From Bacteroides sp. M10 (GTDB lineage: Bacteria > Bacteroidota > Bacteroidia > Bacteroidales > Bacteroidaceae), in assembly GCF_014334015.1 (NCBI RefSeq), contig NZ_CP060488.1, positions 1,818,501 through 1,882,500 on the forward strand: 64,000 nt of DNA, written 5' to 3'. Of the stretch, positions 1 to 64,000 are shown piece by piece; position 1 is the first letter of the stretch, and every line of letters starts with the position of its first letter. The notes below the pieces were generated by a model. That model was not told the origin of the DNA and did not search any database. It saw only the letters and a list, made by a program, of their open reading frames with translations. A program made the position numbers and the translations under genes.

Positions 1-1563
1 GAAACGGTGTTCTTCAAAAGCAAGTTCTACGCGTCTTTCGTTCCTGATTCGCAGACGAAATTGCTCACAGGATAATCCGTAAGGAATGCCTGGCATACCT
101 ACTCTGGAACGTACTGCATTGACTGCGTCTACCGCATCATTGGGTACAGTTCCGGTAGTGGATGCTTCATTAGCTGCCTCTGCATAATTCAAATATAATT
201 CAGCCAGGCGGAACTCTTTGAAGTAGCCATCCAGGTTGCCGGAACGTCCGGATTTATAATGCGAGAACTTACGTGTATAATAGCCGGTACAGGTGTAACG
301 TGCGTTACTGGGATCAAGTGCACAGTTTCCTCCTGTCTTGGTTGAGAGTAGTGCACCGGTTTCCAGGTTTAGTTTGGAACCATCATAATAAATAGAAGCT
401 TTAAGACGTGGATCACGGTTCTCATACGGTTTGGCTTGATTGTAGAGACCTTGAACAGCCGAATTCAAGTTAGGCTGTAGATGATTGGCATCCAGATAAG
501 GGCTCTCTAAATTGAGCAGAGGATAAGATTCTGTCATGTCACCGTTCACAACTTCATAGGCATCAAGTAGCTCTTGCGACGGACACGCACCGGCATCTGT
601 CTGGCCGTCGGTAGTTGGCAGGCCAGCATAATTCCACATATACATCTGTCCAACTTCCATAATGGTTTCTTTGTCATTAACTACCGGCAAGTCAGTGCGC
701 GAATAGAAATACACATCATAAGGAGAATAACCTGCTGTAGCATTCGGCTGTTTCTTATAAAGTTCATAATTGTTCGCCAGACAGTCATCCAGAGACTTTT
801 TAGTAATTTCTGCGGCTTCTGTCCAAGTGATTGTTCCGTCATTGTACAGAGGACTGGCTGCATAGAGTGATATCTGTGAACGGATGGCTGCACAGATGGC
901 TTTTGTCATAACGTGACGGTAGTTCTCCTTATCTAAGGAACGCCATCCCCATTCTTCAACAGTGGGAATATCAATAGCAGCCTGACAATCAGCTAATATT
1001 TGGCGGGCACACTCGCCAAATGTACCTCTTTTAACCTTGGTATAATCGTAGTCGGGAGTTGTTATGATGGGAACACCTCCATAACGTTTCACCAATTGAA
1101 GATAATAGAAAGCGCGTAATGTAAGTACCTGTGCCTTGAAACTGTTACGGATATCTTCTGAGTAGACACTGGCAGTAGGAATATTGGCAAGAAAGATGTT
1201 GCAGGCACGAATCCCTTGATAATAATAATTGTAGTTTTCCGGATTTCCTTCGATGCCCTCCAGCGGATTGCTGAAGGGAGATAATTGTCCTTCATTCCAT
1301 TTGCGGGTAACTCCGTTCTGTAGTTCCCAGGAATCTTTGGCTTCATCCGTACAACCAGCTAGCATGGTATAGTTATAGTTCATTCCGTAATTCAGAATCC
1401 ATCCATAACATTGATTCATATAAGTATACGTTTTACGGTTCGTGGTAAACAAATCGCTGTAATCCGTACGGCCGTCCGGATGATCTTCAATTTCAGTACA
1501 TCCTATGAATGAGGATAATATGAGCAAGGAGAATACTCCTGATATGATTTTATTTATTTTCAT
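1..1563 (-). CDS. SusD-like outer-membrane glycan-binding lipoprotein (C-terminus cut by window edge)
   Basis: The first 521 codons are present and the gene runs off the left edge. SusD proteins sit on the outer surface as a lid over their SusC partner and bind oligosaccharides. The start is an ATG at 1563 giving MKINKIISGVFSLLILSSFIGC, a lipoprotein signal peptide with the lipidated Cys near residue 22. Typical SusD features follow: an aromatic N-terminal half with TPR-like helices (RAFYYLQLVKRYGGVP near residue 155) and, near the edge, the RIRNERRVELAFEEHRF motif that marks the SusD/RagB C-terminal domain. It begins 11 bases after the stop of the SusC gene at 1575-4607, so the two are co-transcribed and form a pair. 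It is the second SusD of this locus. Family assignment is secure; the ligand cannot be read from sequence. Confidence 0.93.
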   Translation of the reverse strand, partial: MKINKIISGVFSLLILSSFIGCTEIEDHPDGRTDYSDLFTTNRKTYTYMNQCYGWILNYGMNYNYTMLAGCTDEAKDSWELQNGVTRKWNEGQLSPFSNPLEGIEGNPENYNYYYQGIRACNIFLANIPTASVYSEDIRNSFKAQVLTLRAFYYLQLVKRYGGVPIITTPDYDYTKVKRGTFGECARQILADCQAAIDIPTVEEWGWRSLDKENYRHVMTKAICAAIRSQISLYAASPLYNDGTITWTEAAEITKKSLDDCLANNYELYKKQPNATAGYSPYDVYFYSRTDLPVVNDKETIMEVGQMYMWNYAGLPTTDGQTDAGACPSQELLDAYEVVNGDMTESYPLLNLESPYLDANHLQPNLNSAVQGLYNQAKPYENRDPRLKASIYYDGSKLNLETGALLSTKTGGNCALDPSNARYTCTGYYTRKFSHYKSGRSGNLDGYFKEFRLAELYLNYAEAANEASTTGTVPNDAVDAVNAVRSRVGMPGIPYGLSCEQFRLRIRNERRVELAFEEHRF

Positions 1564-1574
1564 AACTTCAGTCT

Positions 1575-4500
1575 TTAGAAATTCAGGTTAAGTCCTATGT
1601 TAAATGTTCTGTAAATGGGGTATACAGAGTAGGAATATTGTTCCGGGTCCAGATTATCGAACTTGAGAGATGAGGTGGTCAACAAATTGGCTCCGCTGAT
1701 ATAGAATCTCATTTTCTCCAGTTTCAGCTTACTGCTCCAACGTTTAGGAAGTGTATAACCTAATACTACATTCTTCAATCTCATATAGTTATTTTTGGAA
1801 TAGAAGAATTCATTCGATTGGAGACTTGAAGAGCTTCCTGTGGTCAAAGCCGGATAGCTGATTTTTTCATTTGTCGCATAGCGATCTGCTGTCCAGGCAT
1901 TACGGTGCAGGTCTGTGTACACTCCTTGGTAAGCATTATCGAAGATACCGCATCCACTGTAATAGGCTGCTGTACCTGATACACCTTGTAACTGAACATA
2001 CAGGTCAAAGTTTTTGTATTCCAGTTGAATAGAACCACCATAAGAAAGTGTAGGTAGTGTCTGGGCTTTGTCCATCGGTGCCTGGTCACGCTCATCTATA
2101 TTTCCGTCGTTATTTAAGTCTTTGTAAATGAAATCACCTGGGCGCGGAGAAGCACCAGAGAATCGCAGACCGCTTTTATCTATTTCCTCCTGGCTATTAT
2201 AGTAGCCGTTTCCGTTGGAATAGTCAATCAGATATCCGAACTGTTGTCCTGCAGAATAGCCGGTTTTACGATATGGATAGTAATATCCGCTGGCGGTACG
2301 GTTCAACTCTTTTATGTCAGTCACTTCATTTTTATTGTATCCCATATTCCCTCTGATAGTCATTCTTAATCCACATTTCAGATTCTTGATATAAGATAGT
2401 TCGATATCAAATCCTTTGTTGTTCATCTTACCCAGATTTTCAAATGGCAGATTTTCACTGGCGATACCTTGTGCAGAAGATACACTGTTATCTTGGATAG
2501 CCATTTGGGTCTGTTTCACGTTCCAATAATCAAATGTGATACCTAGTGAGTTGAATAAGGTAACATCTATTCCGTAATTTTGCTGGAAAGATTCTTCATA
2601 GTGGATATATGGATTACCTTGCATACCTTCTACAGTGTGAAAGCCATAGTAGTTGCTTAGTAAGTAACCTGCATCTTTATAACGTACATCCGTAGCATAC
2701 AGGAAGCGGGTGTCAGATATCTGGTCATTACCCAGCCATCCGGCAGATGCGCGTATTTTGAGGAAGGACAACCAATCTGTGTCTTTCAGGAAACTTTCGT
2801 TGGATACCACCCAAGCGGCAGATACTGTCGGGAAGAATTTAAAACGGTTACCCGGTCTGAACTGTTCTGTACCATCGTAGGTAAAGTCTCCCTGTATATA
2901 GTATCGTGAATCATAGCCGTATTTCACATGTCCCATCAATGACAAACGATCGTATGGGAGATCACCGTTTTTCATCATATTCTCATTGAAATAGCTGACA
3001 AATGCATCTACTTCATGTCTGCCTCCAAAAATACGATTATAGTTGATGAATCCTTGGAAGTTGATAAAGTAGCGCATATTAGCGGTCTTGCTTAAACTTA
3101 GAGGAAGAGTGGTGTGAGTACCGAAAAGTCCGCTGCCATTGGCTGCATAACGTGCGTAGTCGGTAGAACCATAGATTGTTCCGTCATAGTTTGCTTCATA
3201 ACCTACTATTCCTTTTACGCTCAATCCTTTAGTCAGGAATCCCAGATCCAGATTCATTCCATAAGCGACGTTCAGATTGATACCTGTTTGATGGCTATAT
3301 CCGGAACGGTTGATAAGTCCGTAAGTAGGATATTCATTGTATTCTGCAGTAATCACTTTTCCGTCTTCGGTGATAGGTCCAGGTACGGTGGGGGCCATCT
3401 GATAGATCGAATTCATGATATCTCCTGTCCCGTTGTATCCTTGATTCATCCGGTCGATAGTGACATTTGTGTTAAGGAAACAGTTTAGATAACGATGCAG
3501 AGTGACGTCCACATTAGCTAAAATGTTGAAGCGATGCAATTTGAGTGCGGGATTATAATTATCATTCTTCTCTGCATCAATCAGGCTGTTTTGGTGAAGA
3601 TAACCGGCATTAACAAGGTATTTAACCCGGTTGTTACCTCCGCTGATATTGACGTTGTAACGTTGCATACTGGCTGCATCATTCATAAAAGTGTCATACC
3701 AGTCGTGTCCCGGCATAGTTCCATCTGTAAATCCGGCTATTTCATATAAAGAATAGAGTGGAGTGCCACCGTCATTGAGTAAGGCCTGGTTACGCATTTG
3801 TGCGTATTCACCGGTACTTACTATTTTAGGACGCTGGGTAGCCTGTTGTATGGAGAAGTCCATGTTCACATTTACTTTAGTACGTCCTATTTCGCCTCTT
3901 TTTGTAGTAATAAGAATTACTCCGGAAGAAGCTCGCGGACCATATAATGCTTTAGCTGCGGCATCTTTCAGAATACTGACAGATTCTACAGTGTTGGCAT
4001 CGAGTGTATTCATATCGAATAGTGGAGCCGGAATTCCATCGAGTACAACCAAAGGTGAATTACCGTTTATGGAATTCAGACCACGTATATACATCGTTGT
4101 TGCATCATCGGCTGGTGTGCTGGTGGATTGGATAGAAGTCAATCCTGCCAAGCGTCCGGTCAGCGTAGCTGAAAATCCGCTATTAGGTGTTTTAACTAAC
4201 TCTTCTCCCTGAACGGTAGAGATTGCTCCTGTATAACCTCCTTTTCTCTCTTTTTGCAGCATGGCTACTTCGAGAGATGTATCCTGACCGGCGATGTCTG
4301 ATATCAGACGAAACTCCACCGGTTTATTCAGAGTGAATTTCATTGTCTGGTTCCGATATCCCGGAATCTTACAAATGACCATACTGGCTCCCGACGGAAT
4401 CTCCATGATAAATTTTCCGTCTTTGTCACTGCTTGTGGTGTATTCAGGATTGTCCGGAACAGAAATGATTGCGCCGTCTAAAGGTTCGTTGCTCTCATTC

Positions 4501-4607
4501 CGCACCACACCGGATATAACTTCTTGCACTTGTGCCCGGCATACTTCATTGCCTGTGAACAGGCATACGATGCACAAAAGTGTGATTATTCTGTTTTTCA
4601 TATACAT
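1575..4607 (-). CDS. SusC-like TonB-dependent outer-membrane transporter (second pair of PUL 1)
   Basis: This 1010-residue protein is a SusC/RagA-family porin that imports oligosaccharides with energy from TonB-ExbBD. A signal peptide (residues about 1-25, ending CRAQ) is followed by a carboxypeptidase-D-like beta-sandwich (about 29-110), a plug domain (about 125-235, with YIRGLNSINGNSPLVVLDG and SILKDAAAKALYG) and a C-terminal beta-barrel ending in an aromatic strand (FNIGLNLNF). The conserved TonB-box-like stretch EVVVVGYGTQKK found in the other two SusC proteins here is absent; the equivalent position reads SLEVAMLQKERKGG. Two start codons lie six bases apart (MYMKNR); the second, at 4601, is as likely. 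It follows the SusD at 4620-6458 by 12 bases, making a SusC-SusD-SusC-SusD order in one transcript. Confidence 0.95.
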   Translation of the reverse strand: MYMKNRIITLLCIVCLFTGNEVCRAQVQEVISGVVRNESNEPLDGAIISVPDNPEYTTSSDKDGKFIMEIPSGASMVICKIPGYRNQTMKFTLNKPVEFRLISDIAGQDTSLEVAMLQKERKGGYTGAISTVQGEELVKTPNSGFSATLTGRLAGLTSIQSTSTPADDATTMYIRGLNSINGNSPLVVLDGIPAPLFDMNTLDANTVESVSILKDAAAKALYGPRASSGVILITTKRGEIGRTKVNVNMDFSIQQATQRPKIVSTGEYAQMRNQALLNDGGTPLYSLYEIAGFTDGTMPGHDWYDTFMNDAASMQRYNVNISGGNNRVKYLVNAGYLHQNSLIDAEKNDNYNPALKLHRFNILANVDVTLHRYLNCFLNTNVTIDRMNQGYNGTGDIMNSIYQMAPTVPGPITEDGKVITAEYNEYPTYGLINRSGYSHQTGINLNVAYGMNLDLGFLTKGLSVKGIVGYEANYDGTIYGSTDYARYAANGSGLFGTHTTLPLSLSKTANMRYFINFQGFINYNRIFGGRHEVDAFVSYFNENMMKNGDLPYDRLSLMGHVKYGYDSRYYIQGDFTYDGTEQFRPGNRFKFFPTVSAAWVVSNESFLKDTDWLSFLKIRASAGWLGNDQISDTRFLYATDVRYKDAGYLLSNYYGFHTVEGMQGNPYIHYEESFQQNYGIDVTLFNSLGITFDYWNVKQTQMAIQDNSVSSAQGIASENLPFENLGKMNNKGFDIELSYIKNLKCGLRMTIRGNMGYNKNEVTDIKELNRTASGYYYPYRKTGYSAGQQFGYLIDYSNGNGYYNSQEEIDKSGLRFSGASPRPGDFIYKDLNNDGNIDERDQAPMDKAQTLPTLSYGGSIQLEYKNFDLYVQLQGVSGTAAYYSGCGIFDNAYQGVYTDLHRNAWTADRYATNEKISYPALTTGSSSSLQSNEFFYSKNNYMRLKNVVLGYTLPKRWSSKLKLEKMRFYISGANLLTTSSLKFDNLDPEQYSYSVYPIYRTFNIGLNLNF

Positions 4608-4619
4608 TCTGTTTTATGA

Positions 4620-6458
4620 TTACCATCCTGCATTTTGCCACGTCTGTCCTGTCGTGCCTTCCAATACGGCTGCTTCACTGGCAGGGATAGGATATACGTG
4701 CCATTTCTTTTCATAACTCATTTTACTCGGTTTGCTGCCGTCCGTTCCCAAATTGATTCTTTCATAAGAGAATGAGTTTCCATTTTTGGTGATTCTCATA
4801 CCTGTGGTAAACTTCTCATTTTCCATATTCTCATTGGCGGGTGTCCAGCGGCGGATATCGAAATATCTGTCTTCTTCACAAGCCAGCTCTATCTGGCGTT
4901 CGTGGCGTACCAATAAACGAGCTTCGTTCTTGTCGTTTGTCGACAGATCAACCGAAGGATCAAAACCTGCACGGTGACGGATTTCATTGATCCATTCCAG
5001 ACCTTCGGGAAGGTGTCCGCTTTCAATAGCGGCTTCGGCGGCATTCAGATAAATTTTGCCTAATCGGTAAAAACGGAAACGGCCATCATATCCAGCCACT
5101 CCGGCTGCCTTACAGTTACCGTTTACCATTCTTTTTCTCCAATAATAACCGGTACGTGTGTTCGTATTTCCACTTGTACGGATTTCGCTATTTCCTCCCA
5201 CGTACGTTTCTACTACTGCCGGTTCCTTTCCTAACAGCACAGGACTGTTATTATAAAAGACTGTAGCCTGGAAACGAGGATCACGTCCCTTATAAGGGTT
5301 AGCTGGGTCATAGCCGCTATTAGGGTTATAATTAGGTGACAGATGCTTCTCGTCGTTATAAGGTTTCGATAAATCCAGTACAGGCTTTCCTGTTGCCAGC
5401 ATATCATAGGCGTCTACTAATTCTTGGGAAGGAACAATGGTTAATTGAGCGTTTCCCAATACCGGAGCTCCGATAACGTCATACAAAGGATTGGTGTATG
5501 GGTCGGGCCAATAGCCTTCGGTACTTTGCCAGATTGTTTCTTTATCACTGGGATCTGTTCCGATATAGTTGTTGAGCGTAAAGTACTCCATATAAGCATT
5601 GTTATAGTACTTTTCTGTATCCGCACATTTGGTATATAATTCATATCCATTGGCTTTCAGCTGTTCTAGACAGTCTTTGTTGATTGTGTAAGCCCATTCC
5701 CAAAGATCCTTGCCACCATTGTTGTAAGTGCTGGCTGCGAATAGAGATGCTTCGGAACGGATAGCCATTGCGATGCCTTTGGTCATTCTGATCTTCTCGT
5801 TGAGTGTTGTCAGTCGCCAAGGAAGGTTGCTGGATTGCAAAGCTACTTCGCAATCATCTACAATGAATCGGGCACAGTCTTCGAAAGTAGGACGTGATAG
5901 AGTTGAATAATCATAGTCTAACCCGTATGGCTCTTTCTCAATAGGCACAGGACCATACCATTTCAGTAACTCCATATAGAAATAAGCACGGAGTACATGA
6001 GCCTCTGCTACCCAACGGTCACGGTCGCTTTCGCTTGGTATGGCGGCGGTGGCTGCCCGTTGAAGGAATGTGTTGATAATACGGATTTGCCCCCAGTATA
6101 ACTGCCAGTATCCTCCTTCTGAGTAGGTGTCGCCCATATCTCTGCGAACGTCGAGATAGAAGTCGGTGGTGGTACAGTTGCCGGATGCGGCATGTGCAAA
6201 GCCGGCACCGGAACCATCCGTGCAATCCCACGCTTCATCACTAAGTGCTACGGGATAGTTGCTCCAAAAATGATATCGCAAACTCTTTTTAGGCAGATAG
6301 TCAAAGCAAGTACTGAAATAAGCTTTAGTCAGATCGGGATCCTGGAATACTTCGTCCAGTGATAATCTTCCGTCGGGAGCTACATCCAACGCTTCATTAC
6401 AAGAACTGAATGTGAGCAGGGAAGCAAACATGCATATATAAATAAATCTTTTTTTCAT
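4620..6458 (-). CDS. SusD-like outer-membrane glycan-binding lipoprotein (first pair of PUL 1)
   Basis: This is a 612-residue SusD/RagB-family surface lipoprotein. Its signal peptide ends in a lipobox (LLTFSSC, Cys near residue 20), so it is expected to be lipidated and surface exposed over the SusC encoded just upstream (6478-9717, 19-base gap). Family signatures are the N-terminal LDVAPDGRLSLDEVF, the helical-repeat region (HVLRAYFYMELLKWYGPVP) and the C-terminal RLGKIYLNAAEAAIE, RHERQIELACEEDRYFDIRRW and HVYPIPASEAAVLE. Length is usual for the family. Upstream of it are SusC, a leucine-rich-repeat lipoprotein and the GH36 enzymes; downstream is a second SusC/SusD pair. Assignment is secure, ligand unknown. 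Confidence 0.96.
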   Translation of the reverse strand: MKKRFIYICMFASLLTFSSCNEALDVAPDGRLSLDEVFQDPDLTKAYFSTCFDYLPKKSLRYHFWSNYPVALSDEAWDCTDGSGAGFAHAASGNCTTTDFYLDVRRDMGDTYSEGGYWQLYWGQIRIINTFLQRAATAAIPSESDRDRWVAEAHVLRAYFYMELLKWYGPVPIEKEPYGLDYDYSTLSRPTFEDCARFIVDDCEVALQSSNLPWRLTTLNEKIRMTKGIAMAIRSEASLFAASTYNNGGKDLWEWAYTINKDCLEQLKANGYELYTKCADTEKYYNNAYMEYFTLNNYIGTDPSDKETIWQSTEGYWPDPYTNPLYDVIGAPVLGNAQLTIVPSQELVDAYDMLATGKPVLDLSKPYNDEKHLSPNYNPNSGYDPANPYKGRDPRFQATVFYNNSPVLLGKEPAVVETYVGGNSEIRTSGNTNTRTGYYWRKRMVNGNCKAAGVAGYDGRFRFYRLGKIYLNAAEAAIESGHLPEGLEWINEIRHRAGFDPSVDLSTNDKNEARLLVRHERQIELACEEDRYFDIRRWTPANENMENEKFTTGMRITKNGNSFSYERINLGTDGSKPSKMSYEKKWHVYPIPASEAAVLEGTTGQTWQNAGW

Positions 6459-6477
6459 ATCGGTTTTGTTTTAGCCG

Positions 6478-9400
6478 TTAAAATGTAATATTCAAACCTA
6501 CATTGTACGTACGCATTGTCGGATAGGCTGCCGGACTGTTTTGTTCGGGATCGAAGCTGTCAGTCTTGAGGTGAGTCCATGTATACAAGTTATTACCGCT
6601 TAAATAGAAACGTACATTGGAAGCACCGATTTTCTTGCTGATACTTTCCGGTAATGTATATCCTACTTCTGCATTTTTCAGACGTATATACGAGGCATCC
6701 ATGATAAAGAAGTCGTTGGGCTGCAAGCTCGGACCGCCACTACTGGACAGACGAGGATACGTAATCTTTTCGTGATTATTATAACGTTCTTCGCTCCAAC
6801 GTTCCATGTGCATCTTGTAAAAGTTGCCGCTACTTTCATAAATACCAGCTCCTGAATAAGTTTTGCTGTATTGGCCTACTCCCTGCAACATGATAGAAAC
6901 ATCGAATCCTTTCCAGTTGGCAGATAAAGAGAAACCGTAGTTGATGCGGGGCAATAGGGAGGAATAGCCAATGGGAGCTTTGTCACGGTCATTGATGACA
7001 CCGTCTCCGTTGAGATCTTTATAAATAAAGTCTCCGGGTTCCGGTGTTCCTACACCTTCGTAAGTCAGTCCGCTCTTGGCAATACTCTCGTCACTATAGA
7101 AGAATCCTGTGCCGTCACGCCCTTTTTCAGGATCATAACTGCGGTCGATGATATATCCCCAGTTTTGTCCTAATGAGAAGCCGGTGGTGCGGGTGCGATA
7201 AGCATAATCCTTACCTAATAGTGGCTCGTCATATTCCAATACTTTGTTTTTGGCATAACTGAAGTTTGCATTAGCAGAAACAGATAGCCCGTTTTTGAAT
7301 TGTTTCTGATATCCGAGGACCATTTCGAATCCCTGATTCTTTACTTCACCATCGTTCATCAAAGGAAGAGCGGATGAGGGAAGACCTTGAATCATAGGAG
7401 TAGTCTGCGGGATAATCAGAATATTTTTTCTTTTTTCAACAAAGTAGTCAAATGAGAAGGAAAGATCATGATACAAGGATATGTCTATACCATAATTCTG
7501 TTTTTCAGCTGTTTCCCATGTGATGCTTTTGTTTCCTATATAGTTTTCGGCTATCTTGTAACCTTGTCCCCAACCGGAACCATTGGAAGCATATCCCAAG
7601 CTTGGGGATAACCAATGATCTCCTTTACTGTCGGTGACTACGGAATATTGACTGATATTATCCAGATAAAGGAAACGGGCTGAACCGAAGGCGTCGTTAC
7701 CAACTTTTCCCCAAGAAGCTCTTAACTTCAGATTGGTCAAAACCGGATTATCCTGAAGGAAGCCCTCATTAGTAATCAGCCAACCGAAAGAGGCAGCCGG
7801 GAAGAGACCGAATCGTTTGTCCGGTGAAAATTGTTCAGAGCCGTTATAACCTACGTTGACCTCCGCAAAATAACGTCTGTCATAGTCATAAGTTGCACGT
7901 CCGGCAATACCGATGACGTTGTAAGGAAGCAGTAGGTCACCGGATGTTTCTTTGGATTCTTTGATGTCCCGTTGAGCTAGAAACATAGCAGTGACATTAT
8001 GCTTTCCGGCGAAGGTCTGGTTATAGTTGATTTGTCCCTGTAAGTTCATAACCCAATAAGATTCGGAAGACTTTGTGAGTTCAATCGGGCCGTCTTCGTC
8101 CTCCAGGCTAGGATGGCGATTGATAAACAAATGCTCTCCTGAAGCTAATGTCTGATACGTATACCAGGTATAGGAACGTTTTCCGATTGTTTTCCCAAAT
8201 CCTTTGGAGTCGAAAGATACCTGGCCTTTGACAGAGAGTCCTTTAGTGATAAATCCCAAATCTATTTCTACTCCTCCGATAACATTGATTCCCGATCTGG
8301 TTTCCAGTTGATAGCCCGAACGGTTGATTAGCGGATATGCACTCAATGAATTGTTGGCGGGATCTTCTACGGATAATCCGGCACCAATAGGGAAAGTACG
8401 TATAGCATCGGTAGCGTATGCACCTTCCGGGGTGAGATACATGGAAGTAGGGCGTGAGGTCAAAGCGCTGTTGAATACACTTGACATACTTGCGGAAGTT
8501 CCGTTGATCCGTTCCAGATAAGAGGAAGCGTTTAGGTTTATTTTTACCGATTTATTGACTTTGTAGTCGATATTTGAGCGGAAGTTGTAGCGGTCTAATG
8601 AAGACTGGGCATTGTATCCCAACTTGGATTTAGGTTCTACGTTGAACATACCTCCCTGATGCAGATAGCCTGCACTTACAAAGTATTGAAGTTTGTCCGA
8701 ACCTCCTGAAACGTTTATGTTGGCTCTGGTCATGGGAGCATAATCTCTGAACAAAATATCTTGCCAGTTATTATTCGGATAAAAATCCGGATCTACAGGA
8801 TTGCCTGTTTTCCATGAATCGAACTTATCAATGTCCGGTCCGAAGAATTCAGCGGAATTTCCGTCGTTCACGAGTGCTTCATTGCGAAGTCTGACCCAAT
8901 CCCATGAATCCAGACGTTCGGGTTTGAAAGCGATTTCCTGCATGCTGAACTCTACATTGGCACTGATACGGGCAGTTCCTTTTTCACCTCTACGAGTGGT
9001 AATCATTATCACTCCGTTGGCACCACGTACTCCGAATACTGCTGTTGCGGAAGCATCTTTCAATACGGAGATATTAGCAATCTCGTTTGGGTCGATAGAT
9101 CGCATATCGTCTACAGCTACTCCATCTACCATAATTAATGGGTTTGTTCCGTTTGTAGTGGCAGCACCACGCAGGAACATGGTGACTTCGTCACGTCCCG
9201 GTTCACCGGAGGTCTGGATAGTTGTCAATCCTGGGAGTTTTCCGGATAAAGCGGAACTTAGGTTGGGTGATGAGGATTTCATCAAATCTTTTCGATCAAT
9301 GGAAGCTACGGAACCGATGACGGAAACCTTTTTCTGGGTACCGTAAGCTACCACTACAACTTCCTCCAGGTTCGCTACGTCCGGATGCATGATGATACGC

Positions 9401-9717
9401 ATGTCTTTTTTAGCAGGAATGTCCTGTTTTTGATAACCTACATAACTGATTTCCAGTATAGCGTTTGGGGCAACCGATAAAGAGAAACGACCGTCTATGT
9501 CTGTAATAGTACCATTCGTTGCTGCTCCTTTTTCCATGACGGAAGCTCCGATCAGGCTTTCACCGGACTCGTCTACGACGACTCCGGAGGCTGTTATTTT
9601 AGACTGTTGCTGTGTCAGGGTAGCATCTCCGATATCCGATGCATTTCCTGTAACGGGAATACAGATTCCCAACCCAAGCAACAGGCACATTTTGTATAGC
9701 CAATAACTTCTTTTCAT
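6478..9717 (-). CDS. SusC-like TonB-dependent outer-membrane transporter (first pair of PUL 1)
   Basis: This 1079-residue SusC-family importer has a signal peptide (about 1-26), a carboxypeptidase-D-like domain (about 42-118, SGVVVDESGESLIGASV), a TonB-box-like segment EEVVVVAYGTQKK starting at about residue 118, a plug domain (FLRGAATTNGTNPLIMVDG, then SVLKDASATAVFGVRGANG) and a long beta-barrel ending TYNVGLNITF. Unlike the SusC at 49194-52694 it has no STN domain, so it is not expected to signal through an anti-sigma factor; a LacI-type regulator at the head of the locus is the likely control. It lies 28 bases after the leucine-rich-repeat lipoprotein and 19 bases before its SusD partner. 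It probably carries glycan fragments trimmed by the surface enzymes of the same locus. Confidence 0.96.
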   Translation of the reverse strand: MKRSYWLYKMCLLLGLGICIPVTGNASDIGDATLTQQQSKITASGVVVDESGESLIGASVMEKGAATNGTITDIDGRFSLSVAPNAILEISYVGYQKQDIPAKKDMRIIMHPDVANLEEVVVVAYGTQKKVSVIGSVASIDRKDLMKSSSPNLSSALSGKLPGLTTIQTSGEPGRDEVTMFLRGAATTNGTNPLIMVDGVAVDDMRSIDPNEIANISVLKDASATAVFGVRGANGVIMITTRRGEKGTARISANVEFSMQEIAFKPERLDSWDWVRLRNEALVNDGNSAEFFGPDIDKFDSWKTGNPVDPDFYPNNNWQDILFRDYAPMTRANINVSGGSDKLQYFVSAGYLHQGGMFNVEPKSKLGYNAQSSLDRYNFRSNIDYKVNKSVKINLNASSYLERINGTSASMSSVFNSALTSRPTSMYLTPEGAYATDAIRTFPIGAGLSVEDPANNSLSAYPLINRSGYQLETRSGINVIGGVEIDLGFITKGLSVKGQVSFDSKGFGKTIGKRSYTWYTYQTLASGEHLFINRHPSLEDEDGPIELTKSSESYWVMNLQGQINYNQTFAGKHNVTAMFLAQRDIKESKETSGDLLLPYNVIGIAGRATYDYDRRYFAEVNVGYNGSEQFSPDKRFGLFPAASFGWLITNEGFLQDNPVLTNLKLRASWGKVGNDAFGSARFLYLDNISQYSVVTDSKGDHWLSPSLGYASNGSGWGQGYKIAENYIGNKSITWETAEKQNYGIDISLYHDLSFSFDYFVEKRKNILIIPQTTPMIQGLPSSALPLMNDGEVKNQGFEMVLGYQKQFKNGLSVSANANFSYAKNKVLEYDEPLLGKDYAYRTRTTGFSLGQNWGYIIDRSYDPEKGRDGTGFFYSDESIAKSGLTYEGVGTPEPGDFIYKDLNGDGVINDRDKAPIGYSSLLPRINYGFSLSANWKGFDVSIMLQGVGQYSKTYSGAGIYESSGNFYKMHMERWSEERYNNHEKITYPRLSSSGGPSLQPNDFFIMDASYIRLKNAEVGYTLPESISKKIGASNVRFYLSGNNLYTWTHLKTDSFDPEQNSPAAYPTMRTYNVGLNITF

Positions 9718-9745
9718 AACTATAACGTTTAAGATTGTTTTCTGT

Positions 9746-11494
9746 CTAATTAAATGAACTCAACATTTTATCCTTGTCGTATCCTATGTATTCATAGCGT
9801 TCTATCCGGACACCTTGATTCTTTGCGGTAATACATGGACTTGTGCCGTTCCATGGGCTATCCATCCACCATTCTTCTACTAATAGCTTTCTTTGAGTTG
9901 AAGAGCTGTTGGTAAATGAGAACTGAACCTTTGAGGCATCTACAGCTCCACCGGAGTAACCTAGTACGGAATAAGTACCTGCCAGATTACGCAGATCGAC
10001 ATAAGTGAGCGGACAACCGGATGCATTTAGTGATGTGATGGATTTGCACCGGTTTATATCCAGATATGCTAATCCCGGATTGTTGCTCACATCTATAGAG
10101 GTTATCATATACTGATCGCCAGAAATGAGTTTGGTTAATCCTGCATTCTTGGCACTGAAAGTCTGAATTCCTTTCTCATCTACCGGACCTGCCGTGTAGC
10201 TGGTACTGATTGCGTATTTACTAAGATCGATTTCTCCCAGATTATTTCCATCCAGAATGAGGTTTTTGTATCCGCAGAAGTATTGTAGTCCTTCCAGATT
10301 AGTGATTCCCTTATTGCTAAGATCAAGGGTCGTGTTATTCTTGAAGTATTCAGTATTTAGAGCAGCCACTGTCAGAACTTTATCTCCATCGAATACATCC
10401 GGAACCAATGCTTTGAGTGCGTTTCGCAGATTGGTATCAGGAATTTCTCCGTACTTTTTCATTGTCTTCTGATATTTTCCGTAACTGTAATAATAGTTGT
10501 TGTTTCCATCGGGATAGTCGTGCATCCAGTCGTACCCTTCCACTGTCACTCCATTATTGATGGCATCTACGATAGAACCGCTATTGCTGTAGTATGAGTC
10601 CATCCACCAGGATTCCATTTTCAGGAGTCGTTCTTTACTTGCGTCATCGCTGAAAGTAAATTTGAAGTCTGTGCTGTTGTAGTTCAGACATCCGCCATAG
10701 ATACTGTGGTAATTGCGTACATCCAGATATACCAGTTTACAGTTTAGGGCAGAGAACTTCTCAATGTTATAACAATAATACAGGTCGACAGATTCTAGTT
10801 TGGTACTTCCATCTATGTTGAGAGATACCAATGTCGTGTTCGGCTGTTCCGAAGTGGCTAGTTCCAGTTTGGTCAGACCTGTGTTTTGTGCAGTCAGTTC
10901 AGACAGTCTGGATAGTACTTCTGCAGGAATTTCACTGATATCATTATTGTTGCAGATCAGTTTCCGAATGTTGCTGAAATACTCGAGTCCCTCCAGAGAA
11001 GTGATATTTTTATCGCTGATATTTAATGTGCCATCAGTGAAAGTGACATATTTAGCACTGGAAGATATCTTTTCTCCTTTAAATATATCAGGGAAAAGAG
11101 CAGACAAGGCATTACGCAGGTTTTCGTCGGGCATAACTCCAATAGTACTGTTGATGACGCCTAATGTTCGCATTTTGCTACCGCGTACCAATACAAGTCC
11201 ATAAGAATCTTTGGTGGCCGTAGAGGGGTAAAGTACCGTGATATGATCGGATGCTACTTCTCTGGTTTCCATGTAGATGGGCTGTTCAGTACCTCCTGAA
11301 AGGGAAGAAAGAGCCAGTACATCACAGTCGATAAAGCCATTTCCCTGAATGGTAATCTCTGTGCCCAGGGATTCTTCCGAAATATCCGGAAGCACTACAT
11401 TGGTTACTCCTAGGTCTGTGCCTAACTTTTCGTCTTCACATCCCAAAAGGAATACCATTCCAAGCATTAATAAAATGTAGAAATGTGTTTTCAT
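9746..11494 (-). CDS. Leucine-rich-repeat surface lipoprotein with internal duplication
   Basis: This 582-residue lipoprotein (lipobox FLLGC, Cys19) is probably a surface glycan-binding or accessory protein of the SusCD complex; I do not recognise a named family. An IPT/TIG-like domain (about 35-115, with SLGTEITIQGNGF) is followed by two related units. Unit 1 (about 119-330) starts GVMPDENLRNALSALFPDIF and unit 2 (about 349-575) starts GEIPDTNLRNALKALVPDVF. Each contains internalin-like leucine-rich repeats (ITSLEGLEYF, ITNLEGLQYF) and ends with a WWMDS-containing segment. Its position directly before SusC, where SusE/F-type binding proteins usually follow SusD, supports a binding role. It starts 37 bases after the GH36 fusion gene. 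Lipoprotein and repeat calls are clear; the role is inferred from context. Confidence 0.8.
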   Translation of the reverse strand: MKTHFYILLMLGMVFLLGCEDEKLGTDLGVTNVVLPDISEESLGTEITIQGNGFIDCDVLALSSLSGGTEQPIYMETREVASDHITVLYPSTATKDSYGLVLVRGSKMRTLGVINSTIGVMPDENLRNALSALFPDIFKGEKISSSAKYVTFTDGTLNISDKNITSLEGLEYFSNIRKLICNNNDISEIPAEVLSRLSELTAQNTGLTKLELATSEQPNTTLVSLNIDGSTKLESVDLYYCYNIEKFSALNCKLVYLDVRNYHSIYGGCLNYNSTDFKFTFSDDASKERLLKMESWWMDSYYSNSGSIVDAINNGVTVEGYDWMHDYPDGNNNYYYSYGKYQKTMKKYGEIPDTNLRNALKALVPDVFDGDKVLTVAALNTEYFKNNTTLDLSNKGITNLEGLQYFCGYKNLILDGNNLGEIDLSKYAISTSYTAGPVDEKGIQTFSAKNAGLTKLISGDQYMITSIDVSNNPGLAYLDINRCKSITSLNASGCPLTYVDLRNLAGTYSVLGYSGGAVDASKVQFSFTNSSSTQRKLLVEEWWMDSPWNGTSPCITAKNQGVRIERYEYIGYDKDKMLSSFN

Positions 11495-11531
11495 AAATAC
11501 TATTTGTTTAATGAATAAATAGAGTACATAG

Positions 11532-14500
11532 TTATTCTTGTTTTAAGACGATCACAGAATGAGCCGGAAGTAAACATAGAATTTTATCGTTCACTTTGAG
11601 AGGCTGGGCGTCCGGAGCCAACATTTGGTCTGTGGTAGGTAAACCGTCTTTGATATAACGGTAAACCTGATAATTCCCTTTGGCTTGCGTATGTTCGTTG
11701 ATGAGGCTTATTGTTTTCTCCTGGTCCATTCCATTGGCGAAAACATATACCCATTTGCCATTTGTGTTTCGAACAGCAGTTCCTGCATACCATTCTTCCG
11801 GTGTTGCTATCGGATGGATTTCAGCTCCCGGGCGTATGAAACGTGTCAACAGAGAATAGGCATAGTACTGCGGGCGTACCTCGTAATCACTTTTGATATC
11901 GTTGTAGTATGGCTCCGAAGCGTATGTTTTCTTTACATACTTCCATAAACCCAGTTGCTGCATTGCTCCGTAGTCTGCATCCTTACCATAGTATTGGTCT
12001 ATCAGGCTCCAATAGCTAACACCGCTTGCTCCTGCATTGAGTAGATTGATGACTATGCGTGTCATGAGTACTCCTCGTTCATACAAGTCGATATCTTTTT
12101 GTCTGGTGGCACCTACGCATTGATTACCTCCGAATTCACCGATGAAATGGGCTTTTCCAACTGAAGAGGCCAATTGAGAGTTTTGTTTTTCCCAATCCAG
12201 AATTGTGGAGTTCGGAGTTTCGTAGCCGAAGATATAGGTGTGGGAGTTGAATACGTCAGCAACGTTCGCCAGTCCTTTCGTGCAGGCTGCCAGATATTTA
12301 TGCGTTCCTGTACCTCCGTCTGAATTGTCAGAAAGACTGAAATGTACTTTATTTCGTATTCCATCCTCTTTGAAACGTCTGTCGAGTACTTTACACATTT
12401 CAATATAGTCGGCGGTGGGAGCAGCTTTACCTTTGATGATATATGACCAATCTGGTTCGTTGATCGGAGTAATCTCTTTGACGCACGTGTATTTTTTGTT
12501 GTTGAGCAGGTGTTGTACAAGTGCGGAAAAGTTCTCGCTCCATTCTTCATAGTTAGTCGGGGCTACTACCCAGTTACCATAATTCCCTTCGGCCAGGAAA
12601 TGTCCCGGAGGGGCTCCCCAAAGTACAAGGGTGACTTCCATTTTCTGTTCTTGTGCCATATTCAATACTTTGTAGAGTGATTGCATTTCTACAGAGTTGA
12701 AAGTGAAATTATGCCAGTCGATTTTGGATGCATCCGGATTGTCATTCTTTGGCTCATACCATTGTGGCATCACCATCACCCGTAAGCTTTGCAGTCCCAT
12801 TTCTTTGACACGTTTCACAACGATGCGCTCCCAGTCTTCAGCTTTGGCTCCATCATTGCGGGTCACATTTTGTGAGAGGAAGTGGGGATCTAGTTCTGCA
12901 CCTATAGCACGGAGCTTTACACCGGTTTTCTTTCCTACAGAAAGTTTCTGTATGGCAGTTGTTGAACTTTGGTATTTGATTATCAGACTACTTTGCGGGT
13001 TATCCAGTGTCAGCGTGAAGCCGTTAGCCAGTTCTTTACCGGTTTTCTTTATAGCCTCTCCTGTATCTTTATTGGTGAGTATATAAGTGTGGTCAGGGTG
13101 TAGTCCTGATAAATTGACAGTATAGCTCTTGTCCGGATTGTCTTTGCGGCGGAAAGCTACGATGTATCCGCTGTCATCCGACGGACGATAAAGTTGGTAT
13201 GCTAGCCAGATATTTTCCGAAGTAATGTTGTTTATTCCACTCAACGGATAGTAATCTTCATAGAAATAGGGACGGAGTTCTTTGAACTCTGCCTGGCGGT
13301 CGCGCATATCATAGATGGATTGTCCGGCTTCGGTTATTTTCCAGTTGTAGATAATAGAGGTTCCGAGGCTGGAACGGAAAGTGAATTTATCGGCACTCAC
13401 AGTTCCTGTACCATGCAGGGGAAGGTATAAGTTCAATCCGTAAGTATGGCATTGATAACCGATTGGTTCTCCATAACTGTAGTCTGTTCTCCACATCGGT
13501 GCACTGCGTGAGATACTTTCGAGGTCAATACGGCGTCCGCCACTGGCACAATTATCAACCAGCAAGCCCGGAAAGCGGTTCAGCAGATATTCCCAGAAAG
13601 AATAAAGTCCTTCAATGTATCGGATTTCGCAGATACCTTGTCTGCCAGGTTCATCATTGGCAGCCCAGAAACCTTCCGGTTCTATATTGAAATCCTGGCG
13701 GTAGTAGTCTATGCCATTTTCTTCGAGGAAGTCTCCGATATATTTACTCATCCATCGACATGCCTCCGGATTTCCGAGATTGAATAGATAAGAGTCGTGC
13801 TCACCATCTTTTGTCCAGTCTTCCTGTTTGGCTTTTCCTCTGGCATCCAACATCCATTGAGGGTGTTGCAGTGCCCAGGCTGAGCCTTTCATAACACGCT
13901 CCGGTTCAAACCATACCATGAACTTGGAACCAACTCTATGCACTTCGTCGGCGATGGGGCGTAACCCTTCGGGGAAACGAATAGAGTCGACGGTCCAGTT
14001 TCCTACGGTGTTCGCCCAATTCTTATGATTGGCTACATCTGCAGAGTGATTGTACCATCCGGCATCCAGCCAGAATACTTCGGGTACTAATTTGAATTGT
14101 TCATACCGTTTCACCATAGCAATGGCATAATCTGTAGTCAGGCAGGTATATTCATTACAGGGAGTAGGATCACCGTAGTTGAAACTGGTCGATATTGGAT
14201 ATACGGTCGGTTTACCATCTACTTTCCAAGTGTGGTGGGCTTGCACGAAACGGCGGAACTGGTTGTGTCCTTTCATCCGGTCGGAACCGTTCCAGAATGA
14301 CAGGCATACACTGGAAGTGCGGATGCTCTCTTCCGGATACAGATAGGTTTTCAAACGTTCAATTCCGGAGGTAAGCGCTACGCTTTGCTGGTCTGCACAG
14401 CGCACATCGGCAAACCAGGTTCCTGTCCATCCGATGGCTACGATAACTCCTTGATTGGCCGGAGATTCAATATTGAAGAATGGCATACGCATTTGTGAAG

Positions 14501-15041
14501 AGCGTCCACCTTCCGGTCTCATATAAAGATTATCACCCGGAGACAAGATTGTAAGTTGCTGGCTGAAATCTGATTTGGATGCATGGCTGCCTTCGGAATG
14601 ATGAAGGTTGAATGCTCCCGGATGCTGGTAGCGGAATGTGATATCAGACACTTTTACGTTGGCAATCTCCGGCGTATTTTTCTTTCCCTGGTTGGTGAAA
14701 CGGAGTACCCATTCCACCGTATTGAAGTCGGTAAAGCCTTTCACTTCACATTCGACTTTTAATCCTCCGGATGGTTCACGATAAGTATAAAGGTATTTCA
14801 GAACCTTGGGATCGTCACTTTTCTGACGCGTAGCCGTATAAGACCAGCTTTTGATAAATTCCTGTGAAGGTTTACCTCCATATTCGAAAGAGAAAGGAGG
14901 GACCACACCGCGGGCAAAGTGGGTGGTTATCCATTGGCTGGTGTTTACCAGGCGGTCGCTCATGCGGGCTACCGTCTGTCCTGTTCCATTATGAGGGAAC
15001 AGAAGCAGAATGAATAGATAATATAGTATTCTTTTTTTCAT
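11532..15041 (-). CDS. Two-domain glycosidase: GH36 alpha-galactosidase-like plus clan GH-A domain
   Basis: This 1169-residue secreted enzyme joins two catalytic modules. Residues about 25-690 match GH36 (clan GH-D): the nucleophile is Asp450 in YYRQDFN, the acid/base Asp520 in MWRTDY, and the family signature DNCASGGRRID lies between. Residues about 712-1169 form a clan GH-A barrel with acid/base Glu862 in TPINEPDW and nucleophile Glu969 in FIGEFGGN, followed by a GH30/GH39-like beta-sandwich ending LPAHSVIVL. The two modules resemble the separate neighbours at 15038-17137 and 18441-20036. Its ATG overlaps the stop of the upstream GH36 gene by four bases (ATGA), implying translational coupling. 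Alpha-galactosidase activity is the usual GH36 function but other alpha-linked substrates are known; the exact GH-A family is unassigned. Confidence 0.9.
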   Translation of the reverse strand: MKKRILYYLFILLLFPHNGTGQTVARMSDRLVNTSQWITTHFARGVVPPFSFEYGGKPSQEFIKSWSYTATRQKSDDPKVLKYLYTYREPSGGLKVECEVKGFTDFNTVEWVLRFTNQGKKNTPEIANVKVSDITFRYQHPGAFNLHHSEGSHASKSDFSQQLTILSPGDNLYMRPEGGRSSQMRMPFFNIESPANQGVIVAIGWTGTWFADVRCADQQSVALTSGIERLKTYLYPEESIRTSSVCLSFWNGSDRMKGHNQFRRFVQAHHTWKVDGKPTVYPISTSFNYGDPTPCNEYTCLTTDYAIAMVKRYEQFKLVPEVFWLDAGWYNHSADVANHKNWANTVGNWTVDSIRFPEGLRPIADEVHRVGSKFMVWFEPERVMKGSAWALQHPQWMLDARGKAKQEDWTKDGEHDSYLFNLGNPEACRWMSKYIGDFLEENGIDYYRQDFNIEPEGFWAANDEPGRQGICEIRYIEGLYSFWEYLLNRFPGLLVDNCASGGRRIDLESISRSAPMWRTDYSYGEPIGYQCHTYGLNLYLPLHGTGTVSADKFTFRSSLGTSIIYNWKITEAGQSIYDMRDRQAEFKELRPYFYEDYYPLSGINNITSENIWLAYQLYRPSDDSGYIVAFRRKDNPDKSYTVNLSGLHPDHTYILTNKDTGEAIKKTGKELANGFTLTLDNPQSSLIIKYQSSTTAIQKLSVGKKTGVKLRAIGAELDPHFLSQNVTRNDGAKAEDWERIVVKRVKEMGLQSLRVMVMPQWYEPKNDNPDASKIDWHNFTFNSVEMQSLYKVLNMAQEQKMEVTLVLWGAPPGHFLAEGNYGNWVVAPTNYEEWSENFSALVQHLLNNKKYTCVKEITPINEPDWSYIIKGKAAPTADYIEMCKVLDRRFKEDGIRNKVHFSLSDNSDGGTGTHKYLAACTKGLANVADVFNSHTYIFGYETPNSTILDWEKQNSQLASSVGKAHFIGEFGGNQCVGATRQKDIDLYERGVLMTRIVINLLNAGASGVSYWSLIDQYYGKDADYGAMQQLGLWKYVKKTYASEPYYNDIKSDYEVRPQYYAYSLLTRFIRPGAEIHPIATPEEWYAGTAVRNTNGKWVYVFANGMDQEKTISLINEHTQAKGNYQVYRYIKDGLPTTDQMLAPDAQPLKVNDKILCLLPAHSVIVLKQE

Positions 15042-17137
15042 TCTTTATTCGGTTTTTCGTTGGTAACTTTATATTTTAGTAATAAGGAACTATGTGGCTT
15101 TTCGAGGAACAGTGGCAACAGACTGGTCAGTTCTTTTCCCTGATAGATTTTGCTCTGTCGGCTATCCATGTCTGTCACTGTATAGTATTTTTCCGGATCC
15201 ACTCCTGAAAGTCTGACGGTGATTTGTTTGTCTTTGGAGGCGGTTCTGCGGAAAGCAACGATAATACCACTGTCGTCCGATGGACGATGCATTTGATAGG
15301 CTAGCCAGATATCATCCCGCGTCATGTCTTCTGTACCCGTCAGTGGGTAATAATCTTCGTAATAGTAAGGTCTGATTTCGTGGAATTCTTTCAGACAACG
15401 TTGCATTTCGTAAACGGAGGCATTTTTATCGGTTATTTTCCAGTTATAAATCAAAGCTGTGCTGACGCTTGAGCGGAAAGAATACGGATCGGTCTGTAAA
15501 CTACCTGTTCCATGTAAAGGCAGGAAGAAATTCAGGCCATACGTGTGACATTGGTAGCCGTCCGGATCGTCGTAATGATAATAATCACTCCTCCATAGTG
15601 GTGCGCTTCGGCCGATTGTTTCCCAGTCAATACGTCGTCCCCCACTGGCACAGTTGTCTATGAGCAGGTTCGGGAATCGGTTCAGCAGATAATCCCAGAA
15701 GTAGTATAGTCCTTCGATGTGTCGTATCTCTTTCATTCCTGTACGTCCGGGCTCATCGTTGGCTGCCCAGTAGATGTCCGGCTGCATATTGAAATCCTGA
15801 CGGTAATAGTCTATGCCGTTTTCTTCGAGCATATCGCCTATATATTTACTCATCCAGTGGCAGGCTTCCGGATTTCCCAGATCGAACAGTAGGTAGGTGT
15901 CATTGTTGTGTTCGGGAATGTCGAGCATCCAGTCGGGGTGTTCTACTGCCCATTGGGTACCACGGATGACACGCTCGGGTTCGAACCAGACCATGAATTT
16001 AGCTCCTACTTTGTGTATTTCGTCGGCTACAGGACGAAGTCCTTTGGGGAAGCGCAATGTATCTACAGTCCAGTTACCGGCTGTGTTGGCCCAGGTCTTG
16101 CCATGTTCGAAGTCTGCAGCATCGGTGTTCCATCCGGCATCCAGCCAGAATACTTCGGGCTTCAATCCGAACTGTATGTAACGTTTCACCATGGCAATGG
16201 CATAATCGGCTGTCAGGCATGAGTATTCCGTACAAGGTGCGGGGTCCCGATAGTTGAATCCGCTGGAAAGAGGATATTCGGCAAATTTTCCGTTGATTTT
16301 CCGTGACTTGTGTGCCAGGACAAAACGGCGGAATTTATTGTGTCCTGCCATCCGGTCGATATTTTCCCAAAACATCAGACTGATACTTGGGGTACGAATT
16401 GTTTCCTGTGGACGTAAGTATAATTTCATGGTTTTCATTCCCGAAGCCATGGATATTGTACGATTATCTTGTGCGCATACATCTGCATACCAGGTGCCCG
16501 ACCAGCCTACTCCTAATATGACTCCCTGTCCGGCAGGTGATTCAATGTTGAAGAAAGGAAGATAGTCCCCTTCTGAAGAGCGTCCTCCTTGTGGAGACAT
16601 CTGTTTGGTTTCACCCGTTGCCAGAGTAACTGAACGTGGATGGAAATCATATTTGGAGATATGGTTTCCGTCTGCATAGTGTAACTTGAATTCTCCTTTA
16701 GAAGCGTATTGCATGGCAAGGTCCACTACTTTCACTTGTTCCAGAGTGGGAGAGTTGCTCGTACCTTTGTTGGTGAAGTTCAATACCCATTCGGCAGCTT
16801 GATAACTGGGATAGCCTTTTACGGTACATTCTACTTTCAGTCCGTTGGTAGGATTGTAGTAGGTAAAGAGATACTTTATCACATCCGCTTCTTCGGATTC
16901 TATCTTTTGCTGGGAATAGTCCCATTGGCGGATAAATTCTGCGGAAGGTTTCCCGTCACATATAAACGAGAACGGAGGTGTTTTTCCTTTAGCGAATTGT
17001 TTCTGAATCCATTTTTCGATTTCAGGAATGTGTTTGGAGATTTTAGCCGTCGTCTGACCCACGGCTATGATGCTCCACACACTCATAATCAGTAATGAGA
17101 ACAGGAATTTCGATTCGATTTTCTTGAAATGTTTCAT
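15038..17137 (-). CDS. GH36 family alpha-galactosidase-like enzyme
   Basis: This 699-residue secreted protein has a signal peptide (about 1-27, IIAVGQ) and a GH36 layout: an N-terminal beta-supersandwich, a TIM barrel with GLKPEVFWLDAGW, FMVWFEPERV, nucleophile Asp448 (YYRQDFN), signature DNCASGGRRID and acid/base Asp518 (WRSDY), then a C-terminal beta domain. GH36 enzymes remove terminal alpha-galactose, and some alpha-N-acetylgalactosamine, by a retaining mechanism. It is closely similar along its whole length to the N-terminal module of the fusion enzyme encoded immediately downstream, with which it shares an ATGA overlap. The MFS transporter gene ends 12 bases upstream. The substrate linkage is inferred from family only. 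Confidence 0.92.
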   Translation of the reverse strand: MKHFKKIESKFLFSLLIMSVWSIIAVGQTTAKISKHIPEIEKWIQKQFAKGKTPPFSFICDGKPSAEFIRQWDYSQQKIESEEADVIKYLFTYYNPTNGLKVECTVKGYPSYQAAEWVLNFTNKGTSNSPTLEQVKVVDLAMQYASKGEFKLHYADGNHISKYDFHPRSVTLATGETKQMSPQGGRSSEGDYLPFFNIESPAGQGVILGVGWSGTWYADVCAQDNRTISMASGMKTMKLYLRPQETIRTPSISLMFWENIDRMAGHNKFRRFVLAHKSRKINGKFAEYPLSSGFNYRDPAPCTEYSCLTADYAIAMVKRYIQFGLKPEVFWLDAGWNTDAADFEHGKTWANTAGNWTVDTLRFPKGLRPVADEIHKVGAKFMVWFEPERVIRGTQWAVEHPDWMLDIPEHNNDTYLLFDLGNPEACHWMSKYIGDMLEENGIDYYRQDFNMQPDIYWAANDEPGRTGMKEIRHIEGLYYFWDYLLNRFPNLLIDNCASGGRRIDWETIGRSAPLWRSDYYHYDDPDGYQCHTYGLNFFLPLHGTGSLQTDPYSFRSSVSTALIYNWKITDKNASVYEMQRCLKEFHEIRPYYYEDYYPLTGTEDMTRDDIWLAYQMHRPSDDSGIIVAFRRTASKDKQITVRLSGVDPEKYYTVTDMDSRQSKIYQGKELTSLLPLFLEKPHSSLLLKYKVTNEKPNKE

Positions 17138-17149
17138 TAGAATATAGGT

Positions 17150-18304
17150 TTATGTGGTTTTTACTTTTCTCATTATTCCGATCAGATAGCACCATACAAT
17201 GGCAAGTACTATAATTGCAGATAACTGACTGTGGAATGAATCAGTGATTATTCCTAAAATAGGCGGGAGGACGGCACCGCCGGATACGCCGACGATAAGA
17301 AGTGCAGATACTTCGTTCGCTTTCTCGGGAACACGTTTCAAAGACAGAGAGAAGATGATGGAAAACAGATTGGCATATCCTATCCCGAAAACCGCTACAC
17401 ATCCGAGGATAAACCAGAGATTAGTGCTAATGGTCATCAGTATCAATCCTGTGAGAGCTATCCAGACGCTATAAATATAGAATTTACTTTCTGAATATTT
17501 CATCAGTAGGATACCACCCAAAAAGGCTCCTACAGTGCGGGCGAAGAAATACACACTATTTCCCATTCCTGCATCTGTCAGTGGTAGATCGCAACGTTCC
17601 ATCAGGAATTTAGGGAAAGTCATATTGATACCTACGTCTACACCTACCAGCACGAGAATACCGATAAAGAAAGCAAGAATGTATTTGTCTTTGAATAATT
17701 CAAGAGTGACTTTGAAAGAAATGTTCTTCCGTTCCTGTTGTTTTTCTTGTATAGGGGTAAGCCATAGCCATATCAAAGCGAGCAGTGACAGTCCGGCATA
17801 AATGGGGAATATCATTTTCCATCCGAAAAAACTACCAGTCACCCAAGCTGCCAGGATAGGACCCAGGAATGAACTGACTGCTTTGACAAATTGTCCTAGG
17901 GTTAATGTACCTGTCAACTTATCGTTTGCAACGACATCCGTTACTAATGGATTGAGTGAAACTTGCAATAGAGTGTTACCGATACCTATCAAGGCAAATG
18001 CGATTAATATGGCGGTAAAGTCGTATGCAACGAGTGGAAGGCACATGGCTAATACATGGAATGCGAAGCTAAGTAGTACGGTTTTCTTGCGTCCGATGCG
18101 ATTCATTAACATTCCGGTGGGAATAGAAAGCACCAGGAACCACAAGAAACAGGATAGAGAGATGAGATTAACCATCGTATCGGTGAGATGGCTGAAATCA
18201 TTCTTCACATAGCTCGTGGTTATTCCGACAATGTCAACAAATCCCATAACGAAGAATCCGAACATGACGGAGAGCATTTTTACTATGGATATTTCTTTTT
18301 TCAT
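17150..18304 (-). CDS. MFS sugar transporter
   Basis: This 384-residue inner-membrane protein has about 12 hydrophobic segments and the MFS loop motif between the second and third helices (GMLMNRIGRKKTVLLSF). The overall pattern, with a long cytoplasmic loop around residues 195-205 (TPIQEKQQERKN), fits proton-coupled MFS sugar carriers like those encoded in other Bacteroides PULs. It would import the monosaccharide or disaccharide freed in the periplasm by the GH36, GH-A, GH2 and GH78 enzymes, delivering it to the ROK kinase and GmhA-type isomerase of the same transcript. A structured repeat array fills most of the gap upstream (18336-18438) and may set its expression apart from the preceding gene. 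The specific sugar is unknown. Confidence 0.88.
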   Translation of the reverse strand: MKKEISIVKMLSVMFGFFVMGFVDIVGITTSYVKNDFSHLTDTMVNLISLSCFLWFLVLSIPTGMLMNRIGRKKTVLLSFAFHVLAMCLPLVAYDFTAILIAFALIGIGNTLLQVSLNPLVTDVVANDKLTGTLTLGQFVKAVSSFLGPILAAWVTGSFFGWKMIFPIYAGLSLLALIWLWLTPIQEKQQERKNISFKVTLELFKDKYILAFFIGILVLVGVDVGINMTFPKFLMERCDLPLTDAGMGNSVYFFARTVGAFLGGILLMKYSESKFYIYSVWIALTGLILMTISTNLWFILGCVAVFGIGYANLFSIIFSLSLKRVPEKANEVSALLIVGVSGGAVLPPILGIITDSFHSQLSAIIVLAIVWCYLIGIMRKVKTT

Positions 18305-18335
18305 TCGTGTACTTTTGATGATAAATTACTTGGTT

Positions 18336-18438
18336 GGTGGGCATATATATCCAGCACGGTGGATATATATGGCTAACATGGTGAATATATATGCCCAATA
18401 CGGTGTATATATATCCCCACTAAATGGGGTATATATAC
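18336..18438. repeat. Array of about five AT-core repeats at 20-24 bp spacing, able to form two exclusive sets of hairpins
   Basis: Five units, four starting GGTG or GGGG, each carry an ATATATA(T) core; cores begin at 18343, 18363, 18385, 18407 and 18431. Units 1 and 2 form a perfect 12-bp inverted repeat (CATATATATCCA at 18342-18353 with TGGATATATATG at 18360-18371). Units 4 and 5 form a 13-bp stem with one bulged base (18405-18418 with 18426-18438). Unit 1 can instead pair with unit 3 (GGGCATATATAT at 18339-18350 with ATATATATGCCC at 18385-18396). The array occupies the space between the stop of the GH-A gene (18441) and the start of the MFS gene (18304), so it is transcribed. No run of Ts follows, so a simple terminator is not obvious. 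Confidence 0.85.
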
Positions 18439-18440
18439 TT

Positions 18441-20036
18441 CTATTTTTGTACTAATACCCTGATTGATGAACGAGATAATTTAAGTTTTAGGTTATTCTC
18501 TTGCGTGTTGACCGTTTCTGTTGATTCTATCAGATTATCACCTTCCGGTAGGCGTCCTTCCATATATTTGTAGACATTGTATTCTCCATTGGCACCTTCT
18601 TTATCATTTTCCAACTGTATCATCTTGTCTTTGTCTGTAGCGTTGGAAAGTACATACGTCCATTTTCCCTCTGTGTTGAGAAAAGCACTTCCGGCTATCA
18701 ACTCGTCGCCGAGATCCAATGGATATACTTCGTCGCCCTGGCGGACAAAACGTGTCAACAGACTATATGCATAGTATTGAGGACGTACCTCGTAGTCTTC
18801 CTTGATTTTGGAATATACATCTGGGTCTTCGGTATAAGCGGATTTTAGATATTTCCATAAACCGAGTTGCTGCATTTCCGAATAGGAGGCATTGCGGTTA
18901 TAATATTGATCGATCAGACTCCAGTAGCTTACTCCGCAAGCACCGGCATTCAGATAGTTCAGAGCAACGCGGATTAGCTGTACCCCTCGCGTATATGTGT
19001 CTATACCATATTGACGGGCACTTCCGTATCCAGGGAAACCGAATTCTCCAACAAAATGTCTTTTACCTCCTGCAGAAGCTATATTTTGACGTTCCCAATT
19101 TACGAGAGTCGAATTAGGGGTGTTGTAGTCAAACTTGTATACATGAGAGTTATACAGATCGGCTTCATCGTTTGTGAAAGCGGAAACACAGGCAGCGATA
19201 TATCCGGGTGTACCGTCTGTATTGTCAGAAAGGTTGAAGTGTACCTTACTGCGTATTCCATCTGCTTTAAACTTGATATCCAGTGCTTTCACCATGGGGG
19301 CGTAGGTGTCCTGCCAACCCATGGTTTCAAAATCACCTTGCCACATGATGCGGCCGTAACCTGCTATATGACTGTCAGGTTCATTGAATGGAGTAATTTG
19401 ATTGATACAGGTATAATGTTTTTCTTCAATCAGGTATTTCACCATTGTGGAGAAGTTTTCTGCAAATTCTTCATAGTTATCTATACCGGCAATCCAACCC
19501 GGATTAACGTTATAACTTCGTGCATCACACAAGAAATGCTTTTGACCATTGTTAATGCCTGATAGTAATTCGATATTGGTAATGGCTCCCCATACGACTA
19601 ATGTCACTCCGATATTATTCTCCTGGGCCAGATCCAATACTTTGTATACAGATTGCATTTCTTCCGAATCAAAAGTGAATTTGCTCATATTCGCGACATT
19701 AGGATCGTTGTTGTCATTGGAGGGTTCCCACCATTGTGGCTGCATCATGATTCGGAATTGTTGTACTTTCATTTTCTTTACCCGTTGTACAACTATATTT
19801 TCCCAATCTTCAGCCTTTGAACCATCATTGCGGGTGATGTTTTGTGAGAAGAAGTGTGGATCCATCTCGACACCGATAGCATGAACCGGAGTTCCTGTTG
19901 AATTCCCTACTGCAACAGGATAATAGTTGCAAGCCGGGCAATCGTCATATTTGTTATAATCATCCGAGCAGGCGGACATTCCCCAAAGTGTGCAAACAAT
20001 ACTCAATAGAGTTTTACTGATATGTGTCATTTTCAT
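18441..20036 (-). CDS. Clan GH-A glycosidase lipoprotein (GH5/GH30/GH39-like)
   Basis: This lipoprotein enzyme (about 531 residues from the ATG at 20036; the ATGs at 20042 and 20030 are alternatives) has a lipobox GMSAC. The catalytic barrel begins near HAIGVEMDPHFFSQN. Glu219 in TPFNEPD is the expected acid/base and Glu331 in FVGEFGFPG the expected nucleophile, the strand-4 and strand-7 glutamates of clan GH-A retaining enzymes. A C-terminal beta-sandwich (about 410-531) starts after YYAYSLLTRFVR and resembles those of GH30, GH39 and GH51. It is a full-length relative of the C-terminal module of the fusion enzyme at 11532-15041. It follows the gmhA-like gene by about 28 bases. I cannot assign a CAZy family by eye; an endo- or exo-beta-glycosidase role is inferred. 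Confidence 0.82.
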   Translation of the reverse strand: MKMTHISKTLLSIVCTLWGMSACSDDYNKYDDCPACNYYPVAVGNSTGTPVHAIGVEMDPHFFSQNITRNDGSKAEDWENIVVQRVKKMKVQQFRIMMQPQWWEPSNDNNDPNVANMSKFTFDSEEMQSVYKVLDLAQENNIGVTLVVWGAITNIELLSGINNGQKHFLCDARSYNVNPGWIAGIDNYEEFAENFSTMVKYLIEEKHYTCINQITPFNEPDSHIAGYGRIMWQGDFETMGWQDTYAPMVKALDIKFKADGIRSKVHFNLSDNTDGTPGYIAACVSAFTNDEADLYNSHVYKFDYNTPNSTLVNWERQNIASAGGKRHFVGEFGFPGYGSARQYGIDTYTRGVQLIRVALNYLNAGACGVSYWSLIDQYYNRNASYSEMQQLGLWKYLKSAYTEDPDVYSKIKEDYEVRPQYYAYSLLTRFVRQGDEVYPLDLGDELIAGSAFLNTEGKWTYVLSNATDKDKMIQLENDKEGANGEYNVYKYMEGRLPEGDNLIESTETVNTQENNLKLKLSRSSIRVLVQK

Positions 20037-20064
20037 TGCCATATTGATTAAATTTAGTAGGTTA

Positions 20065-20643
20065 TTATTCAAAGCCTAATTCTGCCTCAATTGCCTGAAT
20101 CAGAATGTGGATAACTTTGATGTGAATTTCTTGTATTCTGTCGGAATGTGCTGCTCGTGGCGCGCAGACTGCAATGTCTGCCAGTCGTGACAGTTCATTC
20201 TCTCCTTTTGAAGTCAGCGCTATCACTTTCATTCCATTGTTGTGTGCTTGTACGGCAGCTTTCAGTATGTTCTCGGAATGTCCGCTTGTGCTGATGGCCA
20301 ATAATACATCTCCCTTACATCCCATAGCTTCTACATAGCGGGAGAAGATCTCGTTGAACGAAAAATCATTTCCCACACAGGTCATGTAAGCCGGGTCATT
20401 GATTGCAATTGCCGGTAGCGGGATGCGGTTGTTGCGGTAACGTCCGGTTAGTTCTTCTGCAAAGTGGGTGGCGTCACATAAAGAACCTCCATTACCACAG
20501 CTGATAATCTTATTTCCGGCTTTTAATGCTTCGGCGCAGGTAGAGGCTGCCTGTGAAATAATCCCGACTGTTGTTGTTTCCTCAAGAAAGCTCTCCAACG
20601 TTTGCCGAGCCTCTTCCAGTGTTGTTTCAATAAGCTCTTTCAT
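20065..20643 (-). CDS. gmhA: Sedoheptulose-7-phosphate isomerase (GmhA family, SIS domain)
   Basis: This 192-residue cytoplasmic protein has the same length as E. coli GmhA and aligns with it along its whole length. GmhA interconverts sedoheptulose 7-phosphate and D-glycero-D-manno-heptose 7-phosphate. The SIS phosphosugar site is clear (CGNGGSLCDATHFAEELTGR; ISTSGHSEN). His60, Glu64 and His179 line up with the family metal/catalytic residues His61, Glu65 and His180 of E. coli. Family members normally feed LPS or capsule heptose synthesis, yet here the gene sits inside a degradative locus, five bases after a ROK kinase gene and before a glycosidase gene, with no hldE, gmhB or hldD homologue nearby. 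Running in reverse it would pass a phosphorylated heptose into the pentose phosphate pathway. Acting on mannose 6-phosphate is an alternative. Confidence 0.9.
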   Translation of the reverse strand: MKELIETTLEEARQTLESFLEETTTVGIISQAASTCAEALKAGNKIISCGNGGSLCDATHFAEELTGRYRNNRIPLPAIAINDPAYMTCVGNDFSFNEIFSRYVEAMGCKGDVLLAISTSGHSENILKAAVQAHNNGMKVIALTSKGENELSRLADIAVCAPRAAHSDRIQEIHIKVIHILIQAIEAELGFE

Positions 20644-20648
20644 AATAG

Positions 20649-20660
20649 TTAATCGGTTAA
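20649..20660. promoter_or_regulatory. Putative LacI-family operator at the ROK/gmhA junction
   Basis: The 12-mer TTAATCGGTTAA is a near-palindrome and is identical to the one upstream of lacI (27934-27945); the identity continues for two further bases (GT). It covers the stop codon of the ROK kinase gene. LacI-family proteins bind palindromes with a central CG step, so this may be an intragenic operator. The match could also be chance, since it overlaps coding sequence. Confidence 0.45.
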
Positions 20661-21617
20661 GTTAGCGGCTACAGAAAGAGCTGCATAATCTCCTATCTGC
20701 TCTCCCAAGGCGGCTGGTTTCACTTTACATACTCTGTTTGCACAGGATAATGCTTCCTGATCGATTATCTTTTGCATGATGGGTTCCATCATATTTTTAT
20801 TCCGGGTATAGATGCCACCTATCACAATGACTTCCGGATTCAAGATATCGATCACCATGGATAATCCTTTTCCCAGATAAATAGCAGACGTCTCATATAT
20901 GCTTTGGGCTAATTTATCACCTTTGGCAGCTTCTTCAGCCACTTTTCGGGCAGTAAGCTGATCTAGTTCCTGTAAGGTACACCATTCAACTTTCTGTCCG
21001 GTCTGCAATTTCTCCATCACATACATTTTGGAGAGTTGAGCAATACCTCCACCGCTGGCAAATCCCTCAAAAGAGCCCTTTTTACCGTAACCTATCGGAC
21101 CGAAATCCGACAGGCGGATATGTCCCAGTTCTCCGGCATTGTCATTGGTGCCCGTATACAGTTTGCCATTTAATATTAATCCTGCTCCCAGTCCCGTACC
21201 GAATGTGAGAAAGACCATATTCTTAGTTCCTTTTCCTGCTCCGAACTTCCATTCGGCTAAAGCACAGGCATTGGCATCATTGTGTAGACTGGTTTTAATG
21301 CCCGTCTTTTTTTCCACCATTGCCACAATGGGGATGTTGTCCCATCCCGGTAGGTTAGGGGGAGACATCACGATGCCTGTTTCACTGTTGAGAGGACCTC
21401 CGCAACAGATTCCAATCGCTTTTGTGTTAGTAGGGGTTAGCTGGTGGAGGTTCATCATCTTTTCGGTTTCACAGAGAATTCTGGCTATTGTTTCGTCGAC
21501 TGTGGTCGTATCAAATTTCTTTTTGTCGATGATATGTAGCTCGTCGTTTTCTTTGATACCGTAGATGATGGCGCATTTGGTGCCTCCTACGTCAATTCCT
21601 AACAAGTTCTCTTTCAT
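20649..21617 (-). CDS. ROK family sugar kinase lacking the usual zinc-binding cysteines
   Basis: This 322-residue cytoplasmic kinase has the ROK layout: phosphate-binding loop LLGIDVGGTKCA near residues 5-16, the catalytic Asp in LHNDANACALAEW, FGTGLGAGLI, and GELGH. ROK kinases phosphorylate hexoses such as glucose, mannose, fructose or N-acetylhexosamines. The family zinc motif CxCGxxGCxE, expected just after GELGH, reads GYGKKGSFE here, so all cysteines are missing while the downstream Glu and the His of GELGH remain. The gene begins five bases after the GH2 stop and ends five bases before gmhA, so kinase and isomerase are almost certainly made together. It probably phosphorylates the sugar imported by the MFS carrier; whether that sugar is a hexose or a heptose is open. 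Confidence 0.88.
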   Translation of the reverse strand: MKENLLGIDVGGTKCAIIYGIKENDELHIIDKKKFDTTTVDETIARILCETEKMMNLHQLTPTNTKAIGICCGGPLNSETGIVMSPPNLPGWDNIPIVAMVEKKTGIKTSLHNDANACALAEWKFGAGKGTKNMVFLTFGTGLGAGLILNGKLYTGTNDNAGELGHIRLSDFGPIGYGKKGSFEGFASGGGIAQLSKMYVMEKLQTGQKVEWCTLQELDQLTARKVAEEAAKGDKLAQSIYETSAIYLGKGLSMVIDILNPEVIVIGGIYTRNKNMMEPIMQKIIDQEALSCANRVCKVKPAALGEQIGDYAALSVAANLTD

Positions 21618-21622
21618 AACTA

Positions 21623-24025
21623 TTATTTTTTAGCGTATAATCCGGTTTTTTGTAACAGCCGCTTGTATTCTTTCAAGTTGAAAGGTGCCTTGCCGTATAG
21701 GTAATGATTCATGAATTTCTGATTACCGATCTGGTATTGGATCAGATAGATTCCTTGACCGCTTTCTTCCGGTAGTGAGGCTATTCTGACCTTTTGATTG
21801 GCTGGAATACGGAAAGTGCTCTCATAGATTTTACGTCCTGAGGATGCATCTGTTACCGTTACATTACCACTTTGTACGTTGCGTGTGTCATTCGTTCCTA
21901 TCAGTGGGTAATTTCCGCCTTCTGCATCATTGATTAGTACACAAACATCCTGTTGAACATTCTTGATGAAATAATATGCCATCTTCTTTGAATTGTAGTA
22001 GTCAACAATCGCATCAGAGATCACTGGCCATCCATCCCGCAGGTTCCACCAGATAATACCAGTCTTGTCGTCAAACTTCTTTCCACGCCACATCTCTATG
22101 AAATATTTCATAGCTTCTGCCTGTACGGATTGAGAAGCGAATATAAAATCATCCAGTTTGGAGGGAACTTCACCAAAAAGTAAACGTACCTGATTAATCA
22201 TAAGATTATTGCGATCGAATGTCTTTCCCCATTCTGGGAATCTACGAACAGATTTGGTAACCCATTCATCATTCCATTCATGATTTTTTGTCCAGGGATA
22301 TACGGCATCTTTCGTCATCATTTTCTGGAGACTTTCTAAATTAGGGCAGCCGTGATAGCCGATTTCACTGACAAAGCAGCAGGTAGCATCCGTATAGAAT
22401 TTGTCTTTGTAATATCCTCTGGGACCCCATAAATGGTTTTCTGGTAAATATTGGTCAGCACTTCCTCTTTCATATACCGCTTGGCTGTAGTAAGGAGAGC
22501 TGGGAAGATAAGGGCGAGTAGGGTCAAACTCATAAATAATTGCCGGGAGGACCTTGCGGCTAACTACATCCTGATTTGGATTAATATTAAATGGTTGCAA
22601 AGACCAGCGCAGTGCACAATCGTCTTCATTATTTCCTGACCATAAAACGAGTGATGGATGATTACGTAACTTGCATACAACAGAAATGGCCTCTTCTTCC
22701 AATGCTTGTGTAAATGAGCTGCGTTGAGGATAGAAAGTGCATCCCATCGTAAAATCCTGCCATACCATAATGCCGTTTTCATCGCATAAATCAAAGAAAT
22801 GATGATCTTCATACACGTTGCCACCCCAACAACGTATCATATTGCAGTTTAATTCTACAGCCATGCGGATAGATTCGTCTACGAAAGAATGATCCCGGCT
22901 ATGGAGTGCATCCATGGGTACCCAATTGGTTCCGTGAATAAAAATAGGTTCTCCATTGACTATGAAACAGAATTTACCCGGATGATCCGGTGGGAGGTTG
23001 ATGTCTGTAATGTCTAGTTGAATCGTGCGGAGGCCTACCCGTTTATTATCTGTTGATAAAATAGTGCCGTCAGAATCTACTAACTCTACTTTTGCATCAT
23101 ATAAAGCCGGTTCTCCATATCCTCTTGGCCACCATAAATCAGCATTCTTGATTTCCATTATATATCGAAATGCTGGGGAAACGACAACAGAGCTTCCTTT
23201 ATATATTTCTTTCCCATGGCGACTTAATGTATATACGGCTTTCACTTTGTCGAACTTTTCGAAAGGTAGTTTTACTTGTATATCAGTATACAAACGTACA
23301 TTTCTGGTAGCAGTGTCTACATTGGCGACCATATAGTGAACATCTGTGAGACGTGCCGGATTCAATACGCGTAATTCTACATCTCTCCACAAACCTGCAC
23401 TGACTAATCGTGGCAGAATGTCCCATCCATAGGTGTGCGGAGCTTTTCTGATGAATACGGATTCTTCAGACGGGAAGTTTCCAATACTGAATGTCCCTAA
23501 CAGATGTTTTTGTCCTTCAATAACAGATGAACGGAGTATCACTTGGAGTTGATTGCTTTCTCCTGCTTTTATTTCTTTAGTTACATCAAAAGCATGTTCA
23601 ATCATCATATTTTCTGCTTTGCCAATGTGCTTTCCATTCAGCCATATATCGGCCAGACAGTCTATTCCGGCAAAGAAGAGTTGATATTGTTGTCCTGGTT
23701 TTAGTTGTGGCGCTACGAATGATTTGGAATAACACCATTGATAGCCTTCCCATTTGCGTAATTCATTTACATTACTGCCAATCATCGGATCTTTAATTAA
23801 GTTGGCAGCCATTAGGTCTAGTTCTACATTACCGGGGACTTGGGCTGATAGATGTTTCACTTCAGCTAGTTGTATGTCCTTGGGCGAAGTTATAGGTTCT
23901 TCAGGTTGCATCCAATAAGAGAGTTCCCATGTTCCATTTAAGGAGATGGAACTACCGGAATCGGCAAAAACACCACTTGTACAAGTGAGAAATATCAAAA
24001 ATAGCAGTGTACTGATTTTATTCAT
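21623..24025 (-). CDS. GH2 beta-mannosidase-like exo-glycosidase
   Basis: This secreted enzyme is about 800 residues from the ATG at 24025, chosen because it opens a good signal peptide (KISTLLFLIFLTCTSGVFA). It shows the GH2 order of sugar-binding jelly roll (about 25-190), immunoglobulin-like sandwich and TIM barrel. Glu467 in WSGNNED is the acid/base; the Asn-Asn-Glu form typifies beta-mannosidases rather than beta-galactosidases. Glu554 in FVSEIGYHG is the nucleophile. Beta-mannosidases remove terminal beta-mannose from mannans or N-glycan cores. It lies between the GH78 gene (92-base gap) and the ROK kinase (five-base gap). Other beta-glycoside specificity cannot be excluded. Confidence 0.88.
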   Translation of the reverse strand: MNKISTLLFLIFLTCTSGVFADSGSSISLNGTWELSYWMQPEEPITSPKDIQLAEVKHLSAQVPGNVELDLMAANLIKDPMIGSNVNELRKWEGYQWCYSKSFVAPQLKPGQQYQLFFAGIDCLADIWLNGKHIGKAENMMIEHAFDVTKEIKAGESNQLQVILRSSVIEGQKHLLGTFSIGNFPSEESVFIRKAPHTYGWDILPRLVSAGLWRDVELRVLNPARLTDVHYMVANVDTATRNVRLYTDIQVKLPFEKFDKVKAVYTLSRHGKEIYKGSSVVVSPAFRYIMEIKNADLWWPRGYGEPALYDAKVELVDSDGTILSTDNKRVGLRTIQLDITDINLPPDHPGKFCFIVNGEPIFIHGTNWVPMDALHSRDHSFVDESIRMAVELNCNMIRCWGGNVYEDHHFFDLCDENGIMVWQDFTMGCTFYPQRSSFTQALEEEAISVVCKLRNHPSLVLWSGNNEDDCALRWSLQPFNINPNQDVVSRKVLPAIIYEFDPTRPYLPSSPYYSQAVYERGSADQYLPENHLWGPRGYYKDKFYTDATCCFVSEIGYHGCPNLESLQKMMTKDAVYPWTKNHEWNDEWVTKSVRRFPEWGKTFDRNNLMINQVRLLFGEVPSKLDDFIFASQSVQAEAMKYFIEMWRGKKFDDKTGIIWWNLRDGWPVISDAIVDYYNSKKMAYYFIKNVQQDVCVLINDAEGGNYPLIGTNDTRNVQSGNVTVTDASSGRKIYESTFRIPANQKVRIASLPEESGQGIYLIQYQIGNQKFMNHYLYGKAPFNLKEYKRLLQKTGLYAKK

Positions 24026-24147
24026 TGTTAATAGATTTGATTGATGGTGTGACAAAGTAACTAGTGTTATATTTTTATAGTATTACATAACGGTCTCATT
24101 TTTGCTTCTTTATATACCTCTATTAAACCTCCTTTCTTTTGTTTCAA

Positions 24148-26784
24148 TTAAAATGTGAGTTGATGTTTTCCTGACCTTAAATCTATCTTTTTACCATTAT
24201 ATTCTACTGTTGCATTCGTATTGACTGGGATCGTGACTTTGAGAATCACTTGTTCTCCTTTACGTTCCCATTCAGAACGAATGATTCCGTTTACAGATTT
24301 ATATTCTGCTTTTACCCAGTCAAGACCTTTTACGAAATGAGGTTGGATAAGAGTATGTTTGAATCCGGGTTTCTGTTCATCATAATTAATGCCTGCCAAT
24401 ACATTGTACATCCATGCGTTAATGTCTCCAAGAAACATGTGATTTACAGAGGCATCTCTAAATTCAGGTGAAAGTATCCATGTTTCTGCCAGTGTAGTGA
24501 AACCTTGTTTTATCCAGTTACCCCAAGATGGAGCTTCTTCTTGTGCGGCCATCTGATATGCCAAGTCAGCATATCCATATTTGGAAAGCATCCGCAGGAC
24601 TGTTTTACTGCCTAAAACTCCAAAATCGAGCAGGTTTTTATTGGCTTTTATCATCGTAGAAAGATTATCTGCAACCTGCTGTTCGTATTCTTTAGGAACG
24701 ATTCCAAGGTATAAGGCAACTCCTTGTGCTGCTTGCGAACCATTGGCATAAATAGCTTTGGATGTGTCGAAGTATTTGTGATTGATAAGCAATTTCAATT
24801 CTTCTGCTTTCTTAGCATAACTACTACCATCTTTTCCAATGAGTTCTGCAAATTTAGCCATATACAGATTGTCTAAATAATAATAGCAGGTAGTGGTGAA
24901 TTCTGTAGGGGTTTGTGTTTTATGGAATACCCAGTCACCAATTCCGTAAGTTACGGTTCCTTCCGCGTCCTCGCGTCCTGCGAGGTAGGCAAGGTATTTG
25001 GTGCATACAGGCCATAGTTTTTCGATGCTTCTTGTATCTCCATAGTAGTGGTAAATTGCCATTGGCACGATAAACATGGCAGCATCCCATACAGGACCTA
25101 TCCAGTCATCATAGCCCCATCCGGAACTAGGAATGATTCCCGATATACGTCCTTCTTCATTTTGATTATCAATCATATCATCCAGCCATTTTTCATAGAA
25201 AGTAATACCATCGAAGTTTAATAATCCTAAATCCATTGTTATGTGTGCATCGGCAGTCCATCCATTTTTCTCTCGTTGGGGACAGTCAGTCGGGATACTC
25301 ATCAGATTTGATAAGTATGATTGATTAGCAGCTTTCCATATTTTATTTAATAGTTCATTTGAACAACTGAATTTACCAACAGGAGGAACAGCCGTATGTA
25401 TGAATTGAGCGGTTAAGCTCTCTTTAGTAAGTTTTACAGGACGATCTGAACGAACTTCTACATATTGAAATCCATGATATGTAAAATCTGGAGTGAATGT
25501 ACCTTGTTTTCCGTCCAATATATAAGTGTCTGTTTGAAAAGCGAGGCTAGGTAATGGTTTGTAGTAAATATCTAAGTTGCGCATTTCCAAGCGTCCGTTA
25601 TCTTTTAGCAATTCGCCGTGTTGCATACTGACTTTAGTGCCTTTCTTGCCATTGATAGAAAGAGTACAGACCCCTGACATATTAACTCCAAAATCGTATA
25701 CATAGACTGTATCACCAAAAGAACGCATATTGATTGGAGTGATAAATTGTTCCGTTTCAATAGCAGGCATGCTTTGTGATACTAGTAGGGGAGAAGGGGC
25801 AGCCACCTGAATTGCATTTGTCCATTTAGAGTCATCAAAACCCGGTTTGTCCCATCCGGCAATTGCAAGACATGCATCATAGGTATCACCACTATAAATA
25901 TTGTTTTGTATATAAGGACCGGTACTCGTTTTCCAAGTAGAATCTGAATGGATGGTTTGCTTTTCTCCATTTTTATATAATATCTCCATTTCGCAGATCA
26001 TTCTTGGGCGGTTACGCCAGCGGGCTTGCTCATAGCTCCATGTTGCTACAGGGGCCGATTCGTTGTAGAATCCGTTCCCAAGTATTGCAGATAGTACGTT
26101 CTCTCCTTTGAGCAGTTGCGAAGTGACGTCGTATGTGTTATACAGATTTCTTTTATCATAATGAGTAAACCCCGGATTGAGATGTGATGATGTTATTGAT
26201 TTACCATTTAATGTCATTTTATAATATGCAGCGGCACTTACATATAATCTTGCTTGTTGTATATCATCTTGAGCGATAAACGACTTGCGCAACATGGGCG
26301 CTGGCGTATAATCTTTATCATGATTATCAGTAATCCATACTCCTGTCCAGTCACTTTGGTTGAGTTGAGCTGTTTCAAAACTGGATATAGGAGAGATAAT
26401 CTTATGTTCCTTTGTTTTATCCCATACTATTACTTGCCAGTAATAACGAGTTCTGGATTTCAATTTTTCTGATCCTTGATAGGTCGCATGAGGAGTGTCA
26501 GAGTAAATAGTGTCAGATTGCCAGCTATTATCGGATGAGTTTCTCAAATCTTGTTCCCGGGTGGCGATATATAGCTGATAGCTGTCTTGAGAAAACTCTG
26601 TTGCATCTTCATTATTGGTTGTGTAATTCCAGGTAAAACGCGGTGCTGGTGAATCAATACCAATCGGAGAAATTTGATATTCACATCGCATATTTTCAAT
26701 ATCAATGTTGTTACTGCTACATGCCCATACTAGAAGTCCTAATAGAGCCAGCATGTATTTTTCATTTTTAATTTGGAACTTCAT
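24148..26784 (-). CDS. GH78 alpha-L-rhamnosidase-like lipoprotein
   Basis: This 878-residue protein has a lipobox (LGLLVWAC, Cys22) and a GH78 layout: an N-terminal fibronectin-like domain (about 35-140), two jelly-roll domains, the (alpha/alpha)6 barrel and a C-terminal beta domain. The barrel carries the family motif PTDCPQREKNGWTADAH, whose Glu is the expected general acid, then SGWGYDDWIGPVW and QEEAPSWGNWIKQGFTTLAETW. GH78 enzymes invert and remove terminal alpha-L-rhamnose. It is the first structural gene of the locus, after lacI, and the gap before it holds a likely LacI-type operator (26869-26880). Family call is secure; the rhamnosidase activity is inferred from family. Confidence 0.92.
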   Translation of the reverse strand: MKFQIKNEKYMLALLGLLVWACSSNNIDIENMRCEYQISPIGIDSPAPRFTWNYTTNNEDATEFSQDSYQLYIATREQDLRNSSDNSWQSDTIYSDTPHATYQGSEKLKSRTRYYWQVIVWDKTKEHKIISPISSFETAQLNQSDWTGVWITDNHDKDYTPAPMLRKSFIAQDDIQQARLYVSAAAYYKMTLNGKSITSSHLNPGFTHYDKRNLYNTYDVTSQLLKGENVLSAILGNGFYNESAPVATWSYEQARWRNRPRMICEMEILYKNGEKQTIHSDSTWKTSTGPYIQNNIYSGDTYDACLAIAGWDKPGFDDSKWTNAIQVAAPSPLLVSQSMPAIETEQFITPINMRSFGDTVYVYDFGVNMSGVCTLSINGKKGTKVSMQHGELLKDNGRLEMRNLDIYYKPLPSLAFQTDTYILDGKQGTFTPDFTYHGFQYVEVRSDRPVKLTKESLTAQFIHTAVPPVGKFSCSNELLNKIWKAANQSYLSNLMSIPTDCPQREKNGWTADAHITMDLGLLNFDGITFYEKWLDDMIDNQNEEGRISGIIPSSGWGYDDWIGPVWDAAMFIVPMAIYHYYGDTRSIEKLWPVCTKYLAYLAGREDAEGTVTYGIGDWVFHKTQTPTEFTTTCYYYLDNLYMAKFAELIGKDGSSYAKKAEELKLLINHKYFDTSKAIYANGSQAAQGVALYLGIVPKEYEQQVADNLSTMIKANKNLLDFGVLGSKTVLRMLSKYGYADLAYQMAAQEEAPSWGNWIKQGFTTLAETWILSPEFRDASVNHMFLGDINAWMYNVLAGINYDEQKPGFKHTLIQPHFVKGLDWVKAEYKSVNGIIRSEWERKGEQVILKVTIPVNTNATVEYNGKKIDLRSGKHQLTF

Positions 26785-26868
26785 AATTCTGTATCTTTAT
26801 GTTAATAATTAGAGGGCTATTTTCTTTATTATTACATCTGTTAATTTGATATCATTATTTATTCTCAC

Positions 26869-26880
26869 TAAACCGGTTAA
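26869..26880. promoter_or_regulatory. Putative LacI-family operator upstream of the GH78 gene
   Basis: TAAACCGGTTAA has a perfect AACCGGTT core with the central CG typical of LacI-family operators. It lies in the 125-bp gap between lacI and the GH78 gene, where it could control the main operon. It resembles the TTAATCGGTTAA sites at 27934 and 20649. Confidence 0.6.
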
Positions 26881-26909
26881 GTAAATGAAGAAAAAATATA
26901 AAATCACGA

Positions 26910-27920
26910 CTAGGGTAATGAACATGGCAGGACAAGTGTTTCTACTTCTCTCTTTTCGGTCGAATTTTCCAAGCGATATTTGATATCGCCAAGTAGAATC
27001 CTTACGGCATTCTTACCGATCTCTTCTATCGGCATTCTTGCGATGTTCATATTAGGTGCTAAGACACGGAATGCTGATACTCCATGAATACAAGCCAATT
27101 CATATCCTTTATTTATATTGATTCCTTTTTCATAAAAGTAACGGAATGCTTCCAGAGCCAAAATATGGGTTGTGAAGAAGAACCCATCTACATCAGGTAC
27201 TTTGCTGAATATTTGATCAAGAGTCTTGAAAACATTCTTCTCATAATCAACAAAGGTCACCTCTCCATATAGATCAGGATCAACGGGTAGGTTGGCTTCA
27301 ATTAAAGCTCTGGCATACCCTTCTCGTCTCATATTCATTGTGCGGAGATGAGGATTCGTAGTAATAATAGCTATTTTAGATGATCCGTTATCGATCATTT
27401 TCTTTACTAACTCGTAGCTACTGCCTTCATTGTCAATAATGATGTAATTTGTCTGCATCTCTGGAAAGTAGCGGTCAAATAAGACTAATGGATAGCCTTC
27501 TTTGACTAGATTCTGTATTTCAATTTTAGAAACTTTTGTGGGGGCTACTATAATTCCATCCACCTGTTTCGCTTTGAATAACCGGATCATTCTGTTTTCT
27601 CTTTCTATTTCAGATTCAGAGCTACAAATCATTAATGAATAGCCTTGCGCTTCCGCTTCCATTTCTATAGAGCGGGCAACTTTGGAGTAAAAAGAGTCTG
27701 TAATATCCGGTATGATTAATCCGATCGTACCCGATATACCCGTATTTAGGCTTCTGGCTAATAAATTAGGCTGGTAATTCAACTGTTTGGCGCATTGAAA
27801 GACTTTTTCTTGTGTAGCGAGACTAATGCCTTTTTCATCCCCCTTACCAGAAAGTACCCAAGAGACTGTTGTCTTGGATAATTTTAAGGTTTCTGCTATG
27901 TCTTTAAGGGATGTTTTCAT
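26910..27920 (-). CDS. LacI/GalR-family transcriptional regulator
   Basis: This 336-residue protein has an N-terminal LacI helix-turn-helix (residues about 3-25, SLKDIAETLKLSKTTVSWVL) and hinge helix region (LNYQPNLLARSL), then a type-1 periplasmic-binding-protein-like effector domain (about 60-330, beginning TIGLIIPDITDSFYSKVARS). Such regulators bind palindromic operators as dimers and respond to a sugar or sugar phosphate. It is the first gene of PUL 1 in transcription order, and palindromes lie upstream of it (27934-27945) and just downstream, before GH78 (26869-26880), suggesting self-regulation and control of the operon. Most Bacteroides PULs use hybrid two-component, SusR-like or ECF/anti-sigma regulators, so a LacI-type regulator heading a SusCD locus is less usual. 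Confidence 0.92.
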   Translation of the reverse strand: MKTSLKDIAETLKLSKTTVSWVLSGKGDEKGISLATQEKVFQCAKQLNYQPNLLARSLNTGISGTIGLIIPDITDSFYSKVARSIEMEAEAQGYSLMICSSESEIERENRMIRLFKAKQVDGIIVAPTKVSKIEIQNLVKEGYPLVLFDRYFPEMQTNYIIIDNEGSSYELVKKMIDNGSSKIAIITTNPHLRTMNMRREGYARALIEANLPVDPDLYGEVTFVDYEKNVFKTLDQIFSKVPDVDGFFFTTHILALEAFRYFYEKGININKGYELACIHGVSAFRVLAPNMNIARMPIEEIGKNAVRILLGDIKYRLENSTEKREVETLVLPCSLP

Positions 27921-27933
27921 AAACAGTATCTAT

Positions 27934-27945
27934 TTAATCGGTTAA
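27934..27945. promoter_or_regulatory. Putative LacI-family operator upstream of lacI
   Basis: TTAATCGGTTAA is a near-perfect palindrome 13 bases upstream of the lacI start codon, and the identical 12-mer occurs at 20649-20660. The position fits autoregulation, and it may also affect the divergent CBM9-like gene. Confidence 0.6.
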
Positions 27946-28078
27946 GTGATGGCAAATATATGAAAAAATATCTCATTATATAATAGATGAGTAATATTTA
28001 ACTAAATATTATTTTTTGATGTAATAATTTGCAATTTAAAAATAACATAGAAATAAGGTGTAAACCAAAGAAAGTAAC

Positions 28079-28086
28079 TATATTTG
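28079..28086 (+). promoter_or_regulatory. Bacteroides-type -7 promoter element for the CBM9-like gene
   Basis: TATATTTG matches the Bacteroides -7 consensus TAnnTTTG and ends 21 bases before the ATG at 28108. No clear TTG or TTTG box lies at the usual distance upstream. Confidence 0.45.
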
Positions 28087-28107
28087 TATCATTCAAACGA
28101 AAGATAT

Positions 28108-28749
28108 ATGAAAGTAAAGAAAATTAGTGCGGCTAACGTGGAGGCTTGTTCGCTTCCTAAACTATTCGATGAAGAAAAAATAGATTTTCAGCCGATCCAG
28201 TGTGTCAATTGGGCTGAATATCCTTACAAACCTAAAGTGAATTTTCGAATTGCTCACACACAGAACTCGATTTTGCTACATTTTAAAGTGAAAGAGGAGA
28301 GTGTACGTGCCAAGTATGGAGAAGATAACGGTTCTGTATGGACTGACTCCTGCGTGGAATTCTTTTCCATACCTGCAGGCGACGGGATCTATTATAATAT
28401 AGAATGCAATTGCATCGGAACAATCTTGGTGGGTGCCGGTCCTGTCCGTAACAACCGGGAACATGCACCGAAAGAAGTGACTGCTCACGTACAACGCTGG
28501 TCTAGTTTGGGTAATCAGCCTTTTGCTGAACGCATCGGTGAAACGGACTGGGAAGTGGCTCTTATTATTCCGTATTCTGTGTTCTTTAAGCACCAGATTG
28601 ATTCGCTCGATGGAAAGGAGATAAAAGCTAATTTCTATAAGTGTGGCGATGAATTGCAGACCCCTCATTTCCTTTCATGGAATCCGATACAGATTGAACA
28701 GCCGAATTTCCACCGCCCCGATTTCTTCGGAACATTGGAGTTTGAATAA
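28108..28749 (+). CDS. CBM9-like carbohydrate-binding protein, apparently cytoplasmic
   Basis: This 213-residue protein resembles the family-9-like carbohydrate-binding beta-sandwich: an N-terminal strand pair, then WTDSCVEFFSIP and YYNIECNCIGTILVG, the motif region shared by CBM9-related domains, and a C-terminal NFHRPDFFGTLEF that is typical of these stand-alone proteins. No signal peptide or lipobox is present, so it should remain in the cytoplasm. The start at ATG 28108 was chosen over a TTG 24 bases upstream because the TTG is part of the promoter box. It is divergent from lacI and ends at a strong shared terminator. It may belong to the PUL or be independent; no catalytic function is evident. 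Confidence 0.8.
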   Translation: MKVKKISAANVEACSLPKLFDEEKIDFQPIQCVNWAEYPYKPKVNFRIAHTQNSILLHFKVKEESVRAKYGEDNGSVWTDSCVEFFSIPAGDGIYYNIECNCIGTILVGAGPVRNNREHAPKEVTAHVQRWSSLGNQPFAERIGETDWEVALIIPYSVFFKHQIDSLDGKEIKANFYKCGDELQTPHFLSWNPIQIEQPNFHRPDFFGTLEFE

Positions 28750-28779
28750 TGAATTGAATCTCTGAATTTGAAGATAAAA

Positions 28780-28815
28780 AAGAAGGTTGATACTTGAAAA
28801 AGTATCAACCTTCTT
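28780..28815. terminator. Bidirectional rho-independent terminator
   Basis: A perfect 15-bp inverted repeat (28780-28794 and 28801-28815) with a six-base loop, flanked by A-rich and T-rich stretches, lies between the convergent CBM9-like and lpxA-like genes and can serve both. Confidence 0.9.
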
Positions 28816-28833
28816 TATATGAAGTCACTTTGT

Positions 28834-29604
28834 TTATTTCACAATCCCTCTTTCCGAGTTCTTTACGAAATTTACAATATTCTCGATCTCCTCACTCATA
28901 GGAACCTGATCGATGATCTTCTGTACAGCATCCTGAACGCTAAAATTACCCTGATAAATCAAACGGTATGCGTTGGCGATGTGACGGAGGACTCTTTCCG
29001 ATGTATTGCGATGTTGCGAGAGAACCACAGCGTTTACACCGTGATATGCCACCGGATTTCCTGACATGATAACGTATGGAGGTACATCCTTAGATATACG
29101 GCATCCACTTTGTACCAGTGTCCAGCTACCTATATGACAGTATTGGTGTAGGGTAACATTGCCACTTAGAATAGCGCAGTCATCCAGCATACACTCTCCT
29201 GCAATGGTAGTACCTATACCTACTACACAGTTATTGCTGATTTGTACATCATGGCAAAGATGCACCTTATCCATCAAGTAGTTTCCATTTCCGATTTTGG
29301 TAGCATTGCCGGCAAATGTAGCGCGGCTGATTACCACATTCTCACGAATATCGTTGTTATCTCCGATAATCAGGTTACTTTCTTCTCCTGTGTAGTGGAA
29401 ATCTTGTGGTTCCGCTCCGAGGACGGCATTCTGATGTACCTTATTTCCTTTTCCCATTTTAGTACCTTGCAAGATACTAGCGTAGGACATGATGACGCAG
29501 TCATCTCCGATCTCTACATTCTTTTCAATGTAGGCAAAAGGCAGAACAGTTACATTCTTGCCCAGCTTTGCTTCGGGATCTACGTAAGCTAACGGACTAA
29601 TCAT
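28834..29604 (-). CDS. lpxA: LpxA-type acyl-ACP-UDP-N-acetylglucosamine O-acyltransferase
   Basis: This 256-residue cytoplasmic protein consists of left-handed beta-helix hexapeptide repeats (residues about 1-190) and a C-terminal helical domain (about 195-256, NAYRLIYQGNFSVQDAVQKI). LpxA adds the first acyl chain to UDP-GlcNAc in lipid A synthesis. His118 in VHLCHD corresponds to the catalytic His125 of E. coli LpxA, and PPYVIMSGNP and the ending SERGIVK match the family. The substrate loop differs from E. coli (SGNVTLHQYCHIGSWTLVQSG). It is the last gene after the RND efflux genes, 18 bases downstream of the OprM-like gene, rather than beside lpxC/fabZ, lpxD or lpxB, so it may be a second, specialised copy. 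Confidence 0.87.
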   Translation of the reverse strand: MISPLAYVDPEAKLGKNVTVLPFAYIEKNVEIGDDCVIMSYASILQGTKMGKGNKVHQNAVLGAEPQDFHYTGEESNLIIGDNNDIRENVVISRATFAGNATKIGNGNYLMDKVHLCHDVQISNNCVVGIGTTIAGECMLDDCAILSGNVTLHQYCHIGSWTLVQSGCRISKDVPPYVIMSGNPVAYHGVNAVVLSQHRNTSERVLRHIANAYRLIYQGNFSVQDAVQKIIDQVPMSEEIENIVNFVKNSERGIVK

Positions 29605-29622
29605 AATAGTATATGTTTAAAG

Positions 29623-31026
29623 TTATTCTTCTCTTCCACCACCCAGTGCCTGGTAAAGGCTTACTACTGCCTGCATTCGATCAAAGCAATCAGAAACCTG
29701 AGAGATTTGTGCGCTCAGGTAAGACTGTTGTGCAGACAATACTTCCAGGTAGGTTGAGGTCCCTAAGTTAAACAATTCTTTTGTATCTTCCGAAGCTTTT
29801 TTAGCAGATTCTACCTGCATTTGGCGAGATTCTACCTTTTCACTGGTCTTTTGGTATAAACTTAGCGCATTGCTAACCTCACTACCTGCATTCAATAAGG
29901 CTTGTTGGAAAGATAATTTCGCTTGTTCTTCCTGCGCTTTAGCAGCTTTCAGGCGAGCGATGTTCTGTCCGCGGTAAAACAATGGCTGTGTCAGTGAACC
30001 GACAACAGAAGCCAGCAATTTGCCGGGATTAACGATTCCGGCTCCTGAATTGTTTGTCCATCCTGCTGAACCGCTAAGTGTGATTTGCGGATAGAAAGAG
30101 GCACGAGCCGAGTTGGTATTATAATAGCAACTAGCCAATGACATTTCGGCTGCTTTTACGTCCGGACGATTGGATAATAGCTGGATAGGCACACCGGCGG
30201 AAAGTTCGGTTGGAAGTACTTGTGCTTCCAATTCACCACGCTTGATGGCATGGGGAGCTTCTCCCAAAAGAGTAGACAGTGCATTTTCCGTTTCGCGGAT
30301 GCTCTGCTCGATATCAGGAATACTGGCAAGTACCTGTGCGTAAGCGGCCTTGCTTTGTTCTACACCGGCTGAATTGATGTTGTATATAGCTCCCTCTTTC
30401 ATAGCTTCCATCGCTTCGGCATTCTGTTTCAGGATTTCTGCCGTAGCCTTGGTTATTTCCAACTGACGGTCTAACATCATTAATGTATAATACATATTGG
30501 CGACGTTAGAAATAACCTGCGTCTGTACTGCCTGGCGGTAAGCCTTCGTTTGCTTCAGAGTAACCTGGGCATTCCGTTTTGCATTCAGTAGCTGACCAAA
30601 CAAATCAATTTGCCAACTGGCTGTGACAGGTAATGAATAAGTTTTTGTGGCTGCATTCTTGTCGAAGCTGCTAATCGTTCCTTGCGGAGACAATCCCAGT
30701 GACGGAGCATAAGCCAAACGTGCCGACATCAGGGATGCTTCTGCCGCTTTCACATTCTGTGCAGCAGACAAGAGGTCCGTATTTTGTTTCAGTCCCGCTT
30801 CGATGAGAGACTGGAGTTGCGGGTCGGTGAAGACTTCTCTCCACGGCAGATTACCGAAGTTGGCCGTGTCCGAAACCAGTGTATCATTATCCGCTACCGG
30901 ATCACGATACAGGCCGGAAGTTGTGATATCTTCGGGTCTGTCATACGACTTATAGATGTGGCAGCTGCTCAAGAGAGCAGTTGCACACAACATATATAGA
31001 ATCTGTTTCTTCATATCGAATTTCAT
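29623..31026 (-). CDS. OprM/TolC-type outer-membrane efflux lipoprotein
   Basis: This 467-residue protein is the outer-membrane channel of a tripartite efflux pump (NodT/OprM family). It has a lipoprotein signal peptide (LLSSC, Cys near residue 22) and two OEP repeats: the first includes PWREVFTDPQLQSLIEAGL and the second RPDVKAAEMSLASCYYNTNSA, then FYPQITLSGSAGW and the coiled-coil helices near residues 370-430. Its ATG overlaps the stop of the RND pump gene by one base (TAATG), indicating translational coupling. An in-frame ATG 12 bases later (31014) is an alternative start. It ends 18 bases before the lpxA-like gene. Confidence 0.93.
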   Translation of the reverse strand: MKFDMKKQILYMLCATALLSSCHIYKSYDRPEDITTSGLYRDPVADNDTLVSDTANFGNLPWREVFTDPQLQSLIEAGLKQNTDLLSAAQNVKAAEASLMSARLAYAPSLGLSPQGTISSFDKNAATKTYSLPVTASWQIDLFGQLLNAKRNAQVTLKQTKAYRQAVQTQVISNVANMYYTLMMLDRQLEITKATAEILKQNAEAMEAMKEGAIYNINSAGVEQSKAAYAQVLASIPDIEQSIRETENALSTLLGEAPHAIKRGELEAQVLPTELSAGVPIQLLSNRPDVKAAEMSLASCYYNTNSARASFYPQITLSGSAGWTNNSGAGIVNPGKLLASVVGSLTQPLFYRGQNIARLKAAKAQEEQAKLSFQQALLNAGSEVSNALSLYQKTSEKVESRQMQVESAKKASEDTKELFNLGTSTYLEVLSAQQSYLSAQISQVSDCFDRMQAVVSLYQALGGGREE

Positions 31027-34000
31027 TATTTAGCGTATTGTTCAATCTCTGTTACGGCATCTGTATTGTCGATATCTTCCCATTCCATCGGTTTAACTTT
31101 CTCTTGCAGGTACTGGAAAATAACGAACAAGGCAGGAACGATAAAGATCTGGCAAATCATACCGATTAACATACCGCCGATAGAAGCAGTACCCAGTGTA
31201 CGGTTACCGTGTGCACCTACACCGAAAGCAAACATCAACGGAAGCAAACCGACTACCATAGCCAATGATGTCATCAAAATCGGGCGGAGACGGGCACCGG
31301 CACCTAATACGGCTGCCCAAGTGATGCTCATACCCATTTTACGACGGTCGAGGGCAAACTCTACAATCAAGATAGCATTCTTGGCCAACAGACCCATCAA
31401 CATAATCAATGCAATCTGCATATAGATATTGTTGGACATCGTACCGAGAATCATCTTCAATGCTGAGATATTACCGATAGCACTAACACCGTTGACAAAC
31501 AAGAAGCTACCTAACAGACCGAACGGAACGGACAACAATACGGCCAATGGGAGTATGTAACTTTCGTACTGTGCACTCAACAATAAGTAAACGAATACGA
31601 AACAGAGCACAAAAATCAGTCCCGTAGCACTTCCGCTACTCTGCGCCTCTTCACGTGCCATACCTCCTAATTCATACGTATAACCGGTAGGCAGGTTTTC
31701 TTGAGCAACTTCTGCAAGAGCAGTCAGTGCCTGACCGGATGTGTAACCACTGGCAGGGGCTACCATCACCTTCATAGAAGTGTAAAGGTTGAAACGGCTG
31801 ATAATATCCGGACCATATACCTTCTCTACAGAGATGAACTGGGCAATCGGAGCCATTTCACCTGCACTGTTGCGTACCTTGATATTCTTCAGCGATTCCA
31901 GGTTTTTGCGTGACAATGGATCAGACTGGATCATAACACGATACATCTTACCAAAACGGTTGAAGTTGGATGCATACAGACCTCCATAATATCCTTGCAT
32001 AGTCGTCAGAATGTCGCTTGGGCTGATACCAGCTTTCTTACAAGCCGCCGCATCAATATCGATCATATATTGCGGGAAATTCGGGTTGAAAGATGTTTTT
32101 GCAGAGTTGATTTCCGGACGTGCTTCCAAGGCTGCTGTGTAATCATTCACCACATCGAAGAATTTGTTCAACTCACCACCGGTCTTGTCCTGCATATTCA
32201 CTTCAATATCCGTAGATGCCGAGTAACCCGGGATCATAGGTGGAGCGAAGAACAATACTTGTGCTTCTTTGATAATCTTCTGTGCACGCATATATAAGGA
32301 GCCGACTACAACGTCCGAATTCTGTATCATGGAACGTTCGTCCCAATCTTTCAGTTTGATGATGAAAGAACCGTAGGAAGGTCCCTGACCACCGATAAAG
32401 CTGAATCCGGAAATCATGGTTCGTGACAATACAGCAGGGTCAGAAGCGATCAGACTGTCTACACGTGCCAAAATCGCTTCGGAGCGGTCCTGTGATGTAC
32501 CCGGAGGCAGTGTTACTGCTCCCATCAAGGTTCCGGTATCTTCGTTAGGAACCATACCTGTCGGGGTGGTGTTCATGAAGAATATAAGTATTACAATAGA
32601 AGCGGTGACTAATCCCATAGACAGCCATTTCTTCTGAATAAAGAATAATACACGTTTCTTGTAACGTTTCAGGATGGACTCGTAGGTATCGTTGAATCTG
32701 GTTTTGAACTTCTTCGTGCTCATTCCGATCAGTGCCAGAATACTAAGAAGTACGAAAATAACCGTAACTACCGGATTGAGGCTGAAGAAACCGAAGATCA
32801 TACCCAGGATGGCAATTATTGTGAAAGTAAGTGTAATGCCCGGATGCAGCATTTTTCCGATAGCTTCGGTGTATCTGTTAATCATGGTTGTATGAGCTGC
32901 CGTATAAGCTACTTTCATGCGTTCCTTCAATGTAGAGTCTTCCGTTCCATCTTCTTTCTTATGCGGTTTTAGAAGAACAGCACACAAAGCCGGACTCAAT
33001 GTCAGAGCGTTCAATGCGGACAAACCGATAGCGATAGCCATAGTCATACCGAACTGACGATAGAATGTTCCTGCCGTACCTCCCATGAAACTTACCGGAA
33101 CGAACACGGCCATCATGACTAATGTAATAGATACGATAGCACCACCCAGTTCATTCATGGCGTCGATAGAAGCCAGACGGGCGGAAGTATAACCCTGGTC
33201 GAGCTTGGCATGCACACCCTCGACGACCACAATAGCATCATCGACCACAATCGCAATGGCTAAGACGAGCGCACATAATGTCAGCAAGTTCAAACTGAAT
33301 CCTACCAAAGACAGAATGAAGAAAGTACCGATAAGAGCTACCGGAATGGCAATGGTCGGAATCAACGTAGAACGTAAATCCTGCAAGAAGATATATACCA
33401 CAATAAACACCAGAATAAATGCCTCGATCAACGTCTTCAACACTTCGTGGATAGAAGCAAACAAGAAGTCATTGGCATTCATGGAGATGTTAAGCTTCAA
33501 TCCGGTAGGTAAGGTTTTTGATGCTTCATCCAGCAGTTGCTCAATATCACTGATGGTCTGTGTTGCATTGGTTCCTGCCATCTGGTATACGATACAGGTT
33601 ACTGACTTATGACCGTCTACACGGTTTGTAAAGTTATAACCCAAACGATCCAATTGAATTTCTGCTATATCTTTCAAGCGGAGTACCTCACCGTCAGGCA
33701 GAGATTTGATAACGATGTTTTCAAACTCTTCCGGTTGTTGCAGACGTCCTTTGTAGCGGATGGTATATTGGAATGTCTGATTACTACGTTCACCGAATTG
33801 CCCGGGAGCAGCTTCGACATTCTGTTCTGCCAAGGCTGCAGATACATCACCGGGAACAAGTTTATACTGTGCCATGACATCTGGTCTCAGCCAGATACGC
33901 ATAGAATAATCCTGTCCCAAAACGTTTGCATCACCTACACCTTGTACACGTTGAACTTGAGGAATCAAGTTGATCTTAGCGTAGTTTTCAATAAATGATT

Positions 34001-34454
34001 CACTATATGTATCTGTCTCGTCATAGAGAGAGAATACTACCAACATGGAAGTCTGACGTTTCTGCGTGGTTACACCGACTTTGGTTACTTCGGCAGGCAA
34101 CAGACCTTGTGCCATGGAGACACGGTTTTGTACATTGACGGCAGCCATGTCCGGGTCTGTTCCTTGTTTAAAATAAATGGAAATATCACCGGAACCCGTG
34201 TTGGATGCAGTTGACGTCATGTACATCATGTTTTCTACACCATTAATCTGTTCCTCCAATGGAGCGATGACGGAGTTCAATACGGTTGACGCACTGGCAC
34301 CCGTATATGTGGCCCTTACCGACACGGTAGGGGGCGCAATGTCCGGATACTGGGTGATAGGCAATGTTGCCAATCCGATAGCACCCAGGATGACTATCAA
34401 AATGGAAATAACCGTTGATAGTACCGGACGGTTAATAAATTTATCTAACTTCAT
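31026..34454 (-). CDS. RND efflux pump, AcrB/HAE1 type
   Basis: This 1142-residue inner-membrane transporter has the AcrB topology: helix 1 (PVLSTVISILIVILGAIGL), a large periplasmic porter domain, helices 2-6, then the duplicated second half. The proton-relay aspartates Asp405 and Asp406 lie in LAIAIVVDDAIVVVEG, matching AcrB Asp407 and Asp408. Compared with E. coli AcrB (about 1050 residues) it carries extra hydrophobic sequence near residues 500-620 before FFIQKKWLSMGLV. It exports hydrophobic compounds, drugs or bile salts together with the adaptor upstream (16-base gap) and the OprM-like channel downstream. Substrate range is not readable from sequence. Confidence 0.95.
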   Translation of the reverse strand: MKLDKFINRPVLSTVISILIVILGAIGLATLPITQYPDIAPPTVSVRATYTGASASTVLNSVIAPLEEQINGVENMMYMTSTASNTGSGDISIYFKQGTDPDMAAVNVQNRVSMAQGLLPAEVTKVGVTTQKRQTSMLVVFSLYDETDTYSESFIENYAKINLIPQVQRVQGVGDANVLGQDYSMRIWLRPDVMAQYKLVPGDVSAALAEQNVEAAPGQFGERSNQTFQYTIRYKGRLQQPEEFENIVIKSLPDGEVLRLKDIAEIQLDRLGYNFTNRVDGHKSVTCIVYQMAGTNATQTISDIEQLLDEASKTLPTGLKLNISMNANDFLFASIHEVLKTLIEAFILVFIVVYIFLQDLRSTLIPTIAIPVALIGTFFILSLVGFSLNLLTLCALVLAIAIVVDDAIVVVEGVHAKLDQGYTSARLASIDAMNELGGAIVSITLVMMAVFVPVSFMGGTAGTFYRQFGMTMAIAIGLSALNALTLSPALCAVLLKPHKKEDGTEDSTLKERMKVAYTAAHTTMINRYTEAIGKMLHPGITLTFTIIAILGMIFGFFSLNPVVTVIFVLLSILALIGMSTKKFKTRFNDTYESILKRYKKRVLFFIQKKWLSMGLVTASIVILIFFMNTTPTGMVPNEDTGTLMGAVTLPPGTSQDRSEAILARVDSLIASDPAVLSRTMISGFSFIGGQGPSYGSFIIKLKDWDERSMIQNSDVVVGSLYMRAQKIIKEAQVLFFAPPMIPGYSASTDIEVNMQDKTGGELNKFFDVVNDYTAALEARPEINSAKTSFNPNFPQYMIDIDAAACKKAGISPSDILTTMQGYYGGLYASNFNRFGKMYRVMIQSDPLSRKNLESLKNIKVRNSAGEMAPIAQFISVEKVYGPDIISRFNLYTSMKVMVAPASGYTSGQALTALAEVAQENLPTGYTYELGGMAREEAQSSGSATGLIFVLCFVFVYLLLSAQYESYILPLAVLLSVPFGLLGSFLFVNGVSAIGNISALKMILGTMSNNIYMQIALIMLMGLLAKNAILIVEFALDRRKMGMSITWAAVLGAGARLRPILMTSLAMVVGLLPLMFAFGVGAHGNRTLGTASIGGMLIGMICQIFIVPALFVIFQYLQEKVKPMEWEDIDNTDAVTEIEQYAK

Positions 34455-34470
34455 ACGATTATCTAAATTT

Positions 34471-35646
34471 TTAATTGAAAGCTGTAGCTAAATTACCATC
34501 GTGTTGGTCTTTCAAATGCTGTTGATAGTTTGCTTCTTTTTGAGCAGGTGTGATCGGTTGTATGCTCTGACCATCTTTCAGACTCTGCACGCCTTCGATT
34601 ACGATTTTATCTCCAGGATTCAGACCTGAAGTGACGAGGTATTCTTTTCCGTTGTCCAGGTTGAAGATTTTGATTTCTGTATATTTCACCGTGTTATCCG
34701 GTTGCAGAACATAAACGAACTTCTTATCCTGAATTTCTACTGTTGCTGATTGTGGTATAGTAATCACATTTTCCATAGTGTAAGGAATCAGTACATTTGC
34801 TGTTCCACCACTGCGCAAGATGTGTTCTTTGTTCGGGAAGAGGGCACGCATGCTTACAGAGCCGGTTGATTGGTCGATCACTCCTGTGATTGCGTCTACC
34901 TTACCTTCGATGCTGTACTCTGTACCATCAATCAACTGAAGTTTGATAGACGGAATTTTGCTGATTTCTTCTTTGATAGTACCTCCTGTTTTAGTCATAG
35001 CCAACAGTTCTTTTTCTGTCATGGAGAAATATACATATACTTCTTCAATTTCAGAAACAGTAGTCATCGGAGTAGCGATAGAAGGACTAACCAATGCTCC
35101 CAGACGATACGGGATATCATTGATAACACCGTCAGAAGGACTCTTCACTTGGGTGAAAGAGAGATTCTGTTGAGCTGTGGTAAGCTGTGCTTTTGCTTGT
35201 GCCAACTGTGCCTGGGTCTGTGCCAATGAGTTTTCTGCCATTGACAAGTCATAGTCACTGATGATGTTCTTCTTGTTAAGCTCACGCTTATTGTCCACTG
35301 TCATTTGTTGAGTGCGTACAGCAGCCTCGGCTGTAGCAACGGCAGCTTTTGCTGTGCGTACTGCAGCTTCGTATTGTGTAGGATCAACAATGAACAGTAC
35401 TTGTCCTTTACGAACAGTTGCTCCTTCGTCTACGCATAGTTTCGTAATGAATCCCGATACTTGCGGACGGATTTCTACGTCTTGTTTACCTTTGATGGTA
35501 GCCGGATAGGCAGTTGTTAAATTAGCGGTTGTCTTTTGTAACTCTTGTACTGCATATTCAGGAACTTTTCCTGTGTCATTGCCCTTATTGCCACAACTAG
35601 ACAAGAGGGCTACGCAAAATGCAAATAAAACAATTCTACTTTTCAT
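34471..35646 (-). CDS. RND efflux periplasmic adaptor (membrane fusion protein, AcrA-like)
   Basis: This 391-residue lipoprotein (lipobox ALLSSC, Cys18) is the periplasmic adaptor that links pump and channel. Visible parts are the split lipoyl domain (VEIRPQVSGFITKLCVDEGATVRKGQVLF and VKSPSDGVINDIPYRLGALV), an alanine- and glutamine-rich alpha-hairpin coiled coil (about 90-155), a beta-barrel (about 200-280) and a membrane-proximal domain ending KIVIEGVQSLKDGQSI. It is the first gene of the efflux operon. A putative -7 box lies upstream at 35769-35776, beside the terminator of the neighbouring gene. Confidence 0.95.
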   Translation of the reverse strand: MKSRIVLFAFCVALLSSCGNKGNDTGKVPEYAVQELQKTTANLTTAYPATIKGKQDVEIRPQVSGFITKLCVDEGATVRKGQVLFIVDPTQYEAAVRTAKAAVATAEAAVRTQQMTVDNKRELNKKNIISDYDLSMAENSLAQTQAQLAQAKAQLTTAQQNLSFTQVKSPSDGVINDIPYRLGALVSPSIATPMTTVSEIEEVYVYFSMTEKELLAMTKTGGTIKEEISKIPSIKLQLIDGTEYSIEGKVDAITGVIDQSTGSVSMRALFPNKEHILRSGGTANVLIPYTMENVITIPQSATVEIQDKKFVYVLQPDNTVKYTEIKIFNLDNGKEYLVTSGLNPGDKIVIEGVQSLKDGQSIQPITPAQKEANYQQHLKDQHDGNLATAFN

Positions 35647-35731
35647 ACTTTAAATATCTGTTTTTTTAATTTAATGCGTTTGTTGCCAGTGTGCTATTCG
35701 TCCATATAGATTAAGGGGGTAAAGAAGAAAA

Positions 35732-35767
35732 AGCCGGAAACTAATTCGGTTAAATTAGTTTCCGGCT
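35732..35767 (-). terminator. Rho-independent terminator of the GH2 beta-galactosidase gene
   Basis: A perfect 15-bp inverted repeat (35732-35746 and 35753-35767) with a six-base loop is followed on the minus strand by a T-rich stretch (TTTTCTTCTTT). It lies 62 bases after the beta-galactosidase stop codon. Confidence 0.85.
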
Positions 35768-35768
35768 G

Positions 35769-35776
35769 CAAAAGTA
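35769..35776 (-). promoter_or_regulatory. Bacteroides-type -7 element of the efflux operon, abutting a terminator
   Basis: On the minus strand TACTTTTG matches TAnnTTTG exactly and is followed by CAGCCG, a common Bacteroides promoter context. The start point would fall near 35760, inside the terminator arm. No clear -33 box was found. Confidence 0.5.
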
Positions 35777-35828
35777 CTTTAAATTCGGTATTCTTGTTCT
35801 CTGATACCGTGTTTTTTAACTATGTTTT

Positions 35829-38948
<3,120 letters not shown>

Positions 38949-38969
38949 TTAGGTTTGAATTTCGGGAGT

Positions 38970-38977
38970 CAAAGATA
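38970..38977 (-). promoter_or_regulatory. Bacteroides-type -7 element for the GH2 beta-galactosidase gene
   Basis: Minus-strand TATCTTTG matches TAnnTTTG and lies 34 bases upstream of the start codon at 38936. No convincing -33 box is visible at 19-23 bp. Confidence 0.45.
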
Positions 38978-39026
38978 GGGAATATTTTATTCAGTGGAGG
39001 GCTAATTATCATTCAATTAGGGTTCG

Positions 39027-39048
39027 TTTTTAATAAATTAGCTAGAAA
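39027..39048 (+). repeat. Direct repeat copy A flanking the HU/Rpn module
   Basis: This 22-bp sequence (T5, then AATAAATTAGCTAGAAA) is repeated identically at 42003-42024. Similarity continues less strictly to about 39064 (TAGAGTATTTTACTG), where it also resembles a third copy at 39803-39836. Confidence 0.8.
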
Positions 39049-39081
39049 ATAGAGTATTTTACTGACTCTGGTGCGTAAAAA

Positions 39082-39129
39082 AACGTGAGACACCCTTTTC
39101 CACTCTGGGGGGGAAAGGAATCTCACGTT
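39082..39129 (-). terminator. Rho-independent terminator of the HU-like gene
   Basis: A 9-bp stem base (AACGTGAGA with TCTCACGTT) continues imperfectly inward and closes over a loop region with a run of seven Gs. On the minus strand a run of seven Ts follows. It lies about 80 bases after the stop codon at 39212. Confidence 0.8.
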
Positions 39130-39211
39130 AATAAAAATAGGCTGTTACATTAGTCAGCTCTTATACGTTGTTTATACGTACATATAACTCATGTCTTGTA
39201 TAGCTCATACG

Positions 39212-39691
39212 CTATGCTGCAGGATCCGGAGCCTCACCGCTACCGCCTTCATCCGGATTTTCCGGTTTATTGCTTCCTCCATTTCCGGAAGAGGTGCTGC
39301 CGCCGTTTCCTTCCGTTTTGTAAATACTTACATTATCCAGCATATCCTTAAATTTATATCCCGGAGTAAATATAATTTTCACTCGCCGTACAGTATCGGC
39401 ATCTACGTCTTTTTCTTCCTTCTGACTTTTGCAGCTCATGCCCGGACGGAAACATCCGAAATCACCTAATTGTACAGATAGTCCTTTGTTAAGGTTCGTG
39501 TTTAATGTGTCAATCAGTGCATCAATCACGTGTTTCACTGCACCTTCCGGAATCATACCGAACATGGATACTTCCTTGCATAAATCTCTGAAATTTACCG
39601 TATTGGTAATTACATTCTGTGCTACATACTTTTCAGTCTTTGTTTTGTCAAAGCCAAAAACTCTTTTCTTGACAACATACTTTAGTGCCAT
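39212..39691 (-). CDS. HU-like DNA-binding protein with glycine/proline-rich tail
   Basis: This 159-residue protein belongs to the Bacteroidota HU-like family. The HU fold spans residues about 1-122: helices near NFRDLCKEVSMFG and GAVKHVIDALIDTLNTNLNKG, then the beta arm region SVQLGDFGCFRPGMSCKSQKEE and VKIIFTPGYKFKDML. After it comes a low-complexity tail of Gly, Ser, Asn and Pro (about 126-159) that is not part of HU and is probably disordered. Such proteins bind and bend DNA, and many sit beside capsule or mobile regions. A well-formed promoter lies upstream and a terminator downstream, so it is a single-gene unit. Confidence 0.88.
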   Translation of the reverse strand: MALKYVVKKRVFGFDKTKTEKYVAQNVITNTVNFRDLCKEVSMFGMIPEGAVKHVIDALIDTLNTNLNKGLSVQLGDFGCFRPGMSCKSQKEEKDVDADTVRRVKIIFTPGYKFKDMLDNVSIYKTEGNGGSTSSGNGGSNKPENPDEGGSGEAPDPAA

Positions 39692-39749
39692 AATCTTTCT
39701 TTTTTAATAGTTAGTTAATCTGTTTTATTGTTGTTTTGTGATCACGACG

Positions 39750-39780
39750 CAAAGGTATGGTTTCCGAAATTCATGGCCAA
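39750..39780 (-). promoter_or_regulatory. Bacteroides sigma-type promoter of the HU-like gene
   Basis: On the minus strand, TTG at 39780-39778 and TACCTTTG at 39757-39750 are separated by 20 bases, matching the Bacteroides -33/-7 consensus. The -7 box is 58 bases upstream of the start codon. Confidence 0.65.
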
Positions 39781-39802
39781 GCTAAAAAAGAATTGTGCGT
39801 TC

Positions 39803-39836
39803 ATAAATTAATTAATAAGTAGAGTGTTGCTTTACT
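39803..39836 (+). repeat. Degenerate repeat copy B
   Basis: This stretch (ATAAATTA, then TAGAGTGTT and TTTACTG) aligns with 39033-39064 allowing a two-base gap, so it is a diverged relative of the flanking repeats at 39027 and 42003. Confidence 0.5.
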
Positions 39837-40027
39837 GGGGATTTTATGTAAAAAGATTTGGCGGAAAGATAGAAGAAGATGCCGATTGAGATATTGGGAT
39901 ATCAGGGGTAGGGAAGGCATCCTCTCTGAATTACTAAAAGTTAGTATAAATATGATTAGCTATCATAGATAAATAGCTAGATATAATACTTTTGACTAAA
40001 ATTTATCCCGTTTACCAATATAATGCT

Positions 40028-40035
40028 TACCTTTG
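40028..40035 (+). promoter_or_regulatory. Bacteroides-type -7 element for the Rpn-like gene
   Basis: TACCTTTG matches TAnnTTTG exactly and ends 16 bases before the start codon at 40052. The -33 region (TTTA at 40002-40005) is weak. Confidence 0.55.
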
Positions 40036-40051
40036 CTAAAAACGTATTCTT

Positions 40052-40996
40052 ATGGAACAGAAAGATAAATATATTCGTTTTGATTGGGCAATCAAAAGGC
40101 TTTTACGCAATAAGGCTAACTTTGGTGTGCTCGAAGGTTTCCTTACGGTATTACTAGGCGAGAATATTCATATTATTGAAATCCTTGAGAGCGAAGGGAA
40201 TCAGCAACGGGAAGATGATAAATTTAATCGTGTAGATATTAAAGCTCGTAATAGTAAAGATGAAATTATTCTTGTTGAGGTGCAGAACACCCGTGAACTT
40301 TATTATCTGGAACGAATTCTATATGGAGTAGCTAAAACTATAACAGAGCATATTGATTTGGGTGAAATCTACTCTAATGTGAAGAAGGTATATTCTATCA
40401 GTATCCTTTATTTCGACATTGGGCAGGGGAGTGATTATCTTTATCATGGCCAGAATACATTCTTGGGTGTACATACGGGCGACCATCTGAAAGTTACTAC
40501 CAAAGAGCAGGGAGCTATCGTTCGTAAGCTACCTGCTGAAATCTTTCCAGAGTACTTTCTTATCCGTGTGAATGAATTTAATAAAGTGGCTGTTACTCCT
40601 CTGGAAGAATGGATTGAATATTTAAAGACAGGATGTATACGTCCTGATACAAAGGCTCCTGGACTTGAAGAGGCTCGTAAGAAACTAGTTTATTATAATA
40701 TGGATACGGCTGAAAAACTAGCATATGATCGCCATATAGATGCAGTTATGATACAGAATGATGTGTTGAGTACTGCTAAATTAGAAGGACAAGAAGAAGG
40801 ACGACAACTTGGACTTGAAGAAGGGAGAGATATTGGACTTAAACAAGGACTTAAACAAGGAATAGAACAAGGAATTGAAAAAGGTATTGAAAAAGAAAAA
40901 ATGATTACTGCTCGTAAACTGAAATCTCTCAATATTTCTGTCGGTACTATTATGGAAGCTACTGGTTTGTCGTCAGAAGAGATAGAACGACTCTAG
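40052..40996 (+). CDS. Rpn/PD-(D/E)XK nuclease family protein (transposase-like)
   Basis: This 314-residue protein belongs to the PD-(D/E)XK group annotated as Rpn recombination-promoting nuclease or putative transposase. The N-terminus (YIRFDWAIKRLLRNKANFGVLEGFL) and the nuclease core are clear: FNRVDIKARNSKDEIILVEVQN supplies the Asp and the E-x-Q pair. The tail (about 248-285) is a run of four-residue repeats of the type (E/K)(E/Q)G, which is common in this family and probably a flexible helix, then a short C-terminal domain resembling a helix-turn-helix (SVGTIMEATGLSSEEIERL). No terminal inverted repeats flank it, so it is not an intact insertion sequence. It has its own -7 box and terminator. 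Confidence 0.85.
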   Translation: MEQKDKYIRFDWAIKRLLRNKANFGVLEGFLTVLLGENIHIIEILESEGNQQREDDKFNRVDIKARNSKDEIILVEVQNTRELYYLERILYGVAKTITEHIDLGEIYSNVKKVYSISILYFDIGQGSDYLYHGQNTFLGVHTGDHLKVTTKEQGAIVRKLPAEIFPEYFLIRVNEFNKVAVTPLEEWIEYLKTGCIRPDTKAPGLEEARKKLVYYNMDTAEKLAYDRHIDAVMIQNDVLSTAKLEGQEEGRQLGLEEGRDIGLKQGLKQGIEQGIEKGIEKEKMITARKLKSLNISVGTIMEATGLSSEEIERL

Positions 40997-41047
40997 TTAC
41001 TGCTTTTACTATTAAGCTTCCCTATCCTTGTGGGTATATAAGAGAAT

Positions 41048-41082
41048 CCTATACTGAACAATTATCTTTTGTTCAGTATAGG
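41048..41082 (+). terminator. Rho-independent terminator of the Rpn-like gene
   Basis: A perfect 13-bp stem (CCTATACTGAACA at 41048-41060 with 41070-41082) and nine-base loop is followed by ATTTTTGCC on the plus strand, 51 bases after the stop codon. Confidence 0.88.
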
Positions 41083-41114
41083 ATTTTTGCCAATTTCACT
41101 AAATGATGATATTT

Positions 41115-41726
41115 TTACTCTTCTGTTTTCTTTGCATAAACCACCAGTTTCCCGGCTCCGTAGCGTATCAACAATCCGCGTTCGATGAAAGTATTCAGCT
41201 CATTAAGTGCCCGTTGCTTATCATGTCCTGTCAATCGGCAATAATCTGCACGGGTCAGACAGGGAAATCGTTGGAGATGTTCGTTGATGATGGCTAGACA
41301 CTCTTTTTCACTGTGCCCTTTTCCGTTAGGACGGGTGAATGATTTGCCGCGCTCCGGTCTCATTTGCTGGCCTACTTCTCTTTTGAACTGTTTACCTGCC
41401 CGGAAATTGATATTTTTCAAGCTGATAGATTGTGCGTGCACATCTTTCTTTTTCATCACTGGAGGTCCTTGCAGAGAGACGGAAAAGTATCCGATATCGC
41501 CTAGCTCCACAATCCATCCGTTTGCAAGCAGATCTCTTAATTCATTTTGAAAAGATTGCATGGCACCAACCAATAAGCTACGGCTTATTCCGGTGAATTT
41601 GTGAACACGATCCAGAAATTCTTCCTGATCGATTGTTCCGTTGAAAACAACACGAGGATGAAGCGGCTGTTCTTCGCCTTTCTTCTGAATGTCGGGCGTG
41701 TCGTAAAGGTCATAATGTATACTCAT
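41115..41726 (-). CDS. HU-like DNA-binding protein with C-terminal winged-helix-like extension
   Basis: This 203-residue protein has an HU-family core (about 20-130) with FLDRVHKFTGISRSLLVGAMQSF, LANGWIVELGDIGYFSVSL and KNINFRAGKQFKREV, the same plan as the HU-like protein at 39212. It adds a C-terminal domain (about 140-203) rich in helix, ECLAIINEHLQRFPCLTRADYCRLTGHDKQRALNELNTFIERG, followed by a beta pair (LLIRYGAGKLVVYAK), which looks like a winged helix. It is likely a DNA-architectural or regulatory protein. Its probable transcript starts near 41899, so the four phased palindromes at 41803-41890 would lie in its leader and may be its own or another regulator's binding sites. Confidence 0.85.
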   Translation of the reverse strand: MSIHYDLYDTPDIQKKGEEQPLHPRVVFNGTIDQEEFLDRVHKFTGISRSLLVGAMQSFQNELRDLLANGWIVELGDIGYFSVSLQGPPVMKKKDVHAQSISLKNINFRAGKQFKREVGQQMRPERGKSFTRPNGKGHSEKECLAIINEHLQRFPCLTRADYCRLTGHDKQRALNELNTFIERGLLIRYGAGKLVVYAKKTEE

Positions 41727-41802
41727 AATCAGAATTGTTTTATACCGGTACTTTTATTTATCCGATTGCCTGTGAGGATTTGTTTCATTAGCTATTCTTA
41801 CT

Positions 41803-41890
41803 TCGTATGACTATAGTCTTTCTTTCGTATAACTATAGTCATACGAAAGGGAGACTATAGTTATCTTTGCGAATAACTATAGTTATACGA
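41803..41890. repeat. Four palindromic repeats at exact 22-bp spacing
   Basis: The palindrome ACTATAGT occurs at 41810, 41832, 41854 and 41876, exactly 22 bp apart. Flanks are shared in part: TCGTAT before units 1 and 2 and ATACGA after units 2 and 4, so the second unit is a near-perfect 22-bp palindrome by itself. The period is about two turns of B-DNA, placing all four centres on one face. The array lies 77 bases upstream of the HU-like start codon at 41726. Confidence 0.9.
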
Positions 41891-41905
41891 AAAGATGTCA
41901 GGCAA

Positions 41906-41913
41906 CAAAGGTA
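41906..41913 (-). promoter_or_regulatory. Bacteroides-type -7 element for the second HU-like gene
   Basis: Minus-strand TACCTTTG matches TAnnTTTG exactly. Transcription from it would begin near 41899 and run through the palindrome array to the start codon at 41726. The -33 box is unclear. Confidence 0.5.
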
Positions 41914-42002
41914 ATCTCTTTAGGTAATAAAACGAAATCTATTAGTGAGAAAGAAATAAAAACGTCGCAAATATTGTTTATTACCTTATGTCACCCTTTC
42001 CT

Positions 42003-42024
42003 TTTTTAATAAATTAGCTAGAAA
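42003..42024 (+). repeat. Direct repeat copy C flanking the HU/Rpn module
   Basis: Identical over 22 bp to 39027-39048 and in the same orientation. The pair brackets about 3 kb holding both HU-like genes and the Rpn-like gene. It lies 40 bases before the start codon of the Ig-like lipoprotein gene. Confidence 0.8.
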
Positions 42025-42063
42025 GTGTGGTGTTTATTGAATAAGAACCCTTATTTTTGCAGC

Positions 42064-43980
42064 ATGTTACAATTTGAGAATCAAAAGATAAAGCAAATAG
42101 TTCGCAAGGTGCTTCCGGTAGTAACGCTGGGAGTTATGTTATATTCCTGCGCCAGTATTGGACGGCCGGACGGAGGCCCTTATGATGAGACGCCACCCCG
42201 TTTCATCGGTAGTACTCCTGCTGCGGGTGCCCTGAATAATGAAAGGACTAAAATTTCTTTGGTATTTGATGAGTTTATTAAGTTGGAGAAAGCAACCGAG
42301 AAAGTTGTTGTCTCTCCTCCCCAGATACAGCAACCGGAGATAAAGGCTTCCGGCAAGAGAATACATGTCAACCTGCTCGACTCTTTGAAGCCTAATACTA
42401 CCTATACGATTGACTTCTCGGATGCGATTGTCGACAATAATGAAGGTAATCCGCTAGGGAATTTTGCATTTACGTTCTCTACCGGTACGGAAATCGATAC
42501 GATGGAGGTGTCGGGAACAATGCTCGATGCTTCTAATTTGGAACCTATTAAAGGTATGCTCGTCGGACTGCATTCCAACCTGAACGATTCGGCTTTCAAT
42601 AAATTGCCTTTCGACCGTGTGGCACGTACAGACAGCCGTGGACGTTTCTCTATCCGGGGTATAGCTCCCGGCAAGTATCGTATCTACGGTTTGATGGATG
42701 CCGACCAGAACTTCACTTTTAATCAGAAGAGCGAGATGATCGCTTTCCATGATTCGTTGATTATCCCTCGTATGGAAGAACGTATCCGCATGGATACGGC
42801 TTGGGTGGATTCATTGACTTACGACACGATTGTTGAGAAGAAATATATGCATTATTTGCCGGATGATGTTATCCTCCGTGCCTTTAAAGAACTCAACTAT
42901 TCGCAATACCTTATCAAGTCGGAAAGACTGGTTCCGCAGAAGTTTACGTTCTATTTTGCCGGTAAGGCGGATACTTTGCCTGTGTTGAAAGGCTTGAACT
43001 TCGATGAAAAGGATGCTTTTGTTATCGAAAAGAATCAGCGGAACGACACCATCCATTATTGGGTAAAAGACTCCCTGCTCTTTAAACAAGATACGCTTGC
43101 CATGAGCTTGACTTATCTTTATACGGATACATTGAATCAGTTAGTGCCCCGTACAGATACGCTCAACCTCGTTTCAAAGCAGAAATATAAGAAAGAGGAG
43201 CCGGATAAGGACAAAAAGAAAAAGAAGAAAAAGAAAGGTGAAGAGGATGAACCCGAACCGACAAAATTCTTGCCGGTAAATGTCGGTGCTCCTTCGTCAA
43301 TGGATGTATATGGTTCTATCTCTTTGAGTTTTGAGGAACCGATAGCCAGTTTCGATACTGCGGCCATCCATCTGCGGCAAAAGGTAGATACGCTCTGGAA
43401 AGATATACCGTTCGACTTTGAACAGGACTCTGTGAATCTAAAGAGGTTTAATCTGTATTATGATTGGGAGCCGACGCTGGAATATGAATTTTCGGTAGAC
43501 TCGACTGCGTTCCATGGTATATACGGACTGTTTACAGACAAAATAAAACAAGGGTTCAAGGTGCGTAGTTTGGAAGAATATGCCAAAATCACGTTTGTGG
43601 TGACGGGAGCGGAACCTAATGCTTTTGTTGAACTGCTGGATGCGCAGGATAAAGTGGTACGCCGAAGAAGAGTAGAGGAGGGAGGTTATGCCGACTTTTA
43701 TTACTTAAATCCCGGTAAGTACTCCGCCCGGTTGATTAACGACCGGAATGGAAACGGTGAATGGGATACCGGTAATTTTGAAAAAGGGGTGCAGCCCGAA
43801 GAGGTGTATTATTATAATCAGATTTTAGAGCCGAAAGCCAACTGGGATCTAGAACAAAGTTGGGATATTCATGCAGTTCCGCTGGATAAGCAAAAGCTGG
43901 ATGAACTTAAAAAACAAAAACCAGATGAAGACAAGAAGAAAAAGGATCGGGAACGAAATAGTCAGAACCGCCGTCGTTAG
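42064..43980 (+). CDS. Ig-like domain lipoprotein with lysine-rich insert
   Basis: This protein of about 638 residues, counted from ATG 42064, has a short lipoprotein signal (VVTLGVMLYSC) followed by an Ig-like domain of the kind found in many Bacteroidota envelope proteins (PPRFIGSTPAAGALNN, SLVFDEFIKLE, TYTIDFSDAIVDNNEGN). A carboxypeptidase-regulatory-like segment follows (FSIRGIAPGKYRIYGLMDADQN). Near residues 378-401 there is a run of Lys and acidic residues (KDKKKKKKKKGEEDEPEP) and the C-terminus is again Lys/Arg-rich. It is probably an outer-membrane or periplasmic structural lipoprotein, usually encoded next to a DUF3108 protein as here; the two genes overlap. A TATTTTTG box ends only four bases before the ATG, so either the leader is extremely short or the box is fortuitous. 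Precise function unknown. Confidence 0.82.
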   Translation: MLQFENQKIKQIVRKVLPVVTLGVMLYSCASIGRPDGGPYDETPPRFIGSTPAAGALNNERTKISLVFDEFIKLEKATEKVVVSPPQIQQPEIKASGKRIHVNLLDSLKPNTTYTIDFSDAIVDNNEGNPLGNFAFTFSTGTEIDTMEVSGTMLDASNLEPIKGMLVGLHSNLNDSAFNKLPFDRVARTDSRGRFSIRGIAPGKYRIYGLMDADQNFTFNQKSEMIAFHDSLIIPRMEERIRMDTAWVDSLTYDTIVEKKYMHYLPDDVILRAFKELNYSQYLIKSERLVPQKFTFYFAGKADTLPVLKGLNFDEKDAFVIEKNQRNDTIHYWVKDSLLFKQDTLAMSLTYLYTDTLNQLVPRTDTLNLVSKQKYKKEEPDKDKKKKKKKKGEEDEPEPTKFLPVNVGAPSSMDVYGSISLSFEEPIASFDTAAIHLRQKVDTLWKDIPFDFEQDSVNLKRFNLYYDWEPTLEYEFSVDSTAFHGIYGLFTDKIKQGFKVRSLEEYAKITFVVTGAEPNAFVELLDAQDKVVRRRRVEEGGYADFYYLNPGKYSARLINDRNGNGEWDTGNFEKGVQPEEVYYYNQILEPKANWDLEQSWDIHAVPLDKQKLDELKKQKPDEDKKKKDRERNSQNRRR

Positions 43981-44800
43981 CGTTCGACGCAATTTTATTA
44001 TCGGATTAGTGGCCTTACTGATGGGAGCTTTCGCCCTCCCTGCCAGTGCCCAATGTGAAGCGAAGAATGATGCGTTTCAATCCGGTGAACACGTAATGTA
44101 TGATTTATATTTTAACTGGAAGTTTGTCTGGGTGAAAGCCGGACTTGCCAGTCTGACGACGAATGCTACTACTTATCATTCACAACCAGCCTACCGGATT
44201 AACCTGCTTGCTTTGGGCAGTAAACGGGCGGACTTCTTTTTCAAGATGCGCGATACGCTGACTTGTGTGATTGGAGAAAAACTGGAACCGCGCTATTTCC
44301 GTAAAGGCGCCGAAGAGGGAAAACGTTATACGGTTGATGAGGCTTGGTTTTCTTATAAGAACGGTCTTTGCCTGGTCAATCAGAAGCGTACTTACCGGGA
44401 TGGAGCGTTTGATGAATCTGAAGCTAGCGATAGCCGCTGTATATACGATATGTTGAGTATTCTGGCACAGGCACGTTCTTACGACCCTGCAGATTACAAG
44501 GTGGGAGATAAGATCAAGTTCCCTATGGCTACAGGCCGCAAAGTGGAAGAACAGACGCTTATTTATCGCGGCAAAGAAAATGTAAAAGCAGAAAATGGAG
44601 TGACTTACCGTTGCCTGATTTTCTCATTAGTTGAATATGATAAGAAAGGAAAAGAGAAGGAAGTGATTACTTTCTTTGTGACGGACGATTTGAACCATCT
44701 TCCTATCCGTCTGGACTTGTTCCTGAATTTCGGTTCGGCAAAAGCATTCTTGAATAATGTGACCGGCAACCGGCATCCGCTGACTTCTATCGTTAAATAG
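43925..44800 (+). CDS. DUF3108 family exported protein
   Basis: This protein of about 291 residues starts at ATG 43925, which overlaps the upstream gene by 56 bases; earlier or later starts are possible. A signal peptide (IIGLVALLMGAFALPASAQ) targets it to the periplasm. The body matches the DUF3108 beta-rich fold: GEHVMYDLYFNWKFVWVKAGLASLT, a central FFFKMRDTLTCVIGEKLEPRYFRK, and a C-terminal ITFFVTDDLNHLPIRLDLFLNFGSAKAFL. Proteins of this family are widespread in Bacteroidota and resemble lipid- or lipopolysaccharide-handling beta-taco folds, but the role is unproven. It is translationally coupled to the Ig-like lipoprotein gene. Confidence 0.85.
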   Translation: MKTRRKRIGNEIVRTAVVSVRRNFIIGLVALLMGAFALPASAQCEAKNDAFQSGEHVMYDLYFNWKFVWVKAGLASLTTNATTYHSQPAYRINLLALGSKRADFFFKMRDTLTCVIGEKLEPRYFRKGAEEGKRYTVDEAWFSYKNGLCLVNQKRTYRDGAFDESEASDSRCIYDMLSILAQARSYDPADYKVGDKIKFPMATGRKVEEQTLIYRGKENVKAENGVTYRCLIFSLVEYDKKGKEKEVITFFVTDDLNHLPIRLDLFLNFGSAKAFLNNVTGNRHPLTSIVK

Positions 44801-44811
44801 AGATAAAGAGA

Positions 44812-44870
44812 AAAAACAGATAGGGCTGAAAGTACACCCGCAAAGGTAGCTTTCAGCCCTATCTGTTTTT
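44812..44870. terminator. Bidirectional rho-independent terminator
   Basis: A perfect 21-bp inverted repeat (44812-44832 and 44850-44870), including A5/T5 ends, closes a 17-base loop between the convergent DUF3108 and thioesterase genes. Its last base is the first base of the thioesterase stop codon on the minus strand. Confidence 0.92.
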
Positions 44871-45280
44871 TATTCCTGAACTTCGAAAGGCACTTTCTGA
44901 TCTTTCCGGAATACACTGGATTCAAAAGTGGCAATCAAATCTCCGTTCTGATTCGTTACGTCTACCTGATAGCAGCCTGTACTTCGACCGATGTAGCGTT
45001 CGCGTGCTTCGGCAAAAAGAGTGTCACCAGGTCCGCTTGCGCGTAGAAAAGTGATGCTGGACGAGAGAGAGAAAGCCAGTGTACCGTGCGAGTTGGCTGC
45101 TGCGGCCAGTGCCAGGTCTGCCAATGTGAAAATGGCTCCTCCTTGTGTACGGGCCCCTGCATTAAGATGCTCCGGTTTTATTTCTAACTTGGCTTTACTA
45201 TATCCTTGGCGTACTTCCAGCAGTACTACTCCTGCATTTTCGGCGAACAGGTCGTGCTTAAAAAACTCTTGTGGGGTCAT
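44870..45280 (-). CDS. PaaI-type hotdog-fold thioesterase
   Basis: This 136-residue cytoplasmic protein has a single hotdog domain. It shows the family pattern HLNAGARTQGGAIFTLADLALAAAANS, where the long helix of the fold and the Gly-Gly turn are clear, followed by SSSITFLRASGPGDTLFAEARE. PaaI-type enzymes hydrolyse acyl-CoA or aryl-CoA thioesters. The Gly-Gly is preceded by Gln rather than the common His. It is a single gene, convergent with the DUF3108 gene and ending in a shared terminator; its neighbours do not reveal the substrate. Confidence 0.9.
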   Translation of the reverse strand: MTPQEFFKHDLFAENAGVVLLEVRQGYSKAKLEIKPEHLNAGARTQGGAIFTLADLALAAAANSHGTLAFSLSSSITFLRASGPGDTLFAEARERYIGRSTGCYQVDVTNQNGDLIATFESSVFRKDQKVPFEVQE

Positions 45281-45314
45281 AATTCTTATTTTTGAAGATT
45301 CTTCATTTAGCTTC

Positions 45315-46307
45315 TTACTTTTTCAATGAATAGATATATACCTTATCTTTCTCAATTGAGTAGCTAAATTTATTTGTTTCGGCCATAATATCCAAAATTT
45401 TCTCCAGATTATTTGTTTCAATAATAAAACTTCCATGGAAAATCAAATTCTTGAGTTGCTCTGACTCAAATGTGAATATCACATCAAACTGGCGTTCCAA
45501 CTCTTTAGAAATGATCGACATGGGAACCTCATCCCAAAAAACTCTGCAGTTGATCCACTGTTCTGCATAGTCAGCACTCTCGGTCAGTTTATAAGTTTGG
45601 TCAAGTTTGTTAACTATCATTGTTTGGTTAGGCTTCATTATAAACTCTTTGTTGATGCATGATAAGGCAATAGAACCCTCTAAGAGTGATACCTTTACAT
45701 AATTTTCATCGCTATAATTTTTTATGTCAAACTTAGTACCCAGTACCTTGATCTGTGCAGAGTCTGTTTGTACAACAAATGGATGCTCTCCATGCTCTAC
45801 CTCAAAATATCCTTCGCCTTCCAGTCGGACATTGCGATTTTCCCGACCAAAACTCTCGGAGTAAGAAAGTTTGGAATCTGCATTTAACCACACTGTGGAA
45901 CCGTCAGGAAGCTTCATTCTTAACTTCGATTTTCTTGGAGCGTATACTTCAGAAATCAAAGAATCATCAGATGTTGTAAAATTGTTAATTATAAGAGGGG
46001 TGGTGAACAGTAATATAATGATTGCTGCTGCGTAACCCGCATACCTCACAAATAAGTCTTTTTTTATCTTTCTTGCCGTGGCAATCTTATGTTTACGGAT
46101 TCGTTTCGCAAATCTGTTATAGGCTCGTTCTTCATGTACAGATACATCTTCATATTCGGCAGACAGAAGCCAGATTCGTTTCTGCTGTTCAAAATATTTC
46201 TGATTCTCCGGATCGGAGCATATCCATTCGTTCAACTTATGTAAGTCCTCTTTGGCGATACTTCCCGAGAGGAAATCATCTATCAGTTTATCAAATTCTT
46301 CTTTCAT
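45315..46307 (-). CDS. FecR-family anti-sigma factor
   Basis: This 330-residue inner-membrane protein has a cytoplasmic N-terminal sigma-binding part (about 1-80), one transmembrane helix (about 88-108, YAGYAAAIIILLFTTPLII), a periplasmic FecR domain (about 120-215, MKLPDGSTVWLNADSKLSY and LEGEGYFEVEHGEHPFVV) and a C-terminal DUF4974 domain (about 250-328, ISKELERQFDVIFTFES). It holds the ECF sigma factor encoded just upstream inactive until the STN domain of the partner SusC (49194-52694) signals substrate binding. The 101-base gap between sigma and anti-sigma genes is AT-rich. Confidence 0.94.
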   Translation of the reverse strand: MKEEFDKLIDDFLSGSIAKEDLHKLNEWICSDPENQKYFEQQKRIWLLSAEYEDVSVHEERAYNRFAKRIRKHKIATARKIKKDLFVRYAGYAAAIIILLFTTPLIINNFTTSDDSLISEVYAPRKSKLRMKLPDGSTVWLNADSKLSYSESFGRENRNVRLEGEGYFEVEHGEHPFVVQTDSAQIKVLGTKFDIKNYSDENYVKVSLLEGSIALSCINKEFIMKPNQTMIVNKLDQTYKLTESADYAEQWINCRVFWDEVPMSIISKELERQFDVIFTFESEQLKNLIFHGSFIIETNNLEKILDIMAETNKFSYSIEKDKVYIYSLKK

Positions 46308-46408
46308 ACCATCTTAAACTTAATATCTATTGAGAATCACATACCTGCGCTATTATCAGGACAGTTTGTCAATAGAAGAAGTATAGTGAATTATTTTACT
46401 TTTTAATA

Positions 46409-47005
46409 TTAATTAAATATATTCGTAATAAACATTATGATCAGGGCAAGATAAGATTTTGCTGCTTCCTTCAGTTTATCTAGTGCACTTCGCATGTGAT
46501 ATTTCACTGTATGGATAGTGATTCCCATGATCTCGGCAATTTCGTCTTGTCTTTTGTTCTCAAAACGGCTTAATAAAAAGACCTTCCGGGTTTCCGGAGA
46601 TAAGCCGTCAATCGTTTTCTGGATAATAGAATGTAGCTCTTTACCCTCTAAATGTTCAACCGGACTTTCGCCTAAAGACCATAAATCGCTGTAAATGGTC
46701 AGATCTTTAGACGAGCAGGTTGTTTCCCTTCTCACATATTCAAGCTGAAGATAATTGATGCACTTATTGGCCACACTTCTGAAAAGGTAGTTTTTCAATG
46801 AGGTGTTAATTGTTATTTTAGAGTGGTTTTCCCATAGGCTATACACCAAATCTTCTACTATAGATTCTGATAGATAAGAATCTGTCAAATACCCTCTCGC
46901 TATTCGGCAAAGATCTATATAGTAAGTTTTATAGATGTATCGGAATGCCTCCTCTTTACCCGATTTCAGGGCCTCGATAATCTCTGTTTCCAGGTTTTTT
47001 TCCAT
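46409..47005 (-). CDS. ECF-type RNA polymerase sigma factor (Bacteroidetes expansion family)
   Basis: This factor of about 198 residues starts at ATG 47005 (MEKNLETEIIEALKSGKEEAF); an upstream GTG in frame is less likely. Region 2 (about 20-88) includes FRYIYKTYYIDLCRIARGYL and LENYLF-like SLKNYLFRSVANKCINYL. Region 4 (about 130-180) includes GLSPETRKVFLLSRFENKRQDEIAEIMGITIHTVKYHMRSALDKL. It likely drives the SusC/SusD operon that begins at 47412 on the other strand, controlled by the FecR protein encoded downstream. The C-terminal end is hydrophobic (YLALIIMFITNIF), which is common in this family. A candidate promoter lies at 47098-47128. Confidence 0.94.
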   Translation of the reverse strand: MEKNLETEIIEALKSGKEEAFRYIYKTYYIDLCRIARGYLTDSYLSESIVEDLVYSLWENHSKITINTSLKNYLFRSVANKCINYLQLEYVRRETTCSSKDLTIYSDLWSLGESPVEHLEGKELHSIIQKTIDGLSPETRKVFLLSRFENKRQDEIAEIMGITIHTVKYHMRSALDKLKEAAKSYLALIIMFITNIFN

Positions 47006-47411
47006 TATGTCTTTCAGAAATCGTATATTTGATTTATTAGTTAATATATTCAGGTGAATACTCACAGGTTGTGTTTCTCCGATGGATAATTCGGGGGCAA
47101 GGTATTGAAAAAATGTAAGATGACCAAACTCACTAATAAAAAGATGAGTTGGAGGGCTGAACGAATAAAAAAATCATTTCTCACTATACTTTTTATTAAT
47201 CTGGCTGTCATATTAATGAATAGGCCAATAAAGCATATTTTAACCTGAATCTCTATGAATGGTAAAAAGAAGAATTGTAAAAGAGCATAGCGCGACACTC
47301 TTTTTTGAAGTTATAAGGTATACAAACAGCTGTTTTAGTTTAGTCATACAGGATAAAGATTGCTTTCAGGAATAACAGAAAATAAGCTATTTCTTATTTA
47401 AATAATATTGT
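47006..47411. other. About 400-bp intergenic region between divergent sigma-factor and PUL operons
   Basis: AT-rich. It carries a candidate sigma-gene promoter on the minus strand. A 78-codon minus-strand frame here (47062-47298) is rich in hydrophobic residues but shows no family features, so it is not called. No clear plus-strand promoter for the 47412 gene was recognised, which fits control by a dedicated ECF sigma factor. Confidence 0.65.
47098..47128 (-). promoter_or_regulatory. Candidate promoter of the ECF sigma-factor gene
   Basis: On the minus strand, TTTG at 47128-47125 and TACCTTG at 47104-47098 are 20 bases apart. The -7 box is one T short of the TAnnTTTG consensus. Confidence 0.4.
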
Positions 47412-49136
47412 ATGAAGAAACTACATTTTCTATTAAGCACATTCCTTGTGTTTATATTCACGTCATGCGGAGAAGATGAACTAAAAGGTGTTGTCTTATC
47501 CGAAGACCCGGGGTACGTAAAAGAGCCATTGGTAGCCATACAGGCAGAAGATGGCACAGGGAATTGGATAAATGGTCTTATTGACCAGAACAGTAGAGTC
47601 ATAGCCTTAGATTTTCGCATTTTGGATGACCAAAGTGCGGTGAATGTGAAACTCAAACTGGCGGATGAATGGGCAAGGCCTATTGATCCGCTCACTACTG
47701 ACGCTGTACTGGATTTAAGCAGCGGTATTACCCGTATTAAAGTGAATGATGGAGCAGATGATATCGAATATACCATTTTCAGCACTTCTACCCAGTTGCT
47801 TCGAGGTGTAACGGCTACTTGTAATACAGAGCAGGTTAGTGGCAGTTTTATGAATGGTGTCGCTTCGTTACGTTTCAAACAAAACACTACATTTGCAGAT
47901 GTAGTGTTGATGCCGACTTTGGCAGATAACGCAGAAATCATCTCTACGGATCCCTCTAGTCAAAAAGATGAAAATGGGAACCTGATTGTTGACCTAAATA
48001 GCACACTTACTATTACTGTAAAAGACAATACGAACAACATGACTAAAAAATATCAGTTGAGTGCTGTAAATGGAATTATTGACGCAGGGGTAAACTGGAA
48101 AAATATTACTGCTGATTTAAAGAGTCAACACAGTAGTATTCGTATTCCTGATTTCATGATTGTCTATGAAAATAAAAACTTGCATGGAAGGAGCGGTAAT
48201 ACGGGATGGTTGATAACTATTCCTGCCGGTAGAATAAATATGAAGGTTAGCTGGGATATGAATAAAGACAATGTAACATGGGCTGAACCCACTACTCAAC
48301 ATCGTACAACAGCTATCATGAATGATAATATGGATTATTCATTGTTTGTTCCGGGATTGTCCGGGCAATTCTGGGTACCGATATTTTATAGCCTCGGGTG
48401 GAATGATAGTGGGCTGCTATCCGCACCGCGTCTCGGATATAACCTATCTACTTCTTTGAAGTATTGTCCGGGAACTCTGGGAATTACAGCTGATGGAAAA
48501 GCGGAGATTTCGTATGCAGAAGTGATAGATAATAACTTGTATAAGTTTACCAGCGGCGGAGCCGGCAAACAAGCTGCCAATGGGGTACAGTGGTCTCCAA
48601 CCAGTGCTGTCAGTGGATATTCCTATCCGTTGCAAAAAGGGCAGATCATGATTGCCGGAGAAAATGCAGAACTTTACAAGACATTTGCCACTAATGAAGG
48701 AAGAAATACTTCGACCCGTAACAGAGGAATGGATGGTGCATTGTCAGGAAGTAATTCATGGGCTGCTAATCCGGTAAGCATTTGGACTTTTGATGGCAAG
48801 CCTGTAGGACGCCGGGCTGTCGGTATCACGGAAGAAGGAGACTTGGTCATTTTTGTAAGTAATCGTTTTACGAATTCTTATAACTCGGTAAAAGCAGCTT
48901 GGAATGTCTTTAGTGATGGCTCTTCTTTACGGGAAGTTGCTGTGGCATTGCAGGAAGTGGGTTGTACGGATGCCATTGTGTTTGGTGAGAACTATCATAG
49001 TCCTGTTGTTATTCGGGATGATAGTAGAGGGGTGCCTTTAGGAAAGGTAGCCGGTAGATACGATTGGGAAACGAACGGCAATGTGAAAAATGCGGATAAT
49101 GAAGCTAGTTCGCAATCCTGGATAATGTTTAAATAA
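47412..49136 (+). CDS. Surface lipoprotein with phosphodiester-glycosidase-like C-terminus
   Basis: This 574-residue lipoprotein (lipobox FIFTSC, Cys near residue 19) opens the second PUL. Residues about 30-215 look like one or two immunoglobulin-like (DUF5018-like) domains. The C-terminal part (about 235-574) resembles the NAGPA phosphodiester-glycosidase fold: GRRAVGITEEGDLVIFVSNRF and SSLREVAVALQEVGCTDAIVFGE correspond to the conserved blocks of that family, but the usual DGGGS motif is replaced by FGENYHS, so activity is doubtful and it may only bind glycan. It lies 57 bases before the SusC gene. Family resemblance is by eye and needs a profile search to confirm. Confidence 0.7.
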   Translation: MKKLHFLLSTFLVFIFTSCGEDELKGVVLSEDPGYVKEPLVAIQAEDGTGNWINGLIDQNSRVIALDFRILDDQSAVNVKLKLADEWARPIDPLTTDAVLDLSSGITRIKVNDGADDIEYTIFSTSTQLLRGVTATCNTEQVSGSFMNGVASLRFKQNTTFADVVLMPTLADNAEIISTDPSSQKDENGNLIVDLNSTLTITVKDNTNNMTKKYQLSAVNGIIDAGVNWKNITADLKSQHSSIRIPDFMIVYENKNLHGRSGNTGWLITIPAGRINMKVSWDMNKDNVTWAEPTTQHRTTAIMNDNMDYSLFVPGLSGQFWVPIFYSLGWNDSGLLSAPRLGYNLSTSLKYCPGTLGITADGKAEISYAEVIDNNLYKFTSGGAGKQAANGVQWSPTSAVSGYSYPLQKGQIMIAGENAELYKTFATNEGRNTSTRNRGMDGALSGSNSWAANPVSIWTFDGKPVGRRAVGITEEGDLVIFVSNRFTNSYNSVKAAWNVFSDGSSLREVAVALQEVGCTDAIVFGENYHSPVVIRDDSRGVPLGKVAGRYDWETNGNVKNADNEASSQSWIMFK

Positions 49137-49193
49137 GAACATTGTAAGACAATGAGTTAGTAACAAAAGATATACATATAAAAACTTAAATCA

Positions 49194-52100
49194 ATGAGTA
49201 AAATCATCAAATGCATGTTCTTCGTGCTATTAGCCGCAGTTCTTCCACTGTCGGTTCACGCACAGCAGGTGACCTTACATTTGCAGGACGTAACGGTGCG
49301 CAAAGCGTTCCGGGAGTTGGAGGTCAAAGGAAATGTATCCTTAGTATATGAGAAAAATGATGTGGACCTGACCCGTAAAGTAACCGTGAAGGTAGATAAT
49401 CAACCGATAAGCAAGGCACTGGATCAGATTCTGAAAGGGCAGGAATTAATTTATAAAATAAAAGATAATCATATTATCATCACCCGGCCTGTCATTCAGA
49501 AATCAGATAAGAAACGGCGTATCAATGGTATCGTCAGTGATGTCAATGATGAATTGTTAATTGGAGTATCGGTATCAATTCCCGGTACTAATATTGGCAC
49601 GGTGAGTAATATGGAAGGGAAATTTGAACTGGAAATACCGGAGGACGCTAAGAAATTGCAAGTGTCTTATATCGGTTTTGACACGCAGGAAATTTCATTG
49701 TCGCCTGGCAAGACGACATTCAACATTGTAATGGGAGAGAATGTGAAAATGCTTTCAGAAGTAGTAGTGGTTGGTTATGGCACACAAAAGAAGGTGAACC
49801 TGACCGGTTCGGTTGCTACGGTAAATTTGGAAAAGGAATCACTTTCCCGTCCTTTGGTCAGTGCTTCGCAGGCGTTGAGCGGTATGACAGCCGGTTTGCA
49901 GGTGATGCAAAGCTCCGGGACTCCATATAATGAAGGCTTTTCTTTCAATATCCGGGGGGTGGGTACCTTGAACAGCTCTTCACCACTCGTGTTAGTGGAT
50001 GGGATGGAACAAAGCTTGAATAATGTAGATCCCAATGATATTGCTTCTATTTCTATCTTGAAAGATGCGGCTTCGTGTGCTATCTATGGTAACCGGGGGG
50101 CAAATGGGGTTATTCTGGTTACTACCAAAACCGGACAAACAGGAAAGGTCAGCGTATCTTACAATGCTACTTTTTCACTGAATCAACCTACCAAACTGAT
50201 AAAAACGGTATCTAACTACGCCAAGTATATGGAATTGATGAACGAAGCTGCTACTAATATAGGAGAATCTGCTCCTTTCAGCGACATTACCATCAATCAA
50301 TGGCGTGAAGCTGAAAAAGATCCGAATGGCATTTCTGCCTCCGGCTATCCTAATTATGTAGCTTATCCCAATACAGATTGGTACGATGAGATATATAGTA
50401 ATGACTGGATGATGAAACATTCGCTTTCCGTCACTGGGCAGGAGGGACGTACCGGATATAATCTTTCTATATCTTATACCGACAACCCGGGATTAATCAA
50501 AGATACCGGATACCAACGCTATTTTCTGCGTGCCAATGTTTATTCGGATATTACTAAGTGGTTACGTATCGGTACTCGTGTATGGGGGTATCACACCGAC
50601 CAGAAGAAAAGCGATACCGGTTCACTCACCAATATCAATACCCAAAAAATGATACCGGGCGTATATCCATATTATGACGGAAAATATGGTGCGCCGGAAG
50701 CGAACGAGGAAGATCCGCAATCTCACAATCCTCTGTGGGACATGGCGCAATCGGAAGGGCATATCAAGAACACGCAGTTCTTCACTACTTTCTATGCCAA
50801 CGTGAAGTTTCTGAAACACTTCTCATACGATGTTAATCTGAACTATAAGGATTATCGTTATGAATCGATGTCCGTAAATACGGATTATGGGAAATATAGT
50901 TTTAGTACAGATCAGTGGATAGCTGCCCCCAAAGATCCTGCCGATTTGTATACCCGTATGGCGTATGTCCGTGAAAACCATTGGAAATTAACGCACTTGC
51001 TCAACTATAACCAGACTTTTTATAAGCATGATATTGGTATGTTATTGGGCTTTGAAGAAGAACGTTTTGTCAAACGGACTACCGACACTGCCAAACTTGG
51101 ATTAATAGATTCGTCTGTGGGTGATCCAAGTTCTGCTACTACTCCTTCTTCCATAGGTGGTACAGGTGAGGAATTTACATCCCGTTCTTACTTCGGTCGT
51201 ATTAACTATGCTTTCGACAGCCGTTATTTATTCGAGGTTAATATGCGTTATGACGGTTCCTCCCGTTTTGCTCCGGATAATCGCTGGGGACTTTTTCCAT
51301 CTTTCTCTGCCGGATGGAGAATCAGTGAAGAGAAATTTATGAAAGGACTTCCTATCGACAACCTGAAATTACGTGCTTCGTGGGGTAAGTTAGGAAACAA
51401 TGCGATTGGTAACTATGAATGGCAGGCTGTGTACAACTCGGCAAAGTACGCGTTTGGAGGTAGCCTTAATAATGGTTTGGCAATTACTTCTATTTCCAAC
51501 AACCTGTTGGAGTGGGAAAGTACTGCCATTACGAATATTGGTATCGACTTTGCAACTTTAAGAAACCGTCTGACGTTTGAGGCTGAATTTTATAATAAAG
51601 TAACGGATGGAATCTTATATCGCCCTGATATGTATATGTCTCTCGGGACAGCCAGTGGCCCTCGTCAGAACATTGCGGAAGTGACTAACCGCGGTATTGA
51701 AATGACCCTGAATTGGCAAGACCGTATCGGTAAAGTAGAATATCGTGTATCCGGTAACTTTGCCTATAACCAGAACAAGGTCAGTAAATACAAAGGAGAG
51801 TTGCAGCGTGGCTGGGTGACAGATGAAAACGGGAACCGTGTTTATCAAACCAATATCGGTGATGTCTCTACCGGAGGATCTACCCGTGTAATAGAAGGTA
51901 AAATGATTAATGAATACTATATGTTGCAACCATATAAAGGTAATGGAAACGGCTTTAACGCAGATGGAACAGTCAATATCAACGGTGGTCCGAGAGACGG
52001 AATGATCCGTACAGTAGACGACATGAAATGGCTGAATGCTATGGTAGGGGCAGGGTATAAGTTTTATCCGCGTCAGAACGTCAGTAAGAGTGGCATTTGG

Positions 52101-52694
52101 TATGGTGATTACATCTATGCAGACTTAAATGGCGACGGTGTATATGGTAATGACGCTGATAATGAGTTTCAGGGATGCTCCAATGTGCCCAAGTATAACT
52201 TCGGTCTGCAGGCAAGCGCTAATTGGAAAGGCTTCGATTTCTCCATGAACTGGTCCGGTGCGGCAGGTTTCAAGATTTACTACTATCGTTTGGCATTGAA
52301 CAGCAGTGCTACCATCAAAGGATATGCTATTGGGGAAGCAATAGCAAACGATCACTATTTCTTTGATCCCAAAAATCCCAATGATCCGCGCACGAACTTG
52401 AGTTCAAAGAATCCTCGTTTGACAAATAACTCCGGTAACGACCAAAGTGGTATGACACAGTCATCAGTACATTTGCAAAAAGGGGATTATATTAAACTGA
52501 AGAACCTGACTATCGGATATACATTGCCTGCTGTCCTGTCGAAAAAAGTATATGCACAGAATATCCGTTTCTTTGCTTCCGGTGAAAATTTATTTACCAT
52601 TACCGGGTATGAAGGAATGGATCCGGAAATGCGTACCGCAGTGGGATATTCTACTATGAGACAATATGCATTCGGTGTAAATATCACTTTCTAA
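49194..52694 (+). CDS. SusC-like TonB-dependent transporter with STN signalling domain
   Basis: This 1166-residue importer has a signal peptide (about 1-24), an N-terminal STN domain (about 25-98, VTLHLQDVTVRKAFREL and KDNHIIITRP), a carboxypeptidase-D-like domain (about 108-185), the TonB-box-like EVVVVGYGTQKK starting at Glu189, a plug (SNFNIRGVGTLNSSSPLVLVDG-like, SILKDAASCAIYGNRGANG) and the beta-barrel ending QYAFGVNITF. The STN domain reports substrate transport to the FecR anti-sigma factor (45315-46307), releasing the ECF sigma factor. This trans-envelope signalling is known from Bacteroides host-glycan and dietary-glycan loci. It precedes its SusD partner by 20 bases. Confidence 0.96.
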   Translation: MSKIIKCMFFVLLAAVLPLSVHAQQVTLHLQDVTVRKAFRELEVKGNVSLVYEKNDVDLTRKVTVKVDNQPISKALDQILKGQELIYKIKDNHIIITRPVIQKSDKKRRINGIVSDVNDELLIGVSVSIPGTNIGTVSNMEGKFELEIPEDAKKLQVSYIGFDTQEISLSPGKTTFNIVMGENVKMLSEVVVVGYGTQKKVNLTGSVATVNLEKESLSRPLVSASQALSGMTAGLQVMQSSGTPYNEGFSFNIRGVGTLNSSSPLVLVDGMEQSLNNVDPNDIASISILKDAASCAIYGNRGANGVILVTTKTGQTGKVSVSYNATFSLNQPTKLIKTVSNYAKYMELMNEAATNIGESAPFSDITINQWREAEKDPNGISASGYPNYVAYPNTDWYDEIYSNDWMMKHSLSVTGQEGRTGYNLSISYTDNPGLIKDTGYQRYFLRANVYSDITKWLRIGTRVWGYHTDQKKSDTGSLTNINTQKMIPGVYPYYDGKYGAPEANEEDPQSHNPLWDMAQSEGHIKNTQFFTTFYANVKFLKHFSYDVNLNYKDYRYESMSVNTDYGKYSFSTDQWIAAPKDPADLYTRMAYVRENHWKLTHLLNYNQTFYKHDIGMLLGFEEERFVKRTTDTAKLGLIDSSVGDPSSATTPSSIGGTGEEFTSRSYFGRINYAFDSRYLFEVNMRYDGSSRFAPDNRWGLFPSFSAGWRISEEKFMKGLPIDNLKLRASWGKLGNNAIGNYEWQAVYNSAKYAFGGSLNNGLAITSISNNLLEWESTAITNIGIDFATLRNRLTFEAEFYNKVTDGILYRPDMYMSLGTASGPRQNIAEVTNRGIEMTLNWQDRIGKVEYRVSGNFAYNQNKVSKYKGELQRGWVTDENGNRVYQTNIGDVSTGGSTRVIEGKMINEYYMLQPYKGNGNGFNADGTVNINGGPRDGMIRTVDDMKWLNAMVGAGYKFYPRQNVSKSGIWYGDYIYADLNGDGVYGNDADNEFQGCSNVPKYNFGLQASANWKGFDFSMNWSGAAGFKIYYYRLALNSSATIKGYAIGEAIANDHYFFDPKNPNDPRTNLSSKNPRLTNNSGNDQSGMTQSSVHLQKGDYIKLKNLTIGYTLPAVLSKKVYAQNIRFFASGENLFTITGYEGMDPEMRTAVGYSTMRQYAFGVNITF

Positions 52695-52714
52695 ACTTAC
52701 TCTAAAACGATTTT

Positions 52715-54547
52715 ATGATGAAAAACAAAATAAAAATATTTCGGAAATTAGTAAGATGTGCATCTATTGCCTTGCTGTCTTTCTCTATGGCTGGATGCGG
52801 TGCGGACTTTTTAGATACTACTCCTACCAATAACATAAGCGGTAGTAGTATCTGGACGAAAGCAACTTTGGCCGAACAGGCTGTTATCGGCGTATATAAT
52901 GTCTTTCTGGATCAATATTGTCCTAACTCCGGCATTTTGGATTCGCACCGGATTCCATGGGATGCTTATTCTTCTGTGATGGATACAGACAAGAACTGGA
53001 TTAAGCGAATGCCTAATTGTACAGGAGCAGCTACTCCCTCAAGTGGCCTGTTCAGTGATATTTATAAACGTTTTTATACTTTTATCTATCGTGCTAATGA
53101 TGTGATAGATAATATTGGTCAGGTTCCTGATATGTCGACCGGAGAGAAGCAACGGGCTATCGCCGAATGTAAATTCTTGCGTGCATTTGCTTATATGCGC
53201 TTGAATATCTTGTATAAAGGAGTGCCGTTATATATGAATGCAATCACGAGTCCTGAAAACGGTAACAAAGCCCGTTCTTCAGAAGCGGATGTTTGGGCGG
53301 CTATACTCCAGGATCTGACAGATTGTGTGAATGAACCCAATCTACCGGGTAAATATAATTCGGGTGACTCTAACTATGGACGGGTAACCAAAGGAGCTGC
53401 TTATGCATTACGCGGACAAGTATATATGTGGCAGAAGAATTGGGAGGCGGCGGTTGATGATTTTAATTCTGTGGCTGACTGTGGCTTCGGGTTATATACT
53501 AAGGCCGGTGCTACCAGTTATAAGCAGTTGTTGAAAATAGCAAATGAACAATGTGAAGAAATGATATTCTCTGTGCAATGCATCAAGCAATACGGCTACT
53601 CCAATACAAGGAACATCACTTACGGCAACCGTTGTACAGCAGGTTCTATGTGGAATAACTATTTGCCTAATCCGCATTTTGTAGAATCTTTTGAGACGGC
53701 GACTGGAGAAAAGTTTAATTGGGATAACTACTTGCCGGGCTATAGTGCGATGAAAGAAAAAGAACGTGTGGTGTTTTTTCTACGCGATGGACTGTCTGCG
53801 GCGGAAAAGGAACGTATGGCTGCCTATGGGGCAGATATGAACAAATATCTGGATAGTGGCAATGAAGCACGTATCAAGAAAGCTTACGAGAGCCGTGATC
53901 CACGTCTGCAAATGGCTGTCATTACCCCTTACGCACAATACAATGGTGCTTCTTCTGGAATAGCTCATACTTATACATTGCGTTGGCCTTATCGTGGCTC
54001 CGACAGTGCAGAGCCTTTTGATATCCGTACTGATACAAACGATAAGTTTTACTACCTATGGAGAAAGTTTGTACCTGAAGGTCTGGAACAGACAGAACGT
54101 GATACTTATGGATTGGATATTCCATTAATACGCTATGCGGAAGTATTGCTCCTGAAAGCAGAAGCGCTAAATGAATGGGGAAGTACCCATGAAAGCGAAG
54201 CAATTAGATGTGTTAATGAAGTAAGACGTCGTGCAGGGCATGTCGAATTGAATAATGCAACTTATCCTGCTACGAAAGTTAACGGGCAGAGTGATTTGCG
54301 TGAACGTATCCGGAATGAGTATTACTGGGAAATCGGTGGCGAAGATTCCATGTATTTCCATGAATTGCGTTGGGGAACGTGGAAAGATAAGAAGTTTGAT
54401 AATAATCGTAACGGTCTGATGCAGATGTGGGGTGAAACGACTTATACCTGGTACTGGTTGGGAGATCAGTGCTGGAGCTGGCCTATTCCTGCTAAAGAAA
54501 TGGAAATGAACTCGAATTTGGAACAGAATGAAGGTTGGATAAATTAA
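52715..54547 (+). CDS. SusD-like outer-membrane glycan-binding lipoprotein (PUL 2)
   Basis: This 610-residue SusD/RagB protein is a lipoprotein (LLSFSMAGC). Family features are FLDTTPTNNISGSSIW near the N-terminus, the helical-repeat core (KQRAIAECKFLRAFAYMRLNILYKGVPLY, GAAYALRGQVYMWQKNWEAAVDDF) and the C-terminal ERIRNEYYWEIGGEDSMYFHELRWGTWK. It follows its SusC by 20 bases and is followed by a GH43 gene. It should form the outer-membrane complex that captures the target glycan of this locus. Confidence 0.96.
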   Translation: MMKNKIKIFRKLVRCASIALLSFSMAGCGADFLDTTPTNNISGSSIWTKATLAEQAVIGVYNVFLDQYCPNSGILDSHRIPWDAYSSVMDTDKNWIKRMPNCTGAATPSSGLFSDIYKRFYTFIYRANDVIDNIGQVPDMSTGEKQRAIAECKFLRAFAYMRLNILYKGVPLYMNAITSPENGNKARSSEADVWAAILQDLTDCVNEPNLPGKYNSGDSNYGRVTKGAAYALRGQVYMWQKNWEAAVDDFNSVADCGFGLYTKAGATSYKQLLKIANEQCEEMIFSVQCIKQYGYSNTRNITYGNRCTAGSMWNNYLPNPHFVESFETATGEKFNWDNYLPGYSAMKEKERVVFFLRDGLSAAEKERMAAYGADMNKYLDSGNEARIKKAYESRDPRLQMAVITPYAQYNGASSGIAHTYTLRWPYRGSDSAEPFDIRTDTNDKFYYLWRKFVPEGLEQTERDTYGLDIPLIRYAEVLLLKAEALNEWGSTHESEAIRCVNEVRRRAGHVELNNATYPATKVNGQSDLRERIRNEYYWEIGGEDSMYFHELRWGTWKDKKFDNNRNGLMQMWGETTYTWYWLGDQCWSWPIPAKEMEMNSNLEQNEGWIN

Positions 54548-54573
54548 TCTTAGTTTTAACTAATAAAGTATAT

Positions 54574-55659
54574 ATGAAAAAATTATCTTTTTTAATTGCA
54601 ACAGCATTGTGTATCATGGCATGTTCCGGTGGCTCTGACGAACAACCGGATGGGCCGGGTAACGGTAATGGAAATGGGGGTGGGGGGAGTACCCCTAACC
54701 CTGTTTCATTCTCCAATCCTATAGTCGGCAAACAGTTGCCTGATCCGACAATAATTCATGCGGCAGACGGGAACTTTTATTTGTATGTTACCCAACAGGA
54801 TAATATCTATATTCCGATTTACAAATCTACTAATATGACACAGTGGACTTATGCTGGGGCAGCCTTTCTGCAAAAACCGAACTGGCAGCCGGACACTCGC
54901 TTATGGGCTCCGGACATTAACTATATCAATGGCAAATATGTGCTCTATTATACTCTCGGGCACTGGGACTTGCCTAAGAATAGTTGTATCGGGGTGGCGG
55001 TCAGCGACTCTCCTGTAGGACCTTTTACGGATCACGGAAAACTTCTTGACTACAATTCTGGTACTATGCAGTGCATCGACCCTTGTTATTTTGAAGATAA
55101 TGGTAAGAAGTATCTTTTCTGGGGAAGTTATAATAGTACTTCTAAAGGCTATGAAGGAGGTATCCGTTATGTAGAGTTAAGTGCTGACGGTCTATCCATT
55201 AAAGGGGCTGTTTCCGAAAAGATAGCGGGTCCTTCAATAGAAGGCATCATGGTTCATAAACGCGGGAATTATTATTATCTATTTGGCTCTACGGGTAGTT
55301 GTTGTGAAGAGGAAAGAAGTACGTACCGTGTAGTGGTGGGGCGTTCTAAAAATATCGAAGGTCCTTATGTGGGTAAAAACGGTACTGTGATGAAAGAAAA
55401 TAGTAGTTATAATGAAGTAATTCTACAGGGTAATAACCTGTTTGCCGGAACCGGACACAATTCCGAAATTATCACGGATGACGAGGGTAATGACTGGTTC
55501 TTCTATCATGCCTGGCAGAAAGCGAAAATAGATAATGGTCGTCAATTGATGTGTGACCGCATACAATGGAGCAGTGATGGCTGGCCTTATATTACTAATG
55601 GCACACCGGCATCCGTATCTCGTGCACCTGTATTTAAAAACGAAGAAGAAAAAGAGTAA
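54574..55659 (+). CDS. GH43-family glycosidase lipoprotein
   Basis: This enzyme of about 361 residues starts at ATG 54574, giving a lipoprotein signal (ALCIMAC) and a Gly/Asn-rich linker (about 20-45) that would hold it off the membrane. The five-bladed beta-propeller carries the GH43 triad: base Asp57 in LPDPT, pKa modulator Asp169 in CIDPCYFED, and acid Glu223 in SIEGIM. GH43 enzymes invert alpha-L-arabinofuranosides, beta-xylosides or beta-galactosides; the aromatic-rich N-terminal blade (RLWAPDINYINGKYVLYYT) looks arabinanase-like. It is probably surface exposed and co-transcribed with SusC/SusD. Confidence 0.9.
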   Translation: MKKLSFLIATALCIMACSGGSDEQPDGPGNGNGNGGGGSTPNPVSFSNPIVGKQLPDPTIIHAADGNFYLYVTQQDNIYIPIYKSTNMTQWTYAGAAFLQKPNWQPDTRLWAPDINYINGKYVLYYTLGHWDLPKNSCIGVAVSDSPVGPFTDHGKLLDYNSGTMQCIDPCYFEDNGKKYLFWGSYNSTSKGYEGGIRYVELSADGLSIKGAVSEKIAGPSIEGIMVHKRGNYYYLFGSTGSCCEEERSTYRVVVGRSKNIEGPYVGKNGTVMKENSSYNEVILQGNNLFAGTGHNSEIITDDEGNDWFFYHAWQKAKIDNGRQLMCDRIQWSSDGWPYITNGTPASVSRAPVFKNEEEKE

Positions 55660-55662
55660 TCT

Positions 55663-56739
55663 ATGAAACTATTCAACTATTTATTGGCCGGGATATTGTG
55701 TGCTTCTGTCACTTGTCTCCCGGCGCAGCATCGGGCTGATCCCCAGAAATTGGTCAATCCGGAATCCTTTTCTATGATTTTGCTCGGTGATCCACAGGGA
55801 TATACCAAGTATGATATTAACCAGCCGCTTTTTGATCTTTGTACCGCATGGATTGCGGACAATATAGAGTCGCTTAAAATTAAAGCTGTCCTTTGTACAG
55901 GCGATTTGGTGGAGCAGAATGATAATAATGTATTAAACCGTAAGATGCTGAACCAGACCAGTCGTGAAATGTGGGAGGCAGCATCGCAGGCTTTGAAAAG
56001 ACTGGATAACAAAGTACCTTATATTATTGCCGCAGGCAATCATGATTATGGATACAAAGCCGCAGAAAACGGTCGTACTTATTTTCCTGATTATATTCCT
56101 TTTGAACGAAATTCTACCTGGCGGAATATCTGTGTCAGTGAATTTCCTAATCGTGAAGGCAGGGCGTCTTTAGAGAATTCGGCTTTTGAGTTTGATGAGC
56201 CGGGATGGGGAAAGATTTTGGTTATAGCAGTAGAGTTTGTGCCTCGTGATGAAGTTTTGCAATGGGCGAAAGATTTGGTAAACAAGCCGAAATACAAGAA
56301 TCATAAGGTGATTTTTATCACTCATTCTTATCTTGATATAGGTAATAAGCGTGTTACGAAAGATGGGTATAAGATTTCTCCACAAAACTCGGGGCAGGCT
56401 ATTTGGGAGAAACTTATTTATCCTTCTTCCAATATCCGTCTCGTACTTTGCGGACATGTGGGAAGAGACACCGGTGAATATGAGAATAATGTGGCTTATC
56501 GGGTGGATAAGAACAGTGCCGGGAAAGATGTATCACAAATGACGTTTAATGTACAATATGTAGGAGGCGGTCCGGAAGGGAACGGAGGGGATGGTTGGCT
56601 TCGCATTCTGGAATTTATGCCGGATGGTAAAACGATCAAAGTACGTACTTATTCTCCCTTGTTTGGGATTTCAAAATTGACTAAGCATTTGGCGCATCGT
56701 ACGGCACCGTACGATCAGTTTGATATTATATTGGAATAA
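55663..56739 (+). CDS. Exported calcineurin-like metallophosphoesterase
   Basis: This 358-residue protein has a signal peptide (about 1-21, CLPAQ) and the five metal-site blocks of calcineurin-like phosphoesterases: GDPQ (Asp43), GDLVEQND, AGNHDYGY, FITHSYLD and CGHVGR. The first block has Gln where DxH is usual, and the last is GHxG rather than GHxH, both known variants. Such enzymes cleave phosphomonoesters or phosphodiesters with two bound metal ions. It begins three bases after the GH43 gene and precedes a GH2 gene, so it is probably made with them and may remove phosphate from the target glycan. Confidence 0.9.
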   Translation: MKLFNYLLAGILCASVTCLPAQHRADPQKLVNPESFSMILLGDPQGYTKYDINQPLFDLCTAWIADNIESLKIKAVLCTGDLVEQNDNNVLNRKMLNQTSREMWEAASQALKRLDNKVPYIIAAGNHDYGYKAAENGRTYFPDYIPFERNSTWRNICVSEFPNREGRASLENSAFEFDEPGWGKILVIAVEFVPRDEVLQWAKDLVNKPKYKNHKVIFITHSYLDIGNKRVTKDGYKISPQNSGQAIWEKLIYPSSNIRLVLCGHVGRDTGEYENNVAYRVDKNSAGKDVSQMTFNVQYVGGGPEGNGGDGWLRILEFMPDGKTIKVRTYSPLFGISKLTKHLAHRTAPYDQFDIILE

Positions 56740-56778
56740 CTTGACCTAGTAAAAATACTCTTAATAGAAATAATGTAG

Positions 56779-58587
56779 ATGAGAAAAATTGTATGTTCTT
56801 TAGTGATACTTATTAATAGTGTTTATCTATTTGCACAGTGGAAACCGGTTGGCGGTCGAATTATGACGGAATGGGCGGCGAAAATAGATGTTGAAAACGT
56901 GTTGCCCGAATATCCCCGCCCAATTATGGAACGTGCTGACTGGATAAATCTGAACGGATTGTGGAATTATGCTATTTCTCCGGTAGGTCAAGCTATGCCA
57001 CAAAGTTATGATGGTCGGATTTTAGTTCCTTTTGCTGTAGAATCAAGCTTGTCCGGAGTGGGGAAAAGTCTTGGGGAGAAGAATGAACTTTGGTATCAGC
57101 GTCAATTCTCGGTTCCCTCCAAATGGAAAGGACATAGGATCTTATTGCATTTTGGGGCTGTTGACTGGAAAGCGGATGTTTGGGTAAATAAGGTAAAGGT
57201 GGGACAACATACAGGAGGATTTACTCCTTTTTCTTTTGATATCACGCCTGCCTTGCTGAATGGGGAAAATGAATTGATCGTGAAAGTGTGGGACCCGACT
57301 GATAAAGGTCCTCAACCTAGAGGAAAACAGGTTAGTAAGCCGGGAGGTATCTGGTATACTCCTGTCAGTGGTATTTGGCAAACAGTTTGGCTAGAACCTG
57401 TGCCAATCCGGTCGATTGGCAATATCAAAACGACTCCTGATATTGACAGGAATAAGTTGACAGTAGAGGTTATGACAGATCATCAGATGCTTTCAGATAA
57501 ATTGGAGGTGAAGGTATTAGAAGGAAAGCAGTTGGTGGCTGTAGGAAGTTCCGTAAATGGTATTCCGGTTGAAATTGCTATGCCGTCTGATGTAAAGTGG
57601 TGGTCACCGGATTCTCCGTTTTTATATGATATGGAAATTTGTCTGTATTCAGAAAATAAGTTGATCGATAAGGTTAAGAGCTATACTGCCATGCGTAAAT
57701 ATTCAACGAAACGCGATAAAAATGGAATTGTACGTCTACAATTGAATAATAAGGACTTGTTTCAATTTGGTCTTTTAGATCAGGGCTGGTGGCCGGATGG
57801 CTTGTATACGGCACCTTCGGATGAGGCCTTAGTATATGATATTCAAAAGACAAAAGATTTTGGATATAATATGATTCGCAAACATATAAAAGTAGAACCT
57901 GCCCGTTGGTATACGCATTGTGATCGTTTAGGGGTTATTGTGTGGCAGGATATGCCGAGTGGCGATAAGAATCCCGAGTGGCAGAATCGGAAGTATTTTG
58001 AGGGAACAGAATTCAAACGGTCTGCTGAATCAGAGGCTATTTATCGTAAAGAATGGAAAGAAATTATCGACTGCCTTTACTCTTATCCTTGTATTGGCAC
58101 ATGGGTACCTTTCAATGAGGCTTGGGGGCAGTTTAAAACCCTTGAAATAGCAGAATGGACAAAGCAATATGATCCTTCCCGTTTAGTGAATCCTGCCAGT
58201 GGAGGTAATCATTATACCTGTGGTGATATGCTCGATTTGCATAATTATCCCGGTCCGGAGATGTATTTATATGACGCACAGCGTGCAACTGTACTCGGAG
58301 AGTATGGAGGAATTGGTTTAGTGCTGAAGGAGCATCTTTGGGAGCCGAATCGTAATTGGGGGTATGTTCAGTTTAGTACTTCCAAAGAAGCTACTGATGA
58401 GTATCTGAAGTATGCTAATATGCTGAAGGATATGATTGCACGCGGATTCTCGGCTGCTGTTTATACACAGACTACAGATGTTGAGATCGAAGTGAACGGA
58501 TTGATGACATACGACCGCAAAGTAATAAAACTGGATGAACAGAAATTGAAGAGGGCAAATACGGAAATTTGTGAGAGTTTAAAGTAA
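56779..58587 (+). CDS. Secreted GH2-family glycosidase
   Basis: This 602-residue enzyme has a signal peptide (SVYLFAQ) and the compact GH2 plan of jelly roll (about 55-205, LNGLWNYAIS, FTPFSFDITPAL), immunoglobulin-like domain and TIM barrel. Glu447 in PFNEAWG is the acid/base and Glu508 in LGEYGG the nucleophile. The Phe-Asn-Glu form and small size resemble a group of GH2 enzymes in Bacteroides PULs that are not classical LacZ enzymes and lack the C-terminal domains. It is the last gene of PUL 2 and is followed by a long hairpin terminator. The sugar it releases is not predictable with confidence. Confidence 0.9.
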   Translation: MRKIVCSLVILINSVYLFAQWKPVGGRIMTEWAAKIDVENVLPEYPRPIMERADWINLNGLWNYAISPVGQAMPQSYDGRILVPFAVESSLSGVGKSLGEKNELWYQRQFSVPSKWKGHRILLHFGAVDWKADVWVNKVKVGQHTGGFTPFSFDITPALLNGENELIVKVWDPTDKGPQPRGKQVSKPGGIWYTPVSGIWQTVWLEPVPIRSIGNIKTTPDIDRNKLTVEVMTDHQMLSDKLEVKVLEGKQLVAVGSSVNGIPVEIAMPSDVKWWSPDSPFLYDMEICLYSENKLIDKVKSYTAMRKYSTKRDKNGIVRLQLNNKDLFQFGLLDQGWWPDGLYTAPSDEALVYDIQKTKDFGYNMIRKHIKVEPARWYTHCDRLGVIVWQDMPSGDKNPEWQNRKYFEGTEFKRSAESEAIYRKEWKEIIDCLYSYPCIGTWVPFNEAWGQFKTLEIAEWTKQYDPSRLVNPASGGNHYTCGDMLDLHNYPGPEMYLYDAQRATVLGEYGGIGLVLKEHLWEPNRNWGYVQFSTSKEATDEYLKYANMLKDMIARGFSAAVYTQTTDVEIEVNGLMTYDRKVIKLDEQKLKRANTEICESLK

Positions 58588-58680
58588 GAAGCCGGATTAG
58601 CTATTTGGCTGAACAAAAAACTCATCTGTAATAACTCGAATTATAGATACTGTTTGCAATATTATATAATTGAGAAGAGG

Positions 58681-58749
58681 GTATCTGAAAATGAAGTGAC
58701 TCCTAAAATTTTTTGTCTAACTTTTAGGGGTCACTTCATTTTCAGATAC
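58681..58749. terminator. Long bidirectional hairpin terminator, possibly built from insertion-sequence ends
   Basis: Two 28-base arms (58681-58708 and 58722-58749) pair with one mismatch around a T-rich 13-base loop, between the convergent GH2 and GH106 genes. The right arm, read on the minus strand, contains TGAAGTGACCCCTAAAAG then TTAGACA, which resembles terminal inverted repeats of some IS3-group elements. No transposase is present. Confidence 0.75.
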
Positions 58750-58770
58750 TTTCTTAAAGAATGAGATGTG

Positions 58771-61700
58771 TCAATATTTTATTAATCTTATAGGCCCTAA
58801 TAATCCAGAAGGTAGTAATGCCGAATCAGATTTGAAAAAATGGTAGGATGTATAATATTGGGGAGTTACACCTTTTTGTTGATCACCTATTAGTCCATTT
58901 CTCCAAAGGTTGGTGACTTTTATTTCCAGAGTATTTTCTCCAGGATTGATTGCAGCGGTTATATCAACAATAAAAGGAGCTTTCCAAAATGTGCCGCATA
59001 TTTTTCCATTCACATAAACCTCTGCAATATTTTTAACTGATCCCATATCAAGTAATAGCTTATCCGATTTTTTATAATTCTCCGGTTTGATAATAAAAGA
59101 GTTAGTATAAGTAGCAGTTCCAGAGAAGTATCGGATGGAAGGAGATGAGTAGTCGGTGAAGGAAACTAAACTATCCATTAAAAGAGATTCGGAATTTCCT
59201 ATTTTAGGTTGAAATTTTACAGTCCAGTTAGAATCAATTGTAGTTAATTCTTTTTTGTGAGGTAAAGGAATCTCTTGTTTTATACGTTTAGTGGGTTTTA
59301 TAAATACAACGAATACAGCATCATTTTGTACCATTGAGAATTTAACAATAGTCCGTCCGTCCTTCATCTCATAAGAAACATCCTCTGAAAGTCCGGTTTC
59401 AGGATGCCAAATTTCAGGTTTCAATCCAGATACCCGAAAAGAAACTTCCGTATATAACTCTTTATCAGAAGGATTACTGACCCAATAAATATGACCATGA
59501 TCAAGCAAGCGGTGTCTGTATTTTAAAGTTATATGTTTATTATTGCGGTATATAAAGTCCGGTTGCACACCTGTTGATTCCAGGATTTCTTCTATAGGAG
59601 TATCGGTATAGACGTTTTTTCGGTTGGTATGCCAGATGGAAGTTACTAACGCTTTAAATTCATCAGCATTATCCAAATTGCTTCCGCGAAAAATAGGTTC
59701 TCTGCCTAAAACAGCAACACCTTCTTCTACCAAAGATGCTATTTTTTTCAATACTTTGAGTGACATTACTTTGGTATTCTCTCCTAATATTAAAATAGAA
59801 TATTTTCGTCCGGAAGGAGCTAACAAGCACTTCTTGTCCATCTTGATATCATGCACAAATCCATATGGGTCAATAAAGTCGTATTCATATCCTGCAGGTA
59901 TGTCCGGAAGAGTATGTGCATATAAACCTGTAATACAATTATCTTCTCCGTAATAGTATAAAATGTCTGCCACATTATTACCTTGTTGAAGCATATAACT
60001 ACTGCGCGCAAGATAATCTATCCATACTTTTGCTTGTTCAGCCCAAGTTTCATGGCGGTTAAACCATTGCCCGTATTGTATTAATCCAAGTCCCGGTATT
60101 TTATCATCCACAGGCTGGTGCGATGTCTCATGAATAACAAAACGATTTAATCCGTTTGCTAAAGCTTTATCTGCGATAGGCTTAATGTTTTCTGGACAAC
60201 ATGCATATGCATGGTGGGCTATAGCAGAGCCAAATTCAGCTGCTACAATGTTTTGTCCATAGATATGGGCGACTGAAGCGCTTTCTCTAATATCCGCTTG
60301 TCCCATCTGTTGTGATGAACAGGCACCGGAATTAGGCATCCAAAGTGCTGCCATGGGGAATGTTGCCGTTCTTTTTATTTCCATTCCATCACCTACATAT
60401 ACTCTTCCGTTTTCGTGAGCTTCTGTATATCGTCCTTTTAAACCATATTCTTTTACAATAGAATTTATGCGGTCATAATTTTTACGATACAATTCTGCGA
60501 TAGCCAGGCGCCAATCGCGAAGAAAACACTCGCTTTCACTTGTGTTTTCTATGATTTCGCCGGTTAAAACAGGCAACCAAGGTAATAAATCATATCCATA
60601 TTTATGCTTAAAGAAGCTAGGTAACGATGGGGTCCAAGTCTGCCAATGCGCTTCGTAACTATCCGTTATAATATATTGGATTCCGCGTTTTCCCATAAAA
60701 CCGCCGGCAGCTTCTTTATACATATCCATATAAGTGCGAAAATATGAAAGCCAACTTTCCGGATCAAGTTTATCCACTTCTAAACCGGTAGCCTCGGCTG
60801 GGGCAGGATGATTGCGTTTACCTGTAAGTGAATAGCCGAAACGGTAAATGCGCCACTTCCCTTCTGGGACATTCCATTTTAAAATGCCGTTCGAGTCGAG
60901 CTTGTTCGTTAATATAATAACATTTTTTTTATCAATGGGAGTATTTGTTTCCGGTGTTGGATAGTTCATCAGGTCGTGCGGAGAAGAAAACCCCGCTTTC
61001 TCTTCTGTGTGATTTATCTTTACAGTCGGGTGTAATACAAATTCTGGTATTTGAGTACCCGGAGCATTGTTTGTAGGATTAGGAACAAGTACCCGGAAAT
61101 AACGTGCTGTTGTTTCCGGAATAGATATGGTTTGCTGAGCATTACCTCCATCCGGAATTCCGCAAACCATCCGATAATCAACCCCATTGTCACTACATTG
61201 TAGAAAATTTACTGTTTGAGGAGATTCTGAACGCCATTCTGTACGCAAACGGCCACTGACAAAAGATAAAGCTCTTATCGTTTGCGGTTTGGGAAAAGAA
61301 TATTCTATCCAACCATATTTATCAAATGGGTTGAACGGTAGAAGCTCGGCATTTGTAAAATCTCCGTCTGTAAGTTTATGTAGTGAGAAATTACCACCAC
61401 TTGAAGTTATTTCAGCATCTAACTCATTTAACGATAATTCTTCGCTTGGCAATCGTACGGCAATCGTGGCAATATCTTCGTAATATTCGGTATAGTTGTT
61501 CATGTTTCGTATGGGGATATTTTGAAATTCCCCTGTCGTGGTATATGGGCTTGGTAGTTTCCCGGAAAACATTTTTTGACCTTCTACCGTGAATGTTCGC
61601 CACACTAGTTTTTTCATAGCATTTTTAGGATTTACCCAAGGACCTCCCGTTGAGCTCCATCCTGGAGCACTGGCTATACCGACTTCCATATTTAAAGAGT

Positions 61701-62049
61701 CTGCTAGATGGATGGCATAGCGGAAGGCTTTTTTCCATTTGGGAGTCATGTATACAAGCCGTTCTTTGACAATCGGTTTGGTATACAAGGAAGCGTCAAA
61801 TTGATGAAATCCTCCTATTCCGATCCTATTCATCCATAATAAGTCTTTATAGATTCCTTCTTCCGTAATATTACCGTCCATCCAATGCCACCATACTCTT
61901 GGTTTTGCTTCTTGTGGTGGATTAATAAATCCCTTGTAGATTTCGTGTTCGGAAGTCAAAGCAGATGCGTGTGTCTTTATTGAATATAAGGTTAGGATAT
62001 AAGAAAACAAGAGTATTGTTACTATAGGGATATTGTTAAAGTGTTTCAT
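58771..62049 (-). CDS. GH106-family alpha-L-rhamnosidase-like enzyme
   Basis: This 1092-residue secreted protein matches GH106 from its first domain: PRVWWHWMDGNITEEGIYKDL, then MNRIGIGGFHQFDASL and GIASAPGWSSTGGPWV. A discoidin-like jelly roll is inserted at about 210-330 (FSLHKLTDGDFTNAELLPF, TVNFLQCSDNG), and the barrel continues with YEAHWQTWTPSLPSFFKHKYGYD and the catalytic-region segment VYVGDGMEIKRTATFPMAALWMP. A C-terminal galactose-binding-like sandwich closes the protein (EVYVNGKICGTFWKAPF). GH106 enzymes cleave alpha-L-rhamnose, notably from pectic side chains. It is the last gene of a minus-strand unit with the SGNH esterase and GH127 genes. Confidence 0.92.
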   Translation of the reverse strand: MKHFNNIPIVTILLFSYILTLYSIKTHASALTSEHEIYKGFINPPQEAKPRVWWHWMDGNITEEGIYKDLLWMNRIGIGGFHQFDASLYTKPIVKERLVYMTPKWKKAFRYAIHLADSLNMEVGIASAPGWSSTGGPWVNPKNAMKKLVWRTFTVEGQKMFSGKLPSPYTTTGEFQNIPIRNMNNYTEYYEDIATIAVRLPSEELSLNELDAEITSSGGNFSLHKLTDGDFTNAELLPFNPFDKYGWIEYSFPKPQTIRALSFVSGRLRTEWRSESPQTVNFLQCSDNGVDYRMVCGIPDGGNAQQTISIPETTARYFRVLVPNPTNNAPGTQIPEFVLHPTVKINHTEEKAGFSSPHDLMNYPTPETNTPIDKKNVIILTNKLDSNGILKWNVPEGKWRIYRFGYSLTGKRNHPAPAEATGLEVDKLDPESWLSYFRTYMDMYKEAAGGFMGKRGIQYIITDSYEAHWQTWTPSLPSFFKHKYGYDLLPWLPVLTGEIIENTSESECFLRDWRLAIAELYRKNYDRINSIVKEYGLKGRYTEAHENGRVYVGDGMEIKRTATFPMAALWMPNSGACSSQQMGQADIRESASVAHIYGQNIVAAEFGSAIAHHAYACCPENIKPIADKALANGLNRFVIHETSHQPVDDKIPGLGLIQYGQWFNRHETWAEQAKVWIDYLARSSYMLQQGNNVADILYYYGEDNCITGLYAHTLPDIPAGYEYDFIDPYGFVHDIKMDKKCLLAPSGRKYSILILGENTKVMSLKVLKKIASLVEEGVAVLGREPIFRGSNLDNADEFKALVTSIWHTNRKNVYTDTPIEEILESTGVQPDFIYRNNKHITLKYRHRLLDHGHIYWVSNPSDKELYTEVSFRVSGLKPEIWHPETGLSEDVSYEMKDGRTIVKFSMVQNDAVFVVFIKPTKRIKQEIPLPHKKELTTIDSNWTVKFQPKIGNSESLLMDSLVSFTDYSSPSIRYFSGTATYTNSFIIKPENYKKSDKLLLDMGSVKNIAEVYVNGKICGTFWKAPFIVDITAAINPGENTLEIKVTNLWRNGLIGDQQKGVTPQYYTSYHFFKSDSALLPSGLLGPIRLIKY

Positions 62050-62160
62050 ATAATTATAATCGTTAAAAGTATGTTTGAAATTCTAAGTTTCTCGCAGAAA
62101 GAAGAAGTGCTTTTTCTGTAAGAAACATGAATCACATAAAATGTAGAGGGGTGTGTTAAA

Positions 62161-62853
62161 TTAACGTATTACTCCCCAAATAGTCTCTGCAATCATTTGC
62201 ATTCCTTCATCATTGGGATGCGTTATGATAAAATCTTGAGTGATTACATATGGCTTCTTATTTATGTCATAAAGTGTATCGCCTATTTGTGGGCGGACAT
62301 TATATAGATTATCTATCCAATAGAGTGGCACGTAAGTAAGATCGTTGGTTCGTGCGGCATGAATGATGCTCCGTTCTTTACTGTCGTTTTTCCAGAAACA
62401 ACCGGTAATAATAACACGCTTTGCTTTGCTCTGACAATATTTCACAAGTCGTGAAATTGCATCTGGAAAAGTGGTAACATCTTGTACATTTTCACCTAAA
62501 CGTATAATAATGATATCTTTGTTTTTGCAATAAGATCCAATTAGGGAGTCAATATCGCATGATAGATTACGCTCCCAAGATGCAATGTTTAAGGGGGTGA
62601 CAGTTGAGTTCGGATGATACTTACAAAGCATCTTTTCCAATTGATGGCAATAGTCATATTCTATATTGGAAGCAGCCATACCCCAATCGGAAAACCATTC
62701 GATATCTTCTTTTATCGGATGTTTTGTAATAGAGTTTCCTAAACAAAGGACCTGTAGCGGGTCATTGACATTATGCGGTTGTTGGCAGGCGATAAATAAC
62801 CCTCCACAAATAGCTGTAAATAGTATCTTTTTTATTTTATTGTATTTTTTCAT
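62161..62853 (-). CDS. SGNH/GDSL-like esterase lipoprotein with an altered catalytic triad
   Basis: This protein of about 230 residues starts at ATG 62853, which gives a lipoprotein signal (GGLFIAC). It shows SGNH blocks: Ser41 in CLGNSIT, the Asn-like block RLGENVQD, and HPNDEGM with His212. The Asp normally three residues before the catalytic His (DxxHPN) is Ile here (IITHPN), so the enzyme may use a Ser-His dyad or a different Asp. SGNH enzymes of PULs commonly remove acetyl groups from glycans. It lies 60 bases after the GH127-type gene and 111 bases before the GH106 gene, and would de-esterify the glycan the two enzymes trim. Confidence 0.82.
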   Translation of the reverse strand: MKKYNKIKKILFTAICGGLFIACQQPHNVNDPLQVLCLGNSITKHPIKEDIEWFSDWGMAASNIEYDYCHQLEKMLCKYHPNSTVTPLNIASWERNLSCDIDSLIGSYCKNKDIIIIRLGENVQDVTTFPDAISRLVKYCQSKAKRVIITGCFWKNDSKERSIIHAARTNDLTYVPLYWIDNLYNVRPQIGDTLYDINKKPYVITQDFIITHPNDEGMQMIAETIWGVIR

Positions 62854-62913
62854 TGTTATAACACGATTAATATTCCGTAATGGCTGGTTCTCCTTCAAGC
62901 CAGGCTATCATAT

Positions 62914-64000
62914 TTAGTACTTTTTATAAGGTTCGGACATGGCATGGAATGTTTGTGGTATCCATACCCTGTAACGCCCATTGGGATTCCAATCATTGCC
63001 AGAAGAAGAAAAGTCGCAAAAATTGATAAGTTTGGGAGTCTTGTTTTCTACGTTTTCTAAATCCGTACCCAATACGGCAGGAACTGTAAGTGTGATCCAA
63101 GGGAAGGTTCCTGTTTTGTTTTTTTTAATTTTCGCTTGTATTACACCTTGATTGTTACACTTAATGGTTGCACATTCGTCTATATCACCATCGTTGAAAC
63201 GACTGTCTCGTGCGAAAAGTAAAGGACCGCGTACTATGGCTTGAGAATTATTTAGTTTTACGACTTTGGTTTCTATCTTGAAATCAAGTGTCACCTTATC
63301 CGCATTTTCCCAGATACGTTCTATGTATAGGTAGCCTCCTTTATGCGTTATTTCCTGCTCCTCTCCATTTATATAGGCTTTCATCTTTTCTATTTGAGTC
63401 GGTATACGTAACGCAAGCGTGAATTTCTCCTTTTTTTGTACTCCTATGTTTACATTTACCTTACCATGTATAGGATAATCGCTCTCTACATTTAAATGAA
63501 CTTTATTTTTTTTATTTAGTGAAATAGTGGCCTGTAAAGGTAAATAGAGGTTGAGATAAATGTGGTTGTCTTTTATTGTACAAGCCGTTTTGGGTATTAG
63601 AGCAAACCCTCTTGGTCCATTGGCGTTACAACAATTTATATGCATACCACATTGCTCTTCGCCGGGTTGTCTTCGACCTTCCAATGGGCTGTATTTAGAG
63701 ATTTGACTGCCGTCATTTTTCATGGTTGCCATCAAAGCGTTGTACATGGTGTGTTCAAATTCTTCTGCATAGAACGAGTTGCCGGTTTTGCATAGCAGGC
63801 GATGACATAGTTGCATGTAAGTAAATGTGACGCAAGTTTCCATGGTATGGTATGTAGGCAATGTTTGTTTCTCCTTTCCTTTATACCAGCATTCAAAAGC
63901 GGCTCCTGAACCTGCTATATTAATCTCATCTTCTTGGATATTGTTTACTGCTTTCTCTGCAATTTTTATGTAAAAAGGATCATTTACTATGGTGCCAAGT
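62914..64000 (-). CDS. GH127-type beta-L-arabinofuranosidase (N-terminus outside window)
   Basis: The C-terminal 361 codons are present and the reading frame continues past the right edge. GH127 and related DUF1680 enzymes use a zinc-bound cysteine nucleophile. The motif METCVT supplies the Glu and Cys, and HINCCNANGPRGFALIP the Cys-Cys pair and invariant NGPR. Upstream of it the frame reads through IAGSGAAFECWYKG and YHTMETC without a break. The C-terminal half is the expected pair of beta-sandwiches (LNLYLPLQATISL, FTLALRIPT). The family acts on beta-L-arabinofuranose; related GH146 enzymes do similar work. It is first in the three-gene unit GH127-SGNH-GH106. Confidence 0.9.
   Translation of the reverse strand, partial: LGTIVNDPFYIKIAEKAVNNIQEDEINIAGSGAAFECWYKGKEKQTLPTYHTMETCVTFTYMQLCHRLLCKTGNSFYAEEFEHTMYNALMATMKNDGSQISKYSPLEGRRQPGEEQCGMHINCCNANGPRGFALIPKTACTIKDNHIYLNLYLPLQATISLNKKNKVHLNVESDYPIHGKVNVNIGVQKKEKFTLALRIPTQIEKMKAYINGEEQEITHKGGYLYIERIWENADKVTLDFKIETKVVKLNNSQAIVRGPLLFARDSRFNDGDIDECATIKCNNQGVIQAKIKKNKTGTFPWITLTVPAVLGTDLENVENKTPKLINFCDFSSSGNDWNPNGRYRVWIPQTFHAMSEPYKKY

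Follow-up and report, generated by a model that had tools for sequence, protein, structure and literature searches.

The locus raises the question of what a GmhA-type isomerase and a ROK-family sugar kinase do together in a degradative PUL. In the window, the whole stretch of 64,000 nucleotides of Bacteroides sp. M10 DNA that was analysed, the kinase (20649..21617, 322 aa), a proposed heptose 7-kinase, is followed after 5 bp by the isomerase (20065..20643, 192 aa), which is proposed to convert heptose 7-phosphate to sedoheptulose 7-phosphate. Both lie on the minus strand, as do all PUL genes listed here. Upstream of the kinase, again at a distance of 5 bp, lies a GH2 gene (21623..24055) with a signal peptide recognised by eye; its start as called is TTG, an inner ATG being more likely. 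It is preceded by a GH78 alpha-L-rhamnosidase-type gene (24148..26784) and a LacI-family regulator (26910..27920), likely that of the PUL. Downstream, the isomerase ORF as called overlaps a GH173 gene (18441..20072, 543 aa; a lipoprotein by eye). Further on are an MFS carrier (17150..18304), a GH36-type glycosidase related to alpha-galactosidases (15038..17137), a GH36-GH173 fusion of 1169 aa (11532..15041; GH173 part at about residues 700-1169), a leucine-rich repeat protein (9746..11494), SusC (6478..9717) and SusD (4620..6458). A second TonB-dependent receptor with a plug domain (1575..4607) possibly belongs to a neighbouring system. The initial annotation, which had placed a GmhA five bases from a ROK kinase in such a degradative setting, was confirmed. 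The locus is near-identical in Bacteroides xylanisolvens XB1A (99.1% over 19,350 bases), to whose genome our genome-level statements refer.

The isomerase is a full-length protein of the GmhA type. The catalytic residues noted at the outset, His60, Glu64 and His179, are intact, Gln171 is also a zinc ligand, and Asp57 is retained as well. PMC5705639 describes a channel Asp and four zinc-binding residues (His, Glu, Gln, His) as conserved in GmhA. By far the best families of the isomerase are PRK00414 (261.9 bits, cut-off 265) and TIGR00441 (206.4 bits, cut-off 209.45) of NCBIfam, with both scores just below the cut-off, and its best solved relative is the phosphoheptose isomerase 2i22/2i2w (229 bits). 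Among the 58 kinase-linked isomerase rows (28 + 30), S55, H61, E65, D94, T120, Q172 and H180 (E. coli numbering) are retained without exception; S119 is Thr in 2 rows, S121 is Gly in 1 and S124 is Ala in 7. These isomerases fall into two deep GmhA lineages; both occur together with the same kinase, and both retain the zinc site. On the GmhA tree (138 rows) the kinase-linked label changes at least four times on well-supported branches. Lineages were taken from this tree, a rough sorting into two types by nearest match having been set aside.

The kinase carries a ROK domain (Pfam ROK, 189.3 bits, residues 6-311), scores under every NCBIfam cut-off (best 192.8 against 260.35 bits) and by these cut-offs falls into none of the known ROK substrate subgroups (glucokinase, NanK, NagK, AlsK). 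An alignment of 21 subfamily members shows the motifs SPPNLPGW and GYGKxGSFEGF, while the usual ROK zinc cysteines (GPIGYGKKGSFEGF) are absent from the subfamily. At E 1e-60, the kinase was detected in 8 of 399 Bacteroidaceae and in 14 of 393 Bacteroidales genomes.

The neighbourhood of the two genes recurs in other genomes. In a DNA-level search, counting the best 80 of 179 kinase loci found, 58 have a GmhA-like gene no further than 2 kb from the kinase, and in 55 such a gene follows directly downstream on the same strand; L092, a locus that ends just behind the kinase, is included among the isomerase-linked loci. The pairing spans Bacteroidota, Clostridia, Spirochaetes and Verrucomicrobia. 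Two loci (L082 and L090) contain kinase-isomerase fusion ORFs of 520 aa, that of L090 with Pfam ROK and SIS_2 domains; as these loci are sisters, they represent one event. The 8 kinase-bearing Bacteroidaceae are identical with the 8, out of 399, that carry a GmhA with 60% identity or more. Kinase and isomerase lie on one contig within about 350 bp in 10 of the 14 kinase-bearing Bacteroidales genomes. All 14 have a GmhA-profile match (one weak), as against none of 13 comparison genomes, chosen because a single-sequence search found none there; since 243 of the 393 Bacteroidales genomes sampled have a GmhA anyway, this co-occurrence is only mild evidence. That the two genes are chance neighbours was rejected on the grounds of synteny and fusion.

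Not every kinase of the subfamily has an isomerase beside it. One such kinase lies between two GH32 genes (L058), another right behind a KDPG-type aldolase (L036) and a third beside GH28 (L035). Because some of these loci adjoin fructan or pectin genes, the subfamily may not have a single common substrate. That kinases lacking an adjacent isomerase might rely on a GmhA encoded elsewhere was partly borne out: 17 of the 20 tested genomes of this kind have a GmhA match, and the genomes of L046, L049 and L050 have none. HddA or HldE was detected in 9 of these 20, at thresholds set in this analysis (HddA at least 250 bits, HldE at least 270 bits). The genomes of L015 and L019 stand outside our set of 50 tested carrier genomes.

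Does the pair make or consume a sugar phosphate? Heptose synthesis is well known and GmhA is otherwise a biosynthetic enzyme; the more distant GmhA relatives of Bacteroidaceae, moreover, adjoin HddA- and HddC-like genes. The ROK kinase could accordingly replace HddA/HldE, with the pair making heptose phosphates for a surface glycan. We regard this as very improbable, given that ROK kinases typically act on primary hydroxyls, that GmhB was not found in XB1A by model search, and that the setting is one of PUL, LacI regulator and MFS carrier. In XB1A, the locus isomerase is the sole GmhA match and model searches gave only weak best scores for HddA (80 bits, ORF of 956 aa), HldE (82 bits, 366 aa) and GmhB (56 bits, 375 aa), which makes a biosynthetic role of the pair unlikely. 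The earlier remark that no other heptose-synthesis gene is near can thus, within the reach of these three models, be extended to the genome of XB1A as a whole. It had also been considered that this might be the genome's only gmhA and be required for capsule heptose; the first part held for XB1A, whereas capsule heptose synthesis there was rejected, HddA, HldE and GmhB not having been found by the models. Of 30 carrier genomes tested in which kinase and isomerase are adjacent, 24 gave neither HddA nor HldE at the thresholds stated above.

As judged from sequence comparison, the ROK kinase and GmhA very probably form a catabolic kinase-isomerase pair. Of the catabolic route proposed initially, the cooperation of the two enzymes (synteny, fusion, co-occurrence) and the catabolic setting were upheld, but not the heptose-freeing glycosidases. 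The best explanation, which has in our estimation an even chance of being right, would be that they are consecutive catabolic enzymes leading from heptose to sedoheptulose 7-phosphate. A sugar, most likely D-glycero-D-manno-heptose, would be imported, probably through the MFS carrier, and the kinase would phosphorylate its terminal hydroxyl. GmhA, working opposite to its biosynthetic direction, would then convert heptose 7-phosphate to sedoheptulose 7-phosphate, which would feed the pentose phosphate pathway. We infer direction, substrate and import, as well as the glycan source, if any, supplied by the PUL glycosidases.

The identity of the sugar is evenly balanced for D-glycero-D-manno-heptose. 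Heptose, as first suggested, is plausible and favoured by GmhA chemistry, by the two GmhA lineages and by ManA elsewhere in the genomes. The last point bears on mannose, the competing idea of the initial annotation, in which the ROK protein would be a mannokinase and the GmhA relative now a mannose 6-phosphate isomerase yielding fructose 6-phosphate. A type I ManA scores above its cut-off in 44 of the 50 carrier genomes, XB1A included, which weakens this idea; it is missing in 6. Mannose 6-phosphate shares the C2-C5 configuration of the GmhA product, and manno-type glycosidases frequently adjoin the kinase: among the best 80 of 179 loci GH38 occurs in 8 (within 3 kb), GH2 in 8 (4 kb) and GH92 in 2 (6 kb), with GH92 also in L157, L159 and L160. 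Such GH38, GH92 and GH2 neighbours fit mannose and manno-heptose equally. The kinase, however, is in our judgement too rare among Bacteroidaceae for mannose use, the zinc site has stayed that of GmhA, and a switch of substrate would have been needed in both GmhA lineages. We rate the mannose route as unlikely.

GH173 is, according to PMC8810776, a published beta-galactosidase family, one of whose two assayed founders is from B. xylanisolvens and for which the authors suggest pectic galactosyl residues. The 543-aa GH173 has the conserved E231 and E343, and its predicted model (mean pLDDT 60.7) gave GH30-like structural matches, weak evidence that is consistent with that paper. The GH2 enzyme shares 54% identity with the solved CapGH2b, beta-mannosidases being next best; no paper on the CapGH2b substrate was found in the open-licence literature. 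Since GH173 members were assayed as beta-galactosidases (PMC8810776), the glycan targeted by this locus may be rich in galactose and free of heptose, and the original proposal that the glycosidases free a heptose was not supported. The pair might phosphorylate and isomerise another aldose, for instance an altrose, galactose via tagatose 6-phosphate or a pectic side-chain sugar. In L037, the pair comes after an RGL11 protein and GH88, and among the best 80 of 179 loci 4 have GH106 in the vicinity, 6 have GH78 and 9 have GH36. On the other hand, 13 of these 80 are MFS-kinase-isomerase groups in which none of the glycosidases tested for lies within the distances chosen, GmhA has kept its active site unaltered, and neither a tagatose 6-phosphate nor a psicose 6-phosphate enzyme was recognised on inspection of the neighbours of the pair. 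We give this alternative a low probability.

The MFS carrier distantly resembles the sugar carriers GluP, FucP and NagP, all below cut-offs, and 22 of the best 80 of 179 loci have a relative of it no more than 3 kb from the kinase. That it shares a transcript with the pair, as had been assumed, is not certain: the 136-bp gap between GH173 and the MFS gene (18310..18445, minus strand) holds two strong AU-rich hairpins (-43.3 kcal/mol, z -5.57).

Searches of open-licence papers turned up no account of heptose being used as food, nor one of ROK with phosphoheptose isomerase or of gmhA with PULs. That many gut bacteria pair or fuse the kinase with a heptose-making enzyme suggests, short of proof, an undescribed use of seven-carbon sugars. 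A widespread D-glycero-D-manno-heptose pathway is conceivable, although we hold it at slightly less than an even chance: one ROK heptose 7-kinase lineage would have joined at least two GmhA lineages independently, and once by fusion, so that gut bacteria could salvage heptose, perhaps released from other bacteria's surface glycans, and pass it to the pentose phosphate pathway. If true, a function would be assigned to a kinase subfamily present in several phyla, GmhA would be working in reverse, and heptose-bearing bacterial glycans would be suggested as a gut nutrient. Even if the sugar is ordinary, kinase and isomerase form a conserved metabolic unit, and one of the two, the isomerase, carries a biosynthetic annotation.

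With GH173, GH2, GH78, GH36 and SusC/D, the locus is of the same kind as the GH173 PULs of Bacteroidales MAG42 (CapGH173, CapGH2b) and B. xylanisolvens in PMC8810776. The MAG42 locus (L081) has CapGH2b (exact over a 102-residue stretch), a GH173 and relatives of the kinase and GmhA; the main text of PMC8810776 does not contain 'ROK', 'isomerase' or 'heptose' and does not discuss the metabolic pair. With the ROK hexokinases (glucokinase, ManNAc kinase, allose kinase) the kinase shares the ROK domain, but it forms a subfamily of its own, with its own motifs and no zinc cysteines. The isomerase resembles the GmhA of E. coli (2I22/2I2W), V. cholerae (1X94) and B. pseudomallei in sequence, zinc ligands, phosphate loop and length (~190 aa), and falls on the E. 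coli and V. cholerae side of the tree. In contrast to these enzymes it has a ROK kinase as its partner and belongs to a degradative locus, and unlike in known GmhA systems, HddA, HldE and GmhB were not found in the locus-bearing XB1A. The HddA-HddC-GmhA clusters of Bacteroidaceae also contain a GmhA homologue, which in part shares its lineage with the kinase-linked isomerases of Clostridia; they have an HddA-like kinase and an HddC-like nucleotidyltransferase, however, where the locus described here has its ROK kinase.

The minus strand of the window carries a single degradative locus with the gene order LacI-type regulator, GH78, GH2, ROK kinase (20649..21617), GmhA (20065..20643), GH173, MFS carrier, GH36, GH36-GH173 fusion, LRR protein, SusC and SusD, 5-bp gaps separating the consecutive GH2, ROK and GmhA genes. 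The closest named genome was Bacteroides xylanisolvens XB1A, whose locus (L013) matched the window at 99.1% over 19,350 bases. The initial annotation had placed the MFS carrier in the same transcript, which may or may not be the case. The stretch between the GH173 and MFS genes (18310-18445) holds a pair of strong hairpins (z -5.57), AU-rich and with atatatat motifs repeated in them, which could act as a transcript end or in attenuation. The GH36-GH173 fusion (11532-15041) is 1169 aa long, and its GH173 part is a separate gene in two other loci, L158 and L081. An additional TonB-dependent receptor (1575-4607) adjoins SusC/SusD, and the PUL may thus be a double-receptor locus.

A search of other genomes for ROK-gmhA-SusCD synteny had been suggested as a check, and synteny of the kinase with gmhA was indeed found. 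Scanning named genomes gave 80 kinase loci, the best of 179 encoding a relative. All 80 were searched at the DNA level, and 58 had a GmhA-like gene within 2 kb of the kinase. In 55 of these it lay immediately downstream, on the strand of the kinase; two others (L077, L081) had it farther downstream and one (L043) upstream. The other 22 loci, some close to contig ends, had none within this distance; in L015 it lay 3 kb away. Kinase and isomerase were fused as a single 520-aa protein in L082 and L090, which are sisters in the tree and therefore represent one event. In the Bacteroidales sample, the kinase was present at E 1e-60 in 14 of 393 genomes, all with a GmhA-profile match (one weak, G120, 121 bits) and ten with GmhA on the kinase contig, at most about 350 bp away. 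Because GmhA is frequent in this sample (243/393), adjacency is more telling than co-occurrence. Among Bacteroidaceae GmhA is rare (30/399 genomes at E 1e-15), and the eight genomes with a GmhA of at least 60% identity are exactly the eight with the kinase. The kinase adjoined such a GmhA in seven of eight fetched loci outside XB1A; the eighth (L157, 8040-11058) holds a second GmhA copy directly beside a GH2 and a LacI gene, without the kinase, and another copy in that genome does come with it. At the loci with more distant GmhAs, an HddA-like ORF (32-55% identity to one representative) was found in the fetched stretch of 11 of 12, the exception, L166, being unsettled. A catabolic kinase-isomerase pair is, as judged from sequence, well supported and very probable. 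In L081, the solved GH2 CapGH2b of capybara MAG42 (3469-5865) stands beside a GH173 gene, upstream of the kinase and GmhA relatives.

The window isomerase is a GmhA by sequence, scoring slightly below two NCBIfam cut-offs, and retains all four zinc ligands. In GmhA orthologues these ligands are described as completely conserved and necessary for full activity (PMC5705639). The PUL GmhA was the sole GmhA-like match in XB1A, both by single-sequence search and by profile search at E 1e-15. The models for HddA, HldE and GmhB matched there only weakly (80 bits, 956-aa ORF; 82 bits, 366-aa ORF; 56 bits, 375-aa ORF), and from size and score we tentatively take these ORFs to be FKP-like, PfkB-like and HisB-like proteins, respectively. 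Since the models give weak matches in many genomes (11, 14 and 5 of 14 controls, with 0, 2 and 1 above cut-off), they were judged by score alone. No biosynthetic partners for the PUL GmhA were thus found in XB1A with these models, which extends to the whole genome the earlier remark that no other heptose-synthesis gene is near.

GmhA yields D-glycero-D-manno-heptose 7-phosphate. From what is known of its family, a ROK kinase acting on the terminal hydroxyl of a free heptose would supply GmhA with substrate for the reverse reaction. Heptose is our best single guess for the substrate, at roughly even confidence. The glycosidases near the kinase are frequently of manno type, GH38 (8/80, 3 kb), GH2 (8/80, 4 kb) and GH92 (2/80, 6 kb), and these are compatible with mannose as well. 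Against mannose, the kinase is rare among Bacteroidaceae (8/399 genomes), and of 50 carrier genomes 44 had ManA above cut-off. The 50 were our own selection among the 80 loci: 30 have an isomerase close to the kinase, and the other 20 belong to the group of 22 that do not (L015 and L019 left out). Because even clear HddA matches missed the curated cut-off, we set thresholds of our own, namely 250 bits or more for HddA, 270 for HldE and 120 for GmhB. Among the 30 isomerase-linked genomes, many of which are MAGs and possibly incomplete, 24 had neither HddA nor HldE, 23 lacked GmhB as well, and 25 had ManA. Other glycosidases near the kinase were GH36 (9/80) and GH78 (6/80), both within 8 kb, and GH106 (4/80, 4 kb), and MFS relatives lay within 3 kb in 22/80 loci. 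Thirteen MFS-kinase-isomerase groups had none of these six glycosidase families within the set distances; among such groups, L053 and L056 have GH92-type ORFs farther away.

Kinase relatives also occur in other settings. In L058 (Mucilaginibacter) a GH32 gene stands on either side of the kinase and a SusC-like gene lies upstream, a setting that resembles fructan use. In L036 it follows a KDPG/KHG-type aldolase (5402-6076) by 1 bp, hinting at a different substrate there; GH28 adjoins it in L035, and GH88 and an RGL11 protein stand beside it in L037. No GmhA match was found anywhere in the genomes of L046, L049 and L050. Substrates may accordingly differ among members of the kinase subfamily. 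A small ORF that presumably resembles rhamnose mutarotase was seen in L155 (8499-8813), where it directly follows kinase-GmhA, and in L068 (9206-9499). A PfkB-HAD two-domain protein lies near the kinase in Treponema (L083:16282-18168), and in the genomes from which L036, L063 and L071 come, GmhA adjoins an ORF (637-689 aa) that matches the PfkB-type model TIGR02198; these are possibly heptose kinase-phosphatases.

A tree built from 138 SIS proteins, the bootstrap of which is not fully settled, placed the kinase-linked isomerases in two clades, with those of L037 and L043 outside both, and well-supported branches forced at least four changes in kinase linkage. The first clade (28 rows, including the window's GmhA) sits on the side of the E. 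coli and V. cholerae GmhAs and of Bacteroidales GmhAs, many of them located near yifB. The second, deep clade comprises 30 kinase-linked rows (Clostridia, Flavobacteria, Spirochaeta, Maribellus), with eight HddA-linked Bacteroidaceae GmhAs nested in it. Within it, kinase- and HddA-linked proteins differ in two columns only (each group at least 80% uniform); a substrate shift of the kinase-linked isomerases would be expected to alter the active site more. Compared with E. coli GmhA, R69 and D169 are retained in the first clade and mostly absent from the second and its HddA-linked kin.
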